A DNA stretch of 64,000 bases, taken from assembly GCA_949287835.1 (NCBI GenBank), contig CASEHV010000037.1:85986-149985 (forward strand). Reading direction: 5' to 3'. The notes below the pieces were generated by a model. It worked only from the letters and a program-made list of their open reading frames with translations, was not told where the DNA came from and ran no database searches. The position numbers were made by a program, and so were the translations under genes. The stretch is from an uncultured Helicobacter sp. (GTDB lineage Bacteria > Campylobacterota > Campylobacteria > Campylobacterales > Helicobacteraceae). Shown here in pieces: positions 1-64,000 of this stretch. Numbering within the stretch: position 1 is the stretch's first letter; each line of letters begins with the position of its first letter.

Positions 1-234
1 TTTAATGATAATTTAAAATTCTTAAGTCAAGTTATGCAGAAGTTAAAATTCCCTAGGTAAATTATTTTAAAGATATTTAAATAGCTAAGATAAGCTGATT
101 TAAAAATGCTCATAAAGAATAAACAATATAATAGTCAATGAAGAGGGATTTGGCGAATTTTAAAATTTGAGAATCCTACTATAAAACACTAAAAGGCAAC
201 ATATCACCAATAAAGTTGTACACCAATTTGAAGC

Positions 235-324
235 AACACATATAGACACATGTGTTATTCTATTGCATTAAAGTAAATATTGTGTTAAAACATCGACATC
301 GATGGTTATCATCGAAATTTTTTT
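235..324 (+). promoter_or_regulatory. Leader with palindromes and a terminator-like hairpin
   Basis: Direct reading shows AACACAT (235-241) facing ATGTGTT (250-256), which includes the palindrome ACACATGTGT (246-255). A hairpin TCGATG (299-304)/CATCGA (310-315) with a 5-base loop is followed by seven T (318-324). The hairpin plus T run looks like a short intrinsic terminator or attenuator. It ends only five bases before the ribosome binding site of the small cysteine-rich ORF, so it could act on that ORF. Function is inferred from shape only. Confidence 0.3.
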
Positions 325-339
325 ACACAAGGAATTAAT

Positions 340-537
340 ATGAAATTAAACTTTTATTATAATCCTCTTTCTTGCCGAGTTTGTAGCAAAAAAGGGGATT
401 ATAAAATCAGTTGTGGCAGAAAACATTGTGCCGTATGCAAACATAGTTCTTCATGTAATGAGGCTATGTTTAAGGTCAAGATGGAGGTGCTTTGGTTGAA
501 ATTATCGATAAAGGTTAAGAAGATGAATAGTAATTAG
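340..537 (+). CDS. Small cysteine-rich protein of unknown function
   Basis: A 65-residue ORF with a good ribosome binding site (AAGGA, 329-333, six bases before ATG). The N-terminal half carries six cysteines: C12, C15, C25, C30, C33 and C39. The C12/C15 and C30/C33 pairs have the CxxC spacing of zinc ribbons, with lysine and histidine between them. The C-terminal third is lysine-rich without cysteine. I do not recognise the family. It stands alone, with 630 bases of apparently non-coding DNA after it, so it may be a real small zinc-binding protein or the remnant of a longer gene. The terminator-like hairpin just upstream would fit an attenuated small gene. Confidence 0.35.
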   Translation: MKLNFYYNPLSCRVCSKKGDYKISCGRKHCAVCKHSSSCNEAMFKVKMEVLWLKLSIKVKKMNSN

Positions 538-540
538 ATA

Positions 541-1140
541 TTAACTTGAATATTAATAGTGAATGTCATAGTGTGGCAATAGTATTTAAAAAAATAGATA
601 AAAATAAACAACAGAAGAGTAAATCTTTCGTGATTTTGTCACGAGGGATACGAAAGATTTTGAATAAAAATAAATAAATAAAAAAGACCAGCTAAGTGCT
701 GAACAAACATTTGGGAGATAACTTGATTAAGGTAAAGTAAAAATAAATTTTAGAAAGGAGTATATACTTAATATGACTTAGGATTCTATTTTAAAACTCT
801 TTTATAGAGATTCAATAGAATCCATTCTTACTACACATATTTTTACATATTAATGTAATCCTTAAAATATAATATAGCATTGTGTATTGATTCTATATAA
901 ATCAAGATATATTTATGTATTACACATGAGGTGATTATATTTCTTTTATTTTTTATGATTAATCTAATGAGCAAATTGCAATTTTTGTTTAATGCATTAT
1001 TTATATAAATATGCGACACAAGTCTCAGCATGGCTAAAAAAAGATATTATACAAATGATGCGACTTATGGCAATGCTATATCGGGCGGGAGCAACTTTGT
1101 CAGCCTAGTCCTTAGGATTTTAACACCAAAGATTTTCTGA
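541..1140. other. Gene-poor stretch between the small ORF and fba
   Basis: No convincing gene is visible here. An SD-like AGAAAGGAG (752-760) precedes an ATG that meets a stop codon after one more codon, as in gene decay. A 36-codon ORF (1030-1140) begins MAKKRYYTND but lacks a ribosome binding site. The only strong structure is the hairpin pair at 621-660. The stretch may be the remains of lost genes. Confidence 0.4.
621..660. repeat. Inverted repeat with two competing hairpins
   Basis: AAATCTTTCGT (621-631) is perfectly complementary to ACGAAAGATTT (650-660). The inner sequence TCGTGA (628-633) is perfectly complementary to TCACGA (639-644) with a 5-base loop. The two stems share bases 628-631, so they exclude each other in a transcript. 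There is no T run directly after it, so it is not an ordinary terminator. It could be an operator, a small-RNA fold or a relic. Confidence 0.4.
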
Positions 1141-1167
1141 TAAAATAGCTAGAAAATTTCTAAGGAG
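1141..1167 (+). promoter_or_regulatory. Candidate -10 box and ribosome binding site of fba
   Basis: TAAAAT at 1141-1146 (in context GATAAAAT) resembles a -10 element. TAAGGAG at 1161-1167 is a strong ribosome binding site five bases before the fba ATG. No clear -35 is visible, as is usual for the Helicobacter main sigma factor. Confidence 0.4.
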
Positions 1168-1172
1168 ATATT

Positions 1173-2096
1173 ATGCTAGTGTATGGACAAGAGATTCTAA
1201 ATAAAGCAAGTAAGGAGTGCTACGGCGTTGGGGCATTTAATTTTGTTAATTTTGAGATGTTAAATGCTATCTTTGTAGCCGCAGATAGTGCGAAATCCCC
1301 TATTTTTGTGCAGGCAAGTGAAGGGGCAATCAAATACATGGGCATCGATATGGCAGTTAATATGGTAAAAACCATGAGCAAACGATACCCACATATCCCA
1401 GTGGCACTTCACCTAGACCATGGCACAAGCTTTGAGTCATGCAAGAGGGCAGTAGAGGCTGGCTTTACCTCTGTCATGATAGATGCCTCACATCACCCCT
1501 TTGATGAGAATTTAGACGAGACTTCAAAGGTTGTAGAGATGGCACACAAGGAAGGCGTGGGTGTAGAGGCAGAGCTAGGGCGACTTATGGGCATTGAGGA
1601 TAATATTAGCGTAGATGAGAAAGATGCGGTGCTTGTTAATCCCAAAGAGGCAGAGCAGTTTGTAAGGGAATCTAAAGTCGATTATCTTGCCCCAGCCATT
1701 GGCACAAGTCACGGGGCATTTAAGTTTAAAGGTGAGCCAAAGCTAGACTTTGAGCGGCTAAAACTTGTAAAAGAGCTAACTAAGATTCCATTGGTTCTGC
1801 ATGGTGCGAGTGCGATACCAGATTATGTGCGAGAGAGTTTTCATAGTAGCGGTGGTGATATTGGTAGCAGTAAGGGTGTTCCATTTTCATTTTTGCAAGA
1901 GGCAATCAAAGGCGGCATAAATAAAGTAAATACCGATACAGACCTAAGGATTGCATTCATCGCTGAGGTGCGAAAACTTGCCAATGAAGACAAAGGGCAA
2001 TTTGACCTCAGAAAGTTTTTCACCCCCGCTATGAATGCCATGACAAAAGTAATGATAGAACGCATGGAAGTGCTAGGAAGCGCGAATAAGATATAA
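1173..2096 (+). CDS. fba: Class II fructose-bisphosphate aldolase
   Basis: A zinc-dependent aldolase that interconverts fructose 1,6-bisphosphate with dihydroxyacetone phosphate and glyceraldehyde 3-phosphate in cytoplasmic glycolysis/gluconeogenesis. It is 307 residues long, the length of the H. pylori enzyme. The motif ALHLDHG supplies catalytic D82 and zinc ligand H83; the other zinc ligands are H180 (GTSHGAFKF) and H210 (LVLHGAS). The phosphate-binding region NTDTDLRIAF is intact near residue 253. The start is fixed by TAAGGAG five bases upstream. The gene stands alone, with no co-oriented neighbour close by. Confidence 0.97.
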   Translation: MLVYGQEILNKASKECYGVGAFNFVNFEMLNAIFVAADSAKSPIFVQASEGAIKYMGIDMAVNMVKTMSKRYPHIPVALHLDHGTSFESCKRAVEAGFTSVMIDASHHPFDENLDETSKVVEMAHKEGVGVEAELGRLMGIEDNISVDEKDAVLVNPKEAEQFVRESKVDYLAPAIGTSHGAFKFKGEPKLDFERLKLVKELTKIPLVLHGASAIPDYVRESFHSSGGDIGSSKGVPFSFLQEAIKGGINKVNTDTDLRIAFIAEVRKLANEDKGQFDLRKFFTPAMNAMTKVMIERMEVLGSANKI

Positions 2097-2337
2097 GGAT
2101 ATTAGATTGAATTTTTAACAATCAATTTTATATTTGTGTCCTAACCTAGTGTATAGTGGTGAGAAAAGGTTTATAGTTTTGTGGAATCAAATTCATTTCA
2201 TCTAAAACTATAACTGATACATTTTGCAAATCTTGAGAGTATTTTTACCTTATAGGGATGATATATTCTTTTTATATCTCTGTAAAATCATGCCCATGTT
2301 TTACAATAGTGATGATTTATAGATTAGATTCTCAATG

Positions 2338-3063
2338 TTAGTCTTCCTTATAGTCACTAAATATCTCATCGCTGAAGGGAATAAAATCATCTACCCATTC
2401 GGCGCTAAATTCACATAGAAGTAAAAACTGCTTTAAAGAATCTGAATTTACCTGCTTTACTGTTAGAGTAGCATTATGTTTTAATAGCTTTGTAAAGTCT
2501 TTTGAGTAGATTCTAGGCACGTATCCCATAATTTCTATTGGGTCTTTTGTCCTTATTAACAGTGCATTTGTGTCATATTCATTTTGCAAATCTTGCATTA
2601 AATATAATTTTTCTCCTATCTCAAAAGTCTTTGCCCTATCCTCATAGCTTTTTATTAAATAATTCATTCCGTGTGGAAAAAACTCTACTACATATTTTTC
2701 TTGCTTTTTTGGCAGGGCATATAATTGCATATTGTCTGTAACTCTCACACCGTTATTCTTGGCTAATTCGTCTAAAGATGTACTATTTTCGTTAAGACCT
2801 AGCCATTTCCGATATCTCTCATACTCCGGTCTGCCTTTAGCCAAAAGTCTATTAGCAAACTGTGGGAACAGAGATTTTGTGATATATATGCTTGAAAAAT
2901 CTTCCATCTTATAAAATGGCATAAATCCATCATTCTTAGCTTTCTTAACTCCTTTTACATAACTAAACTTATAAAAATTATCCTCATATTTTAGTTTTCC
3001 TATTGGAATCCATTCCCTACTTTTTGGATTCTGCCATGCTGCTATCAATACAATATCACTCAT
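2338..3063 (-). CDS. HipS-like N-domain plus HIRAN domain protein
   Basis: A 241-residue protein in two parts. Residues about 1-90 (LIAAWQNP, IPIGKLKYEDN, then FANRLLAKGRPEY) look like the N-terminal subdomain of HipA kinases, the part that exists as separate HipS in HipBST systems. Residues about 120-230 look like a HIRAN domain, with the typical AKTFEIGEKLYLMQD, YDTNALLIRT and IMGYVPRIYS strings. HIRAN domains bind DNA ends or substrates in DNA-processing proteins. The start overlaps the upstream kinase fragment by eight bases, so it is translationally linked to it. A plausible reading is an antitoxin-like or regulatory partner of the kinase. Family assignment is from motif memory; function is inferred. 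Confidence 0.6.
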   Translation of the reverse strand: MSDIVLIAAWQNPKSREWIPIGKLKYEDNFYKFSYVKGVKKAKNDGFMPFYKMEDFSSIYITKSLFPQFANRLLAKGRPEYERYRKWLGLNENSTSLDELAKNNGVRVTDNMQLYALPKKQEKYVVEFFPHGMNYLIKSYEDRAKTFEIGEKLYLMQDLQNEYDTNALLIRTKDPIEIMGYVPRIYSKDFTKLLKHNATLTVKQVNSDSLKQFLLLCEFSAEWVDDFIPFSDEIFSDYKED

Positions 3064-3481
3064 CTTTTAAGCCTTTTATTTCTCTAATATTAAACTTCAG
3101 CATTTCTATAACAAAATTCTTTTGATTTTGTGTCATAAATTTTGAGGGTATTTTATGCAAAATATATTCAAAATCTTTAAGATTAGAAATTCTATCTATC
3201 CATTTTAAAGCATAATGTCTTGTTTGTGGGTTTTTACATAATTCTTTTACTACTTCAAAGGTTTTTAGTTTTGTGCTTTCTTTGAAAAAAGGCGTCTTTG
3301 CTCTTTTACAGAAAAATTCTACGTTTCGACATCTATCTTTTGTTGTGAGCCTTTCTTTTGCTTCCTTATCGCTTACTTTAGAGGCTAATCCTGAGGCATG
3401 GTCAAAAGACGGTGCAAGTCTTAACTCATTTTTGCTTAAAATAAAACCCCAATTTTGATGATGTCTATCTTGATTGCCCAA
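3056..3481 (-). pseudogene. HipA-like kinase, catalytic C-lobe fragment
   Basis: A 141-residue reading frame starting, if translated separately, at TTG. It opens with GNQDRHHQNWGFI, the HipA-family catalytic loop (GNxDRHxxNWG), followed by LAPSFDHASGLA, the metal-binding Asp segment. It is the downstream part of the kinase whose N-lobe lies in a different frame at 3465-3914; the two frames overlap by 17 bases. Joining at TATTTGGG gives continuous YLIF-GNQDRHH, so one extra base (or a short deletion) near 3478-3482 split the gene. Alternatively two peptides could reassemble, as in split HipS/HipT systems, but the break lies inside the kinase fold, which argues for a pseudogene or sequencing error. 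Confidence 0.6.
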
Positions 3482-3914
3482 ATATTAAATAACCTGTAAA
3501 ATTATGGACATCATCTCCATTTTTATTTTGTTTTATTATGATAGAAACGAAGTCGTTTAATGTGTATTCTTTTAGTTTATATATCTTTTCTTTGTCATAT
3601 TTTGACAAATTATCAGCCAAAAGAGTATTTGCCAAAATTAACTCCTCGCCATCTTTTAAAAAATTTTTGCTTACTACACCTAATTTTTCATCACCGTTTT
3701 TATAGACTGCTAAATCATAGTGAACCGTTGGCAAATCTATGAGATTGGCTATTTCACAAGCTATTTTTTCACTACAATTTTCAAGCGTATTTTCTCTTCC
3801 CACTTTAAATAAAATACTCCCATCATGATTCCAAAATTTTTCTTTGGTTCCTAAAGGCTCTGAAAAATGTAGTTTTATAAGCTCCATAACTTCATATTCC
3901 AGAATTTCATACAT
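3465..3914 (-). pseudogene. HipA-like kinase, N-lobe fragment
   Basis: A 149-residue frame carrying the nucleotide-binding lobe. DGSILFKVGRENTLENCSEKIACEIANLIDLP matches in pattern the HipA-family strand-helix section (residues about 30-60); it is followed by VHYDLAVYKNGDEKLGVVSKNF. The frame runs to FTGYLIFGQSR and stops exactly where the catalytic loop should begin. The loop is found one base out of frame in the next fragment (3056-3481). No HipB-type helix-turn-helix antitoxin gene lies upstream (3915-4055 is non-coding). HipA relatives are Ser/Thr kinases of toxin-antitoxin systems; whether this copy is active depends on whether the frameshift is real. Confidence 0.6.
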
Positions 3915-4022
3915 AACAAGCTACACCTTAAAAGATTTTAGCAATATATTATTATTTAAATATCAATTCTTATTTATCCTTGCTACTACCTTGAGTGTCC
4001 CTTAATCCCAACCCCCTTCTGT

Positions 4023-4028
4023 TATAAT
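4023..4028 (+). promoter_or_regulatory. -10 box for the 4056-5140 gene pair
   Basis: TATAAT lies 27 bases before the ATG at 4056, the expected distance for a promoter with a short leader. No -35 is evident. Confidence 0.45.
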
Positions 4029-4055
4029 TACAAAAGTTAATTAACAAGGTCTTAT

Positions 4056-4469
4056 ATGTCTGATAGCGTTAATGAGGCTTATTTGCAGGGCGTGTTTATA
4101 CATGAGTGCCTCTCGTATTTTTTTGTGCCTGTGTATATATGGTATATATATGTTATGCTTAGACGCAAGAGTTTTTTGGATATGAATAGACGCATTTATC
4201 TCACTGCTCCTATCACGATTTTCCTGCTTTCTGTGGCGATTTTCACAGGGCTTTTTACCCTTGCTATGCGGAATTTCGCTATGGATTTTGGGATATTTTA
4301 TATGATAGTTGTCTGCCTTATCTTTCTTGCCGGTGAAATCTATCGCATGGTCTCGTTAAAACGTGCAAAGACTAGCCGTGAGAATATGCAGAGATATGTA
4401 AAGAAATTCTGCATTATGTATATGATTTTTATATTGCTATATATTAGTATTTTGGTGTTGTATATATGA
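4056..4469 (+). CDS. Conserved integral membrane protein
   Basis: 137 residues with four predicted hydrophobic segments: about 15-35 (CLSYFFVPVYIWYIYVML), 48-70 (TAPITIFLLSVAIFTGLF), 78-95 (MDFGIFYMIVVCLIFLAG) and 118-137 (FCIMYMIFILLYISILVLYI). Positively charged stretches (RRKSFLDMNRR, KRAKTSRE) alternate with them. Its stop overlaps the rsmE start (ATGA, 4466-4469), so the two are co-translated. In H. pylori an uncharacterised membrane protein also neighbours the rsmE homologue (HP0374/HP0375 area, from memory). Function unknown. Confidence 0.75.
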   Translation: MSDSVNEAYLQGVFIHECLSYFFVPVYIWYIYVMLRRKSFLDMNRRIYLTAPITIFLLSVAIFTGLFTLAMRNFAMDFGIFYMIVVCLIFLAGEIYRMVSLKRAKTSRENMQRYVKKFCIMYMIFILLYISILVLYI

Positions 4470-5140
4470 AATTCTTTTATCACGCACGGGCTGGCGATGA
4501 GTGCATTTTCTTAGATAGCGATGAGTATCATTATTTGTTTAGAGTGAGGCGATTTAGGGATAAGATTCTAGCTTTTCGGAATCTAAAAGATTTAAATATA
4601 TATATCTATCGTCATGATAGAAAAGAAAAGTTTATATTAGATTCTATAACTCAAGGAGAGTTAGCGCCTAAAAGCTATCTAAATCTTGCTATGGCTATTG
4701 TAGATTCTAAGGATATATATGCAATACTGCCTTATCTAAATTCGCTTAATGTCAAAGTTTTGTATCTTTTCTATGCAGACTTTTCACAGAGAAATCGTAA
4801 TCTTAGCATAGATAAAATGGAGCATATCATTCATCTATCCTGTATGCAGTGCAATAGAATCCTGCCTATGAAAGTGCAGATTTTAAACTCCACTAAAGAG
4901 ACACTAGATACTCTCCCAGAGCTTTGCTACATAGACTTTGATGGCAGTGAAAGCATAGAATCTAGCAGTAATTTAGAGACACTTGCCACAAATGGTATTA
5001 TGATAGGACCTGAGGGTGGCTTTAGCAATGCAGAGAGAGAGCAGATTTTATGTAATCAAACCCGCTTTAAACTTAGCACAGAGCATATACTAACAACGCA
5101 CCTAAGTGCCATACATATAGCATCGGCGTGCCTTTGCTAA
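4466..5140 (+). CDS. rsmE: 16S rRNA m3U1498 methyltransferase, RsmE family
   Basis: 224 residues. RsmE methylates N3 of U1498 in 16S rRNA, in the small ribosomal subunit. The C-terminal SPOUT-type knot is recognisable by IMIGPEGGFSNAEREQIL near residues 175-195, the SAM-binding signature of the family, followed by FKLSTEHILTTHLSAI where the usual RILRxETA motif is somewhat diverged. The N-terminus (FFYHARAGDE, SDEYHYLFRVRRFRDKI) fits the PUA-like RNA-binding domain. It overlaps the preceding membrane-protein gene by four bases and overlaps the end of the convergent leuB by four bases. Confidence 0.88.
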   Translation: MKFFYHARAGDECIFLDSDEYHYLFRVRRFRDKILAFRNLKDLNIYIYRHDRKEKFILDSITQGELAPKSYLNLAMAIVDSKDIYAILPYLNSLNVKVLYLFYADFSQRNRNLSIDKMEHIIHLSCMQCNRILPMKVQILNSTKETLDTLPELCYIDFDGSESIESSSNLETLATNGIMIGPEGGFSNAEREQILCNQTRFKLSTEHILTTHLSAIHIASACLC

Positions 5141-6213
5141 ATATTAATCTCAAGCACCCTTTTTGCTATCTCATCTCCCATTTCCTCACAGCCTAGCACT
5201 TTACTCGCGCCAAAGTTTGCCAAATCAGGCGTTCTGATTCCAGAATCTAGCACAGATTCCACACTCTTTTTGATGCACTTAGCAATGTCGTATTCCTTAA
5301 AGCTGTACTCAAACATCATGCCAAGGCTTAGGATACTTGCAATAGGATTTGCTAGATTCTTGCCCGCAATGTCTGGCGCACTGCCATGAATTGGCTCATA
5401 AAAGCAGTGTTTATCCCCGATACTCGCACTAGGCAGTAGTCCGATAGAGCCTGTTAGCTGACTTGCCTCATCGCTTAGAATATCGCCAAATGTATTTTCT
5501 GTCAAAATCACATCAAAGCTTTTTGGATTCCTAATAAGCTGGATACTCGTGTTATCCACAAGCTGAAAGGAGAGCTGCACATCGCTATATTCCTTTGCGA
5601 CTTCAAGCACGACCTCACGCCAAAGCCTACTGACATCAAGCACATTTGCCTTATCGACCATGCAGAGATTTTTGTTACGATTTTGCGCAAGTTTGAAAGC
5701 ATAATGCGAAATCCTAGCAATCTCACTCTCACTATAGGACATAGTATTGAATCCAAATCGTTCGCCATTGCGAATCTCTATCCCCCGCGGCTCTCCAAAG
5801 TAGATTCCGCTAATAAGCTCCCGCACGATGACTAAATCCACGTCGCGTATCACCTCAGGCTTTAGCGGACTAGCCGAAATTAGAGATTCCAACACAAATG
5901 CCGGACGCAGATTCGCATACACCTCTAAATTCTTACGCAGACCAAACAACGCTTTCTCAGGAGCGTCATCTTTGAGATTATCCCATTTGGGACCTCCCAC
6001 CGCACCAAAAAGCACCGCATCGCTATCCATGCACCCGCGCAATGTGTCATCTGGCAGAGACTTGCCACGCTCATCAATGGCAATGCCACCCACCAAATAA
6101 TCCTGCGTCTGTATGTCTTTAGCAAATCTCTTTTTTACAGAATCTAGCACTTTCAAAGATTGGTTTGTTACCTCTACGCCTATGCCATCGCCCTTTAAGA
6201 CTGCTATTTTCAC
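5137..6213 (-). CDS. leuB: 3-isopropylmalate dehydrogenase
   Basis: 358 residues, standard length for LeuB, which oxidatively decarboxylates 3-isopropylmalate in leucine biosynthesis. Visible motifs: the N-terminal LKGDGIGVEV; VRELISGIYFGEPRGI (substrate-binding arginines and tyrosine); DKANVLDVSRLWREVV; the metal site in DNTSIQL and LTENTFGDILSDEASQLTGSIG; and the NAD site EPIHGSAPDIAGKNLANPIA. No other leu genes are adjacent. It is the last gene of a leftward series (dedA, pepA, RND pump, pseudouridine synthase, leuB); the 46-base gap before it may hold its own promoter. Confidence 0.96.
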   Translation of the reverse strand: MKIAVLKGDGIGVEVTNQSLKVLDSVKKRFAKDIQTQDYLVGGIAIDERGKSLPDDTLRGCMDSDAVLFGAVGGPKWDNLKDDAPEKALFGLRKNLEVYANLRPAFVLESLISASPLKPEVIRDVDLVIVRELISGIYFGEPRGIEIRNGERFGFNTMSYSESEIARISHYAFKLAQNRNKNLCMVDKANVLDVSRLWREVVLEVAKEYSDVQLSFQLVDNTSIQLIRNPKSFDVILTENTFGDILSDEASQLTGSIGLLPSASIGDKHCFYEPIHGSAPDIAGKNLANPIASILSLGMMFEYSFKEYDIAKCIKKSVESVLDSGIRTPDLANFGASKVLGCEEMGDEIAKRVLEINI

Positions 6214-6259
6214 TATAAATCCTTTAAAACGCTTTTTTTACATTATACACAATAATTTT

Positions 6260-6997
6260 TTAATACCCCTCTAAACCAAACTCTTTATCTATATTTACAT
6301 TGCTTACAAAGACTTTATCAAAAATACTTGTTTGATAGCAATGTAGCATCATACGTCTAGCGCCCCTGCACTCATTATTATAAATCACATCGCCTATGAT
6401 GGGGTATTTTATGCTTGCTAGATGAACTCTTATTTGATGAGTGATTCCTGTCTTGATTTCTACCTCTAGTAGAGTTTTGTTGCCAAGTATCCTAAGCGGT
6501 TTTACTATGCTAAGTGCGACTCTACCATTTTTGTCAATCCTGCTTATTGCTTTTTCGCCCCTGCTTGTAGAAATGCTTTTATTAATGACTATCTCCTCGC
6601 ATAGCTTTCCTTGCACTAGGGCATAATACAGCTTTTTTACAGATTGCTTCTTAAACTCGCTAATAGCTTTTTTTAAAGTAGCATTATTTTTAGCCAAAAG
6701 TATAATGCCGCTTGTATCCACGTCTAGCCTATTAATGAGTTTGCAGGAATGATTCCGCTCTAGCGCATAGCTCTCTACTCCTATGGATTTATCTATTACT
6801 AACAGATTCTCATCATCATAGATAATCTTATTATCATTTCGTGCTATTTGGAATCTAGTCTTACTATCAAACTCCTCTCTAGCTATCCTAAGCCTCTTTC
6901 CATGAATGCTTACAAGTCCCCTATCTATCATCTCCTTTGCCTTGCTATGCGATATATCTAGCTGGGAGGATAGAATCTTATATGCTTTTTCTTTCAT
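6260..6997 (-). CDS. RluA-family pseudouridine synthase
   Basis: 245 residues. It begins with a short S4-like segment (SSQLDISHSKAKEMIDRGLVSIHGKRL, residues 8-35). The catalytic domain contains INRLDVDTSGIILLAKN, where the Asp of RLD is the catalytic residue, plus KLYYALVQG and the C-terminal EVEIKTGITHQIRVHLA, the RluA-family RxHQIRVH motif with Thr replacing Arg. It isomerises uridine in rRNA or tRNA; the exact target cannot be read from the sequence. The ATG lies one base after the RND pump gene stop, so they are one transcription unit. Confidence 0.88.
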   Translation of the reverse strand: MKEKAYKILSSQLDISHSKAKEMIDRGLVSIHGKRLRIAREEFDSKTRFQIARNDNKIIYDDENLLVIDKSIGVESYALERNHSCKLINRLDVDTSGIILLAKNNATLKKAISEFKKQSVKKLYYALVQGKLCEEIVINKSISTSRGEKAISRIDKNGRVALSIVKPLRILGNKTLLEVEIKTGITHQIRVHLASIKYPIIGDVIYNNECRGARRMMLHCYQTSIFDKVFVSNVNIDKEFGLEGY

Positions 6998-6998
6998 T

Positions 6999-9900
6999 TT
7001 AGACTACCTTATTACTCGGTGCTCTTAGCGCAAAGATTAATAATGATGGAATCACAAATATACTAATGATTGTGGAAATTAGGATTCCACCAGAGATTAC
7101 CGCGCCAAGACCTCTGTATATTTCACTTCCAGCGCCACTTGAGAAAATAAGTGGCAGTAATGCTAGAATGCTAGTAAGCATACTCATATAAATGGGTCTA
7201 ATACGTGAGATTGTAGAATGATATACGCTATCATACACACTCATGCCATAATCTCTAAGATTAATGAGACTTTGATAGACAATCAGAATCGCATTATTCA
7301 CCACAGAGCCTACTAGAATGATAAATCCTAGCATGGTTAGCACATCGAGATTCTGACTTGCGATAAATCTATTGACAAAATCAAGTCCCAAAAAGCCACC
7401 CGCAAGGGCAAAGGGAACGGTGAAAATAATAATAATAGGATAAAAGAAATTACCATACAAAGCACTTAATAATAGATATGTAATAATAAGTGCTAATAAG
7501 AATCCGCCGCTTAGATGCTTTGCTAACTTATCTAGTTTATTTGCATTTCCGCTAACCACAAGTCTATTATCATCTAATAATCCTCTTTTTTGCAGCTTTG
7601 GCTTTATGACATTCTCAATAGTCTCTAGCACTTCTTGCAAGGACATGGAGTTTTGCGGATTAATATAGATTAGTATTGTTCTATCTTGCTCGAAATGGCG
7701 GATTTGCGACATGCCTGTATCCTGCCTTATACTAGCAAGGCTACTTAGCGGGATTATCTGCCCTGATGGCGCATAAATCTGCGAGTATAGGACGTCTTCG
7801 GGACTTTGGGTTGTATTATCAGATTTTAGGATTAAATCTACTATTCTGCCCTCTTTATTTCTAAAATCACCTATCTTTTTCCCCCCGATGATGACATCTA
7901 CAATATCCCCAAAGGTTTTTACATTCAATCCATTAATGGCAAGGGAGCGAATGTCTGGATAGAGATTTATCTCCCTATTGCTTAAATCAAGTGAGGGGAA
8001 TGCCCTAACTCTAGCGCCTTGCAAATACTGCTTTGATAAATCCATAAAGGCACTCGCACACTCCAGCATTCTATCCATGTCAAAGCCTACAATATTGATT
8101 TCTACATTCTCTGATATGCCACTGCTACTAAAGATTCCCTGCTCTACTATCGTGCCTGTGATATTTGGTATAGAATCTATCACCTCACGCATGAGTGGTA
8201 TTAGCTCCTTTACTCTATTCTCATCATCTGAGATAACATAAAAATAAATGCTAACAACCCCCCCTGATACATAGAAATCCTTGATAGCAGGGTATTTAGA
8301 ATCCCCATTAAAACCATTGACTTTCATATACGGCGCTAGGGCATCATGTATGCCATGCGTTATCTCAAATCTCTCCTGATAGCTAAGACCATTTGGTGCC
8401 TGTATGTAGGCTATGAGAAAGTTTTGTGTGCCTTTTGGCAGATAGTCTAGCTTTGGAAATAGTACATAGCTAACCCATATACTAAATCCAGTAAAAACAA
8501 GAACGCATAAGATTCTATTTATCACACTGCGAAGACATATATCAACGCCCTTTACTATGATTGTATGTGCGATAATGCCTATTTTTAGAATCACAGAATC
8601 TATACTATGCTTTATTTTAGAGAGGAATTTATTAGGTTTTCTATCGCTTGTTAGAATCTTTGCTAGATTATAATAAATGCTAGGAATTGCTACAAGACAT
8701 ACGACAAGCGAGATAATCAAGGCGCTACTAGATGCTAAGGCAATATCTGAGAAAAGCTGTCCTATCTCATCTTTTAGTCCAATTATGGGTATGAAAATTG
8801 CCACAGTAGTGATAGTGCTGGCAAATAATGCTCCCAGAACTTCCTTTGTGCCATCTATGCAGGATTCAAACATACGTTTCCCCATGCTATGATGCCTATG
8901 GATATTCTCCACGACCACAATGCTAGAATCTATTATCATACTAATGGCAAAGCTAACCCCTGCTAGCAGTATGACATTAAGACTTCTATCCATAGCATGC
9001 AATAAAATAAAAGAGCTAAGTATGGATATGGGGATAATAATGCTAACCACAAATACGCTAGAGAAACTTCGCAAAAAAGCATAAAGAACCAAAGCGGCAA
9101 GTAAGATTCCCATAATAATATTTTCATTAACTAGCGATATGGCATCTTTTATAAACTTAGAGCTATCTCTCCCCCAATCTATGTAGAGATGATTCTCTTT
9201 TAAGATTCCATTATTGATTTTCTGCGTTAGGCTTCGCACTCTATCGATTAACTCTAAGACATTTGCCTCAGCGGTTGGACGGATTTGTAACGTTATAGCC
9301 TCATCATTATTATGCAGATTTGGCACGGTGGATAAATCATAAGTGTCTATCACACTTGCGATATTGTATAGAAATACCGTTTGTGCATCGCTAGTTTTTA
9401 CCACGGTATTATAGACATCTTTGACATCTTCATATAATCCTATCGTCCTTACACGATATGCCCTCTGTCCATAGTCAAGACTACCTGCTGAGACATTGAT
9501 ATTTCTATTTTGCAATGCCTTTATGACATCATCTATGGTTATGTTATAGTAGGCTAAATCCTTTGTGTTTAATATGACTTGCACCTGCTTTGCCACGCCG
9601 CTAACTATATCTACCATGCCTACGCCATCTAGTCTCTCATAGAGTTTTACGACATCTTCATATATGTATGTGTAGGCTTGTTTTACAGATTGGTCATTAC
9701 TTGATTTTACAAATAAATATACCGCAGGGGGGATTGTCTCACCTGTTGCCTTTATGATTGGATTATCTACATTGTTAGGATAGCCTTTGACTTCTTGGAG
9801 TTTTTGACTTACATCTAACAGAGTTTTTTTCATATCAGAATCTAAATCAAATTCTAAAACCACAGTAGCCACACCATCACGACTATTTGAGGTCATGGAG

Positions 9901-10133
9901 ACTAGATTTGGGACATTTTTTAGGAATTTCTCCTGTCTTTGCGTGATTTCTTTCTCCATTTCATAAGGAGTTGCCCCCGCCCATGTGGTGGTAATGCTAA
10001 TGATTGGTCTTTGAATATTTGGCGTTAGAGAGTAAGGCATTTGCAAGATAGCTAGATAACCAAATAGTAGCATAAAGATAATGCCTACTAAAACGACAAC
10101 AGGATTTCTAACGCTATATTCGACAAATTTCAT
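6999..10133 (-). CDS. RND-family multidrug efflux pump subunit (AcrB/HAE1 type)
   Basis: 1044 residues, the normal length of HAE1-type inner-membrane RND transporters, which export drugs or bile compounds by proton exchange. The N-terminus FVEYSVRNPVVVLVGIIFMLLFGYLAI, the TM4 motif SFAISMIIDSSIVVVENIHRH with its proton-relay Asp, and the repeat fold (second half starting near residue 530) fit. The second half ends with RIRPIYMSMLTSILALLPL and a final TM near ISIFVIPSLLIF. No adaptor or outer-membrane channel gene is adjacent, so it must use partners from elsewhere. It is downstream of pepA by 23 bases and couples to the pseudouridine synthase gene. It differs from the heavy-metal pump at 20091-24095. 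Confidence 0.92.
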   Translation of the reverse strand: MKFVEYSVRNPVVVLVGIIFMLLFGYLAILQMPYSLTPNIQRPIISITTTWAGATPYEMEKEITQRQEKFLKNVPNLVSMTSNSRDGVATVVLEFDLDSDMKKTLLDVSQKLQEVKGYPNNVDNPIIKATGETIPPAVYLFVKSSNDQSVKQAYTYIYEDVVKLYERLDGVGMVDIVSGVAKQVQVILNTKDLAYYNITIDDVIKALQNRNINVSAGSLDYGQRAYRVRTIGLYEDVKDVYNTVVKTSDAQTVFLYNIASVIDTYDLSTVPNLHNNDEAITLQIRPTAEANVLELIDRVRSLTQKINNGILKENHLYIDWGRDSSKFIKDAISLVNENIIMGILLAALVLYAFLRSFSSVFVVSIIIPISILSSFILLHAMDRSLNVILLAGVSFAISMIIDSSIVVVENIHRHHSMGKRMFESCIDGTKEVLGALFASTITTVAIFIPIIGLKDEIGQLFSDIALASSSALIISLVVCLVAIPSIYYNLAKILTSDRKPNKFLSKIKHSIDSVILKIGIIAHTIIVKGVDICLRSVINRILCVLVFTGFSIWVSYVLFPKLDYLPKGTQNFLIAYIQAPNGLSYQERFEITHGIHDALAPYMKVNGFNGDSKYPAIKDFYVSGGVVSIYFYVISDDENRVKELIPLMREVIDSIPNITGTIVEQGIFSSSGISENVEINIVGFDMDRMLECASAFMDLSKQYLQGARVRAFPSLDLSNREINLYPDIRSLAINGLNVKTFGDIVDVIIGGKKIGDFRNKEGRIVDLILKSDNTTQSPEDVLYSQIYAPSGQIIPLSSLASIRQDTGMSQIRHFEQDRTILIYINPQNSMSLQEVLETIENVIKPKLQKRGLLDDNRLVVSGNANKLDKLAKHLSGGFLLALIITYLLLSALYGNFFYPIIIIFTVPFALAGGFLGLDFVNRFIASQNLDVLTMLGFIILVGSVVNNAILIVYQSLINLRDYGMSVYDSVYHSTISRIRPIYMSMLTSILALLPLIFSSGAGSEIYRGLGAVISGGILISTIISIFVIPSLLIFALRAPSNKVV

Positions 10134-10156
10134 TTGTTATATTTAAAGAGCTTCCT

Positions 10157-11626
10157 TTAGTTCTTAGCTATTTTGTCTAAAAACGCCACACAAGCTCTAA
10201 CACCAGCACCACTTGCACCGTGTGGATTAACACCCCAGTCTTTCTCTACGAATGCAGGACCTGCTATGTCGATATGCAGCCACTTATCCTTATACTCATC
10301 TCGTATAAATTCGCTTAGGAATAATCCGGCAGTAATGGCACCGCCATACCTAGAGCTAGAGGTATTGCTAACATCTGCTACTTTAGATTCTATAAGCTTT
10401 TTTAGATGCTTATTAAATGGCAGGGTATGTGCTAATTCACCTGATTGCAGTGCGGCATTTACAAAGTCTTGTTTTAGATTCTCATTAAAGCCCATAACGC
10501 CACTTGTGTATTCCCCAAGTGCTACGACACAAGCCCCCGTTAGTGTCGCAAAATCTAGGATAATATCCACATCTAAATCTTGTGCATAGCTAAGGCAGTC
10601 TGCTAATACTAGCCTACCCTCTGCGTCTGTATTCTTTACCTCTATACTTTTTTTCTCCCTTGATACCAAAATATCATCGGGACGATACGCGCTCTTTCCT
10701 ATGGCATTATCTGTGATTCCCATAATGGCATGTAGCTCGATATTTAGATTTAGCCTAGCTGCTGCCATAAATGTCCCTAGCACGGCACATGCCCCGCCCT
10801 TATCTGCTTTCATAGTCGTCATGTAATCGGCAGGTTTTAGGCTAAGACCGCCTGTGTCATATACTAAGCCCTTGCCGACTATAGCGACTTTTTTTGTATT
10901 TTCGCTCACAGATGAGGGCTTGTAGATGAGGTGGGTTAGGAATGCGGGGAAATTTGACGCCGAATTAACCGCTACAAAGGCACCCATCTTCTGCTCCTCC
11001 ATGTAGGAATTGCTACGATTGATTGCCTTTATCTCTGGGTTTTTTAGCTCCTTTGAGAGTTTATTGACCTCATTTTGTGCTAACTCGGATAGATATACTG
11101 AGTTTGCGATATTTGGCGGCGTATTGACAATATCTCTTACGAAATTTACACTATCGCATATTATCTTAGAATCTTTTAAGGAACTTTCCTCTACGCCAGA
11201 TAGACTAATCTCAAGGCTGTGATTCTCATCGCTACTTTTTAGCCCTCTATACTCATAGAATCCTAGCCATAAACCTTGTAAAATATGGAATATAGCCTCT
11301 TTTGAAAACTCGCCTAAATCCATACTAGCACTCTTTATTTTTAGATTCTTTAACGCTCTAACTGCACTGCAACCAGCCTCCTGATAGACATATACCTCGC
11401 TACTATCGCTCATAGTAGCACTTTTAGAATCCAAGCTAAGACCTACATAGAGAATCTTGCTATCTTGCGCTAGGAAACTGCCCTTTGCATCTGCCCATAG
11501 ATTCTCTAACAATTCCTTGTCTTTTGTGCTTGAGAGATTATCTTTGGCTATGAAAGCGACTTTTATATCTGCATTAGCATTCTGCGAATTAACGTTCTGT
11601 ATGCTTATTTTCAAATTTTTCCACAT
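10157..11626 (-). CDS. pepA: Leucyl (M17) aminopeptidase
   Basis: A 489-residue cytosolic metallo-exopeptidase. I place the start at the ATG of MWKNLKISIQ (complement of 11624-11626) because AAAAGGT precedes it and it falls four bases after the dedA gene. A longer frame would run back into dedA. M17 hallmarks: the active-site block VGKGLVYDTGGLSLKPADYMTTMKADKGGA (contains the zinc-binding Lys and Asp), VKNTDAEGRLVLADCL (NTDAEGRL signature), and the C-terminal GPAFVEKDWGVNPHGASGAGVRA. The pairing with a DedA gene matches H. pylori (HP0570/HP0571, from memory). Confidence 0.95.
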   Translation of the reverse strand: MWKNLKISIQNVNSQNANADIKVAFIAKDNLSSTKDKELLENLWADAKGSFLAQDSKILYVGLSLDSKSATMSDSSEVYVYQEAGCSAVRALKNLKIKSASMDLGEFSKEAIFHILQGLWLGFYEYRGLKSSDENHSLEISLSGVEESSLKDSKIICDSVNFVRDIVNTPPNIANSVYLSELAQNEVNKLSKELKNPEIKAINRSNSYMEEQKMGAFVAVNSASNFPAFLTHLIYKPSSVSENTKKVAIVGKGLVYDTGGLSLKPADYMTTMKADKGGACAVLGTFMAAARLNLNIELHAIMGITDNAIGKSAYRPDDILVSREKKSIEVKNTDAEGRLVLADCLSYAQDLDVDIILDFATLTGACVVALGEYTSGVMGFNENLKQDFVNAALQSGELAHTLPFNKHLKKLIESKVADVSNTSSSRYGGAITAGLFLSEFIRDEYKDKWLHIDIAGPAFVEKDWGVNPHGASGAGVRACVAFLDKIAKN

Positions 11627-11630
11627 AGTT

Positions 11631-12326
11631 TTACCTTTTTTGCTTGGCTTTATTACGCATGAAAACAAATATTGCAATCACGGCAATTATAGCTAATAAT
11701 ATGAGTAATAAGCTAGGATTTTCCTGCACTTTCTGCACGAGGCTTTGCAAAAACTCCAAAATTCTATCGCCAAAATACCATGCAGGCACTATCGTGATAG
11801 CCGCCCACGCCCACGCTGAGATTAGGTTTATAAGGGCAAATTTCATAGCAGAGTATCGTGTCAATCCTATGCTAATGGGTATGATTGTCCGCAGTCCATA
11901 CATATATCTTTGCACAAAAATTATGGGCCACCCGTATTTCTGCATAAGCCTTGAGGCTAGAGCGAATTTTCTCCTTTGACTTCTAAATTTTTTCTGCACA
12001 TAATTTTTATTTAATCTCCCTATGTAAAAATATATTTGGTCACCTGTGAATCCACCAAGCCCCGCTATAAAAATACAAAAATATACATTTAAATATCCCT
12101 GATGAGATGCAATACCTGCAAGTAATAATCCCCATTCTCCCTCTAAAACACTCCATAAAAATAATATGACATAGCCCCAGTCTTGCACATTGTCATGCCA
12201 TAGCGTGGAGATGGTGTCTTCTAGTGATAGGTCAGAGTTTTTTACATAATCAACAAGTGTGCCTATGATGATAATGCCGATTAAAGCTATAATTATGCTT
12301 TTTATATTTTGCCTTATTAACTGCAT
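11631..12326 (-). CDS. DedA-family membrane protein
   Basis: 231 residues, an inner-membrane protein of the DedA/SNARE-associated family, whose members act in undecaprenyl phosphate or lipid flipping and envelope homeostasis. The signature segment GGFTGDQIYFYIGRLNKNYVQKKF and the second repeat VQRYMYGLRTIIPISIGLTRYSAMKF (glycine, arginine and proline in reentrant helices) are clear. There is an N-terminal TM (IIIALIGIIIIGTLV) and a C-terminal TM (LLILLAIIAVIAIFVFM) ending in a basic tail. It is the first gene of the leftward operon; pepA starts four bases after its stop. Confidence 0.85.
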   Translation of the reverse strand: MQLIRQNIKSIIIALIGIIIIGTLVDYVKNSDLSLEDTISTLWHDNVQDWGYVILFLWSVLEGEWGLLLAGIASHQGYLNVYFCIFIAGLGGFTGDQIYFYIGRLNKNYVQKKFRSQRRKFALASRLMQKYGWPIIFVQRYMYGLRTIIPISIGLTRYSAMKFALINLISAWAWAAITIVPAWYFGDRILEFLQSLVQKVQENPSLLLILLAIIAVIAIFVFMRNKAKQKR

Positions 12327-12377
12327 AACAATCCTTCAGGGAAAAATACTTAAGATTGAAAACAAACTAAAAAAATG

Positions 12378-12383
12378 TATAAT
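12378..12383 (+). promoter_or_regulatory. rnhA: -10 box for the rnhA-lnt operon
   Basis: TATAAT preceded directly by TG, 37 bases before the rnhA GTG start. The divergent dedA gene begins at 12326, so this short gap must hold both promoters. Confidence 0.5.
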
Positions 12384-12420
12384 TGTAAGACATTTATATA
12401 AATGAAAGGCTGTGGGTTAA

Positions 12421-12855
12421 GTGAAAGAAGTAAATTTATACACAGATGGTTCTAGTTTGGGAAATCCTGGTGCTAGTGGATATTGTGCCTTGCTAGAGTA
12501 TTTTCTACCAAGTGGTGAGCCATTATATATACAAAAAAGTGGAGGGGAGAAATATAGCACAAATGGCAGAATGGAGCTAAAGGCAGTTGTAGAGGGACTT
12601 TCACTTTTAAGAGAGCCTTGTGTGGTTACTATTATTTGTGATTCAAAGTATGTATGTGATTCCATAGATGTATATTTGCAGGGCTGGATTGACAAGGGCT
12701 TTAAAGATGTAAAACACACGGATTTATGGGGAGAGTATATGAGGCTTACAAGTCAGAATAAAATTATCACAAAATGGGTAAAGGCACATAGCGGACATTC
12801 GCAAAATGAGCATTGTGATAGGGTTGCAAAGGAGAATGCTAGGTATTATCAGTAA
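12421..12855 (+). CDS. rnhA: Ribonuclease HI
   Basis: 144 residues, the size of bacterial RNase HI, which cuts RNA in RNA:DNA hybrids. The catalytic carboxylates are visible: D9 in LYTDGSSLGNPG, Glu in GRMELKAVVEGL, Asp in ICDSKYVCDSI and the late Asp in HCDRVAKENA, with the conserved KWVKAHSGH before it. The start is GTG; AAAGG about ten bases upstream supports it and no in-frame ATG precedes the DG motif. It begins a rightward operon with an MBL hydrolase, a GT9 glycosyltransferase and lnt. Confidence 0.95.
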   Translation: MKEVNLYTDGSSLGNPGASGYCALLEYFLPSGEPLYIQKSGGEKYSTNGRMELKAVVEGLSLLREPCVVTIICDSKYVCDSIDVYLQGWIDKGFKDVKHTDLWGEYMRLTSQNKIITKWVKAHSGHSQNEHCDRVAKENARYYQ

Positions 12856-12906
12856 GATTAGAGTTTGAATCAAAGCTATTATATTACAAACTTATATTAA
12901 GGAGAG

Positions 12907-13515
12907 ATGATGAATATTTTAAAAGAACCATTTGGGCAGTATCGGACAAATGCTTATATTTTGCTATTTGATGGCTTTGAGTTTGTGATAGACCCTGGGG
13001 TAGATTCTACAGATTGGGTAATTAGTCATGCCAAAAATCTTAAGGCAATATTAATTACCCACGGACATTTTGACCATATATGGGACGTATCATCTTTGCA
13101 AAAGAAGACAAATGCACCCATATATTGCCCTAGCAAAGATTGCTTCATGCTTGAGAGCGATTGCTTTGAGCTAGGTCTTGAGGTATGCACTCCGACTTAT
13201 CGCGTAGATGATAATAAGGGCAGGACAACATTAAATATTAATGGCATTGATGTTACATATTGGCATTTTCCCGGGCATACGCCAGGTTGCTCTATGATAG
13301 AGATAGATGGGCATTTTTTTAGCGGTGATTTTATATTTCACAGAAGTATAGGTCGTTATGATTTTCCCTATTCTAATGAAAAAGATATGAAAGATTCCCT
13401 TCAACGATTTATGTTAATCGATAATGATTTTATCATTCACCCAGGGCATGGCATGGATACAAGTGTCTTTAGTGAGCAGAAAAATATTCCATTGTGGATA
13501 AGGCAGATTGGCTAG
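12907..13515 (+). CDS. Metallo-beta-lactamase fold hydrolase (glyoxalase II-like)
   Basis: 202 residues with the zinc motif ILITHGHFDHIWD (THxHxDH, about residues 57-64). Further zinc ligands lie in the HFPGHTPGCSMIEIDGHFFSGDFIF block (His near 118, Asp near 139) and the C-terminal IIHPGHGMDTS His. The length matches the small YcbL/glyoxalase II-like subgroup. It starts 51 bases after rnhA with GGAGAG before the ATG. The substrate cannot be told from sequence. The next gene begins directly after its TAG. Confidence 0.85.
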   Translation: MMNILKEPFGQYRTNAYILLFDGFEFVIDPGVDSTDWVISHAKNLKAILITHGHFDHIWDVSSLQKKTNAPIYCPSKDCFMLESDCFELGLEVCTPTYRVDDNKGRTTLNINGIDVTYWHFPGHTPGCSMIEIDGHFFSGDFIFHRSIGRYDFPYSNEKDMKDSLQRFMLIDNDFIIHPGHGMDTSVFSEQKNIPLWIRQIG

Positions 13516-14571
13516 ATGATAAGGCTAAATCCAAATAAGGAGTATAATTTTTTACTTGTGCATTGTGCGGAGTACAGAGATGGTGTTGGTAGCATATTAT
13601 CCATTCCGTGTATAGAGATACTCAAACGTCATTTTAAGCACTCAAAGATATATTTTCTAGCACATTCTAGTATGAAAGATTTTTTTATAAACAATCCTTT
13701 TTTAGAACATGTTTTTTTCATAGATGATGTAAATTTAAGGAAAAAGTTAAGAGAAAATAAAATTCATGTAGCAATATCGCTTTTTCCCGATAAAGTTAGC
13801 ACCATAGCATTATTTCGTGCAAATATTAAAACTCGTATTGGAATCTTTTCTAAGTTTCATTCATTATTGTTTAATTATAAAATCAAGCAAAAACGAACGC
13901 AATCTGATAAACATGAGATTCTCTACAATATATCATTGTTAAAACCGCTAGGCTGTGATGAGGCATCATTTCCAAAAATCTATCTAAATATACATGAAAA
14001 GCAAGTAGCCCAGCAGTATGTCAATACGATATTTAATGATTCTACATACATTGCTATATGCCCTAGCTCTGCTATGCAGGGAATACATTTTGGCTGGTCT
14101 ATTAAGAATTTTTTTCATCTTGCAAATGAATTATGCAGGGATTATAATGTGTTGATTCTAGCGACAAAAGAAGAACTAGATAGCTATAAGGATATTTTAA
14201 AAAACTATGAAAATATTTCGGAAAATAATATTTTTGATTCCCAAAAAATTGATATTTCCTGTGATTATAAACGCAAAATGATTGCCACACTCAGCTGTGC
14301 GTCTTTGTGCATTGCAAATAATCATGTGTTATTGCATAGTGCAAATGCGTTTGACATTCCTACTATTAGCTTTTTTCCGTATACGAAATATATAAATCCT
14401 ATGCGATACGCACCATTATCTAGCAAACATATACATAAGATTCTAACACCGTATGGAATCTTTAATCCCAAAGATTCTAATAATCATAGCTATATTGATG
14501 CACAGGATTCTATGAGACTTGCTAATATAACGCCGCAGTTAGTATTAGATATAATAAAAGGTCTTCAATGA
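13516..14571 (+). CDS. GT9 family glycosyltransferase (heptosyltransferase-like)
   Basis: 351 residues, GT-B fold. The N-terminal half (FLLVHCAEYRDGVGSILSIPCIEILKRHF, then IYFLAHSSMKDFF, FIDD) matches the GT9 pattern of heptosyltransferases that extend the lipopolysaccharide core. The C-terminal nucleotide-sugar half has IAICPSSAMQGIHFGWSIKNFFHLANELC and the end-region LCIANNHVLLHSANAFDIPTISFFP, the usual donor-binding segment. It sits between the MBL hydrolase (ATG immediately after that stop) and lnt (four-base overlap), so the operon contributes to envelope synthesis. It is diverged enough that the exact acceptor is unknown. Confidence 0.75.
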   Translation: MIRLNPNKEYNFLLVHCAEYRDGVGSILSIPCIEILKRHFKHSKIYFLAHSSMKDFFINNPFLEHVFFIDDVNLRKKLRENKIHVAISLFPDKVSTIALFRANIKTRIGIFSKFHSLLFNYKIKQKRTQSDKHEILYNISLLKPLGCDEASFPKIYLNIHEKQVAQQYVNTIFNDSTYIAICPSSAMQGIHFGWSIKNFFHLANELCRDYNVLILATKEELDSYKDILKNYENISENNIFDSQKIDISCDYKRKMIATLSCASLCIANNHVLLHSANAFDIPTISFFPYTKYINPMRYAPLSSKHIHKILTPYGIFNPKDSNNHSYIDAQDSMRLANITPQLVLDIIKGLQ

Positions 14572-16202
14572 ATAAAGCTAAGATGTTGTTAATAAAATTT
14601 AAAATTATTGCAATAATTATTTCTCTAATAGAGTGTACCTTTGCTTATAAAAATAGGAAATTAAATCGTTTTGTTACTTCTTTAAATCATATCATCACAC
14701 CAAAGAAGCTAAGAGAGAAAAATAATATTGCGTATAGAATCTACATAGGAATGATTTCCGCATTTGCATTTTGGCTACCATTATTTTCCTTTGCACTGCA
14801 TGAGTTGGTAAATATATATGTATATATGTGTGTTAGCATTATTGTAATTGTTGCGATGTGCTATGTTTTTTATAGAGCGTTTGCTGCAGCGAATTTATTA
14901 AAAAATCCCGCTTTTATATTATATGTTTTTACATTTCTTTCAATCTTTATTATGTCTTTGTTACATAAAAATTCATATATTCTAACGAGCCTTTTTTATC
15001 CGCTAACCATTTGTATTTTTCTATTTCTTGATAGGAGATTTAGATTCTGGTTTGGCTTTTTTGTGGGGGTATTTGGTCTTTATTGGATTACTTTATCGTT
15101 TAGATTCTATGGCATTGGTTGGGCGATACCATTTGTGATTATTTGTATTGGAATCGTGATAGCTATAATGATGTATTTTTTATTATTTTTTAATGATTTT
15201 AATATAAGATTTTTAGCATTACTTTCACTTTTTATCATTCACCCTTTTGGGTTTAACTGGCTAAATGTAGCCTATCTTAGCTCATATAGTGTTTTTAGTG
15301 CTTTTCATAGTCTTTTATTAATACCCATTGCGATATATGTCATATATAATATGAAATATGTATGGAAATATCTATCTTTTGTATTTCTTATATTATCCTT
15401 TAATATGAATTTTACAACACAAGAGCCGAAGCTAAAAATCAAAGTCGTGCAGACTCATTACGCACAGGATAATAAATGGAGTAAGGAATCCTTGCAGAAT
15501 ATCATTGATGAGAATCTAAAAGAGATACAAAGTGCCATTGATGAAAAATATGAAATAGTAGTGCTGCCAGAGACTTCATTCCCTTTTTCTATGCGAGAAG
15601 ACAGCGATTTATACTTTAGATTATTGGATATGAGTAGGTATATTATTATTGTATTTGGTGCTTTAAGGTATATGGATTATGACTTTACAAATAATCATCA
15701 CGATGTTATATCGCTAGATTCTATACAAAAGCAAGGCCCTGCATACACTACCTTAATACCAGATAGCTCTAAGGGATATTATAACTCTATTTTCATACTC
15801 TCAAATGCCACAGGTATAATAGCTGATAAAATTAATCTTGTCCCCTTTGGCGAGACCCTGCCATTTAATAGCATTCTAGCCCCGATATATGAAAAAATCA
15901 TGGGAGAAACATTTGGCTTTAATGCTGGAAAAGACACTGTAAAACTCTCTTTGCATAACAATATCATTTCACTTGCAAATTGCTATGAGGGGACTACTGA
16001 TATGCCTTATAAGGGAAATGTAGATTCTGTAATCATGCTTAGTAATAATGCGTGGTTTTATCCCTCACTGCAGCCTTTTTTACAAAAAATGATAATAAAA
16101 TATTATGCAGTGCTAAATCATAGCTTTGTATATCATTCTACAAATTACACCCAAAAAGCAATCATTTCTCCAAATAATTGGCTAGATTTTAACAAGAACT
16201 AA
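14568..16202 (+). CDS. lnt: Apolipoprotein N-acyltransferase
   Basis: 544 residues. Lnt adds the third acyl chain to the N-terminal cysteine of lipoproteins, with its nitrilase domain in the periplasm. Several TM helices fill residues about 10-285. The nitrilase-like domain follows, with the catalytic triad visible: Glu in VVLPETSFPF (about 333), Lys in ADKINLVPFGETLPF (about 421) and Cys in SLANCYEGTT (about 472). The usual final TM is not obvious, and the C-terminus (residues 500-544) is short. The start overlaps the GT9 gene by four bases. The last 14 bases overlap the convergent dxr gene. Confidence 0.88.
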   Translation: MNKAKMLLIKFKIIAIIISLIECTFAYKNRKLNRFVTSLNHIITPKKLREKNNIAYRIYIGMISAFAFWLPLFSFALHELVNIYVYMCVSIIVIVAMCYVFYRAFAAANLLKNPAFILYVFTFLSIFIMSLLHKNSYILTSLFYPLTICIFLFLDRRFRFWFGFFVGVFGLYWITLSFRFYGIGWAIPFVIICIGIVIAIMMYFLLFFNDFNIRFLALLSLFIIHPFGFNWLNVAYLSSYSVFSAFHSLLLIPIAIYVIYNMKYVWKYLSFVFLILSFNMNFTTQEPKLKIKVVQTHYAQDNKWSKESLQNIIDENLKEIQSAIDEKYEIVVLPETSFPFSMREDSDLYFRLLDMSRYIIIVFGALRYMDYDFTNNHHDVISLDSIQKQGPAYTTLIPDSSKGYYNSIFILSNATGIIADKINLVPFGETLPFNSILAPIYEKIMGETFGFNAGKDTVKLSLHNNIISLANCYEGTTDMPYKGNVDSVIMLSNNAWFYPSLQPFLQKMIIKYYAVLNHSFVYHSTNYTQKAIISPNNWLDFNKN

Positions 16203-17280
16203 GCCACCTCAAAACCTCACTTCTTATCTCCACAATATCCTCTATACTTTCCTCAATCTCGCAGTCTCTAAAGCGATTTAGCGCCTCACTTATATATTTA
16301 TCAAAGTAGGAGAATGGAATCTTTTCCTCTAAAAATTGCGTTTGCAAATATTCATTACTAGCATTTAGCACGACTCCTAAATGTGGATTCTCTAACAATA
16401 AATCCTTGTGTCGCCACAGAGGGTATCGCTCAATGGATATTTCTTGAAAGTCAATTTTTAAAAGCTCTTTTATGCCAATAGATTCTATGTCAAAATACTT
16501 TTGCTCCCCCATATCTAGCATTCCATAAGAGAGGGGCAGTCTCATATCTGCACTGCCAATATGTGCTAGCATATTTCCATCCTCTAGCTGCACTAGGGCA
16601 TGCACTAGGGAGTTTCGCTCGATTAGGGCATCTATATTTTTAGTGCCAAATAGCCAATATGCCTCTAGGATTTCATAGAGTTTATTTACCATTGTGGCAG
16701 AATCTATCGTAATGCGGCTTCCCATGCGCCATGTGGGGTGCGCTAGAACTTCGCTTAATGTAGCATTATGAATGCGACTAGATTCTATATCACGCAATGC
16801 CCCGCCAGATGCGGTAATGTAGAGATTCCTAAATGCCATATCCGTGCTATTTAGCAATGTATAAAGGCTGAAATGCTCACTATCTATGGGGAAGATATTG
16901 CTGCTTGAGAGGAGATTACCCGCTATGACTAGAGATTCTTTATTTGCCAAAAGTATCTCTAAATCAAGCTCTGCTGCCCTTAGGCTAAAGGCTAGTCCAG
17001 AGAATCCCACAATGGCATTTAGAATCTTTTTACTACTGCATAGCCCTAGCATATCTAGTATCTCTTCTTTCCCTACAAAGATGGTGCAATCTCTAGCCTC
17101 CAGCCGCTCTAATGCACTCTCGTCATAGATTCCCACATAAGCGGGATTTAGCTCTTTTATTTGCTTATTTAATAACTCTACATTGTTATTGCACACCAGG
17201 GCTTCTATTTGTATATCAAATCTCTTTGCTACCTCTATGGCATTTATGCCTATGCTACCAGTGCTACCTAGTATGACCAT
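16189..17280 (-). CDS. dxr: 1-deoxy-D-xylulose 5-phosphate reductoisomerase
   Basis: 363 residues, an enzyme of the MEP isoprenoid pathway that makes 2-C-methylerythritol 4-phosphate with NADPH. The N-terminal VILGSTGSIGINAIEV is the NADPH-binding turn. LLANKESLVIAG, PIDSEHFSLY, TASGGALRD, and HPTWRMGSRITIDSATMVNKLYE supply the metal and substrate sites. It is somewhat shorter than the E. coli enzyme (398), as in other Helicobacter. The gene is monocistronic here, convergent with lnt (14-base overlap) and divergent from pstB. Confidence 0.95.
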   Translation of the reverse strand: MVILGSTGSIGINAIEVAKRFDIQIEALVCNNNVELLNKQIKELNPAYVGIYDESALERLEARDCTIFVGKEEILDMLGLCSSKKILNAIVGFSGLAFSLRAAELDLEILLANKESLVIAGNLLSSSNIFPIDSEHFSLYTLLNSTDMAFRNLYITASGGALRDIESSRIHNATLSEVLAHPTWRMGSRITIDSATMVNKLYEILEAYWLFGTKNIDALIERNSLVHALVQLEDGNMLAHIGSADMRLPLSYGMLDMGEQKYFDIESIGIKELLKIDFQEISIERYPLWRHKDLLLENPHLGVVLNASNEYLQTQFLEEKIPFSYFDKYISEALNRFRDCEIEESIEDIVEIRSEVLRWLSSC

Positions 17281-17386
17281 GGGAATCCTTACTTTAAAAT
17301 CTTATAATTTTACTTATTCTTTACATAACTTTATCTATCTCTTACATAAAAGTCTTAGCATGAGAAAAATTTCTTAGGAGATTCTC

Positions 17387-18145
17387 ATGGATAAGAAATC
17401 TGTTTTTAGCATAAAGGATATGAATCTATTTTATGGCGACTTCCATGCGCTAAAAAATATTAATATGAATATACAAAAAGGGCAGGTAAGTGCCTTCATA
17501 GGTCCTAGCGGCTGTGGGAAAAGCACGTTTATAAGAAGTCTTAATCGCATGAATGACTTGGTAGATAACTGCTCTATTAATGGCAAGATTTTCTTTCATG
17601 GAGATAATATTTATAAAAAATATGATGTCAATTCACTGCGTAAAAAGGTAGGCATGGTATTCCAAAAGCCAAATCCCTTTCCCATGAGTATCTATGATAA
17701 TCTTACCTTTGGTCCAAAGACACATGGCATAAAAAATAAAGACAAGCTAGATTCCATAGTAGAGGAAGCACTAAAAGATGTAGGTTTATGGAAAGATGTC
17801 AAGGATAGGCTAAACAAAAGCGCCCTCTCTCTTAGCGGTGGGCAGCAGCAGCGACTCTGCATAGCCCGTAGCATAGCCATAAAACCAGAGGTAATCCTCA
17901 TGGACGAGCCGACAAGCGCACTAGACCCAATCTCTACTCTAAAAATCGAGGAGCTAATCAATAAGCTAAAGAAAGACTACACCATAATCATCGTAACGCA
18001 CAACATGCAGCAAGCACATAGAATCTCAGATAAAACCGCATTCTTTCTACTAGGCGAAGTCATAGAATTTGACGATACGCAAAAGATTTTTAACAAACCA
18101 AAGGATAAAAAGACAAAGGAGTATATTGAGGGGAAGTTTGGGTGA
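17387..18145 (+). CDS. pstB: Phosphate ABC transporter ATPase PstB
   Basis: 252 residues. PstB drives high-affinity phosphate uptake with PstSCA. Walker A is GPSGCGKST (about 44-52), the signature is [16 protein letters not shown], Walker B is [15 protein letters not shown], with the H-loop in [16 protein letters not shown]. The PstB-specific string [20 protein letters not shown] clearly separates it from other ABC ATPases. The start has TTAGGAG upstream. Odd: no pstS, pstC, pstA or phoU gene lies beside it, so it is an orphan here; the permease must lie elsewhere or the gene has been moved. Confidence 0.93.
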
Positions 18146-18283
18146 GAAATTATTGCTATATAATAAAAAATAATTTTTAATATAATAAATAATCTTAATC
18201 TCTTTTTATTTTAGTTTCCTCTCTTTTTAATCTTTACAATAAGTAACATATATTATTAAAAAAGTCAAAAAATATATAATAGG

Positions 18284-18308
18284 TTTTTTTTTTTTTTTGA
18301 TATATAAT
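18284..18308 (+). promoter_or_regulatory. T15 tract next to -10 box: likely phase-variable promoter
   Basis: Fifteen T in a row (18284-18298), then GATA, then a perfect TATAAT (18303-18308), 33 bases before the outer membrane protein ATG. A tract this long changes length by slippage, and its position just upstream of the -10 would alter promoter geometry, as known for H. pylori sabA- and hopZ-type promoters. A homologous promoter with only T8 precedes the related pseudogene on the other strand (48035-48053). Confidence 0.75.
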
Positions 18309-18341
18309 TTTTTTGCTGATTTTTTATAAAAAGGATTTTTC

Positions 18342-19250
18342 ATGGCTTTAAAAAGTATTGTTAGCTCAATATTGTTAGCTTCTTTACTTGTTAGCGTTTC
18401 TAATGCTGATGAGGGAAGTGAGGACCATAAAGACAAGATGACAAAAGATTATCAGACTATGGAACAAAAAGATTCTATGGATGCTGATGATAATAGTGCC
18501 GAGAAAAAAGAGGTCGCAGAGGAAAGTGAAAAACCGCAATTTAAACAAACAGGTTTTACATTTGGACTAGGGCTAGATTATAGCATTGACTCTATAAGCG
18601 GCGATATTCCTATAAACATTCTTAGTTTAGGTAGTATTGGAGGCGGAGGTGGAAATCCCTTTGCTACTGCAAAATATGATTCTTTAGACAATAAAATAGG
18701 TCTAATGCTTTCATTCCAGTATGTTTGGAAAATGGGACTTCTCTTAGACTTTCAGCTAAGAGGGCATTATGTAATTCCGGGCAGTTTGCCAAATGGAGTA
18801 ATGAGTGTACTAGATACAACTAATGCTAGTATCTCAAAATATGGTTTTGGCGGAGATGTGACGTTTTTACTTGGTTATAAGTTTTCATTTGGAAGTTTTG
18901 GGATAGCACCTAAAACAGGTATTGGTAGTTCTGTTACCCTTAACTATACAGATGTTACTGTCGGACCACTTAGTGCAACTGATAGCTTACTAAGAGGCAT
19001 TGTATCTTGGAAGATAGGCTTAGAGGCAAATTATAAACATATAGCATTTGGTTTCCTTGTAGGCATTCCAATCTTCTATGGGCAATCTAGCTCATTTGAT
19101 TTAGATGGTGGTAGTGGCTCTGTTGGTGGAATCCTAGGTAGTGTATTAGGTAGCGGAAATAGTTTGTATAGCACATTATTTACAAACTATGATGATGGTG
19201 TAAAAACTTCATTGTTAAGCTGGAATTTTTATTTAGCTTGGAGATTCTAG
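18342..19250 (+). CDS. Helicobacter outer membrane beta-barrel protein
   Basis: 302 residues. The signal peptide is residues 1-22 (KSIVSSILLASLLVSVSNA, cleavage before DEG). A highly acidic and lysine-rich linker follows (about 23-68, including SEDHKDKMTKDYQTMEQKDS). From FTFGLGLDYS onward come alternating hydrophobic/aromatic strands and glycine-rich turns typical of a porin-like barrel, ending in SWNFYLAWRF with the terminal phenylalanine used for barrel insertion. AAAAAGGA lies before the ATG. The family is Helicobacter-specific and its role unknown; surface exposure and the T15 promoter suggest a variable antigen or adhesin. The pseudogene at 47140-48007 is a paralogue. Confidence 0.8.
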   Translation: MALKSIVSSILLASLLVSVSNADEGSEDHKDKMTKDYQTMEQKDSMDADDNSAEKKEVAEESEKPQFKQTGFTFGLGLDYSIDSISGDIPINILSLGSIGGGGGNPFATAKYDSLDNKIGLMLSFQYVWKMGLLLDFQLRGHYVIPGSLPNGVMSVLDTTNASISKYGFGGDVTFLLGYKFSFGSFGIAPKTGIGSSVTLNYTDVTVGPLSATDSLLRGIVSWKIGLEANYKHIAFGFLVGIPIFYGQSSSFDLDGGSGSVGGILGSVLGSGNSLYSTLFTNYDDGVKTSLLSWNFYLAWRF

Positions 19251-19315
19251 AATATTTAGGGTTGTTTTAAGATGCCAACACAAACACTTCATACATATTT
19301 CCTTTAACCTTTAAT

Positions 19316-20089
19316 CTAAACAACCCACCTAAATATTTCTTTCAAGCCATGTATCCACATGGCAATCTTTATAATCCTATTTCGTTTTATTTCATACTCA
19401 TTTGGCGGATATTGTTTATCCCATGCTTCCATTAGTCTTTGCTCTTGCGGGCTTATCCTTATATGATATTTCTCACTCATGTAAAGATATGTTCTAGCGA
19501 TTAGTCCTTTGGAATAATTTGCTGGATAAAAACGTCTGTTTTCAAAATCCGTATAGACCTCGCATTCTCCATATTGATTATAGACTAGATTCCTAGGTGC
19601 CTCTGCATATCGAAAGTTACTTCTATCCGAATTAATCTCACCTATGGCTGGGACGAGATTATATGGGTCTGCCTCCATTTTATTAAATGTAGAATCTCTT
19701 TTACACGCCGCTCTGCCGCCCTCTCTCCAGCATTGCAGATGCCGCCCGAAGTTTTGTGCTGGCATGATATGCTCAAACTCAATATGCCTTGCCCTCTGAT
19801 TAATATTACCCTTCCTTGTATATTCTAGTCTTGGGGTATAGGCATAAGATTCTATGACTTTTATGCCATCATGGGTAATCTCAAATGGTGCATTGCAGTA
19901 AAAATCTGTATTTAGCCCCCCGATTTTATAGCCTTGTGTTAGAATCTTCTTTGCCTCATTAAAGTCCTTTGGGTTGCTAAATCCAAAGGGCAGTAGAAAT
20001 ATAGCAATTATCATGACTATCAAAAGTATTAAAAGACGTCTTTTATAATAGTCAAACATATTTTTACTTCGCCTTAGCATTCTTCCCAT
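19316..20089 (-). CDS. Endonuclease I family DNase (EndA/NucM-like)
   Basis: 257 residues. One N-terminal membrane segment (LLILLIVMIIAIFLLPFGFSN, residues about 18-40) exports or anchors it; the nuclease domain is periplasmic. The family signature is present: HIEFEHIMPAQNFGRHLQCWREGGR with the beta-beta-alpha-Me histidine, and MEADPYNLVPAIGEINSDRSNFRY with the metal-binding Asn. Such enzymes degrade non-specific extracellular DNA for nutrition or defence. The ATG lies one base after the stop of the metal pump gene, so it is the last gene of that operon, an unexpected partner for metal efflux. An earlier internal start (NMFDYY) is possible. Confidence 0.88.
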   Translation of the reverse strand: MGRMLRRSKNMFDYYKRRLLILLIVMIIAIFLLPFGFSNPKDFNEAKKILTQGYKIGGLNTDFYCNAPFEITHDGIKVIESYAYTPRLEYTRKGNINQRARHIEFEHIMPAQNFGRHLQCWREGGRAACKRDSTFNKMEADPYNLVPAIGEINSDRSNFRYAEAPRNLVYNQYGECEVYTDFENRRFYPANYSKGLIARTYLYMSEKYHIRISPQEQRLMEAWDKQYPPNEYEIKRNRIIKIAMWIHGLKEIFRWVV

Positions 20090-20090
20090 G

Positions 20091-23000
20091 CTATTCCCTC
20101 ATCTTAAGAATATAAAAGCAAATAGGAATGATAAAGAGGGTTAGAATCCCACTTGTTATCATACCCCATAGCATTGGCATAGCTATTGCCTTCATAATCT
20201 CACTCCCCACGCCATGCGAATACATGATAGGCAGGAATGAGGCAATAATGCTAATGATAGTCATAAGCTTTGGTCGCACCCTTTGTGCTGCACCTATCAT
20301 TACTACTTCCTTTAATCTAATATCATTTAAAATCTTCCCAGACGCCCTAGCCTCCCTAAAGCTCTGCTCTAAATAGATAATCATCACAATGCTAGTCTCA
20401 GCGGCAATGCCAAGTAGCGCTAGGATTCCAACCACACTTGCTATGCTAAGATTATATCCAAAAACCTCAAGGGCAAAAAGTCCGCCCATAAGGGCAAATG
20501 GCAGTGTTATAAAACATAAAATCGTATAGCTAAGTCTCCTTAGCGCTAGATAAATTAGCACAAATATTAGCACGAGGCTAAAAGGCACGATATACACTAG
20601 TCTCTCCATAGCAGACTGCAGATACTCACTCTCACCGCTAAACTCATAGTAATATCCATTTGGCATTTCTATATCTTTTAGAATCTCAGATGCCCTCTCT
20701 TTATAGGTCTTTGGCGAGACATTATCATTTGGCGTAATATAAATATAATTTACCCCAAGTCCATTTTCACTTTGCAACTCTGTGGGGGAATTGCTATATG
20801 ATATATCTGCCAAAACGCTTAGAGGATAGAATCCAAGTGCGGTTTTAATATAAATATTCTTGATAGATTCTATGTCATTGCGACTTACATCTTTTAGCCG
20901 TGCAGATATGGGGTAATTCTCTATACCGCTAATCTGTGTGCTAATGCTAGAGCCGCCTAGCCCGTAGTTTATGAGATTTAGTATAGAATCTTTTTTCACT
21001 CCATATCGTATTAGCTTCTCATCATCTATATTTATATCTACATAGTATCCACTATTTGCCCTCTGTGCGAATGCCGATTTTGTCTCACTCATCTCTCTTA
21101 GCTTTTTTTCTATCTGCAATGATATGGATTCTAGAATCTTTCTATCATTGCCATAGAGTTTTATGCCAAGTGGCGTTCGTATGCCTGTTAAAAGCATATC
21201 TGTCCTGCCGCGTATGGGGTATGTCCATGAGTTTGTTAGCCCCTTTATTTGCAGGGCAGAATCTAGCTTATCGCGAATCTCTTGTATATTCTCATAGCCA
21301 TTTTTTAGATGCACATAGACTTCTAACATGGATAGAGGGGCAGGGTCAGAGCTAGTGTTTGCACGTCCGACTTTGCCAAAGACGCTTTCTACGAAGTCAA
21401 AGCTTTGCAGAATGGAATCTACCTCTTTTAGATAATGCAGAGCAGTTTGCATATTTGGCGAAGCAGGCGTTACAGGCATATACATGATGATGCCCTCATT
21501 GATTTTTGGCATAAATTCCCAGCCTAGATTCCTATATGAGATATACACGAGCGAGAGGCTAATAAGACATAAAGCTAGAAAAATATATTTAAACCTAAGA
21601 CAAAAGTCAAGGCAGATTCTATAATACTTAATGAAAAATTTATTAATGACATTTTTCTCTTCGGCTATGATTTTCCCCTTGATTAAAAACAGCATCAAAA
21701 TAGGCACGATAGTGATAGAAAGTATGGCGCCAACGAGCATGGCAAAGGTCTTTGTAAAGGCAAGTGGCGAAAATAGCTTTTCCTCCTGTCCGCTTAGTGC
21801 AAAAATTGGCAAGAAAGAAACCACGATAATCATTAGTGCAAAAAATATCGGACTTCCAACCTGCTTTGCGGAATCTATGATGATTTTTTGACGAATGGAT
21901 TCTGTGTTTTGGTTTGTTGTATTGTTATTTTGAGTTGTTGTATTGTTTTGGTTATTTTTGTTATTTTGACTTTTTGCGTCATTGTGAGAGGCGTTTTCGT
22001 CATTCTGAGAGCTTAAGCCCGAAGAATCTTTTGAATCTTGATTCTGTTCTTTCTTAGATTCTGTGTTTTCTTTAGAATCTTGATTCTGTGCTAAATCCAG
22101 AGATGTTTCGCTACCGCTCAACATGACGGAGGATTTGTCATTCGCAAGGCTTGCCGAAGAATCTTTTAGTGTGTCATCATTGCAAGACGTAACTGAAGAG
22201 TCCGTCATTCTGAACGAATGTGAAGAATCTTTAGAATCTCGCTCTATTTCTTTATTCTCCCCTTGTTTTAGATTCTCTTCCTTTGGCGCAAAAAAGGGCT
22301 GCTCCCCCACCCCGCTCCCCCGCGCGCCAAAAAAGCCGCCGCTTTTTTCGCTTATCGGGGGAGTGCTATGTTCTCCACGCGTATCTTGTAATCCAAAGAC
22401 AGCACTACTGCTGTCTTTTTCTCTTTCCTCTTGTGTTGGCTGGGATTGCAAACTTTTGGATTCCATGTCGGCTTGATTTTTTGCGTCATTGTGAGACGGA
22501 TTTATGTTATTCTGAGTGTCTAGTGAAGAATCTTTTTGTGTATTTTGAGAATCTAGATTCTGAAAAGATGTTTCGCTACCGCTCAACATGACGGAGGTAG
22601 CGTCTTGACTTTTTATATCATTGTGGCTATTTGTGTTATTCTGAGACGTATTTACGTCATTCGCAAGGCTTGCCGAAGAATCTTTTAGTGTGTCATCATT
22701 GCAAGACGTAACTGAAGAGTCCGTCATTCTGAACGAATGTGAAGAATCTTTTAGCGCATCATTATTCTTAGCGTTTAGTGAATAATCACTCTTAACACTC
22801 CCATTAGAATCTATCTCTCCTCTAAAGTCAGAATCAAGCCCATGCAAAGCTTTCGATAAATTTTTATGTGCATTTTCTATCATCACGATGGCAGCATCGA
22901 CCATGGCGCCTATGGCTATGGCAATGCCTCCTAGGCTCATGATTGTGGATTCTATATTAAAGATTCTCATAAGCAAAAGACTAATGAAAACGCATAGCGG

Positions 23001-24095
23001 TAGGGTGATAATGATTATCAACGCACTTCTTACATGTAGCAAAAATACAATGCTAATCACAAGCACGATAATGCTCTCCTCTAGCAATGTATTTGCTAAG
23101 TTTTTTATAGCTTTTTGTATCAAATCACTTCTATCATAAACAGATTCTATCTTTACATCGCTATTTGAAGCATTAAGTTGTGCGATTTTTTCCTTGATTT
23201 TCTGCAAAGTAGCATACGTGTTACCCTCATATTTTACCATGACGATGCCACCCACGACCTCGCCACTTCCATTTAGCTCGGCTGCACCCCGCCTTGGACT
23301 TGGCACTAATCGCACATCTGCTACGTCGCCTATCCTGACTATAATATTATTTTCATTCCTAATAATAATATTTTCAATGTCTTTAATATCTTTTACATAG
23401 CCATTAGTGCGGATAATTTTCTCAAAGCCTTCCTCAAAGATGACGCCCCCGCCGCTCTCATTATTTGCCGACTTTATGGATTCTATAATGTCGTTGTAGT
23501 CTATGTTGTATCGCACGAGTTTGTCGTTGTCTATGGTTATCTCAAAGTTTTTTACAAAGCCGCCGATACTTGCCACTTCGCTTACGCCATCTATGCCTAG
23601 CAGGGCGTATTTGTAGTAGAAATCTTGCAGACTCCTAAGCTCTCCTAAGTCCTTTGTATCGCTTTTTAGCGCATATTGATATGCCCAGCCAACGCTTGTA
23701 GAATCGCTTCCTAACGAGACTTTGGCATTTGCGGGGAGGTTTGTGCTTTGAGAGAGAATCTCAAGTATCCTGCTCCTTGCCCAATACAAGTCAGTTTTAT
23801 CCTTGAAAATCACATAGATTAACGCACTCTCATAGCTAGAGGCACCACGCACGACCTCTACATTTGATATAGACATTAGCGATGAGATAAGGGGGTAGGT
23901 TACTTGCTCCTCTACTACCTTTGGTGATTGATTGGGGAAATCTACTTGCAAGACGACTTGTGGCAGACTAAGATCTGGCAGTGCATCTAGCTTTAGATGT
24001 TTAAGAGAGTAAAGTGAGAGGGCAAATGCCAAAGCGATAAATAATGATACAAGTAGCTTATTTTTTATACTAGAGGAGATGATGGAATCTATCAT
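20091..24095 (-). CDS. cznA: Heavy-metal RND efflux pump (CzcA/CznA/CusA type) with a repeat-encoded insert
   Basis: 1334 residues; relatives have about 1020-1050. The N-terminal KNKLLVSLFIALAFALSLYSL, LPDLSLPQVVLQVDFPNQSPKVVEEQVTYPL, and GWAYQYAL mark the heavy-metal class. TM4 carries AIAIGAMVDAAIVMIENAHKNL with the proton-relay residues. The excess comes from one insert of roughly 315 residues (about 417-733), between TM4 and TM5, in the loop expected to face the cytoplasm. It consists of Asp/Ser/Asn-rich repeat peptides ([27 protein letters not shown]). The insert is uninterrupted by stops. The rest, including QVGSPIFFALMIIVVSFLPIF and the second half, is intact. It probably exports Cd/Zn/Ni or Cu/Ag; the metal is not decidable here. 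The symbol rests on C-B-A order and family. Confidence 0.9.
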   Translation of the reverse strand: MIDSIISSSIKNKLLVSLFIALAFALSLYSLKHLKLDALPDLSLPQVVLQVDFPNQSPKVVEEQVTYPLISSLMSISNVEVVRGASSYESALIYVIFKDKTDLYWARSRILEILSQSTNLPANAKVSLGSDSTSVGWAYQYALKSDTKDLGELRSLQDFYYKYALLGIDGVSEVASIGGFVKNFEITIDNDKLVRYNIDYNDIIESIKSANNESGGGVIFEEGFEKIIRTNGYVKDIKDIENIIIRNENNIIVRIGDVADVRLVPSPRRGAAELNGSGEVVGGIVMVKYEGNTYATLQKIKEKIAQLNASNSDVKIESVYDRSDLIQKAIKNLANTLLEESIIVLVISIVFLLHVRSALIIIITLPLCVFISLLLMRIFNIESTIMSLGGIAIAIGAMVDAAIVMIENAHKNLSKALHGLDSDFRGEIDSNGSVKSDYSLNAKNNDALKDSSHSFRMTDSSVTSCNDDTLKDSSASLANDVNTSQNNTNSHNDIKSQDATSVMLSGSETSFQNLDSQNTQKDSSLDTQNNINPSHNDAKNQADMESKSLQSQPTQEEREKDSSSAVFGLQDTRGEHSTPPISEKSGGFFGARGSGVGEQPFFAPKEENLKQGENKEIERDSKDSSHSFRMTDSSVTSCNDDTLKDSSASLANDKSSVMLSGSETSLDLAQNQDSKENTESKKEQNQDSKDSSGLSSQNDENASHNDAKSQNNKNNQNNTTTQNNNTTNQNTESIRQKIIIDSAKQVGSPIFFALMIIVVSFLPIFALSGQEEKLFSPLAFTKTFAMLVGAILSITIVPILMLFLIKGKIIAEEKNVINKFFIKYYRICLDFCLRFKYIFLALCLISLSLVYISYRNLGWEFMPKINEGIIMYMPVTPASPNMQTALHYLKEVDSILQSFDFVESVFGKVGRANTSSDPAPLSMLEVYVHLKNGYENIQEIRDKLDSALQIKGLTNSWTYPIRGRTDMLLTGIRTPLGIKLYGNDRKILESISLQIEKKLREMSETKSAFAQRANSGYYVDINIDDEKLIRYGVKKDSILNLINYGLGGSSISTQISGIENYPISARLKDVSRNDIESIKNIYIKTALGFYPLSVLADISYSNSPTELQSENGLGVNYIYITPNDNVSPKTYKERASEILKDIEMPNGYYYEFSGESEYLQSAMERLVYIVPFSLVLIFVLIYLALRRLSYTILCFITLPFALMGGLFALEVFGYNLSIASVVGILALLGIAAETSIVMIIYLEQSFREARASGKILNDIRLKEVVMIGAAQRVRPKLMTIISIIASFLPIMYSHGVGSEIMKAIAMPMLWGMITSGILTLFIIPICFYILKMRE
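21985..22790 (-). repeat. Cluster of in-frame repeat elements inside the metal pump gene
   Basis: The insert holds several copies of two repeat types also found between genes: type A around CATTCTGA...GAAGAATCT and type B around CATGTTGAGCGGTAGCGAAA. A 96-bp segment occurs twice, identically, at 22137-22232 and 22656-22751; the 519-base offset is a multiple of three. Type B copies lie at about 22101-22132 and 22567-22598. Another repeat, GC-rich (22296-22370), resembles the proline-rich LPQGEG-type repeat. All are read in one open frame. Confidence 0.85.
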
Positions 24096-24113
24096 GATGA
24101 TACCTTAGGGATA

Positions 24114-24551
24114 TTATCTACCATCCCTCACCATATAAATCACTACAGAATCATTTCTCCATATTACTCTTTTGCTAAATTTATCTTCTCTAATGTCAAA
24201 ATCTCTGCTAAAGATTCCCATAAAGGCATTCTCAAAAGACACCACAGAAGGCTCACACATTTTTTTTGTCATCGCACCATTTTCGCTAATTGTTATATGA
24301 GTTCCTTGCAAAGTGTAGCCTATCATAAAATTATTACACCCCGCATTGCCACTTATCCTATCCTCTAGCACGGAAATCCTAATACCATTTATCTCTCTTG
24401 GAAAAATCACGGCATTTCCATCGACTTCTATATTCGTGATTATCCAATTACCATAGATATTTACCATATCTCTTTTGTGATTCTCATGCTTCAAGTCAAA
24501 CTCACTTGCAAAACAAAAACTAAACATAAGAACAAACAGCAATCTAAACAT
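24114..24551 (-). CDS. META-domain (HslJ-like) exported protein
   Basis: 145 residues with a signal peptide (FRLLFVLMFSFCFA, cleaved before SEFD). The META-domain hallmark is GNAGCNNFMIGYTLQG with TITENGAMTKKMC-like text after it (here ISENGAMTKKMCEPSVVSFENAF), spanning about residues 70-125. It opens with YGNWIITNIEVDG. META/HslJ proteins are small envelope proteins linked to stress or drug resistance with no known activity. It lies inside the metal efflux operon, between the adaptor gene (9-base gap) and the pump gene (18-base gap), so it may help periplasmic metal handling; that part is inference. Confidence 0.75.
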   Translation of the reverse strand: MFRLLFVLMFSFCFASEFDLKHENHKRDMVNIYGNWIITNIEVDGNAVIFPREINGIRISVLEDRISGNAGCNNFMIGYTLQGTHITISENGAMTKKMCEPSVVSFENAFMGIFSRDFDIREDKFSKRVIWRNDSVVIYMVRDGR

Positions 24552-24560
24552 ACCAAACTC

Positions 24561-25496
24561 CTAATCAAATAATCCATTATTCTGCGCATCCGCATCTAGG
24601 ATAAAGGAAGCATTCCTCTCCACCATATCCCCCTGCTGCAATCCGCTAAGAATCTCATAATAATCACTACCCAAAATCCTACGAGCCTCTATCTCTTGGG
24701 GCATCATCTCATCGTCCTCATCTACAAAGACGATAAACTTACCATTTTTCTGCAACACTGCACTTTTTGGTAGCACGAGGGCATCGCGTTTTTGTCCCTC
24801 TATGATTACATTTGCAAACATATTTGGGAATAATGCCCTATTTTTATTCTCTACTATAAATCGCACTTTTACAAAATTATCATTGACTTCTGGGTAAATC
24901 ATATCAAACTTTAGCATTATATCCCCACTTATCCCATCAATCCTAGCAAATGCCCTGCCATTTTTTTGTAATATTTCTAGGTCCTCTTGATTGATATTTG
25001 CGATAAGCCACAAGGAATCTATATTTGTGATTCTAAAGACTTCATCACCCTTTTTCACGCCGCTTCCTACATTTACATTCTTTATCACAAAGCCATCGCT
25101 TGGTGCATAAAAGATTAGCTCGTTTATGATTCTATGAGTCCTGGCGATTTTATCAATCTGTGCTTTATCCACGCCTAAAAGCTCTAGCTTCTGCCTTGCT
25201 AACTGCCCTTGATTATAACCCTGCGTAGCTAAAAGCTCACTTTGTGCATCCACTAACTCAGGAGAATATAGGCTAAAAAGTGGCTCTCCTTTTTTCACAA
25301 ATGTATAATTTTTACTCACAAAAAGCTTTTCTATAAAACCATCTACACGAATGCTAAGACTATAAACCTTAGAATCATCAGCACTTAGCGCACCATAGTA
25401 TTTCTTAGAATCTGCCACTTCCATTTTGCTAACCTCTATGCCTTTGCCTATCAAAAATGCGGTGCAAAGTAGTGTTAATAAAAAAATTCTAATCAT
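24561..25496 (-). CDS. cznB: RND efflux periplasmic adaptor subunit
   Basis: 311 residues, a membrane-fusion protein linking the inner-membrane pump to the outer-membrane channel. A signal peptide or anchor (IRIFLLTLLCTAFLIGKG) is followed by the lipoyl half-motif VDGFIEKLFVSKNYTFVKKGEPLFSLYSPELVDAQ (about 50-90), a helical hairpin segment, and the second half-motif APSDGFVIKNVNVGSGVKKGDEVFRI (about 135-160). It ends with the barrel and membrane-proximal parts (LPKSAVLQKNGKFIVFV). It overlaps the channel gene by eight bases. No metal-binding N-terminal extension is seen. Confidence 0.87.
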   Translation of the reverse strand: MIRIFLLTLLCTAFLIGKGIEVSKMEVADSKKYYGALSADDSKVYSLSIRVDGFIEKLFVSKNYTFVKKGEPLFSLYSPELVDAQSELLATQGYNQGQLARQKLELLGVDKAQIDKIARTHRIINELIFYAPSDGFVIKNVNVGSGVKKGDEVFRITNIDSLWLIANINQEDLEILQKNGRAFARIDGISGDIMLKFDMIYPEVNDNFVKVRFIVENKNRALFPNMFANVIIEGQKRDALVLPKSAVLQKNGKFIVFVDEDDEMMPQEIEARRILGSDYYEILSGLQQGDMVERNASFILDADAQNNGLFD

Positions 25497-26688
25497 AAAT
25501 GCCCCTTAAGCTTTGCAGATTCCAATAAGTCTTAGAAATCTGTGCAAGTGTCTCAATCCTTAGAATCTTAGCCTCTATCTCATCATTTAATGCACTATAA
25601 AATTCCAAAAATGCCCCGACTTGACTCGTGGAATGATGCTTGTAAAGCGAGGTAATCTGCGTATTTGAGGGTAGCAACATGGAATCTATAATCTCTAGGT
25701 TTTTGCGATAAGTCTTGAGATTTGCTATGAGATTATAGGCGTTGTGCTTGATTTTATTTTCTACATCTAGTGCCTTCGATTTTGCTACCAAATTTTCATA
25801 TTTATTTTGCAAAATCGCATATTTCTCTCTGCCATAGATTCCAAGTGGCAGGGAAAAATCTAGCGAAAACATATCAGTCCTATTTACACGAAACATATAT
25901 CTAAAGCCAACCTCTAAGTCAGGGATATAAGATTTCCTTGCAAGGGTTATAGAATCTCTACTTATCTCATCGTTTAATAGAGCAGATTTTATTTCATAAT
26001 TATGTGCCAAAATGTTATTTATAAAGCTACTTTCCTCTACTTTATCTAACTCCTCGCTGCTAGGATATGAGATATTTAGTATATTAGATTTCCCAAAGCT
26101 AATTTCACTCACCTCTATGTTTGCATTTTTTAGTCCGTTTGCTATGTCATTTTTGCGAATCTCAAGCTTTGCCTTTAGTGTCCTTAGCTTTTGAATCTGC
26201 ATGGGATTAAAATTGCTAGAGGTTTTCAGACTATCTAGTAAAATATCGATATTTTTAATAGAATCATTCATGCAGTCTAAAATCTCATTATTTTTCTTTG
26301 TATCGATAAACCCAGAGATGATTCTAAAGGCATATTCATTTCTTAGATTCTTAAGTTCATAGAGTTTTGATGTGGCTTGTTTATCCGTGATTTTCCCACT
26401 TAATTTTCGCTTGCCATTTAAATCTATGCCCTGTGAGATTCCAATGAAGATATTTTGCATTTCACTTGCATCTAAGATATGTGGCATAAGTACCTCTGCA
26501 TTGTCATAGCCAAATTTTAGTCGTGGATTATCCCATTTTCTATCTAGCTTTGCCTTTGCTTCTAGGGCTTTTATTTCATATTCTAACTGCTTTAATTTTT
26601 CATTATGTTTTAGCATGGATTCCATATCTATGATTTCATTTGCCCCGCAAATACACACAAATGTAATGAGAAAACATAGCAATCTCAT
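25489..26688 (-). CDS. cznC: RND efflux outer-membrane channel (TolC/CzcC family)
   Basis: 399 residues from the ATG of MRLLCFLITFVCICGANE, which gives a clean signal peptide and has TAAGG upstream; a longer frame starting at 26772 would only add hydrophobic residues before it. Long amphipathic helices (residues about 25-200 and 230-395) and the LDFSLPLGIYGREKYAILQNKYENLVAKSKAL segment are typical of the TolC-like duplicated barrel-helix fold. It begins the leftward metal efflux operon (C, B, META, A, endonuclease). The divergent gene trkH starts 102 bases away. Confidence 0.85.
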   Translation of the reverse strand: MRLLCFLITFVCICGANEIIDMESMLKHNEKLKQLEYEIKALEAKAKLDRKWDNPRLKFGYDNAEVLMPHILDASEMQNIFIGISQGIDLNGKRKLSGKITDKQATSKLYELKNLRNEYAFRIISGFIDTKKNNEILDCMNDSIKNIDILLDSLKTSSNFNPMQIQKLRTLKAKLEIRKNDIANGLKNANIEVSEISFGKSNILNISYPSSEELDKVEESSFINNILAHNYEIKSALLNDEISRDSITLARKSYIPDLEVGFRYMFRVNRTDMFSLDFSLPLGIYGREKYAILQNKYENLVAKSKALDVENKIKHNAYNLIANLKTYRKNLEIIDSMLLPSNTQITSLYKHHSTSQVGAFLEFYSALNDEIEAKILRIETLAQISKTYWNLQSLRGIYD

Positions 26689-26789
26689 ACATAGCCTTAC
26701 CCAAAGAATGAAAGAAGAATGAAGGCGTGATTCTATCAACACTAATAAAACAAATATTATAAAATTCCACAAAAATTTTAAGGATATAC

Positions 26790-28160
26790 ATGCAGTTGCA
26801 AAGTGTTAAATTTCTTTTTGCGGGGTATCTAGGCATTATCCTAATAGGCACATTTCTATTAGCCCTGCCACCTATGTATCACACTAATGTTAGCTTTATT
26901 GATGCATTATTCACCAGCGTTTCATCGATGACTTGCACAGGTCTTATTATCAAAAACACAGGAATAGACTTTACATTTTACGGACAGCTAGTTATTATAT
27001 GCCTTGTGCAGCTAGGAGGATTTGGTCACATGAGTATGGCGGGAATCTTATATATTCTAATAGGAAAAAGACTTAGCTCATCTGAGAAAGATTTAATAAA
27101 TGTGGTAGAGAATCTAAACAACAATTCGCTAAATGGCATTAACAGGGCAATTTTAAACGCACTTATATTTGTTCTCATTATAGAGGTTATTGGCATGGCA
27201 TTGTTAATACCATATTTCACATATAAACTAGGGAATCTTAGCGATGGTATATGGGCGGGAATCTTTCACTCCATTAGTGCCTTTAATAATTCTGGATTCA
27301 CTATACTAGATAAGGGATTATTACCCTATCAATCCGATATTTTTATCAATATAGTTATATCTTTGCTTGTCATCATAGGCTCTCTTGGCTATCTATCCTC
27401 TATTGAGATTTCTAATTTTTGTTATTCCTCTATTAGATACAATCGTTTCATTAAAGGCAAAAAACCAAAATTGCGACTTAGCCTTAATACGAGAATTGTC
27501 GTATCTCTTAGCATTATTCTCTTGATAGCAGGTATTATTAATGTTTTAGTATTTGAGTGGCAGAAAACTCTTAGCATGATTCCATTTTGGGAGAAGATAG
27601 TAAATGCCTTTTTTATGTCGGCAAGTTATAGAACAGCAGGATTTAATATCTTTGATATAAGCGGCTTTGATGATAGGACGATGTTTTTCTCTACATTTTT
27701 TATGTTAATTGGCGGCGGACCAGGTGGCACTGCATCGGGAATCAAGGTAACGACTTTTGCCATACTTGTGGCATTATCCATTGCCATTGTGAAAAATCGC
27801 AAAGATATAGTTGTGCTTGGGCGAAATATCCCGCCAGATATTGTCTCTAAAGCATTTTGCGTATTTATCATTGCGTTAGTTTATTTTTTAGTATCCACAT
27901 TTTTACTATCTGTATTTGAGCCAGATATTAGATTTTTGCCATTATTATTTGAAAGTGCATCAGCATTTAGCACCACGGGGCTATCTATGGGCGATGGCGG
28001 GATACTTAGCCTTTGTGCGAACTTTAACATCGTAGGGTTATTTATCGTTATGTTTTTAATGATTTCTGGTAAAATCGGGATTTTGGCTTTTACGCTTATT
28101 TTCATAGGTGGAGCTAAGACAAAATATACTCAATATCCACAGGAAAGAGTGCTTATATAA
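26790..28160 (+). CDS. K+ uptake channel subunit, TrkH/KtrB family
   Basis: 456 residues, length of KtrB-like transporters. It contains the four selectivity-filter-like loops of the family: SVSSMTCTGLIIKNTGIDFTF (first), ISAFNNSGFTILDKGL (second), SYRTAGFNIFDISGFDDRT with GGGPGGTASGIKVTTFAIL (third) and SASAFSTTGLSMGDGG (fourth). About eight to ten TM helices. It moves K+ (with Na+ or H+) across the inner membrane and needs the regulatory subunit encoded next, nine bases downstream. Confidence 0.92.
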   Translation: MQLQSVKFLFAGYLGIILIGTFLLALPPMYHTNVSFIDALFTSVSSMTCTGLIIKNTGIDFTFYGQLVIICLVQLGGFGHMSMAGILYILIGKRLSSSEKDLINVVENLNNNSLNGINRAILNALIFVLIIEVIGMALLIPYFTYKLGNLSDGIWAGIFHSISAFNNSGFTILDKGLLPYQSDIFINIVISLLVIIGSLGYLSSIEISNFCYSSIRYNRFIKGKKPKLRLSLNTRIVVSLSIILLIAGIINVLVFEWQKTLSMIPFWEKIVNAFFMSASYRTAGFNIFDISGFDDRTMFFSTFFMLIGGGPGGTASGIKVTTFAILVALSIAIVKNRKDIVVLGRNIPPDIVSKAFCVFIIALVYFLVSTFLLSVFEPDIRFLPLLFESASAFSTTGLSMGDGGILSLCANFNIVGLFIVMFLMISGKIGILAFTLIFIGGAKTKYTQYPQERVLI

Positions 28161-28169
28161 GGGGATAAT

Positions 28170-28820
28170 TTGGCTAAGAGTTATGCGGTTTTGGGACTAG
28201 GTAAATTTGGCTATCATGTAGCCCTAGGTCTTGTAGAGAATGGCGAGAATGTTATTTTATGCGATAATGCAGAATCTAGCTTTGCGAATCTAAAGGATAA
28301 GGCAGAGCAGATTTATATACTAGATTGCACAGATAAGAATGCACTAAAAGAAGCTGGTGTAAATGAGCTAGATATAGTGATAGTTAGCATTGGAGAGAAT
28401 ATAGAGGCTAGCATTCTAACTGTCATGGCACTAAAAGAGCTGGATAATAAAAAGATTATCGCAAAGGCTATTTCTAGCACACATGGTGCGATATTAGAGA
28501 AGCTAGGTGTAGATGAGGTTATATATGCAGAGCGACAGGCGGCAAATAGACTGCTTAGTGAGCTTATTCAATCAAATATAGAAATCATTGAGATTAGTGC
28601 AAATATCAAGGCATGCAAGGCTATGGTATCAAATTATTTTGCCAAACGTAGCGTAGGGACTATACAAGAAGATGATAATGTAAAGGTAGTGGCAATAAGA
28701 CATGGTGATGAATGGAGTCTAAATGTAGAATCTGATGTCATTATGCAACGAGGCGATGTAGCGATATTTTTAGGGTTAAATGAACACATTGAAAAAGTGA
28801 TAGAATCTATTGATTCTTAG
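28170..28820 (+). CDS. K+ uptake regulatory subunit, TrkA/KtrA family
   Basis: 216 residues. An N-terminal RCK Rossmann domain begins YAVLGLGKFGYHVALGLVENGENVILCDN (NAD/ATP binding), and a C-terminal RCK_C domain lies from about 135 (IEISANIKACKAM...VAIFLGLNEHIEKV). It gates the TrkH/KtrB channel from the cytoplasm. The start is TTG at 28170 with GGGGAT upstream; no ATG exists before the GxGxxG motif. It forms a two-gene operon with trkH and is convergent with the LysE-type gene. Confidence 0.92.
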   Translation: MAKSYAVLGLGKFGYHVALGLVENGENVILCDNAESSFANLKDKAEQIYILDCTDKNALKEAGVNELDIVIVSIGENIEASILTVMALKELDNKKIIAKAISSTHGAILEKLGVDEVIYAERQAANRLLSELIQSNIEIIEISANIKACKAMVSNYFAKRSVGTIQEDDNVKVVAIRHGDEWSLNVESDVIMQRGDVAIFLGLNEHIEKVIESIDS

Positions 28821-28834
28821 AAATATGTAAGATT

Positions 28835-29458
28835 CTACCCCAAAACTCCCCACTCTTTCAACACATAAATAGCAAGACTATATGCTATAAAAAACATGAT
28901 AAATGCCGTAAAGGCATCGATAAATCTAATATATCGCACTAAGATTCCGCTTAGTTTGTGCGTAAAATATCCAAGTCCAAAGAACCATAGGAACGACGCG
29001 CTAAGCGCGCCTACTGCAAATATCACTTTTTGTGAGAAATCAAATACGAGTGCATACGCGCCGATGACAAACACGGCGTCTAAATATACCTGAGGATTTA
29101 GTAGGGTTACGGCTAGAGTGAGTGCTAAGGTCTTTTTTAAACTTAGCTTTTTAAAATCTGAGAAATCCCTGCTGCCTTGCTTTTTGAGTGCAGATTTTAG
29201 AGATAAGATTCCATACCACACCACAAAGGCAATGCCTACGATGGCTATGCCTATGTTTAGATACCTATTTTTTGCCAAAAGCTCTCCTACGCCAAAGATT
29301 CCCACACACATTAAGATAATGTCGCATATAAAGCAGGTGCTAACGATTGCAAAGATGTGATTTCTATGTATGCCCTGCTTTATGATAAAGGCATTTTGCG
29401 CCCCTATGGCTACGATTAGCGATACAGATAAAAAGAATCCTTTTATAAAAACTATCAT
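28835..29458 (-). CDS. LysE/ArgO-family amino-acid exporter
   Basis: 207 residues, typical for LysE-family exporters with about six TM helices. The family signature is seen at the N-terminus: FLKG-like FIKGFFLSVSLIVAIGAQNAFIIKQGIHRNHIFAIVSTCFICDIILMCVGI. The middle has the conserved TLLNPQVYLDAVFVIGAYA, matching the ArgO/LysE NPQxYLD pattern. It likely exports basic amino acids (lysine or arginine), inferred from family only. It stands between trkA (convergent) and carB (divergent). Confidence 0.9.
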   Translation of the reverse strand: MIVFIKGFFLSVSLIVAIGAQNAFIIKQGIHRNHIFAIVSTCFICDIILMCVGIFGVGELLAKNRYLNIGIAIVGIAFVVWYGILSLKSALKKQGSRDFSDFKKLSLKKTLALTLAVTLLNPQVYLDAVFVIGAYALVFDFSQKVIFAVGALSASFLWFFGLGYFTHKLSGILVRYIRFIDAFTAFIMFFIAYSLAIYVLKEWGVLG

Positions 29459-29504
29459 TATCTATCCTTATAATTTTCTAAATACTAGCAAAATAATTTA
29501 GTAG

Positions 29505-29510
29505 TATAAT
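29505..29510 (+). promoter_or_regulatory. carB: -10 box of carB
   Basis: TATAAT, 31 bases before the carB ATG, which is preceded by AAAGGA (29531-29536). Confidence 0.45.
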
Positions 29511-29541
29511 AAGAATTCTCAAATTCATTAAAGGACAATCC

Positions 29542-32500
29542 ATGCCAGCCACAGCAAAACAAGTAGGCTATAACTATGCAAAAAAACGCACGGACATACA
29601 CACCATACTGCTAATTGGCTCAGGACCTATCGTGATAGGACAGGCATGTGAGTTTGACTACTCTGGCACACAGGCAGCAAAGACGCTTAAGAATCTAGGC
29701 TATCGCGTGGTACTTATAAACTCAAATCCCGCTACCATTATGACAGACCCCGACTTTGCGGATTGCACCTACATAGAGCCTATCACAGAGGAAGTCATAG
29801 CAAAGATTATAGAGAAAGAGAAAGTTGATGCCATATTGCCTACTATGGGCGGACAGACGGCGTTAAATGTAGCTATGAGTATGTATGAGAAGGGTATGCT
29901 AGATGGCGTGCAGTTTTTAGGAGCAAAGCCTGAGGCAATCAAAAAGGGTGAGGATAGACAGGCATTTAAAGAGGCTATGTTAAAGATTGGCATGGATTTG
30001 CCAAAATCCCGCTATGCCTATAATATCGATGAGGCATTGCAGGCAGCCAGTGAAATCGGATTCCCACTTATTATCCGTGCTAGTTTTACTCTAGCAGGTG
30101 GCGGGAGCGGCGTGGCATATAATATTGATGAGTTTAAGGTTTTGGCACAAAATGGACTTGATACTAGCCCCGTTAGTGAGATTTTGATAGAGGAATCTCT
30201 GCTTGGTTGGAAAGAGTATGAGATGGAAGTCATACGCGATAAAAATGATAATTGCATCATCGTATGCAGTATTGAGAATCTTGACCCTATGGGTGTGCAT
30301 ACAGGAGATTCCATTACCATAGCCCCAGCACTGACGCTTACAGATAAAGAATACCAGCGAATGCGTGATGCTTCTTTTAAGATTTTACGTGAAATAGGCG
30401 TGGATACAGGTGGCAGTAATGTGCAGTTTGCAATCAATCCTAGCAATGGACGCATGACTGTTATAGAGATGAATCCACGCGTCTCACGTAGTTCTGCCCT
30501 TGCCTCTAAAGCCACAGGCTACCCCATAGCCAAAGTCGCCACGATGCTTGCCGTGGGATTTAGCCTAGATGAGATTGGCAATGATATTACAGGCACACCA
30601 GCTAGCTTTGAGCCTAGCATTGATTATATCGTTACAAAGATTCCGAGATTTACATTTGAGAAATTCCCGCAGGCAGATTCTACCCTTACAACTTCTATGA
30701 AATCCATAGGTGAAGTTATGGCAATCGGGGGGACATTTAAGGAATCATTGCAGAAAGCATTGTGTAGCCTTGAGATTGGATTATTTGGTTTTAATAGAAT
30801 CTCCACAGATATAGAGTTAGTCAAAAAAGAGATTCGTCGTCCTAATGCTAGTCGTCTTCTCTATATCGCCGAGGGTTTTGGTCTTGGCATGAGTGTGGAT
30901 TATATACATGAGCTTTGCAAGATTGACAAGTGGTTTTTATCTCAGATTCAAGACATTGTGCTAATGGAGAATGCCATTACAAGCGAGATTCTTAGTAACA
31001 AGGCATTAATGCGAAAGGTAAAAAGCTATGGCTTTAGCGACAAGATGATAGCTTTCTGGCTAAAGGAAAATGAGAATATAGAGCTTAGTGAGTCAGAAGT
31101 CTATCAAGCACGACTTTCACTAGGTATAACGCATAGCTACCACGAGGTCGATACCTGCTCTGGCGAATTTCCTAGCTTGACGCCGTATTTGTATTCTAGC
31201 ATTGGTAATTTTGAGCCTTTGGAGTTTGATTGTGTGAAAGAAGATGAAAGCGAAATGTCTTTACAGAATCTAGATTCTGTGAAATTTCTTCATTCTGAGA
31301 CAAAGTCGAATAATCTAACCAACGATACGCTAAAAGATTCTTCATATTCGTTCAGAATGACAGATTCTTCGGGCTTAAGCCCTCAGAATGACGAAAATGT
31401 GTATCGTAATGACATAAATAGTCAGAATGATATAAAAAGTCAAGACGCTACCTCCGTCATGTTGAGCGGTAGCGAAACATCTCTGCGGAATCTAGATTCT
31501 AAAAATACACTAAAAGATTCTTCGGCAAGCCTTGCGAATGACGTAAATGCGTCTTGCAATGACACAGAAAATCAACCACACACAGAATCCAAAACCCCGC
31601 AAGAAAAAATACAATCAACTCCACAAAAGAAAGTGCTAATCATAGGCGGCGGACCAAACCGCATAGGGCAGGGCATCGAGTTTGATTACTGCTGTGTGCA
31701 TGCAAGTTTTGCGCTAAAAGATATGGGCATACAAAGCATTATGTATAACTGCAATCCAGAGACGGTTAGCACCGATTATGACACAAGCGATATTCTCTAC
31801 TTTGAGCCAATCGACTTTGAGCATGTGCGCTCAGTCATAGAGAGAGAAAATCCAGATGGAATCATCGTGCATTTCGGGGGGCAGACGCCGCTAAAGCTAT
31901 CAAACTCTCTTAGTAAAATTAATGCAAAAATCATCGGCACTTCTGCGAGGGTGATTGACATAGCCGAGGATAGAGAGAAATTTGCTAAATTTCTAACGAA
32001 TATAGGGCTAAATCAGCCTAAAAATGGCATTGCCTTTGTCAAAGAGCAGGCTTATAGTATCGCAAATGAGATTGGATTCCCAGTTCTTGTGCGACCAAGC
32101 TATGTGCTAGGTGGACGTGCCATGCGTATCGTGTATGATAATGATGAGTTAAAAATGTATATGGACGAGGTTATTGCCATTAGCGAGAGCGCGCCGATTT
32201 TAATTGATAAATTCCTAGAGCATGCCATAGAGTTTGACATAGACTGCATAAGCGATGGTAGCAATGTCTATATCGGGGGAATCTTAGAGCATATTGAGGA
32301 GGCAGGCATTCATAGCGGAGATAGTGCGAGTTCTCTGCCGCCTTTTAGCGTTAGTGATGAGATGATAGAGCATATAGAATCTACCACTGCAAGGATTGCC
32401 ATTAGCCTTGGGGTAGTGGGACTTATGAATGTGCAGTATGCTATTTATCAAGGGGAGCTTTATCTCATAGAGGTAAATCCTAGGGCATCGCGCACCGTGC

Positions 32501-33624
32501 CTTTCGTCTCTAAGGCAGTCGGCATTCCTCTAGCAAAAGTCGCTACGAGAGTAATGTGGCATGTCTCTTATGGTATGGATTTTGGATACGAAAGCGATTC
32601 TATTAAAACAGATTCTAATACCCCTCCCCCCAACCTCCTCCCGCAAGGTGAGGGTATAACCCTGCAAAAAGATTCTTCACATGCGTTCAGAATGACGGTT
32701 TCTTCGGTAAGCCTTGCGAATGACACTAATACGACTCGCAATGACGACACGCAAAAAGATTCTTCGCTTAACGCTCAGAATGACGAAAACGACTCTTGCA
32801 ATGACATAAATGTGTCCCACAATGACGTAAATAGCCACAATGACACAGATAGATTCCATAGCGATATAAATAGCCACAATGAAGTAAAAAGTCAAAATAA
32901 CCACAAAAACAAAAACCATCACAGCAAACAAGCAGATAATATACTAGAGGAAGCGCTTAGATTCTATGATAGTTTTCATGTGCTAGATTATAGTGGAAGG
33001 GAGATTGTGGTGGATTCTAGGATTTGCAGGATTTATAGTAATCCTAAGAATGATTATTGTAGCATTAAGGAATCTGTATTTCCATTTCATAAATTGCCCG
33101 GCGCAGATTTGCTACTAGGTCCTGAGATGAAAAGCACAGGCGAGGTTATGGGCATCGCTAAAAGCTTTGGCATAGCCTTTGCCAAAAGTCAAGTCGCATG
33201 TAAGAATCCACTTCCAAAAAGTGGCAATATTTTCATTTCATTGCGAAATAGTGATAAGAAATATGCCATAGATTTAGCTAGGAGTCTGCGTGAAATGGGC
33301 TTTGAGATTATCGCTACGCTAGGCACACATAAGATTCTATTAGAATCCAATATAGACGCTAGGGCGGTGCTAAAGGTTAGCGAGGGACGTCCGCATATTA
33401 TTGATATGATTACAAATAAGCAAATAGATATGGTAATCAATACTACTACGAATAAGGACAAGGCAGATGCAAGGCTCATTCGCCAAGCGGTGCTAAGAGC
33501 AGACATTCCATATTTCACGACTATTAACGGTGCTATGAGCGCCATTAATGCCATGCGTGAGATATGTGGCAATGCCGGTGAATATCCCAAAAGTTTGCAA
33601 GAATACATAAAGAGAGAATCATGA
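29542..33624 (+). CDS. carB: Carbamoyl-phosphate synthase large subunit with two repeat-encoded inserts
   Basis: 1360 residues against about 1085 in H. pylori. CarB makes carbamoyl phosphate from ammonia (given by CarA), bicarbonate and two ATP for arginine and pyrimidine synthesis. The first half opens with [23 protein letters not shown], has ATP-grasp motifs, and ends near residue 565. The second half restarts at [21 protein letters not shown]. Insert 1 (about residues 566-692) lies exactly between the halves. Insert 2 (about residues 1015-1133) lies after the second ATP-grasp core and before FYDSFHVL and the MGS-like allosteric domain ([10 protein letters not shown]). Both are Asn/Asp/Ser-rich repeat peptides in frame. 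Catalytic motifs are intact, so the enzyme is probably functional. It overlaps uvrA by four bases. Confidence 0.95.
31258..31600 (+). repeat. In-frame repeat insert 1 in carB
   Basis: The DNA between the two carB halves holds type A and type B repeat units, encoding [32 protein letters not shown] and SASLANDVN. Positions 31426-31482 (57 bp) are identical, in reverse orientation, to 22566-22622 in the metal pump gene, and both copies are translated in the same frame. Confidence 0.9.
32610..32930 (+). repeat. In-frame repeat insert 2 in carB
   Basis: It starts with a GC-rich unit encoding [13 protein letters not shown] (about 32617-32655), followed by type A units encoding [15 protein letters not shown] and SSLNAQNDE. 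It then runs into a degenerate Asn/His/Asp stretch ([16 protein letters not shown]). It is open in one frame for over 300 bases. Confidence 0.85.
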
Positions 33625-36413
33625 ATAAAGACTATATCCACATAAAAGGCGCTAGGGAAAATAATCTAAACATAGAGGAATTAAAGATTCCCAAAAATCA
33701 GTTAGTCGTTTTCACAGGATTAAGCGGCAGTGGTAAAAGCACTTTGGCATTTGATACCCTATATGCCGAGGGGCAGAGACGATATATAGAATCTCTCTCT
33801 AGCTATGTGCGGCAGTTTTTGGATAAAGTGGGTAAGCCAGATGTGGATAAAATAGATGGATTAACGCCATCTATTGCCATAGACCAAAAGACGACTTCAA
33901 AGAATCCACGTTCAACAGTTGGCACTATCACAGAAATCTATGACTATCTGCGTCTGCTCTATGCTCGTATAGGAATCCAGCATTGCCATATCTGTGGGGA
34001 TAGAATTAGCTCTATGTCGGCATCAGATATTATAAATGAAGTGCTAAAACTCCCGCTAGATTCTAAAATCATCATTTATGCTCCAATAGTGAAAGATAAA
34101 AAGGGTAGCTTTGCAGACAGAATAGAATCTATGCGTGCAAAGGGCTATATACGGGCAAAGATAAATGGTGTAATGGTGCGGCTAGATGAGGAGATTAGCC
34201 TATCTAAGACAAAAAAGCATAGCATTTCGCTAGTCATGGATAGGGTGGTTTTGCATAAAGATAATTTCATGCGTATCGCAAGTGCCATTGAAAGCGGACT
34301 AAGAGAATCCTATGGAGAGATAGAAATCGAGATAGTAGATGAGGGCAGGGTGATTCATTACAGTGAGCATAATGCTTGTTTTAAATGCAAAGAGAGCTTT
34401 GAGAAGCTAGAGCCTCTTGCCTTTTCCTTTAACTCCCCCATAGGTGCATGTGTGAAATGTGCGGGTCTTGGCACGAAATACAGCCTAGACATAGATGCTA
34501 TCATTGATAGATATGAGCCGCTAGATAATGGAGGGATAAGGTTTATTTTAGGCTCTAGCAGGACGTATAATTATGCCTTGTTTGATGGCTTTTGCAAGAC
34601 ATTTAATATTGATAAATCAAGCACCTTTGATTCTCTATCAAAGGCAAATCAAGATGCCCTGCTTTATGGTAGTGGCAAAAATATAGAGGTAATGTGGCGT
34701 GGCGCTACTACCAGTGTATATTGGGGAGGTGTGCTACAAATCGCTACAGAAGTGCTAAAAAATAACATTGATGAATACATGAGTGAGAAGCCATGTAGTG
34801 CATGTAATGGAAATAGGCTAAATCCAAAATCTCTAGCAGTCAAGGTAGCAGACAAGGGCATAGCAGAGATTATTAACATGCCAATAGAGAAATGCTATGA
34901 GTTCTTTGCTAATGGGGGTAATTTTGAATATTTAAATCCTCAGCAAAAGCAGATTTCACACTCGATATTAAATGAGATTAGGGAGAGATTATTTTTCCTC
35001 TATGATGTGGGACTTGGATATTTGACACTACACAGAGATGCTAGAAGCATTAGCGGCGGGGAGAGTCAGAGGATACGAATAGCAAGTCAGATAGGCAGTG
35101 GTCTTACAGGCGTTATGTATGTGCTAGATGAGCCTAGCATAGGGTTGCATGAGAGGGATACTCTGCGGCTTATCAAGACACTTAGATCCCTTCAGCAAAA
35201 GGGTAATACCGTGATTGTCGTAGAGCATGATAAAGAGACGATACTACATTCTGACTTCATCGTGGATATAGGACCTGGTGCTGGAATTTATGGCGGTAAG
35301 ATAGTCTTTAGCGGGAAAGTACAGGATTTACTAAAAAGCAATACCCTCTCAGCACAATATCTAAATGGTAGCAAAACGATTAATTATCTAGCAAATAGAA
35401 TCCAAGAGAAATGGATAGAGATTAGTAATGTGAATCTGCATAATCTAAATAATGTGAGTGTAAAGATTCCACTATCAAACTTTGTATGTATCACAGGCGT
35501 TAGTGGCAGTGGGAAAAGCTCCCTTATACTCCAAACCCTACTCCCTGCTGCAAAGGAACTTTTAAGCCGCAAAAGAACTAAGACAAATAGCGGCGTAGTA
35601 ATAAATGGATTAGAGAATCTTGACAAGGTAATCTATCTTGACCAAAGTCCCATAGGCAGGACGCCTAGAAGTAATCCTAGCACTTACACGGGGCTAATGG
35701 ACGATATAAGGGCATTATTTGCCGATACGAAAGAAGCTAAGATTCGCGGCTATGACATAGGTCGCTTTAGCTTTAATGTCAAGGGTGGCAGATGTGAGGC
35801 ATGTGGCGGCGAGGGGGAAATCAAGATTGAGATGCACTTCCTGCCAGATGTCATGGTGAAATGTGATAGCTGCAAGGGGGCAAGATATAATCCCCAGACG
35901 CTAGAGATTAAATACAAGGGCAGGAATATCTCTGATGTGCTAAACATGAGTGTGCAGGAGGCTATGGAGTTTTTTGAGAAGATTCCAAAAATTTATGCAA
36001 GGCTAAAGACACTCCACGAAGTAGGGCTAGGATATATATCGCTAGGGCAGAGCTGCCTTACCATTAGCGGCGGGGAGGCACAGAGAATCAAGCTAAGTAA
36101 AGAGTTAAGCAAAAGGGATACAGGCAGGACGCTTTATATCCTAGATGAGCCTACCACGGGATTACACTTTGCCGATGTAGATAAGCTAACGCATGTGCTA
36201 CATAGGCTAGTAGAGCTTGGCAACTCTGTGATAGTTATAGAGCATAATCTTGATGTGATAAAGAATGCAGATTATATCATCGACTTAGGACCTGAGGGCG
36301 GTAGCGGCGGCGGCAAAATCATGGATTGCGGCAGTGTCGCACATATTATTAGCAATAAAGACAAAAGTGGTAGCCATACCGCAAAATTTTTAGCAAAAGA
36401 GATGGGGGAGTAG
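33621..36413 (+). CDS. uvrA: Excinuclease ABC subunit A
   Basis: 930 residues, usual UvrA length. It finds DNA damage with UvrB in nucleotide excision repair. Two ABC ATPase modules: the first Walker A is GLSGSGKST (about 34-42) with signature [13 protein letters not shown]; the second Walker A is GVSGSGKSS (about 628-636) with signature [12 protein letters not shown] and Walker [16 protein letters not shown]. Zinc modules CHICGD, CFKCKE...CVKCAG, and the UvrA-typical [33 protein letters not shown] are complete. It overlaps carB by ATGA, so the two are co-translated. No repeat inserts are seen here, in contrast to carB. Confidence 0.97.
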
Positions 36414-36437
36414 GGGGTGTAGTAAATATTGGCTTTG

Positions 36438-36780
36438 GAATCTAGATTCTCTATGTCATTCTGAGGCGTAGCCGAAGAATCTAAATTCTTTGCCAAAGTT
36501 TTGGAATGATGCAAGTTTTTAGAATCTAGATTCTTCGACTTTCGTCCTCAGAATGACAGAGGACGTCATGTTAGTCACTTCATCATGTTGAGGCTTTAGC
36601 AAAAACATCTAAGAATCTAGATTCTGTAAATTTTTGTCATTCTAAGTAAAATCCAAAGACTCTTCGCTTATGCTAAGAAGTGTAACTTAAAAACAAATAT
36701 TTATTCAAATAAAGATTCCCTATTCATGTTGAGGCATAAGACAAAAATATCTCTAAGAGATAAAACTAAACCTCATTAGT
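36438..36780. repeat. Intergenic cluster of type A and B repeats
   Basis: The 490 bases between uvrA and accC hold no gene. A type A unit at 36456-36488 (GTCATTCTGAGGCGTAGCCG then AAGAATCTAAATTC) faces an inverted type A unit at 36521-36560 (AGAATCTAGATTCTTCGACT then CTCAGAATGAC); together they could fold into a long stem. Type B units follow at about 36570-36625 and, degenerate, at 36725-36765. The rest (36781-36904) shows nothing recognisable. Confidence 0.8.
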
Positions 36781-36904
36781 AAAGATTCCAAAAGCATTCT
36801 TATCCGCTTCTCTTTTTTGCAAGAATATAGCTATTATATATTGACTACAATATTTTTATATTGAATAGTTAAATTCCATATTCTCATAAATCACACATTC
36901 CAAA

Positions 36905-38281
36905 CTACCCCAGCTTATACTCCGTCTCTAAGTATTTTGTATAAATCCTTGAGGCTCTGAAGTCCTCGTTATCCATCATCTTTATATGAAAGGGAATGGT
37001 AGTTTTGATTCCCTGTATGGAAAACTCCCGCAAAGCACGTTTCATTCTAGCGATTGCCCTCTCCCGATTTTCCCCCCACACTACTAATTTGCCAATCATG
37101 GAATCATAAAACATAGGCACGACATAGCCCGCATAGGCATGTGTATCCAAACGAACGTGCGACCCCCCTGGTGCTATCCACTCCTTTATTTCGCCAGGGC
37201 AGGGATAAAACTTCTCTGGGTCCTCTGCAGTGATTCTACACTCTATGCTATGACCACTAAATGATATGGAATCCTGACTAGGCAACTCCTCTCCCTCCGC
37301 TATCCTAATCATCCACTCCACTAAGTCAAGTCCGCTTACCATTTCACTTACAGTATGCTCGACTTGCAGACGCGTATTCATCTCCATGAAATAAAAGTCT
37401 TTATTATTAGAATCTAGCAAAAACTCAAATGTCCCCGCACCCACATATCCTATATGCTTTGCAGCCTTTATGGCGGTATCTAGTAGATTCTGTCTTACTT
37501 CATCGCTTAGCACAACTGCAGGCGTCTCCTCGATTAGCTTTTGCTGACGTCTTTGCATAGAGCAGTCTCTCTCACCTATGTGCAAGACATTGCCATGCTT
37601 ATCGGCTAGAATCTGCACCTCAATATGCTTTGGCTTATTAATAAACTTCTCCATATATATAGTCCCATCGCCAAAAGCACTTAGCGCCTCACTCTCTGCG
37701 GCAAGGTATAGATTCTTCAAAAGTCCCTTATCTGGCACTACACGCATACCACGTCCGCCGCCACCTGCCGCTGCCTTAAGTATCACGGGATAGCCTATTT
37801 TCTCTGCTACCTGCAATGCCTCCTGATAGCTTTTTAGCGCACCATCGCTACCGACTATCACAGGCACACCCGCCTCTTTCATGCAGTCCTTTGCCTTAGA
37901 CTTATCACTCATCATCATCATGACTTCCTTGCTAGGACCTATGAACTCTATGCCATGATGCTCACAAATTTCGACAAAATTCTGATTCTCACTCAAGAAT
38001 CCATATCCCGGAAAAATCGCATCTGCCTCAAACAAATCCGCCGCACTCATAATAGCTGGAATGTTAAGATAACTCTCAGAGCTTTTCGCTCCACCAATGC
38101 AAACTTTCGCATCTGCGACATCAAGATAATGTGTATCTTTGTCTGCTATGGAGTGTATGGCTATTGCTTGTTTGCCCATCTCCTGTATGGTTCGTATCGC
38201 ACGTAATGCTATCTCGCCACGATTTGCGATTAGAATCCTCTGTAATTTTTTCTTTTTAACAGATTTTTTTGAATCTCCCAT
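36905..38281 (-). CDS. accC: Acetyl-CoA carboxylase, biotin carboxylase subunit
   Basis: 458 residues. It carboxylates the biotin carried by AccB, the first step of malonyl-CoA and fatty-acid synthesis. Motifs: ILIANRGEIALRAIRTIQEMGKQAIAIHS at the start, glycine-rich ATP loop KAAAGGGGRGMRVV, EKFINKPKHIEVQILADKHGNVLHIGERDCSMQRRQQKLIEETP, and FYFMEMNTRLQVEHTVSEMVSGLDLVEW. A basic stretch KKSVKKKKLQR precedes the core. It lies 29 bases after accB in the same operon, as in H. pylori. Confidence 0.97.
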   Translation of the reverse strand: MGDSKKSVKKKKLQRILIANRGEIALRAIRTIQEMGKQAIAIHSIADKDTHYLDVADAKVCIGGAKSSESYLNIPAIMSAADLFEADAIFPGYGFLSENQNFVEICEHHGIEFIGPSKEVMMMMSDKSKAKDCMKEAGVPVIVGSDGALKSYQEALQVAEKIGYPVILKAAAGGGGRGMRVVPDKGLLKNLYLAAESEALSAFGDGTIYMEKFINKPKHIEVQILADKHGNVLHIGERDCSMQRRQQKLIEETPAVVLSDEVRQNLLDTAIKAAKHIGYVGAGTFEFLLDSNNKDFYFMEMNTRLQVEHTVSEMVSGLDLVEWMIRIAEGEELPSQDSISFSGHSIECRITAEDPEKFYPCPGEIKEWIAPGGSHVRLDTHAYAGYVVPMFYDSMIGKLVVWGENRERAIARMKRALREFSIQGIKTTIPFHIKMMDNEDFRASRIYTKYLETEYKLG

Positions 38282-38310
38282 GAAAGACTCCCAAATAAGA
38301 TTTTAATAAC

Positions 38311-38781
38311 TTAGATTCTCTCTACCATTACAAGCTTAGTGCCGAACTCAACGGGCTGGGCATCATTTACCTCAATCTCTACTACCTTGCAGTCAAACTC
38401 CGCCTCAATCTCATTCATAATCTTCATAGCCTCAACGATGCCTATGGTCTGCCCCTTTTTAATCGTATCACCTATGCTAATGTATGGTGCTGCACCAGGA
38501 CTTGGCGCGCGATAAAATGTGCCTACCATAGGAGAAGTGATAAACTCGGCTTTAGATCTTTGTGTCTCTGTGCTAGTCTCGCTAGGAGTGCTAGGCTGGG
38601 AGGCTTGAATCTGCGGAAGTGCGGCTGGCTTTGAGGCGACAAGTAAATCTGGCTGGATTGTTTGGGTGATTTTTACTTCTTTGCTTAGTTTTAAAGAGAA
38701 ATTTTCCTGAACGATTTTCATATTAGATAGACTTGATTCATCAAAAAGAGTAATAATTTCTTTTATCTCAGATACCTTCAT
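38311..38781 (-). CDS. accB: Acetyl-CoA carboxylase, biotin carboxyl carrier protein
   Basis: 156 residues. The N-terminal KVSEIKEIITLFDESSLSNMKIVQENFSLKL, a flexible linker rich in Ala/Pro/Ser/Gln/Thr (about 50-80), and the biotinyl domain with the biotinylation motif VEAMKIMNEIEAEFDCKV (Lys about 122) are all present. It carries the carboxybiotin between AccC and the carboxyltransferase. It is first in the accB-accC operon; dcd diverges 66 bases away. Confidence 0.97.
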   Translation of the reverse strand: MKVSEIKEIITLFDESSLSNMKIVQENFSLKLSKEVKITQTIQPDLLVASKPAALPQIQASQPSTPSETSTETQRSKAEFITSPMVGTFYRAPSPGAAPYISIGDTIKKGQTIGIVEAMKIMNEIEAEFDCKVVEIEVNDAQPVEFGTKLVMVERI

Positions 38782-38811
38782 ATTTAGTCCTTACATGGTT
38801 TTAGATTCCGA

Positions 38812-38817
38812 TATAAT
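38812..38817 (+). promoter_or_regulatory. dcd: -10 box of dcd
   Basis: TATAAT in the 66-base gap between accB and dcd, 30 bases before the GTG start. Confidence 0.4.
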
Positions 38818-38847
38818 AGCACAAACTTTTGTATCAAGGGATTGATT

Positions 38848-39411
38848 GTGAGCTTGAAGTCAGATAAATGGATAAAGAAAATGTCTTTGGAACATGATAT
38901 GATAAATCCATTTGTGGAATCACAGGTAAGCAATGGTGCCATTAGCTACGGTCTTAGCAGTTATGGTTATGACATGCGTATTAGCAGTGAGTTTATGATA
39001 TTTAATAATGCTGAGAGTAGCATTGTGGATCCAAAGAAATTTGATACAAATAATGTCCAAAAAGTAGATGTATCATCTAGCGGATATTGCGTGATTCCAG
39101 AAAATTCCTTTGCCCTTGCTAGAAGTGTGGAGTATTTTAAGATTCCACGAGATGTGTTGGCGATATGTCTTGGGAAAAGCACTTATGCACGTTGTGGCAT
39201 TATTGTGAATGTAACGCCTTTTGAGCCAGAGTTTGAGGGCTACATTACTATAGAGATTTCAAATACCACGCCAATACCTGCTAAGATTTATGCTAACGAG
39301 GGCATAGCACAGGTGATATTCCTAGGTGCAGATAGCGAGTGTATGGTTAGCTACAAAGATAGAAAAGGAAAGTATCAAAACCAGCTAGGTATCGTGCTAC
39401 CTAGGATTTAA
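38848..39411 (+). CDS. dcd: dCTP deaminase
   Basis: 187 residues. It deaminates dCTP to dUTP to feed thymidylate synthesis. I choose GTG at 38848 ([12 protein letters not shown]) over the in-frame TTG at 38842, because AAGGGA (38836-38841) is then six bases away and the length fits the family (188 in H. pylori). Motifs: [57 protein letters not shown] (catalytic Glu and substrate-binding Ser/Arg) and the C-terminal [15 protein letters not shown]. The accC-accB/dcd arrangement matches H. pylori. Confidence 0.96.
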
Positions 39412-39578
39412 ATTCTATATTATTGTAGAAATTTGTCTTGCAATTGATGATTTGTAGCAATGTCTTTTTGGTAATATCTTGAAAGCTATATTGATTGATA
39501 ACAAAACAAAACACGAGTATAGATTTAAATTTTTAGAATTTAACGCTACTTGCATAGAATAACTTTTTAAGGATTAAG

Positions 39579-39593
39579 CCTCTCACAGAGAGG
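39579..39593. terminator. Short hairpin after the AGCS symporter gene
   Basis: CCTCTC (39579-39584) and GAGAGG (39588-39593) form a perfect 6-bp stem with a 3-base loop. It lies 30 bases past the stop of the leftward symporter gene and 168 bases past dcd. There is no strong T run on either side, so its role as terminator is only a suggestion. Confidence 0.3.
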
Positions 39594-39623
39594 TAAAGTA
39601 GAAATCAAAGAGGATTACAGAAT

Positions 39624-41090
39624 CTACTTCTTATCCCAACATTCTGTATTTTCTATGCCTAGCTTTTTTGGGTCAAATGTGGGATTTAGCCCCTTTGCAG
39701 TCTGCTCTTTATAGTCATGCAAACATTTGACTACGACTTTACATAAAAGCACGATTGCCACGAGATTTACTGTGCATATCAATGTCATAGTGATATTTGC
39801 AGAGACCCAAACAGCAGCTACCGCTACCTGTGTGCCGATGAAGATAACCGCTACGCTTATGACACGATATACAAATAAGATTGCCTTGCTATCTGTGAGA
39901 TATTTGATATTCATCTGTCCGCAGTAGTAGCTACCAACGCTAACAGTGCTAGCCAAAATCACAATCAAAGCTGTGAAATAATACTGCCCGATAGGAATAT
40001 CTCCAAAGCTATAAAAATGCTTCATCACATCTTGCATAAGCTTCATTCCCGCACCAAAGTCTTTTATCTTTATCTCTACGCCTGTGGAATGAATATAAAA
40101 TAGCACGAAAAATGCTGAGCAGGTGCATATTACTATATCCAAAAATACGATGAAAGACTGGGCTATACCCTGCTTTACAGGGTGGCTAGTGTGTGCTGAG
40201 GCAGCGGCATTTGGCGCACTTCCAAGACCTGCCTCTGTGGCAAATAATGCCCGCTGGATTCCGATAAAGACCATCTGTCCTGCTACCCCGCCTGCGGCTG
40301 CCTTGAAGTCAAATGCGTTTCTAAAAATATCACCTAACACATCTGGTATATAGCCTAAATGCCTTAATATTACAATCAGCGTAAGAAGTATGTATGTGAA
40401 AGCTAGGAATGGCGTAACCACACGAGTAAATTTTGCAATAAAAGGACCACCGCCAAAGAACATAATACATGCAAAAACCGTAATGGCAAGACCCACATAT
40501 ATCGCTAGATGAGAATCATTAAATGCCTCTCTGTTAGCAAAATAAGCAGAAAAGGAATCCACTGCGGTATTTGAATACAAAGAGTTAAACGTCCAGCCTA
40601 CCGCTATAAGACATACTGCAAAGATAATACTAAATGCCTTAGACTTTAGCCCCTTGCGTATGTAGAAGGCAGGACCGCCTTTAAAGGCTTTATCACCATC
40701 TTTTGCCTTATAGACCTGCCCTAGTGTGCATTCTGCAAATGAGCTAGCCCCAGCCATGAAAGCCATAACCCACATCCAAAAGATGCTGCCCGGTCCGCCT
40801 GTGGCAATAGCCACCGCTACCCCGACAATAGAGCCTACGCCTACCCGAGTGCCAAGCGATATGGTAACTGCCTCAAAAGGGCTTATATGCTCCTTATTCC
40901 TCTTAGCATTCTCATCTTTCTCTGTTAGCACCTTTACCGCATCTCTCATGACGAATAATTGTGGAAATTTGAGCTTGATAGAGAAAAACACTGCTACAAG
41001 AAGTAATATCCATGTTAGCCAATACTGCGTCAAAGCTCCATCTATTGCTCCTAGTATATCCATTAGCGTTAGCACTTTTGCTTCTTCCAT
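39624..41090 (-). CDS. Alanine/glycine:cation symporter (AGCS family)
   Basis: 488 residues from the ATG at 41090 (MEEAKVLTLMDILGAIDG), supported by AAGGAC just upstream; a longer frame has no such site. About 10-11 TM helices. AGCS signatures: PFEAVTISLGTRVGVGSIVGVAVAIATGGPGSIFWMWVMAFMAGASSFAECTLGQVYK and FATEAGLGSAPNAAASAHTSHPVKQGIAQSF. It imports alanine or glycine with Na+ across the inner membrane. Monocistronic, with the porin gene diverging at 41341. Confidence 0.93.
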   Translation of the reverse strand: MEEAKVLTLMDILGAIDGALTQYWLTWILLLVAVFFSIKLKFPQLFVMRDAVKVLTEKDENAKRNKEHISPFEAVTISLGTRVGVGSIVGVAVAIATGGPGSIFWMWVMAFMAGASSFAECTLGQVYKAKDGDKAFKGGPAFYIRKGLKSKAFSIIFAVCLIAVGWTFNSLYSNTAVDSFSAYFANREAFNDSHLAIYVGLAITVFACIMFFGGGPFIAKFTRVVTPFLAFTYILLTLIVILRHLGYIPDVLGDIFRNAFDFKAAAGGVAGQMVFIGIQRALFATEAGLGSAPNAAASAHTSHPVKQGIAQSFIVFLDIVICTCSAFFVLFYIHSTGVEIKIKDFGAGMKLMQDVMKHFYSFGDIPIGQYYFTALIVILASTVSVGSYYCGQMNIKYLTDSKAILFVYRVISVAVIFIGTQVAVAAVWVSANITMTLICTVNLVAIVLLCKVVVKCLHDYKEQTAKGLNPTFDPKKLGIENTECWDKK

Positions 41091-41340
41091 AGCTGTCCTT
41101 TTTGCATTTTCTTTACCATTTTTAATATTACGAAATGGTAAGAGTAATAAATGTATCATATTTTTTTATAGCTAAGTGCTAAAAATACGATTTGTGAAAA
41201 TTTTAGATTCTAAAAGATAAAGTTTTTTACCAAATTACTCATTTTTTTGAATCATAGTTGAGTTATGTATCATAATCTCTATATTTTTTGCGACTTTATG
41301 CAATACTAAAAAGCTAACAATCATCAATCTAGGAGACGTA

Positions 41341-42708
41341 ATGTATAGAATTTCTAAATATGTTAATGTAGCAATGCTATGTATGCTATCGTGTGCCTAT
41401 GCAGACCAGACCATAGCAGAGATAGGTGAGGGCGAGAACAAGCATAGCTTTTCAGTCGGAGTAGAGGCGAATTTCCTCTCAAGGACTGCCTTTAACTACA
41501 CAGATGTTAATGCTACAAACGCAAATGCAGGTAAATATCCGCAAGATAGCTTTGCCTACACTAGCATGAAGATATTTGGAGATTATAAATGGAGGGGGCT
41601 AAGTGCCTCTGTGGGCTACTTTGGCGGCGTGGCATATACGTATGTGGGCTGGTATCCTTTCATGGACGACCTTAATACAGGTATCCGCTCAGGCAAGGCT
41701 GTGGAGTTTCATAGATTCCTATTTTACAGAGCATTTGTGGGATATGATGATGATAATTGGTTTGTTAGAGCGGGAAGATTTGTGGTAGAAGATGATGATT
41801 GGCTAAAATCTACCGCACAAGGTGCTGAGGTTATTTATAAAAGAGAGAATTTCCTCATAAAAGCCTATGCACTAAGCCACCTTACTACCGCTTTTGGTGC
41901 ATGGGTGTGGGATTTTGTAACAGATGCTACCCCTACGGGAATCTATCACTTAGCTGGGCAGTATAATTACAGTATGAAAAATAGTGAGGATTCTGCGCCT
42001 TTGCTTGATTTTAAGATACGACCTTTTATATATTTAGTGCCTAGCTATTATGTCATGCCGGGCTTTAGTGCTAGATTCTCATACGCTGTCTCTAGCAATA
42101 TAAAGCTAAACACCTATGCTATTTTTACTTATGAGAGTTTTTTAAGCGATGCGAACAAGGCAAAGCTGCTATACCCCCTTGTGCCAACGGGTGAGAATGC
42201 CGCTAGTCTTTATATCCAGCAGGGTGCGACTTTGTTTAACAAATATGATGTCTCGATTGGATTCTATAAGAATTTTGGGAATTTTAATGCCATCTTTGGT
42301 AGATATGGGAATCCTGCAAATGTCAGTATCTATGATGGTAGCTTCTTTGCAAGTGTATGGCTAAATGACTTTTTGGCTAAAGATTCTCAGAGTATTTTGC
42401 TAAATGCTAGCACTAGCTTTTTTGATAAAAGAATGCTGGTTGCGGGATTTTATCGCTTTACATGGAATGATAGAAGTATAGAGAATACCGCAGGAGTCAT
42501 AGTCTCATATAATCTAACGCAAAATATTACATTTAGGGGAATCCTAGCATGGTATCTTGACACTACAAAGGCAGGGAATAATGCTAGATTCTGGATACCT
42601 GTCTCACAAGTGCCAGATGCATTACGCGGTCCTATAACAAATGTCAATACCCCAACCGTGCATGATGATAGGAGCTATTTTATGTTTAATATTATTGTTA
42701 GGATTTAG
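41341..42708 (+). CDS. Hof-type outer membrane porin
   Basis: 455 residues, with a signal peptide (about 1-21, AMLCMLSCAYA before DQT). The body matches the Helicobacter Hof family: FLSRTAFNYTDVNATNANAG near the N-terminus, KIFGDYKWRGLSASVGYFGGVAYTYVGWYP, GRFVVEDDDWLKSTAQGAEV, and a C-terminus FMFNIIVRI of alternating hydrophobic residues for a barrel. It is probably a channel for small nutrients. AGGAG lies before the ATG, with a candidate -10 CATAAT upstream (about 41269-41274). Its 3' end overlaps the convergent fucosyltransferase gene by 11 bases. Confidence 0.82.
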   Translation: MYRISKYVNVAMLCMLSCAYADQTIAEIGEGENKHSFSVGVEANFLSRTAFNYTDVNATNANAGKYPQDSFAYTSMKIFGDYKWRGLSASVGYFGGVAYTYVGWYPFMDDLNTGIRSGKAVEFHRFLFYRAFVGYDDDNWFVRAGRFVVEDDDWLKSTAQGAEVIYKRENFLIKAYALSHLTTAFGAWVWDFVTDATPTGIYHLAGQYNYSMKNSEDSAPLLDFKIRPFIYLVPSYYVMPGFSARFSYAVSSNIKLNTYAIFTYESFLSDANKAKLLYPLVPTGENAASLYIQQGATLFNKYDVSIGFYKNFGNFNAIFGRYGNPANVSIYDGSFFASVWLNDFLAKDSQSILLNASTSFFDKRMLVAGFYRFTWNDRSIENTAGVIVSYNLTQNITFRGILAWYLDTTKAGNNARFWIPVSQVPDALRGPITNVNTPTVHDDRSYFMFNIIVRI

Positions 42709-43849
42709 GTTTTTGGGTTAGGTGTTTTATACCTCTGCCAATGCTTCGTGGTAAATGCGAAACGCACTCTATTGTGTTTAATATTCCTAGGGCTAGTTTT
42801 ACATTTTTCTTTGAGTATTTATCTATTTTCTTTGCTATGGAGTTTATGGTGTGATTTTGCTTCTGACTTCTTACATTCATTTCATCTAGCGGTCTTCTAT
42901 ATGGTTTCTCCTGAGATAAAATATTATCTAGGAAGTCAAATGTTTTTTGTTTGTAATAATCAAATGGATTTATAGAATCTAAAAATACAGATTCCTGTAG
43001 CATAGCCATGTAGGCGTTATTGTCATTATCAATTCTTTTTACCTCATCTGCTAACTCCTCCATTGTATGAAAATTATGTGCGTTTATAAAAGATTTTGGA
43101 TTGATGAAATATTCTATAAAATGCCTAGAAATATTGGGGATACTACCATCAATTTTTATAGTATTCACCCCCCCCCCCCCCGTTGTTTGTGTTATTGTTT
43201 TATGTGTTTTATCAAGATGGCATCTAAGGCTTGTATCACCCCAGTATACAGGAATGCAACCAGCTAGAAATGAATCAAATAATTTCTCAGTTAAATATCC
43301 CGGATAACTAGCATTCTCAAAGCAAATATTAAATTTATATCCCCTTAGCCATTCTATTTTATCTTTTACCGCGCCACCTATGTTGTTATTCCAACGACCG
43401 CCAGAATCTACTTTTTTATAGCGTCCTAATATATCAAAAAATAATAATCTCTCCTTAGAGATTCCATTACTTACAACCATTCCACAGAATTTATCGCGTC
43501 CTTTGATATTGCGATTATTTAGAATCTCTGAATACAAATGTTCATTAAGAAAGCTTAATGGCAGACGCAAATGCCTATCATTAAAATCCATAAAATCAAA
43601 GTCGATTCCATAATCGCTTATAGCCCAATCTGTGCGATGATTCTCATGTGTGAAGAAAATCCTAACGCAATCATATTTTAAATGCTCTTCGCCAAATGAG
43701 CTATATATAATAAAATCGGGATTTCGTGAATATACAATGTCATATTTATCTTTTTCTAGCAGGATTTTTATTAGGGGATTATCATAGAAATTTTTTTCAT
43801 TATCTTCTATCCACCAATCTAGCACCCTCATGTATATGCGTTTTTTCAT
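42698..43849 (-). CDS. Alpha-fucosyltransferase, GT10 family, with phase-variable G tract
   Basis: 383 residues. GT10 enzymes add fucose from GDP-fucose; in H. pylori they make Lewis antigens on lipopolysaccharide. The catalytic core shows RIFFTHENHRTDWAISDYGIDFDFMD and YKFNICFENASYPGYLTEKLFDSFLAGCIPVYWGD (about 178-213), the GDP-fucose binding motif. A G14 run encodes glycines near residues 224-228. At the present length the frame continues to NPKSFINAHNFHTMEELADEV and a basic amphipathic tail (KKIDKYSKKNVKLALG...RSIGRGIKHL) like the membrane-attaching tails of H. pylori enzymes. G13 or G15 would stop translation at once. The gene follows exbB by eight bases. Confidence 0.9.
   Translation of the reverse strand: MKKRIYMRVLDWWIEDNEKNFYDNPLIKILLEKDKYDIVYSRNPDFIIYSSFGEEHLKYDCVRIFFTHENHRTDWAISDYGIDFDFMDFNDRHLRLPLSFLNEHLYSEILNNRNIKGRDKFCGMVVSNGISKERLLFFDILGRYKKVDSGGRWNNNIGGAVKDKIEWLRGYKFNICFENASYPGYLTEKLFDSFLAGCIPVYWGDTSLRCHLDKTHKTITQTTGGGGVNTIKIDGSIPNISRHFIEYFINPKSFINAHNFHTMEELADEVKRIDNDNNAYMAMLQESVFLDSINPFDYYKQKTFDFLDNILSQEKPYRRPLDEMNVRSQKQNHTINSIAKKIDKYSKKNVKLALGILNTIECVSHLPRSIGRGIKHLTQKPKS
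43168..43181 (-). repeat. C14/G14 homopolymer in the fucosyltransferase gene
   Basis: Fourteen C on the plus strand. Read on the gene strand, G14 keeps the frame open (GTG AAT follows). G13 gives TGA immediately after the tract; G15 gives a TGA six codons later. The gene is therefore switched on in this sequence. Confidence 0.95.
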
Positions 43850-43857
43850 ATATGCCC

Positions 43858-44457
43858 TTATTTGTCGGAATCTTTTATAGAGATTCGTGGTTCTTTGTGA
43901 ATCTTAGATTGCAAATCTCCCTCATGTTTATACTCATAGCTACTTTCTCTACTATCCTTTGTGAGTTGATTTATGGTTTTATCCTCAAAGCTATCTAGTC
44001 TAGGATTCTTATGCGCCCTGTCCTCTTTATCTTTGAAAATATCCCAGTTTGTTAAGATTACCTCTGATTTTCTTGTTAAAAGATTATAGAAAACTACACT
44101 AGGAATTGCCACCACAAGACCTAATGCAGTCGCCCTTAATGCCATAGCAAGACCTGCCATGATTCCCTGTGTGTCAAGTATCGTATTTGAGCCAATATTG
44201 ACAAAAGTTAGCATGATTCCCACAACCGTGCCTAGCAATCCCACATAAGGCGCATTTGACCCAATGGTAGCCACCAGCGTAAGCCTTTTGTGCAAATCTA
44301 ACTCTAACTCCCTTTTATCTTCATAGTCATCTAATCGTAGGATAGAGTAAAACCATAATCTCTCGATGCAAATAGCGATGACTAGAAGGCTTAGAAATAT
44401 TAAAAATGCAAAGATTCCATAATCTATATATATTGAATATTCTGCAATTCTTTTCAT
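43858..44457 (-). CDS. exbB: MotA/TolQ/ExbB-type proton channel protein
   Basis: 199 residues. An N-terminal TM (IDYGIFAFLIFLSLLVIAICIERLWFY), then the family core LVATIGSNAPYVGLLGTVVGIMLTFVNIG and MAGLAMALRATALGLVVAIPSVVFYNLLTRKSEV with two TM helices that form the proton path; the topology suits ExbB better than MotA. The C-terminal 50 residues are charged and unlike the family. ExbB works with ExbD and TonB to energise outer membrane receptors. No exbD or tonB gene follows; the next gene is the fucosyltransferase eight bases on, so this copy is separated from its usual partners. Confidence 0.8.
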   Translation of the reverse strand: MKRIAEYSIYIDYGIFAFLIFLSLLVIAICIERLWFYSILRLDDYEDKRELELDLHKRLTLVATIGSNAPYVGLLGTVVGIMLTFVNIGSNTILDTQGIMAGLAMALRATALGLVVAIPSVVFYNLLTRKSEVILTNWDIFKDKEDRAHKNPRLDSFEDKTINQLTKDSRESSYEYKHEGDLQSKIHKEPRISIKDSDK

Positions 44458-44513
44458 AATTACAAAAACTCCCTCTCAAAGAAAAAGACTAAAATAAGTC
44501 TAAAATTATATTG

Positions 44514-44519
44514 TATAAT
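44514..44519 (+). promoter_or_regulatory. pnp: -10 box of pnp
   Basis: TATAAT preceded by TTG, 24 bases before the chosen pnp ATG at 44544. Confidence 0.5.
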
Positions 44520-44543
44520 CGTGTTAAATATAAGAGAGAATTT

Positions 44544-46601
44544 ATGAGTGTCATAAAAATCAATAACAATGGACAAATAGAGGAATATACCTTAGGAATC
44601 TATGCGACTATGGCAGATTGCTCAGTTATGCAGAAAGTCGGGGGTAGCGTTGTGCTATGCACTCTGTGTATAGATATGCAAAATAGTGTGCAAGAGGGCT
44701 TTATCCCCCTTAGCGTTCAATACAATGAGAGAATGTATGCGGTGGGCAAGATTCCACACGGCTTTACAAAAAGAGAGGGAAAGCCTAGTGATAGCGAGAT
44801 TCTAGCTTCAAGGTTAATAGATAGGAGTCTTAGACCACTTTTCCCAAAAGATTTTCCCTATCCTGTGCAAATTACCCTTTTGGTTCTTAGCTATGATGGT
44901 AGGAGCGATTTGTATAAGGACTGTATAAATCTAGCTAGTATATGTTTATTTATATCTGAAATACCTGTTAATGCAAATAGAATCTTAAATGCCACTAGGG
45001 TGATGAGATTTTATAATAAACTTGAGATTCCAAATCATTATAATCTAAAAGATTCTAGTTTAGATTTGCTTGTAAGTGGCATAGATAATGAGTTATCCAT
45101 GATAGAAATGCAGGTGTTAAAGACAAAATCAAAAGATTATGAATACACAAATGAGCTAGGCATTACGCAGTTAATGAATGCACTTTATGTTGCCTCATCG
45201 TGCATTAGTGAGAATACAAGCCTTTATACACAAGCCTTTCTACCGTTTGTAAAACAGAAAATACAGCTAAAAACACATTTAGACACAAAGCAAAAAGATG
45301 CCATAAAGCTACTCTACAAAGATGAGATTACCTCTAGGCTAAGGCAGGATTGCGGTATTACAAAACCATATCTTGTTAATAATCTCATAAAAATCATCGC
45401 AAATGATATGAATATGGAATTATCCCTTTGTGCCAAAATAGTAGATTCCATAAAGCGAGATATTTTAAGGGAATCTGCCCTGCAAGGTAAAAGGATAGAT
45501 GGCAGAAAGACAAACGAAGTAAGATATATTAACATTGCCTCAAATATCCTGCCATTTGCACATGGCAGTGCGTGTTTCATGCGTGGGCAGACACAGGCAT
45601 TAGTTACTTGCACGATTGGCTCTAATAGTGATATGAAGACACATGAGGGACTTATAGCACAAAAGAGGGGCAATGTAATACTGCATTATAACTTTCCACC
45701 TTTTAGCGTTGGCGAGGCTATGCCTATTATGCAAATCTCAAGGAGAGAACTAGGACATGGGAATCTAGCCCTAAAAGCAATAGAATCTAATATCTCAGAT
45801 TCCAGATTTATCCGCATTGTCTCTGAGATTCTACAATCAAATGGCTCAAGCTCTATGGCAACCGTTTGCGGTGCGACACTTGCACTTAAAGCCGCAGATA
45901 TTAAGATGAAAAATATGGTCGCAGGCATTGCTATGGGTCTGGTGGTTGAGGGTGATAAATATTGTATTTTAAGTGATATTAATGAGTTAGAGGACGCACA
46001 TGGGGATATGGATTTTAAGGTAGCAGGCAGTTCGCGCGGATTTAGTGCCTTGCAGCTTGATATTAAGATTCCTAGCATTTCCCTAGAGATATTATGTAAT
46101 AGTTTGCAAAAAGCTAGATTTGGCATTGATAGAATCTTATCTATCATGGGCAAGGCAAATGTTATGCCAAACTATAATGCCCTGCCAAAGCAACTTTGTT
46201 TCAATGTCCCTAGCGGTAGCATTTCTGATATTATAGGGCAGGGCGGAAAAGTGATACGAGATATTATTGCTACCTTTGAGGTCTCCATAGATATAGATAA
46301 AGATAATGGTGTGGTTAATATTTCTGGTAGCAAATATTCCTCTATTAAAAATGCGAAAAAATATATTCTTGAGATTCTAAAAAAACGTGAGTTACCGTAT
46401 AAGATTGATGATTTATATCAAGGCGTGATAAAAAAGATTATTGATTCTGGAATCTTAGTAGATTTACCGCAAGGCGGCGTTGGGATTTTACGAAAAGACA
46501 GAGTCGAATCGATTAATGATTTTTTGGTTGGTAATCCAATAAATGTAAGAATTGCCTCAAATGCAAATGGAAAAGTCGAGCTAGACTTGGATATGAAATA
46601 G
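44544..46601 (+). CDS. pnp: Polyribonucleotide nucleotidyltransferase (PNPase)
   Basis: 685 residues from the ATG at 44544, after AGAGAG; the family expects a start shortly before the first RNase PH domain (SVIKINNNGQIEEYTLGIYA). PNPase degrades RNA 3' to 5' with phosphate. Two RNase PH domains are seen (FTKREGKPSDSEILASRLIDRSLRPLFP in the first; GKRIDGRKTNEVRYI and ALVTCTIG in the second). A KH domain (IIGQGGKVIRDIIATF) and an S1 domain (YQGVIKKIIDSGILVDLPQGGVGILRKDRV) close the protein. No neighbour is co-transcribed. Confidence 0.96.
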   Translation: MSVIKINNNGQIEEYTLGIYATMADCSVMQKVGGSVVLCTLCIDMQNSVQEGFIPLSVQYNERMYAVGKIPHGFTKREGKPSDSEILASRLIDRSLRPLFPKDFPYPVQITLLVLSYDGRSDLYKDCINLASICLFISEIPVNANRILNATRVMRFYNKLEIPNHYNLKDSSLDLLVSGIDNELSMIEMQVLKTKSKDYEYTNELGITQLMNALYVASSCISENTSLYTQAFLPFVKQKIQLKTHLDTKQKDAIKLLYKDEITSRLRQDCGITKPYLVNNLIKIIANDMNMELSLCAKIVDSIKRDILRESALQGKRIDGRKTNEVRYINIASNILPFAHGSACFMRGQTQALVTCTIGSNSDMKTHEGLIAQKRGNVILHYNFPPFSVGEAMPIMQISRRELGHGNLALKAIESNISDSRFIRIVSEILQSNGSSSMATVCGATLALKAADIKMKNMVAGIAMGLVVEGDKYCILSDINELEDAHGDMDFKVAGSSRGFSALQLDIKIPSISLEILCNSLQKARFGIDRILSIMGKANVMPNYNALPKQLCFNVPSGSISDIIGQGGKVIRDIIATFEVSIDIDKDNGVVNISGSKYSSIKNAKKYILEILKKRELPYKIDDLYQGVIKKIIDSGILVDLPQGGVGILRKDRVESINDFLVGNPINVRIASNANGKVELDLDMK

Positions 46602-46669
46602 CTTTTTATTTTAAATATGTTTTGTAATTTTTAATACCTCAACATGATTTGTAAGTGTTGTTTTGTGGT

Positions 46670-47120
46670 TGTAGTGTTGTTCTGAGGGCAAATTTCCGAG
46701 GAATTTTTTATAAAAGTAAAGATTTTTTGCAAAACATTCAAAAAGATTTTTAGTTTTTGACTCAGAATGGCACATTAACTGTCATATTAAGCGTTAGCGA
46801 AATATCTTTATAGAATCTAGATTCTGAAAATTTATGTTATTTTGAGACTTTAATGAAGAATCTTTGGAATCTTGATTCTAAAAACATAGAATCAAGATTT
46901 TCTAAAAAATGGAAAGATTCTTCGTTATGCTCAGAATGACAATAATTTTCAATTATGCTATAACCACCGTCATGTTGAGCGTTAGCGAAACATCTCTACA
47001 GAAATCCATATTTTTCGACAAAACTCAAAGTCATGTAGATTTATAAAATGTCATTCTAATACAGAATAAGATTCTTAAAAAAGATTTTCGGCAGAACCTC
47101 AGAAATGCACAGAAAGCCAT
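46670..47120. repeat. Intergenic repeat cluster between pnp and the OMP pseudogene
   Basis: No gene is visible in 46602-47139. It contains degenerate type A units (about 46750-46770, 46848-46875, 46915-46940, the last as AGATTCTTCGTTATGCTCAG then AATGAC) and type B units (about 46780-46815 and 46970-46998, CGTCATGTTGAGCGTTAGCG then AAACATCTCT). Palindromes of the kind GAATCTAGATTC separate them. More decayed than the copies inside genes. Confidence 0.75.
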
Positions 47121-47139
47121 ATACACTCAGTAAGAATCT

Positions 47140-48007
47140 TTAGAATATCCATGCTACGTATACATTAGAGTTTGAGTTTGCACTTCTAACAGCTCCGCTT
47201 ACTTGTATATCTAGCAATTCAGTGCCATTGAAAAATAGTTGTTCATTTTGACCTCTGTAAAGGGAATAGCCAAACATGAATCCCAATGCAACTCTCCTAT
47301 ACCTTGCCTCTATACCAAACTTTGCAGATATAATATATCTAAATATGCTGGTAGATAAAGTCTCGTTATCAAGATTACTATCCACAGAGTTAAAAGTAAA
47401 GGTTAAACCAAGACCGCTTTTAAGCAAAATATCAACATTCTTAAATGCAAAAGTGTACCCACCCAGCAGTGATAAATCGGTGCTAAAACCACTTCCTGAT
47501 GAAGTGATACCAAGTTTATTGCCCGATATGCTTCTAGCCCTTCTTAAATTAACTATAACAAATGGTTCATCTGGCACCACATAATGTAATCTAAGCTGTG
47601 TTTCAAAAAATTGCTATTCAAAATCATATTTAAAAGCTAGAAGTGCACCTATTTTATTGTCAAAATAATTATAATTTGCCACACCGTTATATCTAATATC
47701 TTCGCTGCTTATTGTATTATCTCCAAAACCAAAATCAAAGCCATAGTCTAGTCCTACTAAAAACGAATATCTCTTCTTAGAATCTTGCTCTTTTGGAATC
47801 TGCTCTGTTTTAGTATCTTTATTTTTTTTAGTTGCTACATCATTTTCGCTCTTGGCAATATCGCTTTTATCAGCATTTTTATCTTGAGGTTTTTGGCTGC
47901 TTTTGGAATCTTTATTTTCTTTCTCAACTGTGGGTTTTGCATTATCCGCATTCGCTAATGAGCAAAGAAGCTAGGAGCATTGAGGTTAAATATTTTTTAG
48001 CATACAT
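47140..48007 (-). pseudogene. Decayed outer membrane protein, paralogue of the 18342 gene
   Basis: Reading leftward from ATG at 48007: MYAKKYLTSMLLASLLIS matches the signal peptide of the 18342 protein (SSILLASLLVSVSNADE). The frame then shifts just before ANADNAKPT, consistent with loss of two bases near 47957. The body resumes with a Lys/Asp-rich linker (NKDSKSSQKPQDKNADKSD), then FLVGLDYGFDFGFGD and FDNKIGALLAFKYDFE, where TAG (complement of 47614-47616) interrupts it. After the stop the same frame continues to the end (QLRLHYVVPDEPFVIV ... NVYVAWIF) with a barrel C-terminus. At least two disabling changes make it a pseudogene unless repaired by recombination. Its promoter is homologous to the T15 promoter. 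Confidence 0.85.
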
Positions 48008-48034
48008 AGAAATCCTTTCATATACAAAAGAAAA

Positions 48035-48053
48035 ATTATATACCCAAAAAAAA
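48035..48053 (-). promoter_or_regulatory. Promoter with T8 tract upstream of the OMP pseudogene
   Basis: On the minus strand: T8 (48053-48046), GGGTA, then TATAAT (48040-48035), 27 bases before the ATG. Flanking AAAATATATAATA upstream of the tract is shared with the T15 promoter of the paralogue at 18284-18308, so the two promoters are homologous and differ mainly in tract length. Confidence 0.7.
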
Positions 48054-48119
48054 CAACTTATTATATATTTTTTTGAATTTTTTTGAAAATTTATTACTTA
48101 TTGTAATTTTTTAGACTTA

Positions 48120-48660
48120 ATACTCTTTAGATTCTAAAAAAATGTTTTGCTATCTCTCAACATGATATTTTGTTTAGAATCAAAGATGTTTGTTTTCAAG
48201 AGATATTTTGGGCTTACGTCTCAACATGAAAGGGGGAATCTTTATTTGAATGAATATTTATTTTTAAGTTGCAATGTCATTATGAGCATAAGTGAAGAGT
48301 CTTTGGATTCGACTTAGAATGACAAAAATTTACAGAATCTAGATTCTGTGTCATTCTGAATGAATATGAAGAATCTCTGGATTTTAAACTTTGTTTGGAT
48401 TCTAAGAGATGTTTCGCTATGCTCAATATGACTTAAACTCGTCATTCTGAACGAATGTGAATAATCTAGATTCCATGTAGATGTTTCGCTATGCTCAATA
48501 TGATGAAGTCGCTCACATGGCTCCATCCGTCATTCTGAGACGAAGTCGAAGAATCTAGATTCTGCATTTTTTGGTGCTTAAAATCAAGAAATGTTTTCAA
48601 TATGAAATAGAGGTGTTGCTTTTAGTTGTCATGTCATTCTGAATAAATGTTGAGAAATTT
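48120..48660. repeat. Intergenic repeat cluster between the OMP pseudogene and the secreted protein gene
   Basis: No gene is seen in 48054-48698. Type B units appear at about 48140-48170, 48190-48232, 48405-48432 and 48478-48503 (AGATGTTTCGCTATGCTCAA then TATGA). Type A units lie at about 48277-48312, 48350-48377, 48440-48472 and 48530-48560 (CGTCATTCTGAGACGAAGTC then GAAGAATCTAGATTCT). It is the densest intergenic array of the window, with units in both orientations. Confidence 0.8.
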
Positions 48661-48698
48661 TTTACATTCAAAAACTTATAATACATGCAAATATAAAA

Positions 48699-49832
48699 CT
48701 ACTTGACTATCTTAATTACCTTCAGAGTGTATTGATTGATAAAATTATAAATATTATCCATTATATTTTCATCTTTTTCTGCTAGTTTTATTTCATTTAG
48801 TACATATTTAGATAAATCCACATGCCCCTTGGATGTTATGATAAACTCTATGCTTCTATCCTTGGGATTATGGACGTGGAATAATTGCGGAATGTTAAGA
48901 ATCAACTCCAAAAGAGATTCCTGTAAATCCTTATTGATTTCTTCGCGCTGCACACCAAGAGCTAACGAATATACGTTTCCATAAACTATAGAGTAGTTAT
49001 TACTAAGGTTATTGCTCCACCTTTCCTTTAGCTGCTCTATTAAATATTTTTTTATATTAACTTTTACCCGCAACTCATCAATGCCATAATCTGTATTCTC
49101 CAGCCATTGCATGTATTGTTTTTCATTTCTTTGCGTGTAATATAGAGCATCGTCCATCGCTCGTTTATATTTGTTTCTATAAAAATACTTGATATTCTCA
49201 TCACAGCCTTTGTATATATTTCTTTCATCATTTATTACACCTGATAATTCATTGCGGATTCTAACCCCTTCATTTATGTATCTAAACAATCCATCTTGTA
49301 TATTATTTGACAAATCCACTATATTTTTGGCCTTAACCATATTTGATTTCATATTTTGCTTGGCATATATGTCTAGGTCGGCATAATTTGAGATGAGATT
49401 GCAAGAAGAATTAGAAGTCATGCTATTTGTGCTATCCATTGTATTCTCAGAGACACATGATATATGATTAGGCATGAAGTTTTGAAGATCATCATCATTT
49501 ACATGAAAATTAGTTTTTATATCAAAGGATATACTCTCTTTTAATTTCCTCTCTCCTATGAAAGATTCATATTTCACATTACTAAGGTCCATGTGAAAAG
49601 CAGTAGCCAACGACTTGTCGGCATTACAAGTAATCTTAGAGTTATAATTCTTATCTCCATTTATTCTGCTAATCTCACAGCTTTTATCATCAAACTCTGG
49701 GAAAGTCATGTGGAAGACATTGCTTAATAGATAGTCAAATCTCTTTTTTACTAAATACTCCTGTGATACATTTGTGCCTGCAAAGCAAAAGGTAAGCGAA
49801 GTCATGGCTATGGCAATAGATTTTTTAATCAT
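48699..49832 (-). CDS. Exported protein of unknown function
   Basis: 377 residues with a signal peptide (IKKSIAIAMTSLTFCFA, cleaved before GTN). I do not recognise the family. The mature part begins with a region holding five cysteines (DKSCEI, ITCNAD, ISCVSE, SSCNLI and KGCDEN), able to form disulfides in the periplasm. It has conserved-looking charged helices from about 160 (DIYAKQNMKSNMVKAKNIVDLSNN) to the end. The second half (RDERNIYKGC-like to LKVIKIVK) is probably helical. No TM segment follows the signal peptide, so it is periplasmic or secreted. Flanked by repeat-rich DNA on its 3' side and by rsmH upstream (40 bases). Confidence 0.6.
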   Translation of the reverse strand: MIKKSIAIAMTSLTFCFAGTNVSQEYLVKKRFDYLLSNVFHMTFPEFDDKSCEISRINGDKNYNSKITCNADKSLATAFHMDLSNVKYESFIGERKLKESISFDIKTNFHVNDDDLQNFMPNHISCVSENTMDSTNSMTSNSSCNLISNYADLDIYAKQNMKSNMVKAKNIVDLSNNIQDGLFRYINEGVRIRNELSGVINDERNIYKGCDENIKYFYRNKYKRAMDDALYYTQRNEKQYMQWLENTDYGIDELRVKVNIKKYLIEQLKERWSNNLSNNYSIVYGNVYSLALGVQREEINKDLQESLLELILNIPQLFHVHNPKDRSIEFIITSKGHVDLSKYVLNEIKLAEKDENIMDNIYNFINQYTLKVIKIVK

Positions 49833-49872
49833 AAATTCTCCTTATAAATTGTGCAAATTATAGTGAATATAT

Positions 49873-50814
49873 TTAGAAATGTGGCAAAGAATTAGTAAAA
49901 TGAAATGCCCTTAGCTTCGCACTTCTAGCCCTGCTATTATTTTTTATCTCGCTATCCTTTGCTACTAATGGTTTTTTATATAAAATAGTGCCTTTTGAGT
50001 GATTATTACCACACTCACATTTAAAGCTCTCTTGAGGGCAGATGCAGGATTTTGTCCATTGTTTGAATCTAGTTTTGATGATTCTATCCTCTAGGGAATG
50101 AAAGGATATAATACAAATCAGTGCATTATTGAGAGTAGATGTGCTATCTAGCAGAGATTCTAGCTCTCCTAGCTCATTATTTACCTCTATGCGAAGTGCT
50201 TGATAGATTAGCGTTAGGGGGTGCAGATGCCTTTTTGAGTGGATTTTCATGGCTATGTTTTGCATTATCTCGGAATCTATGCGGGTTTTTTCCCTGTGTG
50301 ATGCGATTAAAGAGGCAAGTTTTTTATATTCCGCAATTTCGCCATAATCCCTAAAGATTCTCTCTAGCTCTGGCTTTGTGTAGTGGTTTAAGATATATTC
50401 GGCATTGATAGAATCTCGCACGTCCATTCTCATATCTAGCCTTGATGAGTGAAAGCTAAAGCCACGATGTGCGTTATCTAGCTGATATGAGCTAACGCCC
50501 AAATCAGCTAAGATTCCCACAATCCTATCTTTCTTACTCTTGATTATATCACGTAAGGCAGTAGCAAAGCTATCATGTATAAGGCTAAATCTATTGGCAT
50601 ATTTTTTCATAGATTCTCTATTGTAATCTATCGCATCAATGTCTCTATCGATGCCAATAATCTCTAGTCCCTCATATCTATCTAGCAGTGCAGAACTCAT
50701 AGAGCCAAATCCAAGTGTGCAATCAATGATGATGTTTTTACTAGAGTTAGGGATTATATGATGAAATGTATCTAGCACAGAATCTAGCAATACAGGAATG
50801 TGAGGACAATCCAT
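49873..50814 (-). CDS. rsmH: 16S rRNA m4C1402 methyltransferase
   Basis: 313 residues. RsmH (MraW) methylates N4 of C1402 in 16S rRNA. The N-terminus HIPVLLDSVLDTFH is the family start; the SAM site is IDCTLGFGSMSSALLDRYEGLEIIGIDRD; further motifs are ILADLGVSSYQLDNAHRGFSF, RLDMRMD and ISFHSLEDRIIKTRFKQW. In many bacteria it lies with division genes; here it is alone, as in other Helicobacter. CPQESFKCECGN adds a Cys cluster near the C-terminus. The start follows GGAGTTAC. Confidence 0.95.
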   Translation of the reverse strand: MDCPHIPVLLDSVLDTFHHIIPNSSKNIIIDCTLGFGSMSSALLDRYEGLEIIGIDRDIDAIDYNRESMKKYANRFSLIHDSFATALRDIIKSKKDRIVGILADLGVSSYQLDNAHRGFSFHSSRLDMRMDVRDSINAEYILNHYTKPELERIFRDYGEIAEYKKLASLIASHREKTRIDSEIMQNIAMKIHSKRHLHPLTLIYQALRIEVNNELGELESLLDSTSTLNNALICIISFHSLEDRIIKTRFKQWTKSCICPQESFKCECGNNHSKGTILYKKPLVAKDSEIKNNSRARSAKLRAFHFTNSLPHF

Positions 50815-50900
50815 AGTAACTCCTAATAGTTTATGGAATATTACTTTAGATTTTGTATTGAGAGAGAAAAATACTTTAATTTAAAATTAACAGGAGAAAA

Positions 50901-50932
50901 TCATAAAAGCCCTTTGGGGTAGGCTTTTATGA
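50901..50932 (-). terminator. Intrinsic terminator after tpx
   Basis: TCATAAAAGCC (50901-50911) pairs perfectly with GGCTTTTATGA (50922-50932), an 11-bp stem with a 10-base loop. On the minus strand it is followed by TTTTCT, 60 bases after the tpx stop. It separates tpx from rsmH. Confidence 0.65.
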
Positions 50933-50993
50933 AATAAGGATATTTCCATGAATTGTTATAAAACGTCTGAAAATCTGAAAAAAAATTAACTAA

Positions 50994-51488
50994 TTAAGAA
51001 ATAGCCTTTAGCGCTTTGTCATAATCTGGCTCGTTTGTAATCTCATCGCAGACTTCTTGATACATAATTTTGCCCTCTGGATTTACCACGATAACCGCTC
51101 TTGTAAGCAACTCTCTCAATGGACCGCTTTGCATCAAAAGACCATATACCTTACCAAACAAAAGACCCCTAAAGTCGCTAACAACCTTCATATCCTTCAC
51201 ACCCTCAGCACCACAGAATCTACCAAGTGCAAAAGGCAAATCCGCAGACACAGAGAACATATCTACATTTGGCAGAGAAGCCGCCTTTTTATTAAACGCA
51301 TGAGTTTGCTTTTGACACACACCAGTATCAATGCTAGGCATAATGCTAATAACCTGCCACTTGCCACTAGCACCACCTACCACAACATCGCTAAGGTCAT
51401 TTCCAACTAAGCTAAGAGCAGGAGCGCTATCGCCTACCGAGAATGTCTTACCATATAATAGAACCTCTGTTCCTTTAAACTTTGGCAT
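50994..51488 (-). CDS. tpx: Thiol peroxidase (Tpx)
   Basis: 164 residues, an atypical 2-Cys peroxiredoxin that reduces peroxides with thioredoxin. The peroxidatic cysteine lies in MPSIDTGVCQKQTHAFN (about 60) and the resolving cysteine in ALGRFCGAEGVKDM (about 94). VVSDFRG and the C-terminal EPDYDKAL are also typical. TAAAGGAAT precedes the ATG. A Fur/PerR-like box lies 30 bases upstream (51518-51527). Confidence 0.95.
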   Translation of the reverse strand: MPKFKGTEVLLYGKTFSVGDSAPALSLVGNDLSDVVVGGASGKWQVISIMPSIDTGVCQKQTHAFNKKAASLPNVDMFSVSADLPFALGRFCGAEGVKDMKVVSDFRGLLFGKVYGLLMQSGPLRELLTRAVIVVNPEGKIMYQEVCDEITNEPDYDKALKAIS

Positions 51489-51517
51489 TTTAATTCCTTT
51501 ACAATAAATTTGAGTTA

Positions 51518-51527
51518 TGATAATGAT
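51518..51527. promoter_or_regulatory. Fur/PerR-like box between tpx and the radical SAM gene
   Basis: TGATAATGAT within TTATGATAATGATATAA, close to the Fur core GATAATGAT and similar to AT-rich PerR boxes. It lies in the 65-base gap between two divergent genes, over the likely tpx promoter. An oxidative-stress or iron regulator would make sense for tpx. Confidence 0.35.
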
Positions 51528-51553
51528 ATAAAGGAAACGTTCTAGGAATTTTT

Positions 51554-52408
51554 ATGAGATTTTATAAAATTTATGTCGAAATATCCGATATATGCAATCT
51601 TTATTGCTCATTTTGTCCAAGTGTGAAAAATACTCGCAAAGTCATGCCGCTATTTTTATTTGAAAAGATTCTAAGTGAGATAAGGGGGAGAGTTAGAATT
51701 GTAAGTTTGCATGTCTTAGGCGACCCGCTTTGCGTTGCAAATCTGCATGAGTATATAAACATTGCCAAACAATATAATATAAACCTTGACATTGTAAGCT
51801 CTGGGGTATATCTGCAAAGAGAGAAATTTGAGATTCTATGTAGTGAGAATATTCATCAAATTAGCTTTTCGCTAGATTCTGTATATGATAAAAATAATGA
51901 AAAAAGTCTATTAAAAAAATATGAAAAAAGCAATATTCACGAGGCTAGAGAGCAATATTTTAATATGATTTATGATTTTTATAGCTATTTAAGGGCGAAA
52001 AATAATAATACTTTTGTGAATCTTAGAATCTTTGGGAATCATGATTACAGCCATATTTTAGAGGTTTATAATGATTATGAGCTAGATTCTAAGAAGCGAA
52101 GAATTAGACTAGATTATCGCTTTTTCCTGCGTTTTGGTAAGAAATTTAGCTGGAATAATAAGGGGCAGATACATAGGAATAGTAAGCCATACTGCCATGC
52201 GAGTATCACTCAGTTATCTATTCTATCAAATGGCATTGTCGTGCCATGTTGCATTGACTGCGATGCCACAATGAGACTTGGAGATTTGCAGAATCAAAGT
52301 TTCAAAGAAATATTAGATTCTAAGATTTTTAATGATTTTAATCATTCGCAAATGCACTGTGTCAATCTACCCGATAAATGCCTATCATGCGATTTTTGGG
52401 GGGTTTGA
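51554..52408 (+). CDS. Radical SAM/SPASM protein
   Basis: 284 residues. The radical SAM cluster cysteines are C14, C18 and C21 in ISDICNLYCSFCPS (CxxxCxxC). A second cluster region at the C-terminus (YCHAS, VVPCCIDCDATMRLGDL, HCVNLPDKCLSCDFWG) fits a SPASM domain with auxiliary Fe-S clusters. Such enzymes modify peptides, sugars or other substrates. No precursor-peptide gene is recognisable next to it, so the substrate is unknown. It diverges from tpx and is followed by a 130-base gap before the restriction locus. Confidence 0.8.
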   Translation: MRFYKIYVEISDICNLYCSFCPSVKNTRKVMPLFLFEKILSEIRGRVRIVSLHVLGDPLCVANLHEYINIAKQYNINLDIVSSGVYLQREKFEILCSENIHQISFSLDSVYDKNNEKSLLKKYEKSNIHEAREQYFNMIYDFYSYLRAKNNNTFVNLRIFGNHDYSHILEVYNDYELDSKKRRIRLDYRFFLRFGKKFSWNNKGQIHRNSKPYCHASITQLSILSNGIVVPCCIDCDATMRLGDLQNQSFKEILDSKIFNDFNHSQMHCVNLPDKCLSCDFWGV

Positions 52409-52501
52409 AGTTGTGATTTTGAAGGAGTGTTAGGATTGCAAATTACACGCTATCCTAATCCAAATAGGCATGAAAGAATTTTGCTAAAATTAAAAGATTT
52501 G

Positions 52502-52507
52502 TATACT
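52502..52507 (+). promoter_or_regulatory. -10 box of the restriction-modification locus
   Basis: TATACT, 31 bases before the GTG start of the nuclease-methylase gene; AAGGAG (52526-52531) is the ribosome binding site, seven bases from GTG. Confidence 0.4.
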
Positions 52508-52538
52508 AATTTATATTCTTTTTATAAGGAGATTTTTC

Positions 52539-54500
52539 GTGAATGAGCAAATGAGTGCGGTGGCATTAGTAAGGAAATTTTTAGAGAAAGATGAAATTAA
52601 ATATGAAGAGCAAAGCAGTCAATATAGAGAGATTGATGAGGTTTTTAAAGGTGGGAGCAAAAGTGGCAAAGGCGGAAAGGGCTTTCCAGACTTCATCGCT
52701 TACTCTAAGGACTTCATCATTTTTATAGAATGCAAGGCAGACTTAGCTAAACATTGCAAACTAGATTCTCACAACATCATTTCTGATGACTTCAAACACA
52801 TTAAAGACTATGCACTAAATGGGGCGCTACACTATGGCAAATATTTCACGAAAAATAACAATACAGAGTATAAAAAGATTCTAGCCATTGGCGTAAGCGG
52901 GAGTGAAAAGCGATATAAAATCACGCCCATATACATTAGTGAGCGAGGCGATAGTAAGCAACTGCAAGATTTAATCAACTTCACGGATTTAAAGCAAGAC
53001 TTTATCACAGATTATTACAAACAAGAGATTCTAAATATACCGCCAGACACCGCAGAGCAGAAGCTAGAGATTGAGAAATTCGCCAAAAAATTACACGAAG
53101 ATTTACGCAATTATGGCGCCATAGCAGATAATCATAAGCCTTTAATCGTAGCGGGAATCCTCCTAGCCCTGCAAGAAATGGGACATCAAAATCTTAGTTT
53201 AGAACATCTAAATAATGATTCCATAAATACAGATGGCGATAAACTCTATAAACTCATAGATGACAATCTCAAGCGCTCCCAGCTAGAGCCGCAAGTAAAG
53301 CGAGATAAGGTTTTAAGCGAATTTTTGGTTATCAAAAACACTCAGAGAATCAACGAAAAAAGTGATATTGTAGATTCTAAAGGTATGCAAATTTCTACCA
53401 CGCCGCTTAAGTACTACGCCAAAGAAATCAAAAAAGAAATCTATGACAAAATGCAAAGCAGTGTGTATAAAACGAAAAAATGGGATATTTTAGGAATGTT
53501 TTATAGCGAATTTATGCGTTTTAGCGGAGGGAGCGGACAGACTTTAGGTATCGTGCTAACCCCTTTTCATATAACCGAGCTTTTCTGTGATTTGGTAGAT
53601 ATTAAGCCCACAGACAGAGTGCTAGACCCTACATGTGGCACGGGCGGCTTTTTGATTTCGGCTATGGATTATATGCTAAAAAATGCCAAAGACATAGCGC
53701 AGCAAAATCGCATTAAAAAAGAACAGCTTTTTGGCTATGAATTGCAAAGCTTTATGTTTGCAGTGGCTACGACAAATATGCTACTTAGAGGTGATGGCAA
53801 AAGCAATTTATTAAATGAAAATTTCCTCTCACAAAATCCTAAAAAACTCCAGATTGAACACAAAGCAAATATCGGTTTTATGAATCCTCCCTATTCGCAA
53901 GGCAAAATTGATAAAAGCTTGACGGAAATCGCCTTTAGTGAGCATTTGCTAGATTCTATCCTTGAGGGCGGTAAGGTCGTAGTTATCGTGCCACAAAGTG
54001 CGATGACAGGCAAAAGCAAAGAGGAAAAGGCAATCAAGGCAAGTATTTTACAAAAGCACACTTTAGAGGGCGTAATAACGCTAAATAAAGAAACATTCTA
54101 TGGCGTGGGGACAAATCCTTGCATAGCCGTTTTTACCGCTGGAATCCCTCACCCAAAAGAGAAACTCTGTAAATTTATCAACTTTGAAGATGATGGCTTT
54201 GAGGTGCAAAAACATAGGGGCTTGGTAGAAACAATCCATGCAAAAAGTAAAAAATCACATCTGCTAGATGTGTGGTTTGATAGAATGGAGGCTGAATCTA
54301 AATTTTGCGTGAAAACGACCATTGAGGAAAGCGATGAGTGGCTACATAGCTTTTATTATTTCAATGATGAGATTCCGAAGTTAAATGATTTTGAAAAAAC
54401 AATGGCAGATTATCTTACCTTTGAGTTTAATATGATAACACACGGGCGCGGCTATCTCTTTGGGCTAGAGGAAGAAACAGAGGAAAGCAAAGAGGGGTAA
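52539..54500 (+). CDS. Fused restriction endonuclease and N6-adenine methyltransferase (BcgI-like)
   Basis: 653 residues, about the size of the BcgI RM subunit. The N-terminal nuclease domain has a PD-(D/E)xK motif: D51 in GFPDFIAY, and E64 and K66 in IIFIECKAD. Helical linker to about 290, then the HsdM-like methyltransferase: QTLGIVLTPFHITELFCDL, motif I VLDPTCGTGGF (about 360), motif IV NPPYSQGKID (about 449, N6-adenine type) and LEGVITLNKETFYGVGTNPCIAVFT. Cutting and modifying in one chain with a separate specificity subunit is the type IIB/BcgI plan, rather than classical type I (no HsdR here). Starts with GTG. The Abi-like gene follows after seven bases. Confidence 0.85.
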   Translation: MNEQMSAVALVRKFLEKDEIKYEEQSSQYREIDEVFKGGSKSGKGGKGFPDFIAYSKDFIIFIECKADLAKHCKLDSHNIISDDFKHIKDYALNGALHYGKYFTKNNNTEYKKILAIGVSGSEKRYKITPIYISERGDSKQLQDLINFTDLKQDFITDYYKQEILNIPPDTAEQKLEIEKFAKKLHEDLRNYGAIADNHKPLIVAGILLALQEMGHQNLSLEHLNNDSINTDGDKLYKLIDDNLKRSQLEPQVKRDKVLSEFLVIKNTQRINEKSDIVDSKGMQISTTPLKYYAKEIKKEIYDKMQSSVYKTKKWDILGMFYSEFMRFSGGSGQTLGIVLTPFHITELFCDLVDIKPTDRVLDPTCGTGGFLISAMDYMLKNAKDIAQQNRIKKEQLFGYELQSFMFAVATTNMLLRGDGKSNLLNENFLSQNPKKLQIEHKANIGFMNPPYSQGKIDKSLTEIAFSEHLLDSILEGGKVVVIVPQSAMTGKSKEEKAIKASILQKHTLEGVITLNKETFYGVGTNPCIAVFTAGIPHPKEKLCKFINFEDDGFEVQKHRGLVETIHAKSKKSHLLDVWFDRMEAESKFCVKTTIEESDEWLHSFYYFNDEIPKLNDFEKTMADYLTFEFNMITHGRGYLFGLEEETEESKEG

Positions 54501-54507
54501 AGCATAT

Positions 54508-55182
54508 ATGGAGCAAATACAAAGACTCTTTAGCAAAGAACGATTACAAAGCTATGAGAATCAAGAACAACATTTTGCAAATTTTTTCCTCATTGGCAAT
54601 ATTGCCCCTGCTATTGGTATGTTAGAAGTGATATTAAGAAATAGGATAGATGAGGTTTTAAGTAAAATAGATTCACAATGGCTCTATAAAGAAGCACCTA
54701 GAAACATAGGATTAAAAATAGACACAAAGCACACAGATGGACATCAAATAATATCACATCAAAGCTTAGGTTTTTGGTTAAAAATAGTGGAATACTATAG
54801 GATACATAATAGAATCTTTGCTAAGGATTTTTTGGATTGCTATACATTCAAAGACTATTATCATCAAAATAAAAAGAGATTTAAAAGTGGGACAAAATTA
54901 CAAAATTATCAAAAAGTTACTCTTATACTACGGCTTTTTATAAACCTTAGAAATCGTGTCTTTCACTTTGAGAATCTCTATAAACTCAACGCCGATAAAA
55001 AACCTAGACTAAGTGCCTTTATTACAAATGCACACAATGAAAAATTTATCGTCAATTTAGAACCAGATAAAATTATGCAATTTTTATATGACTTATTGAA
55101 ATATTTTGATACTACACTAGCACAAAAAGTTTGTGGAACATGTAAAGCGTGGGAGAAAAGCATCTCCCCGAACACAGAATAA
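54508..55182 (+). CDS. Abi-like HEPN-domain protein inside the restriction locus
   Basis: 224 residues, resembling Abi_2/AbiD/F-type abortive-infection proteins. Opening: MEQIQRLFSKERLQSYENQ, then GNIAPAIGMLEVILRNRIDEVL, usual for the family. The motif LRNRVFHFENL (about 147-157) contains R-x4-H, the catalytic signature of HEPN ribonucleases. Such proteins cut RNA when triggered by phage, stopping the host cell. It sits between the nuclease-methylase gene (seven bases) and the specificity gene (40 bases), all co-oriented. The arrangement recalls anticodon nucleases (PrrC, RloC) nested in type I systems: a second line of defence if restriction fails. Activity and trigger are inferred. Confidence 0.65.
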   Translation: MEQIQRLFSKERLQSYENQEQHFANFFLIGNIAPAIGMLEVILRNRIDEVLSKIDSQWLYKEAPRNIGLKIDTKHTDGHQIISHQSLGFWLKIVEYYRIHNRIFAKDFLDCYTFKDYYHQNKKRFKSGTKLQNYQKVTLILRLFINLRNRVFHFENLYKLNADKKPRLSAFITNAHNEKFIVNLEPDKIMQFLYDLLKYFDTTLAQKVCGTCKAWEKSISPNTE

Positions 55183-55222
55183 TTGTATCATGTTTTATAA
55201 AATAAATCAAGAAAGGGAATAT

Positions 55223-57139
55223 ATGCAAGAAACAAAGCAAAGTTTAGAATCTTTGGAGTGGAGAGATTCTAGGATTGGGGATATATTTGTGTTAACTCGT
55301 GGTAAAAGACATATAGAAATAGATAGGAAAAAAGGTAAGATTCCATATTATTCAGCAAGCAGTATAAACAATGGATTGACGGACACGATAAGCAATCCAC
55401 TTTTTACCACAAAAGATAAGTTAATTATTAGCACTTTTTGTGATGCGTATTTTGTATGTGGCGAATTTACCGCCAGTGATGAAATCACAATATGCGATAA
55501 TCCAAATGTAAATCTTTATAATGGGCTATTTATCGCCCAAATCATTAAAAATAATGCTTCAAAATATGCCTTCGGCAGAAAAGCTTTTATGGAAAGATTG
55601 CAAAAACAGATTCTACTCCTCCCCACAGATTCCAAAGGACAGCCACACTGGGAATTTATGGAATCTTTTATGAAAGAGCTAGAACAAAAAAAGATTCAAA
55701 AGATTTTAGACTACTATAACAAAACATATAGCACAAACAACGGGGGGGGGGGGGGCAATATCCTCTCTGCTTTTAATCGCACCCATTATAAGACCTCAGA
55801 ATCTAAACTTCCTTACCTCTCTAAAGATGCAGCAAAGCAATCTTTCCTTGAGGGTAGCCTAATGGAGATTGCAAAACACGAACTAGCTTTAGAATCTTTG
55901 CAGTGGAGAGAGTTTAGAATCAGCGATATATTTGACAAAATAGAAAAAGGAAAATGTAAAAATTTCAATAAAGAAACAAACGAGAGTACAAAGGGTGTAT
56001 CTTTTTTATCGGCTACAATCAACAATAACGGTGTAAGTGCGTTTGTAGAAAGCAATCATCTTTTACAGAAAGGTAATTGCATTATGTTTATAAATCAGGG
56101 CGATGGTGGTGCTGGTTATGCAGTGTATAAGTATGAGGATTTTATAGCCACCACAAGTTGTTCCTTTGGATATGCCAAATGGATTAATAAATACACTGGT
56201 TTATTTGTCGCTTCTATTTTGTGTCGCTTTAAAGAAAAATATTCTTTTGGCTATGGGCGGACAGAAGCTAGATTAAAAAATGATATTCTACTCCTCCCCA
56301 CAGATTCCAAAGGCAACCCAAACTGGGAATTTATGGAATCTTTTATGAAAGAGTTAGAATCTAAACATCTTACAAAAATCCTAGCATACTACAATCACAA
56401 AGCCCACGCTAATAACGGGGGGGGGGGGGGGGCAACAACAACCTTTAATTATTCGCAATATTTGGATTTTATCAACTCTGCATTGGCTAAAGATTCTAAA
56501 AATACCCAAGCAAAGAATCAAAACTCTAAACAACCCCTACCACATAAGCAGGGTAGCCTAATGACAAATCGCATTATGGAAAATCTCATACTTAATGCCG
56601 AGATTGGTGACTGTGAGTGGGGCGAGTTTTATCTAAATGAAATCTTTACGACCATACAACGAGGCAAAAGGCTTACTAAGGAAAATCAAAAAGAAGGCAC
56701 TAGACCCTATGTTTCCTCTAGCAAAGCTAATAATGGCGTGGATAATTTTATTAGCAATGATTATGGCGTGAGGATTTTTTCACATTGCATTAGCCTAGCA
56801 AATAGCGGGAGTGTGGGCAGTGCCTTTTTCCATGAATATGAGTTTGTAGCAAGCGACCATATCACGATTTTACACAATGAATCTTTCAATAAATATATCT
56901 ATCTTTTTATGCTTCCTATCATTAATCGCTTGAGTGAAAAATATAGCTTCAATCGTGAAATTAATGACGATAGAATAAAAAGAGAAAAAATCCTCCTCCC
57001 CAAAACAAAAGATAATACCCCAGACTTTGCCTTTATGGAAAAGATTATGAAAAGCCTAGAATCTAGCACCTATGCTAAGGTTATAAACTATTATCAAAAC
57101 CGCCTAGGCGCCAATATCGGGGGGGGGGGGGGTAAATGA
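55223..57139 (+). CDS. Specificity subunit with three target-recognition modules and three poly-G tracts
   Basis: 638 residues in the present frame; ordinary BcgI-type S subunits have about 340. I choose ATG at 55223 (MQETKQSLESLEW) because AAAGGGA precedes it; the upstream frame overlaps the Abi gene. Three homologous modules: 1 (1-172, LESLEWRDSRIGDIF), 2 (from M214, LESLQWREFRISDIF), 3 (from M447, CEWGEFYLNEIF). Each ends with a shared helical spacer such as LLPTDSKGQPHWEFMESFMKELE. After each spacer comes a poly-G tract (G14 at residue 174, G16 at 399, G14 at 633). The third tract now leads to a stop (GGT AAA TGA), leaving a fourth module (57133-57653) untranslated. Each module is one half-site recogniser, so tract lengths set the DNA target. 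Confidence 0.88.
   Translation: MQETKQSLESLEWRDSRIGDIFVLTRGKRHIEIDRKKGKIPYYSASSINNGLTDTISNPLFTTKDKLIISTFCDAYFVCGEFTASDEITICDNPNVNLYNGLFIAQIIKNNASKYAFGRKAFMERLQKQILLLPTDSKGQPHWEFMESFMKELEQKKIQKILDYYNKTYSTNNGGGGGNILSAFNRTHYKTSESKLPYLSKDAAKQSFLEGSLMEIAKHELALESLQWREFRISDIFDKIEKGKCKNFNKETNESTKGVSFLSATINNNGVSAFVESNHLLQKGNCIMFINQGDGGAGYAVYKYEDFIATTSCSFGYAKWINKYTGLFVASILCRFKEKYSFGYGRTEARLKNDILLLPTDSKGNPNWEFMESFMKELESKHLTKILAYYNHKAHANNGGGGGATTTFNYSQYLDFINSALAKDSKNTQAKNQNSKQPLPHKQGSLMTNRIMENLILNAEIGDCEWGEFYLNEIFTTIQRGKRLTKENQKEGTRPYVSSSKANNGVDNFISNDYGVRIFSHCISLANSGSVGSAFFHEYEFVASDHITILHNESFNKYIYLFMLPIINRLSEKYSFNREINDDRIKREKILLPKTKDNTPDFAFMEKIMKSLESSTYAKVINYYQNRLGANIGGGGGK
55742..55755 (+). repeat. Poly-G tract 1 (G14) in the specificity gene
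   Basis: G14 fuses modules 1 and 2. One G fewer (G13) leaves a frame that stays open until a TAA at 55860-55862 overlapping the module-2 ATG (TAATG, 55860-55864). One G more (G15) stops after about six codons. Confidence 0.95.
56417..56432 (+). repeat. Poly-G tract 2 (G16) in the specificity gene
   Basis: G16 fuses modules 2 and 3. With G15 the frame runs open to TAA overlapping the module-3 ATG (TAATG, 56559-56563). With G17 a TAA comes after about four codons. Confidence 0.95.
57119..57132 (+). repeat. Poly-G tract 3 (G14) in the specificity gene
   Basis: G14 gives AAA TGA, ending the protein. G15 gives TAA at once. G13 or G16 gives GTA AAT GAT GAG and fuses module 4 to the protein. Confidence 0.95.
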
Positions 57140-57653
57140 TGAGTTAGAAGCTTTAGAGTGGAGGGAGTTTAGAATCTCTAGTATTTTTAAGAATTATCAC
57201 GGAAAAAGACTTAATCAAAATAATAGAGTAGCTGGGAATATCCCTATGCTTACTGCTGGTGAAAACAATAACGGCATTAGTAGCTTTGTGAGCAATGAAA
57301 ATATGCCTTTATTTAAAGATTTTATCTCTATTGATATGTTTGGAAACGCCTTTTATCATAAATACAAGGCAACAGGAGATGATAATATTTATTTTTTTAT
57401 TAATAATGATTTATCTTTTTATGTGAAGCTCTTTGTTGTGTCTTGCATTAATATGCAGAAAAATAAATTTTCTTACGGCAAACAATTTAGACAACAAAAT
57501 GCTGATAATATGAAAATTCTCCTCCCCATAGATTCCAAAGGACAGCCAAACTGGGAATTTATGGAATCTTTTATGCGAAAGATAGAAAATAAACAGCTTA
57601 TTAGTTATCTAAGAGTCCTTGATAAAGGGAGTAAATTAGATAGTGGATTATAA
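57133..57653 (+). pseudogene. Fourth target-recognition module, currently out of frame
   Basis: In the frame reached by G13 or G16 this encodes VNDELEALEWREFRISSIF, a recognition domain, and the spacer LLPIDSKGQPNWEFMESFMRKIE, then stops at 57651-57653. It is homologous to modules 1-3 and has no stop within. It lacks a start codon of its own before the domain (ATG ATG AGT TAG at the junction fails), so it needs fusion through tract 3. It is best seen as a switched-off part of the specificity gene rather than a dead gene. A separate gene starting at an internal ATG (57246) is unlikely because it would cut the domain. Confidence 0.8.
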
Positions 57654-57764
57654 AACTTTTGGGACTAATTGCGAGTTAAAGCAATATATATTTTATTGAA
57701 AGTAAATAAAATCAGTTCTAATCTAAAATAATAAGTCTATAAACATGCTTAGGAGTCAGTAATC

Positions 57765-57782
57765 TGTGTGAATAATCACACA
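57765..57782. repeat. Perfect inverted repeat between the S gene and the small RHH-like gene
   Basis: TGTGTGA (57765-57771), ATAA, TCACACA (57776-57782): 7-bp arms, 4-base loop. It is 25 bases past the end of the small leftward gene. No T run follows, so it could be an operator or a weak terminator. Confidence 0.4.
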
Positions 57783-57806
57783 ATATAAGTAGAAAAATAA
57801 TAGGTA

Positions 57807-58031
57807 TTAATAACCTTTATAATCAAGATAAGATTCTAAAACATTGCTTATAACTCTTTTTTGTGCTATTCCGCTAATTCTACAATATTTCTTAAATCTG
57901 TCTGCTAAATCCTTATTTATCATAAAAGAAAATGCTACTTGACTACCATAATCGCTTACAGATTCACCTTTATTATTTAGATGCTCGGCAAAGGACTCTT
58001 TTTCTTTTGTTCTGTTATCTTTTTCACTCAT
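57807..58031 (-). CDS. Small ribbon-helix-helix-like protein
   Basis: 74 residues. The first 30 are charged and probably flexible (EKDNRTKEKESFAEHLNNK). The rest, VAFSFMINKDLADRFKKYCRISGIAQKRVISNVLESYLDY, has the strand-helix-helix pattern of RHH (CopG/Arc-type) DNA-binding proteins: a short beta strand, a helix around DLADRFKKYCRISG and a second helix RVISNVLESYL. RHH proteins act as small repressors or plasmid/toxin-antitoxin regulators. It neighbours the restriction locus end-to-end. No toxin partner is adjacent. Assignment by pattern only. Confidence 0.5.
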   Translation of the reverse strand: MSEKDNRTKEKESFAEHLNNKGESVSDYGSQVAFSFMINKDLADRFKKYCRISGIAQKRVISNVLESYLDYKGY

Positions 58032-58185
58032 AACAACACCTCTTAAAATTGAATTGAGTTATCATTATAGCAAACATTAACAAATCAAACAATTATTTTA
58101 AAAAGAAATTTTATAAAAGTTTATAAAAAATATTACGCAAATTTAATTAGCAACTTTTTACTAATTAAACAGTATATAGCGGAGA

Positions 58186-59346
58186 TTAAGCGTATTTAAC
58201 CTTTCTTAATTCACCCATCACTTTTATGTAGTATTTCATTTGCTCTACTGTCCCAAGTGTGATTCGACAGAAATTATCGTATTTAGGGAATTTCCTGCCT
58301 ACCATAATATTATAATTTTTCATTCCCTCATAGAATTTATCAAAATCACCATTTATCTCATGGAAAACAAAGTTACCGTGAGAAGGCGCATATCTCAATC
58401 CAACAGAATCAAGATACTTCATAAGTAGCTGTTTCGATTTTATATTAGCATTGATGCAATATTGTTTAAAATTAAAGTCATTTAACGCCGCGACACCACC
58501 GAATACGGCAAACGCATTGATACAATCTAGCTGCAAAAATTCACTAATAGCTCTTTTTAAATCTGGACTTGAAATCGAATACCCAACTCTAAGACCTGCT
58601 AAACCGTAGATTTTTGATAAAGTTCTAACGACTATGAGATTTTTAATCCCACCTTTTACCATGTCAATGCCACTTCTAAAATTCCTATCTGTAACATACT
58701 CTGCATAAGCCTCATCTAGTAGGAATATTGTGCTATCTTTTGCATTTCTAACCCATGAATATAAATCATTTGCTCTGATTATGCTACCTGTGGGGTTGTT
58801 TGGATTACAAATATAAACTAGAGATATGCCATCAAATGAACGCTCTGCTTTTTTCATAGCATCAATGTCAAACTCAAATTTCCTATCCAAATCAATTTTT
58901 ACAACCTCTATATCGAATGCTTTAGCATACATCTCTACAAATTCAAATGTTGGGTCCGCCACAACTAATCTCAAAGGTTTATTTTGACTGTTAGCCATTT
59001 TGTATGCCGCATATACAGATGCCTGCAAAATTCCAGATGAACCGTTACTTATGCAGAGCATATTTTCCCTGACAGAATAGAGTGATGCAATAGTTTTATA
59101 TAGCTCTTCTTCGATTCTATATGGGTATAAATTAGCTTGTTCTAAGTTGCTTTGTATAGCACTTTTTACCCTTTGTGAATAACCGTGCATATTTTCGTTT
59201 GAGTTAAGTAATAAAGGTCTGTCTCTAGTTGGCTTACTAAAGACAGCACTTCTAGCATTTAGCGGGGATAATAAAGAGCCGACTGCAAGGGCACCCATAA
59301 TACCACCGATTTTAAACATATCACGTCTATTCATAGCATTTTGCAT
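58186..59346 (-). CDS. Tat-exported PLP-dependent aminotransferase (HisC-like fold)
   Basis: 386 residues. Class I/II aminotransferase motifs: CISNGSSGILQASVYAAYK (PLP phosphate region), VYICNPNNPTGSII, FLLDEAYAEYV and the Schiff-base lysine in VVRTLSKIYGLAGLRVGYSIS, resembling histidinol-phosphate aminotransferase. Unusually it has a twin-arginine leader: NRRDMFKIGGIMGALAVGSLLSPLNARS (residues 6-33; RR motif plus hydrophobic stretch), so it should be exported folded with its cofactor to the periplasm. A periplasmic HisC-like enzyme cannot serve histidine synthesis; its substrate is unknown. The start could be M1 or M5 (MNRRD). Confidence 0.82.
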   Translation of the reverse strand: MQNAMNRRDMFKIGGIMGALAVGSLLSPLNARSAVFSKPTRDRPLLLNSNENMHGYSQRVKSAIQSNLEQANLYPYRIEEELYKTIASLYSVRENMLCISNGSSGILQASVYAAYKMANSQNKPLRLVVADPTFEFVEMYAKAFDIEVVKIDLDRKFEFDIDAMKKAERSFDGISLVYICNPNNPTGSIIRANDLYSWVRNAKDSTIFLLDEAYAEYVTDRNFRSGIDMVKGGIKNLIVVRTLSKIYGLAGLRVGYSISSPDLKRAISEFLQLDCINAFAVFGGVAALNDFNFKQYCINANIKSKQLLMKYLDSVGLRYAPSHGNFVFHEINGDFDKFYEGMKNYNIMVGRKFPKYDNFCRITLGTVEQMKYYIKVMGELRKVKYA

Positions 59347-59423
59347 AAGACTAACTCCTAATACAACATTAAACCGCCGTATTCTACAATAATTTTATCA
59401 AAATTGCAACTTAAAAAATTTGC

Positions 59424-59429
59424 TATAAT
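59424..59429 (+). promoter_or_regulatory. Extended -10 box of comM
   Basis: TGCTATAAT, an extended -10 (TGnTATAAT), 28 bases before the ATG of the ComM/YifB gene. Confidence 0.5.
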
Positions 59430-59457
59430 TATCAAAAAATAAAAGGACCCCACTACT

Positions 59458-60999
59458 ATGGTAAATAAAATCTTTTGTGCAACTCAAGATGGGTTGGATT
59501 CTAGGATTGTAGAGGTGGAGGGGACTTTTACGCGTGGGCTTCCTACATTTAATATCACAGGTCTTCCATCTAGCTCTATTAAGGAATCTCAGCATAGGGT
59601 TACAAGTGCGTTAAATAATCTAGGCATAGACTTTCCGCCGCTAAAGCTAAATATCAATCTCTCTCCCTCAGATTTGCCAAAAAGCGGTAGTCAATTCGAC
59701 TTGCCAATCGCCCTCATAATCGCAGCGAGTAAGGAGGCTTTATCGCTTAATTCGTGGTTTGCCTTTGGTGAGATAGGGCTAGATGGTAGTCTAAAGAATG
59801 TGAATCTCATCTATCCCATGCTACTTGACATTGCTCTGCATAGCCCGAATGCAAAGGTGATTCTGCCAAGTGAGGCAAGGGAGCTATTTAGCAAGATTCC
59901 AAACCTTAGCATGTGTTTTGCTAATAATCTACTAGAGGCTTTAGAGATTTTACGAAATGATAGTATTTCCGACCATAACCCCGAGGTTCATAGTAGAGAC
60001 TTTGACTTTAAATACTTTGAGATTAATGGTAAGAAATATTATTATCATGATAGTTTTGATTCAGATTTCTCAGAGATTAAAAATCAAGAAAGGGCGATAT
60101 ATGCGGCATTAATTAGCGTATGTGGATTCCATAACATACTCTTTGAAGGTAGTCCTGGTTGTGGAAAAAGCATGATTGCAAAGCGAATGCAAGATATTCT
60201 CCCCCCACTTAGCCTTAATGAAATGATAGAGTGTGTCAAACTGCAGGCATTCAGTGAGCAAAGCCTAGAGTATATTCCAAAAAGGAGTTTTCGCGCCCCT
60301 CATCAGAGTGCCTCTAAAGCCAGCATTCTAGGCTCTGCCTCGCAGAATAAAATCAATCCGGGCGAGATAGCACTAGCACATAATGGCATGATATTTTTCG
60401 ATGAGTTGCCATACTTTAAAAAGGATATTTTGGAATCTCTGCGTGAGCCTTTGGAGAATAATAAACTTGCAATCTCTAGGGTTAGTTCTAAGATTATTTA
60501 TGATACTTCATTTCTCTTTGCCGCAGCGATGAATCCCTGCCCATGTGGGAATCTCCTCTCTAGTAGCAAGGAATGTAGGTGTAAGGATTCTGAGATTCGC
60601 AGTTATAGAAATACTTTAAGTGAGCCGTTTTTAGATAGGATTGACTTGTATGTGCAAATGCAGGAGGTAGAGGCACCTAGCTCTTATAATCGCATGGATT
60701 CTAAGGGTATGCAAGAGATTGTTTTTAGTGCCTTTAGGGAGCAGATAGAGCGTGGACAGGTGGATAGTGCTGGTCGCATTATCTTTAATGGCAAACTAAA
60801 TGAAATGCAAAGTGATAGATTCTGTGTGCTAGATGAAAGTAGCCATGCCCTGCTAGAGCAGGCAAAGAGTAGATTCTCACTTAGCTATCGGGGTGAGCGA
60901 AAGATAAAAAAAGTCGCAAGGACCATAGCAGACATTAAGGGGAGTAAGCAGATTCAAAAAGAGCATTTGCTAGAGGCACTTAGCTTTCGGCGGGTGTGA
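59458..60999 (+). CDS. comM: YifB/ComM family AAA+ ATPase (Mg chelatase-like)
   Basis: 513 residues. The N-terminal domain DSRIVEVEGTFTRGLPTFNITGLPSSSIKESQHRVTSAL, with LNINLSPSDLPKSGSQFDLPIAL, is the YifB/ComM signature. The AAA+ core has Walker A EGSPGCGKSMIAKRM (about 230), FFDELPYFKKDILESLREPLE (Walker B) and AAMNPCPCGN. ComM is a helicase that promotes branch migration in natural transformation, fitting naturally competent Helicobacter. The final Mg-chelatase C-terminal segment (FSLSYRGERKIKKVARTIADIKGSKQIQKEHLLEAL) is complete. Confidence 0.92.
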   Translation: MVNKIFCATQDGLDSRIVEVEGTFTRGLPTFNITGLPSSSIKESQHRVTSALNNLGIDFPPLKLNINLSPSDLPKSGSQFDLPIALIIAASKEALSLNSWFAFGEIGLDGSLKNVNLIYPMLLDIALHSPNAKVILPSEARELFSKIPNLSMCFANNLLEALEILRNDSISDHNPEVHSRDFDFKYFEINGKKYYYHDSFDSDFSEIKNQERAIYAALISVCGFHNILFEGSPGCGKSMIAKRMQDILPPLSLNEMIECVKLQAFSEQSLEYIPKRSFRAPHQSASKASILGSASQNKINPGEIALAHNGMIFFDELPYFKKDILESLREPLENNKLAISRVSSKIIYDTSFLFAAAMNPCPCGNLLSSSKECRCKDSEIRSYRNTLSEPFLDRIDLYVQMQEVEAPSSYNRMDSKGMQEIVFSAFREQIERGQVDSAGRIIFNGKLNEMQSDRFCVLDESSHALLEQAKSRFSLSYRGERKIKKVARTIADIKGSKQIQKEHLLEALSFRRV

Positions 61000-61060
61000 A
61001 TTGCGATAAAACAAAGGACATAGCATTTTAGTTTTAGTAGAAATTATAGGCAGAAATCTC

Positions 61061-63721
61061 ATGCCGCTTTTGTATTCTTCAAAAGATAAGCTTAGAGTTG
61101 GCGACATTGTAGAGGTTACATTGAGTAACAAACTAAGCTATGGCATCGTCTGCAAGGTCTTAGAATATGAGATTCTAACTTCTGCTAAAGAGTATGAAAG
61201 ATTAATATGCCTTAAAGCAGATAGGAGTTTACTGCAAAAAGTGATAGATAGCTTTAGTGTTAGAGAGGATTTTTTGAATCTAGATTCTTCTACTTCGTCT
61301 CAGAATGACAAAGGACGTCACAATGACAACCCAACCCCTAAGGGCGGCGGGCTTGAGAACTTCATGTTGAAAACGAAAGCGAAATATCTAAGTGAAACAT
61401 CTCTGTATTCCAAACAAACCATAGAATCAGAGAAAAATCAGAATCTAGATTCTAAAAACACACATGTATTAATACGGATTCCTAGAGAAAAGCATAACAT
61501 AGGGCAGGACGATATATTGTGTATCGGGTTTAGCGGAGAGATTCCAGATTTTGGAAAGCTAAAAATCAAGCACTATGAAGTAATTAACGCTAAGAGTTCT
61601 AATTTATATTTCACAGAGTTTCAGAAGTTTTTACTAGATTTTGTATGTAAATATTATCTTTGCAGCTTTGGTATGGGGGCTAGTATTTTTGCCCTTGCGG
61701 ATAATCGTATAGAATGTAGTGATAAACAATCGCAAAAAGAGAATCTAGATTCTAAAGATTCTTCGCTTAACGCTCAGAATGACGAAAAAAATCAAAAAAA
61801 TATTGAATCCAACTTCAAAGATTCTAATACCCCTCCCGCAAGCCCCCTCCCGCAAGGTGAGGGGGGAATGGCACCCTTAAGTAAAAATGAAACACGTCAT
61901 GTTGAAAACAAAAGCGAAACATCTTTTGGGCATGAAATATCTTTAGATTCTAAAGAAAATCAGAATCTAGATTCTAAAGATTCTTCGCTTAACGCTCAGA
62001 ATGACAAAGGACATCACAATGACGAAATAACTCATTGTAAAAATAATCACAATGACAAAATCAATATTAATGAAGTAAAAAGTCAGAACAACGAAAGACT
62101 CCCATCTTACATTCAGAATAACACCCAAAATACACAGCACAAAAACACACCACAGAATCTAAAAGCCCTATCAGAGGAGCAGCAAGAAATCTTAAAGGAA
62201 TGCAGGGCTAGAGGGATTTCCCTTATCTTTGGCGCGACAGGTAGCGGCAAGACAGAGATATACTTTCATGCCATTAATGATTGTCTGCAAAGTGGCAAAC
62301 AAGCCCTCTTTCTCATGCCAGAGATTTCCCTTAGCCCCCAGATGAAAGCGCGCCTTGATAGTGCATTCCCAAATCTCTCAGACATTTGGCATAGCGGACG
62401 CACAAAGGCGCAGAAAAAACGTATTTTGCAGAATCTACAAAAAGGCAATCTCAAAATCATCGCAGGTGCTAGGAGTGCGCTATTTCTCCCATACAGCAAT
62501 CTAGGCTTAATCATCATAGATGAGGAGCATGACCAATCCTACAAATCCAGCACACAGCCAAAATATAATGCACGCGACCTTGCCATGTATGCAAAGAGCT
62601 TTGGCATAAAAGTCATACTAGGCAGTGCCACGCCCAGTGCTAAAAGCTATTATTTGGCACAAAGCGCCTCATATCTATCTCATCTAAAAAGTAGATTCTA
62701 TAAATCTCAACAAGAGATTATCTATGATACTTCGCAGACTATGGATATTACCCCTTTAGTGCTAGAGCATGTCATGGATACGATAAAGAATAAAAAGCAG
62801 GTGATTATTTTCGTGCCGCTTAGGGCTAATTTTAAGATTCTGCTATGCCTAAACTGCCAAGAAAAAATCATGTGTCCTAACTGCAGCATTAGCTTAAGTG
62901 TGCATAATAAAAGCAATGCTATGATATGCCATTATTGTAATTTCACACAAAAGATTCCACAAGTCTGCCCCAAGTGCAATATGGATTTGCTAAGTGGCTT
63001 TAGCATAGGCACAGAGGAAGTCAAAAATCGTCTGCAAAGTGCGCTAAAAGAGCATGGCATAGAGGCAAATATCGGAATCTTTGATAGGGATTATATTACG
63101 ACACAAAACAAGCTAGAAAAGACGTTAAATGCCCTAAACGCAGGAGAGCTAGACATACTCATAGGTACACAGATGATAGCAAAGGGGCATGACTATCATA
63201 ATGTGGCACTTAGCGTTGTGCTAGGCATTGACTTTATGCTTTTAGCACAGAGTTATAGGGCAAATGAGGAGGCATTCTCTATGATGTATCAGGTGGCAGG
63301 ACGCAGTGGTAGAAAGGAGCGTGGAAAGATTATTTTACAAAGCAGACATGATAAATTTATTGCTAGTTTCTTTGGGGATTACAGGAAGGTGATAGATTCA
63401 GAGCTAAGGGCTAGGGAGGGATTCTATCCGCCATTTGCTAGGCTTGCGTTAGTTAGCTTTATAGATAAAAATGATGAAAATGCCTTTGATAGTGCCAATG
63501 AGTTTATGGATTTATTAAGCGATATGCAGCATAGCGATGCAGATGCAAGGAATATTTTTATTGTGGGAATCTGCAAGGCAAATGTCTTTAAGATTAAGGG
63601 TAAATACTGCTATCAGATGCTTCTTAGGTCATATAAAAACCTCGCACTGCAAAGGACGCTAAAGAAAGCGTTGCTACTATTTAACAAAGTCTGCGATGTG
63701 GATATTGACCCGATTGTGTAG
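61061..63721 (+). CDS. priA: Primosomal replication-restart helicase PriA with repeat-encoded inserts
   Basis: 886 residues from ATG; H. pylori PriA is near 620 (from memory). PriA reloads the replisome at stalled forks. Helicase motifs are intact: Walker A FGATGSGKTEIY, IIIDEEHDQSYK, GSATPSAKSYY, and the zinc-binding block CLNCQEKIMCPNCSISL...CHYCNFTQK...CPKCNMDLL, then GTEEVKNRLQS and VAGRSGRKERG. Insert 1 (about residues 72-133) is in the N-terminal DNA-binding domain; insert 2 (about 225-365) precedes the helicase core; both are Asn/Asp/Ser-rich repeat peptides. The real start may be ATT at 61025 (adds about 12 residues, LVLVEIIGRNL), with AAAGGA six bases before it. Confidence 0.93.
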   Translation: MPLLYSSKDKLRVGDIVEVTLSNKLSYGIVCKVLEYEILTSAKEYERLICLKADRSLLQKVIDSFSVREDFLNLDSSTSSQNDKGRHNDNPTPKGGGLENFMLKTKAKYLSETSLYSKQTIESEKNQNLDSKNTHVLIRIPREKHNIGQDDILCIGFSGEIPDFGKLKIKHYEVINAKSSNLYFTEFQKFLLDFVCKYYLCSFGMGASIFALADNRIECSDKQSQKENLDSKDSSLNAQNDEKNQKNIESNFKDSNTPPASPLPQGEGGMAPLSKNETRHVENKSETSFGHEISLDSKENQNLDSKDSSLNAQNDKGHHNDEITHCKNNHNDKININEVKSQNNERLPSYIQNNTQNTQHKNTPQNLKALSEEQQEILKECRARGISLIFGATGSGKTEIYFHAINDCLQSGKQALFLMPEISLSPQMKARLDSAFPNLSDIWHSGRTKAQKKRILQNLQKGNLKIIAGARSALFLPYSNLGLIIIDEEHDQSYKSSTQPKYNARDLAMYAKSFGIKVILGSATPSAKSYYLAQSASYLSHLKSRFYKSQQEIIYDTSQTMDITPLVLEHVMDTIKNKKQVIIFVPLRANFKILLCLNCQEKIMCPNCSISLSVHNKSNAMICHYCNFTQKIPQVCPKCNMDLLSGFSIGTEEVKNRLQSALKEHGIEANIGIFDRDYITTQNKLEKTLNALNAGELDILIGTQMIAKGHDYHNVALSVVLGIDFMLLAQSYRANEEAFSMMYQVAGRSGRKERGKIILQSRHDKFIASFFGDYRKVIDSELRAREGFYPPFARLALVSFIDKNDENAFDSANEFMDLLSDMQHSDADARNIFIVGICKANVFKIKGKYCYQMLLRSYKNLALQRTLKKALLLFNKVCDVDIDPIV
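61273..61410 (+). repeat. In-frame repeat insert 1 in priA
   Basis: It begins with a type A unit at 61276-61310 (AATCTAGATTCTTCTACTTC then GTCTCAGAATGAC) coding for NLDSSTSSQNDKG. A proline/glycine-rich unit (NPTPKGGG) and a type B unit (61360-61408: FMLKTKAKYLSETSL) follow. Open in one frame. Confidence 0.8.
61741..62060 (+). repeat. In-frame repeat insert 2 in priA with a 43-bp direct repeat
   Basis: A 43-bp unit, from GAATCTAGATTC to CTCAGAATGAC, occurs identically at 61741-61783 and 61963-62005. The 222-base offset is a multiple of three, and both encode [14 protein letters not shown]. Between them lies a GC-rich unit (about 61828-61870: TPPASPLPQGEGG) and a type B unit (61900-61925). 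The tail ([16 protein letters not shown]) is degenerate. Confidence 0.85.
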
Positions 63722-63965
63722 TCTTTTTGTGTTTCATTGTGTAGAATAGATTCTAAGAGATGTTTTTCTTTGCTTAATATTGTTGATAATATGAGAATTA
63801 ATATAAGTTTTTTATGAAACGTAGTAAAAGAATCTATAAAAAATTTCTAAGAATTTCAGAATCTGTTACCTTTTCTCATTTCCTCTCACTTTTTCTCTTT
63901 TAAAAATATCTTTTTGCATTACATTTAGATAGCATTTATACATATCGCAGATACAAGGAGATTCT
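63722..63965. other. Gap after priA with a decayed type B repeat
   Basis: It contains a degenerate type B repeat at about 63750-63785 (GATTCTAAGAGATG then TTTTTC). Then come AT-rich DNA and a promoter-like segment before the next gene (TATACAT about 63939-63945, AAGGAG 63955-63960). No gene is visible. Confidence 0.4.
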
Positions 63966-64000
63966 ATGCAAAGATTTCTAAAGAGTATGGCTCTATCATT
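63966..64000 (+). CDS. Start of an exported protein gene, cut by the window end
   Basis: ATG follows AAGGAG (63955-63960) at a good distance. The first eleven codons read MQRFLKSMALS, which looks like the beginning of a signal peptide (basic residues, then hydrophobic). The product is unknown because the rest lies outside the window. Confidence 0.5.
   Translation, partial: MQRFLKSMALS

What the first reader, a model, noticed from the sequence alone, without database searches (positions are those of the whole stretch)
55223..57653. Four-module, three-switch specificity gene of a BcgI-like restriction system
Seen: four homologous target-recognition modules, each ending in the same helical spacer and linked by poly-G tracts G14, G16 and G14. 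Each tract sits at the same place after the spacer. At present modules 1-2-3 form one chain and module 4 is out of frame. Known: one or two recognition domains are normal for S subunits, and poly-G tracts in Helicobacter change length by slippage. Inference: the three tracts act as independent frame switches, so the cell line can produce S proteins with module sets 1, 1-2, 1-2-3 or 1-2-3-4, each giving a different methylation target. I know of no described S gene with three serial tracts.
Basis: partly seen in the sequence, partly recalled or inferred. Interest (0 to 1): 0.95.

Follow-up and report, generated by a model that had tools for sequence, protein, structure and literature searches.

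The report
Serial frame switches regroup DNA-recognition modules
A Helicobacter restriction system carries one specificity gene with four DNA-recognition modules separated by three poly-G tracts, and slippage of these tracts is predicted to join, split or cut off the modules and so likely change which DNA sites the cell marks and cuts; many related genes in distant bacteria carry frame-shifting repeats at the same module joints.

Summary
In detail: four Methylase_S modules with tracts G14, G16 and G14 at the joints, each 12 nt after a module; modules 1-2-3 are one chain, module 4 is out of frame. A fused restriction-methyltransferase (RM) gene lies upstream, so the layout is BcgI-like.

Two corrections. 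First, one G fewer at tract 1 or 2 leads to a stop that overlaps the next module's start codon (TAATG), so that state probably splits the protein instead of ending it; with tract 3 this allows eight module groupings, not four. Second, a single switch of this kind is already proven in H. pylori HpyUM032XIII.

New is the series. Among 80 named relatives found through the RM gene, all 35 three-module S genes carry a frame-shifting repeat (poly-G, poly-C, AT or AGCCG) at a joint, against 7 of 35 two-module genes. Repeat joints are in frame in 18 of 60 cases, near one third; repeat-free joints in 42 of 45. Two nearly identical copies in two genera differ in length by one G in such a tract. Four modules with three tracts was seen only here. 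No methylome was available, so specificity changes are inferred.

The parts
52539..54500 (+). fused restriction-methyltransferase (RM) gene, 653 aa
   Evidence: N6_Mtase Pfam 6.1e-33; PADLOC REase_MTase_IIG 1.1e-163 over residues 2-646; NPPY motif and a PD-x(n)-ECK stretch read by eye (motif names recalled)
54508..55182 (+). 224-aa ORF of unknown function between RM and S
   Evidence: no Pfam, NCBIfam or PADLOC match at 0.001; among the surveyed loci, relatives only in L035/L056, L036/L057, L038, L040/L059 and L055, the H. bilis group
55223..55741 (+). S gene, module 1 (recognition domain plus helical spacer)
55742..55755 (+). tract 1, G14; now in frame with module 2
   Evidence: -1 gives a 212-aa product ending at the stop that overlaps the module 2 start, +1 gives 184 aa
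55850..55864 (+). possible restart site of module 2: GAGG, then TAATG (stop 55860-55862, ATG 55862-55864)
   Evidence: TAATG after the same GAGGGTAGCC in L056, L057, L059, L038 and L052 and G071
55862..56416 (+). S gene, module 2
56417..56432 (+). tract 2, G16; now in frame with module 3
   Evidence: protein P0001 is the 445-aa form predicted for -1 and reads back as G15
56550..56563 (+). possible restart site of module 3: AGGG, then TAATG (stop 56559-56561, ATG 56561-56563)
   Evidence: database protein P0012 begins at this start
56561..57118 (+). S gene, module 3
57119..57132 (+). tract 3, G14; now followed by a stop (57137-57139); -1 fuses module 4 (809 aa)
57138..57653 (+). S gene, module 4, no in-frame start of its own near its head
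   Evidence: Methylase_S 6e-15; HMM score 220; start scan

Best explanation
This is the specificity gene of a BcgI-like restriction system, with four recognition modules joined by three poly-G tracts that are predicted to act as serial frame switches, so that slippage likely regroups the modules into different S proteins and would change the DNA site that is methylated and cut. Shown by sequence: the modules, the tracts, the three reading registers of each joint, and the overlap of the -1 stop with the start of modules 2 and 3. Inferred: (a) register 0 at tracts 1 and 2 fuses neighbours; (b) register -1 ends the upstream piece at TAATG and the ribosome restarts on the next module; (c) register +1 ends translation a few codons after the tract and probably lowers the downstream modules; (d) tract 3 fuses module 4 at -1 and otherwise leaves it untranslated; (e) fused pairs read bipartite sites and a single module can pair with itself on a palindromic site, as shown for the one-tract H. 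pylori relative. Taking fuse or split at tracts 1 and 2 and fuse or stop at tract 3 gives eight module groupings.
For: Frames and product lengths: 184, 212, 408, 445, 637/638 and 809 aa from the main start; 195, 232, 424/425 and 596 aa from the module 2 start, 191/192 and 363 aa from the module 3 start. Variant alleles: P0001 matches this gene with tract 2 read back as G15 and ends exactly as predicted (ISRVA); P0012 has a 98% identical module 3, begins at the predicted module 3 start and is fused to a module 4 with a different core. Relatives: the split-state product is an annotated protein in H. aurati (P0192, ends SLRVA) and C. jejuni (P0126, ends FSLRMAS, which reads back to the ATGA overlap seen in L049 and L050 DNA). 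Survey of 80 named loci: 35 of 35 three-module genes carry a joint repeat against 7 of 35 two-module genes, nominal p 4.8e-13; repeat joints fused 18 of 60, repeat-free joints 42 of 45. L107 and L108 agree over 8290 nt with 2 mismatches and one 1-nt gap; tract 2 is G8 in one and G9 in the other. Fold: three modules each ending in a long helix, matching S subunits including that of Type IIB BsaXI. Mechanism precedent: HpyUM032XIII, split CYAN7TRG, fused CYAN7TTC (PMC4450513).
Against: No methylome, reads or culture of this strain was seen. The genome is a draft, and the listing masks P0001's source, so G15 against G16 could be two assemblies of one isolate. Restart is not proven: a codon-shuffling control shows that the open -1 register is ordinary for these linkers (20000 of 20000 shuffles open at joint 1, 3430 of 20000 at joint 2). 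Module 4 has no restart. Outside Helicobacter and Campylobacter no start was seen near the out-of-frame stop at the modelled joints, so the split state is not general. A three- or four-module S protein may not assemble well. In HpyUM032XIII no activity was seen without S1 (PMC4450513), so not every grouping need work. Two repeat joints (L063, L072) fuse in no register within one base.
Confidence: 0.75

Rival explanations
1. Only the first one or two modules matter; each tract is a plain on/off truncation switch and modules 3-4 are passengers.
For: The one-tract H. pylori system works with S1 alone (PMC4450513). The modelled Bacteroidales poly-G joints have no start within 60 nt of the out-of-frame stop.
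Against: Modules 3 and 4 are intact, with full HMM scores. In P0012 module 3 is 98% identical and fused to a different module 4. Three-module genes are common and all 35 surveyed keep a joint repeat.
Confidence: 0.15
2. The array is mainly a store of recognition domains for recombination; conserved spacers and tracts guide domain exchange, and frame switching is a side effect.
For: Similar cores sit at different module positions in relatives: window module 1 is 73% identical to L052 module 1 and 70% to L049 module 2, module 4 is 75% to L062 module 1 and 72% to L059 module 2. Domain movement in S genes is published (PMC3077401, title and start of abstract in a search listing only). G001 and G071 share module 1 (100%) and, by eye, module 3, but differ in module 2.
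Against: It does not explain why the repeat units differ by clade yet shift frame, nor why registers sit near one third. Both processes can run together.
Confidence: 0.3
3. The present tract lengths are sequencing or assembly artefacts, or transcription slippage gives all forms at once so that DNA tract length matters little.
For: Draft assemblies; long homopolymers are error-prone (recalled).
Against: The architecture recurs in many assemblies, in a one-contig genome (G006), and with AT and AGCCG repeats. Slippage in RNA was not tested.
Confidence: 0.1

Closest known systems
HpyUM032XIII, BcgI-like system of H. pylori UM032 (PMC4450513; passages and the whole Discussion section read)
   Same: fused RM protein, S modules parted by a poly-G tract, split and fused states with different methylated sites, shown in E. 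coli
   Different: two modules and one tract (G12 split, G11 fused); here four modules and three tracts, with start codons overlapping the -1 stop at two joints
HP1471/HP1472 and JHP1364/JHP1365 (Hpy99XXII), BcgI-like systems of H. pylori (PMC3936762; section 27 read whole, other passages)
   Same: RM fusion plus an S gene with one G repeat (14 in frame, 13 not)
   Different: one tract, described as preventing full translation; no serial joints described there
NgoAV Type I system (PMC9577141; passages read)
   Same: poly-G at the end of a half-S gene; losing one G fuses two half genes and changes the site
   Different: Type I with separate hsdM and hsdR; one tract, two half-S genes
JHP1422 three-domain Type I S subunit (PMC3936762; passages read)
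   Same: three recognition domains in one S protein serving two sites; different domain sets give different sites
   Different: no tract between the domains is described in the passages seen; Type I
JHP1272 / HP1353-HP1354 Type IIG enzymes (PMC3936762; passages read)
   Same: two homopolymer tracts in one gene, the second changing specificity
   Different: single-chain enzyme, the second tract adds a C-terminal recognition domain; no module array

Membership tests
BcgI-like (Type IIB/IIG with separate S) | endonuclease and N6-adenine methyltransferase fused in one chain | tested here: met
   PADLOC REase_MTase_IIG 1.1e-163 over residues 2-646, N6_Mtase 6.1e-33; nuclease motif by eye only
BcgI-like (Type IIB/IIG with separate S) | separate S gene beside the RM gene, Methylase_S domains | tested here: met
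   (Specificity_II 4.9e-60); one ORF lies between RM and S
BcgI-like (Type IIB/IIG with separate S) | cuts on both sides of a bipartite site; A2B make-up | not testable with these tools
   needs purified protein
BcgI-like (Type IIB/IIG with separate S) | sequence relation to BcgI itself | not tested
   the BcgI sequence was not fetched; the name rests on gene layout and on the H. pylori papers' use of it
Type I R-M (hsdRMS) | separate hsdR motor subunit | tested here: not met
   no motor-type ORF seen in the list for 51000-60500 (read by eye); nuclease and methyltransferase are fused; the rest of the genome was not searched for one
phase-variable (repeat-switched) S genes such as HpyUM032XIII and NgoAV | frame-shifting repeat at a module joint giving fused and unfused frames | tested here: met
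phase-variable (repeat-switched) S genes such as HpyUM032XIII and NgoAV | tract length varies between relatives or isolates | tested here: met
   G16 window against G15 read back from P0001; G8 against G9 in otherwise near-identical L107/L108; isolates of one culture not seen
phase-variable (repeat-switched) S genes such as HpyUM032XIII and NgoAV | methylated motif changes with tract state | not testable with these tools
   needs a methylome

The most novel reading that the evidence does not exclude
BcgI-like specificity genes are a widespread, recurrently built combinatorial switch: beyond a core pair of recognition modules, further modules sit behind frame-shifting repeats whose unit differs by clade (poly-G, poly-C, AT, AGCCG, AG), and reading frames at these joints have drifted to near one third in frame. 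The window's gene is the most extended case seen: three serial tracts, four modules and coupled restarts let one gene reach eight S-protein groupings by DNA slippage alone, a multi-state epigenetic and defence switch without any recombinase.
Probability: 0.55. Interest if true: 0.85.

Novelty: new variant of a known kind. Interest (0 to 1): 0.72.

Why it matters
Switching of restriction specificity is known by DNA inversion or other recombination and by a single slipping tract. A gene with serial tracts and restart codons would give many specificities from slippage alone, each reversible on its own, which would spread a clone over many defence and methylation states. The wider pattern, that a third module in the surveyed genes comes with a joint repeat and that such joints are in frame about a third of the time in distant bacteria, makes the idea testable in many laboratory-friendly species and means that annotated S genes of this family are often snapshots of one state.

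Tried and rejected
Plain reading of the four forms 1, 1-2, 1-2-3, 1-2-3-4: rejected as incomplete after the -1 stops were found to overlap start codons. Selection for an open -1 register: codon shuffling did not support it (open in 20000, 3430, 7837, 6198 and 20000 of 20000 shuffles for window joint 1, window joint 2, L052, L049 and L050); for L056, L057, L059 and L038 the script's search string did not match, so those four were not tested. The idea that three modules are odd: rejected, 35 of 80. A solved-structure sequence match for the S protein: none at E up to 1. Papers of which I saw passages only: PhasomeIt lists nine phase-variable R/M groups in Campylobacter; the H. canadensis repeat paper describes C-terminal switching and never uses the word restriction; C. 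coli BfR-CA-9557, Bacteroides fragilis group and Bibersteinia (which names one BcgI-like pair without frameshifts): no serial S gene in the passages shown. Literature absence rests on ten searches of an open-licence library; most subscription papers are missing. Protein searches: one search lists 120 of 273 hits, all 20, one search lists 120 of 167; one search showed no closer allele of module 1 than 71% identity. Registers were modelled only for poly-G joints; the C, AT, AG and AGCCG joints were scored only as fused or not. Rows left out: modules under HMM score 30 or with 100 positions or fewer were not counted; 10 of 80 loci had no joint, several because the contig ends; the 80 loci are the best 80 of 330 relatives and all were found with two short RM peptides used as probes. 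Related loci are not independent, so p values are nominal. Searches were script errors, redone.

Full report
What is there. The window lies in a draft genome of 1.72 Mb in 37 contigs. At 52539-54500 lies a fused restriction-methyltransferase (RM) gene, then a 224-aa ORF of unknown function, then the S gene at 55223-57653. The S gene has four Methylase_S modules and tracts of 14, 16 and 14 G. Each tract starts 12 nt after a module's end. Modules 1 to 3 are in one frame; module 4 is in another.

The three registers of each joint. Tract 1: as assembled, modules 1 and 2 are fused; one G less ends at a TAA whose last base is the A of an ATG (TAATG) that starts module 2, with GAGG 8 nt before it; one G more ends 21 nt after the tract. 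Tract 2 behaves the same way, with TAATG at module 3 (and a stop 16 nt after the tract at one G more). Tract 3: as assembled the chain stops at once, one G less fuses module 4 (809 aa), one G more stops. Module 4 has no start of its own in frame near its head. So joints 1 and 2 can be fused, split with restart, or cut; joint 3 can be fused or cut. Fuse or split at two joints and fuse or stop at the third gives eight groupings, from 1-2-3-4 to 1 + 2 + 3. Restart by coupling is inferred from the overlap and the purine stretch before it.

Alleles in databases. A protein search found P0001, 445 aa, 100% identical to the window's protein up to tract 2, which reads back as G15; it ends at the predicted stop. 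Its DNA was not seen and its source is masked; its contig (32,734 nt) is not the window's (149,985 nt), so it comes from another assembly. P0012 starts exactly at the predicted module 3 start, matches module 3 at 98%, can hold at most about seven G where tract 3 would be, and is fused to a module 4 with another core (46% to the window's) but nearly the same C-terminal end. In the H. bilis group, proteins with modules 97-100% identical to those of L056, L057, L059 or L038 are found in other joint states: P0070 has modules 2 and 3 fused, P0121 has the end of module 1 fused to module 2. H. aurati P0192 ends at the split-state overlap of its gene, and C. jejuni P0126 has the tail that the L049/L050 linker would give.

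Family survey. Of 121 genomes of the family, 19 have a relative of the RM protein at 1e-60 and 16 of these, the window's included, are 61% identical or more. In those 16, joint tracts of seven or more G were counted on fetched stretches: three tracts in the window's genome only; two in seven (G001, G002, G003, G006, G007, G071, G095); at least one in three (G005, G115, and G058, whose gene is cut by a contig end); none between full modules in five (G059 with one module, G081 with G6, G096, G098 with G5, G113). In G098 a G8 run lies before a remnant third module. The junction motif AGGGTAGCCTAATG occurs in 9 of 121 genomes, twice only in the window's, with no hit for the reversed control.

Wider survey. 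A scan of one genome per species with an RM alignment of five sequences returned the best 80 of 330 relatives, all with record titles. Because the scan used RM peptides, the loci were not chosen by tracts; some of the 80 are the family genomes above. Modules were found with an HMM of twelve modules. Of 80 loci, 35 have three modules, 35 two, 9 one and 1 none; none has four. All 35 three-module loci have a repeat (G or C of 7 or more, AT or AG of 6 or more units, AGCCG of 4 or more) at one joint or more, 18 of them at both; 7 of 35 two-module loci do (Fisher p 4.8e-13). With another cut (8 or more for any single base) 57 of 105 joints carry a repeat, three of these being A8 runs: 57 repeats in 6470 nt of joints against 172 in 1,033,172 nt elsewhere, most of the latter A or T runs of 8 or 9. 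Units differ by group: G in Helicobacter, Campylobacter, Bacteroidales, Neisseria dentiae, Avibacterium and a few others; C at some Bacteroidales second joints; AT in Streptococcus, Veillonella, Anaerococcus, Peptoniphilus, Fenollaria, Ezakiella and two MAGs; AGCCG in Moraxella; AG in a Campylobacterales MAG.

Frames drift at repeat joints. Of 60 repeat joints 18 are fused in the assembly, which fits one third (binomial p 0.68); of 45 repeat-free joints 42 are fused. By unit: G 9 of 39, AT 5 of 13, C 2 of 5, AGCCG 2 of 2, AG 0 of 1. The loci share ancestry, so the p values are nominal, but the contrast is large. Bacteroides mediterraneensis L107 and Mediterranea massiliensis L108 share 8290 nt with two mismatches and a single one-base gap; their second tracts read G8 and G9, which places module 3 in and out of frame. 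Whether that base is real or an assembly difference was not tested.

Fold. An AlphaFold model of the 638-aa chain (26 sequences, mean pLDDT 73, pTM 0.48) shows three modules of similar secondary structure, each ending in a helix of about 30 residues, with low-confidence linkers around the tracts. Foldseek's best matches are S subunits of Type I enzymes, with that of the Type IIB enzyme BsaXI at rank 9. The relative placement of modules is not reliable at this pTM.

What it works like, and what it is. It is laid out as a BcgI-like system; its relation to BcgI by sequence was not tested. The closest tested case is HpyUM032XIII: with the tract at G12 the first half-S alone gives a palindromic site CYAN7TRG, and fusing the halves gives CYAN7TTC (PMC4450513, passages, Discussion). 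Other H. pylori BcgI-like S genes have one G repeat (PMC3936762), a three-domain Type I S subunit serves two sites depending on which domains are present (same paper), and NgoAV shows the same fuse/split switch in Type I (PMC9577141). So the switch principle is known. What was not found in the papers searched is an S gene with serial tracts, the stop-start overlaps at the joints, or the regularity that third modules come with a frame-shifting repeat.

Limits. No reads, isolates or methylomes of this organism were seen. The restart step has no direct support beyond sequence and database proteins, and the codon-shuffle control shows that the open -1 register is not itself unusual. Stop-start overlaps were seen only in Helicobacter and Campylobacter loci. 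That the surveyed genera span several phyla is recalled, not looked up.

Noticed in passing
L045 (G000:C28), 6022-7530: A second S gene in the same genome, next to a different methyltransferase gene, has G14 between its two modules and G10 just after module 2 close to the contig end; a further module may lie beyond the break.
   Followed up: partly
window 43168-43181: C14 tract inside the minus-strand ORF 42698-43849, which reads like a fucosyltransferase-type glycosyltransferase (recalled, no family search run), a likely phase-variable surface gene.
   Followed up: no
window 54508-55182: ORF without Pfam, NCBIfam or PADLOC match between RM and S; among the surveyed loci, relatives only in the H. 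bilis group.
   Followed up: partly
L107 and L108, about 6535-14823: An 8.29 kb stretch with this R-M system is nearly identical in two genera and differs in length by one G, suggesting recent transfer followed by slippage.
   Followed up: partly
L142 (G098), 2447-3456: The tract is worn down to G5 with modules fused; a G8 run and a remnant third module follow. The proteins read from this locus look like H. mustelae P0085.
   Followed up: partly
L039, L044, L147: Another R-M family in the same organisms, with part of the recognition modules fused to the methyltransferase, also has G13 between its later modules.
   Followed up: no
window 18284-18298: T15 run outside the region studied.
   Followed up: no
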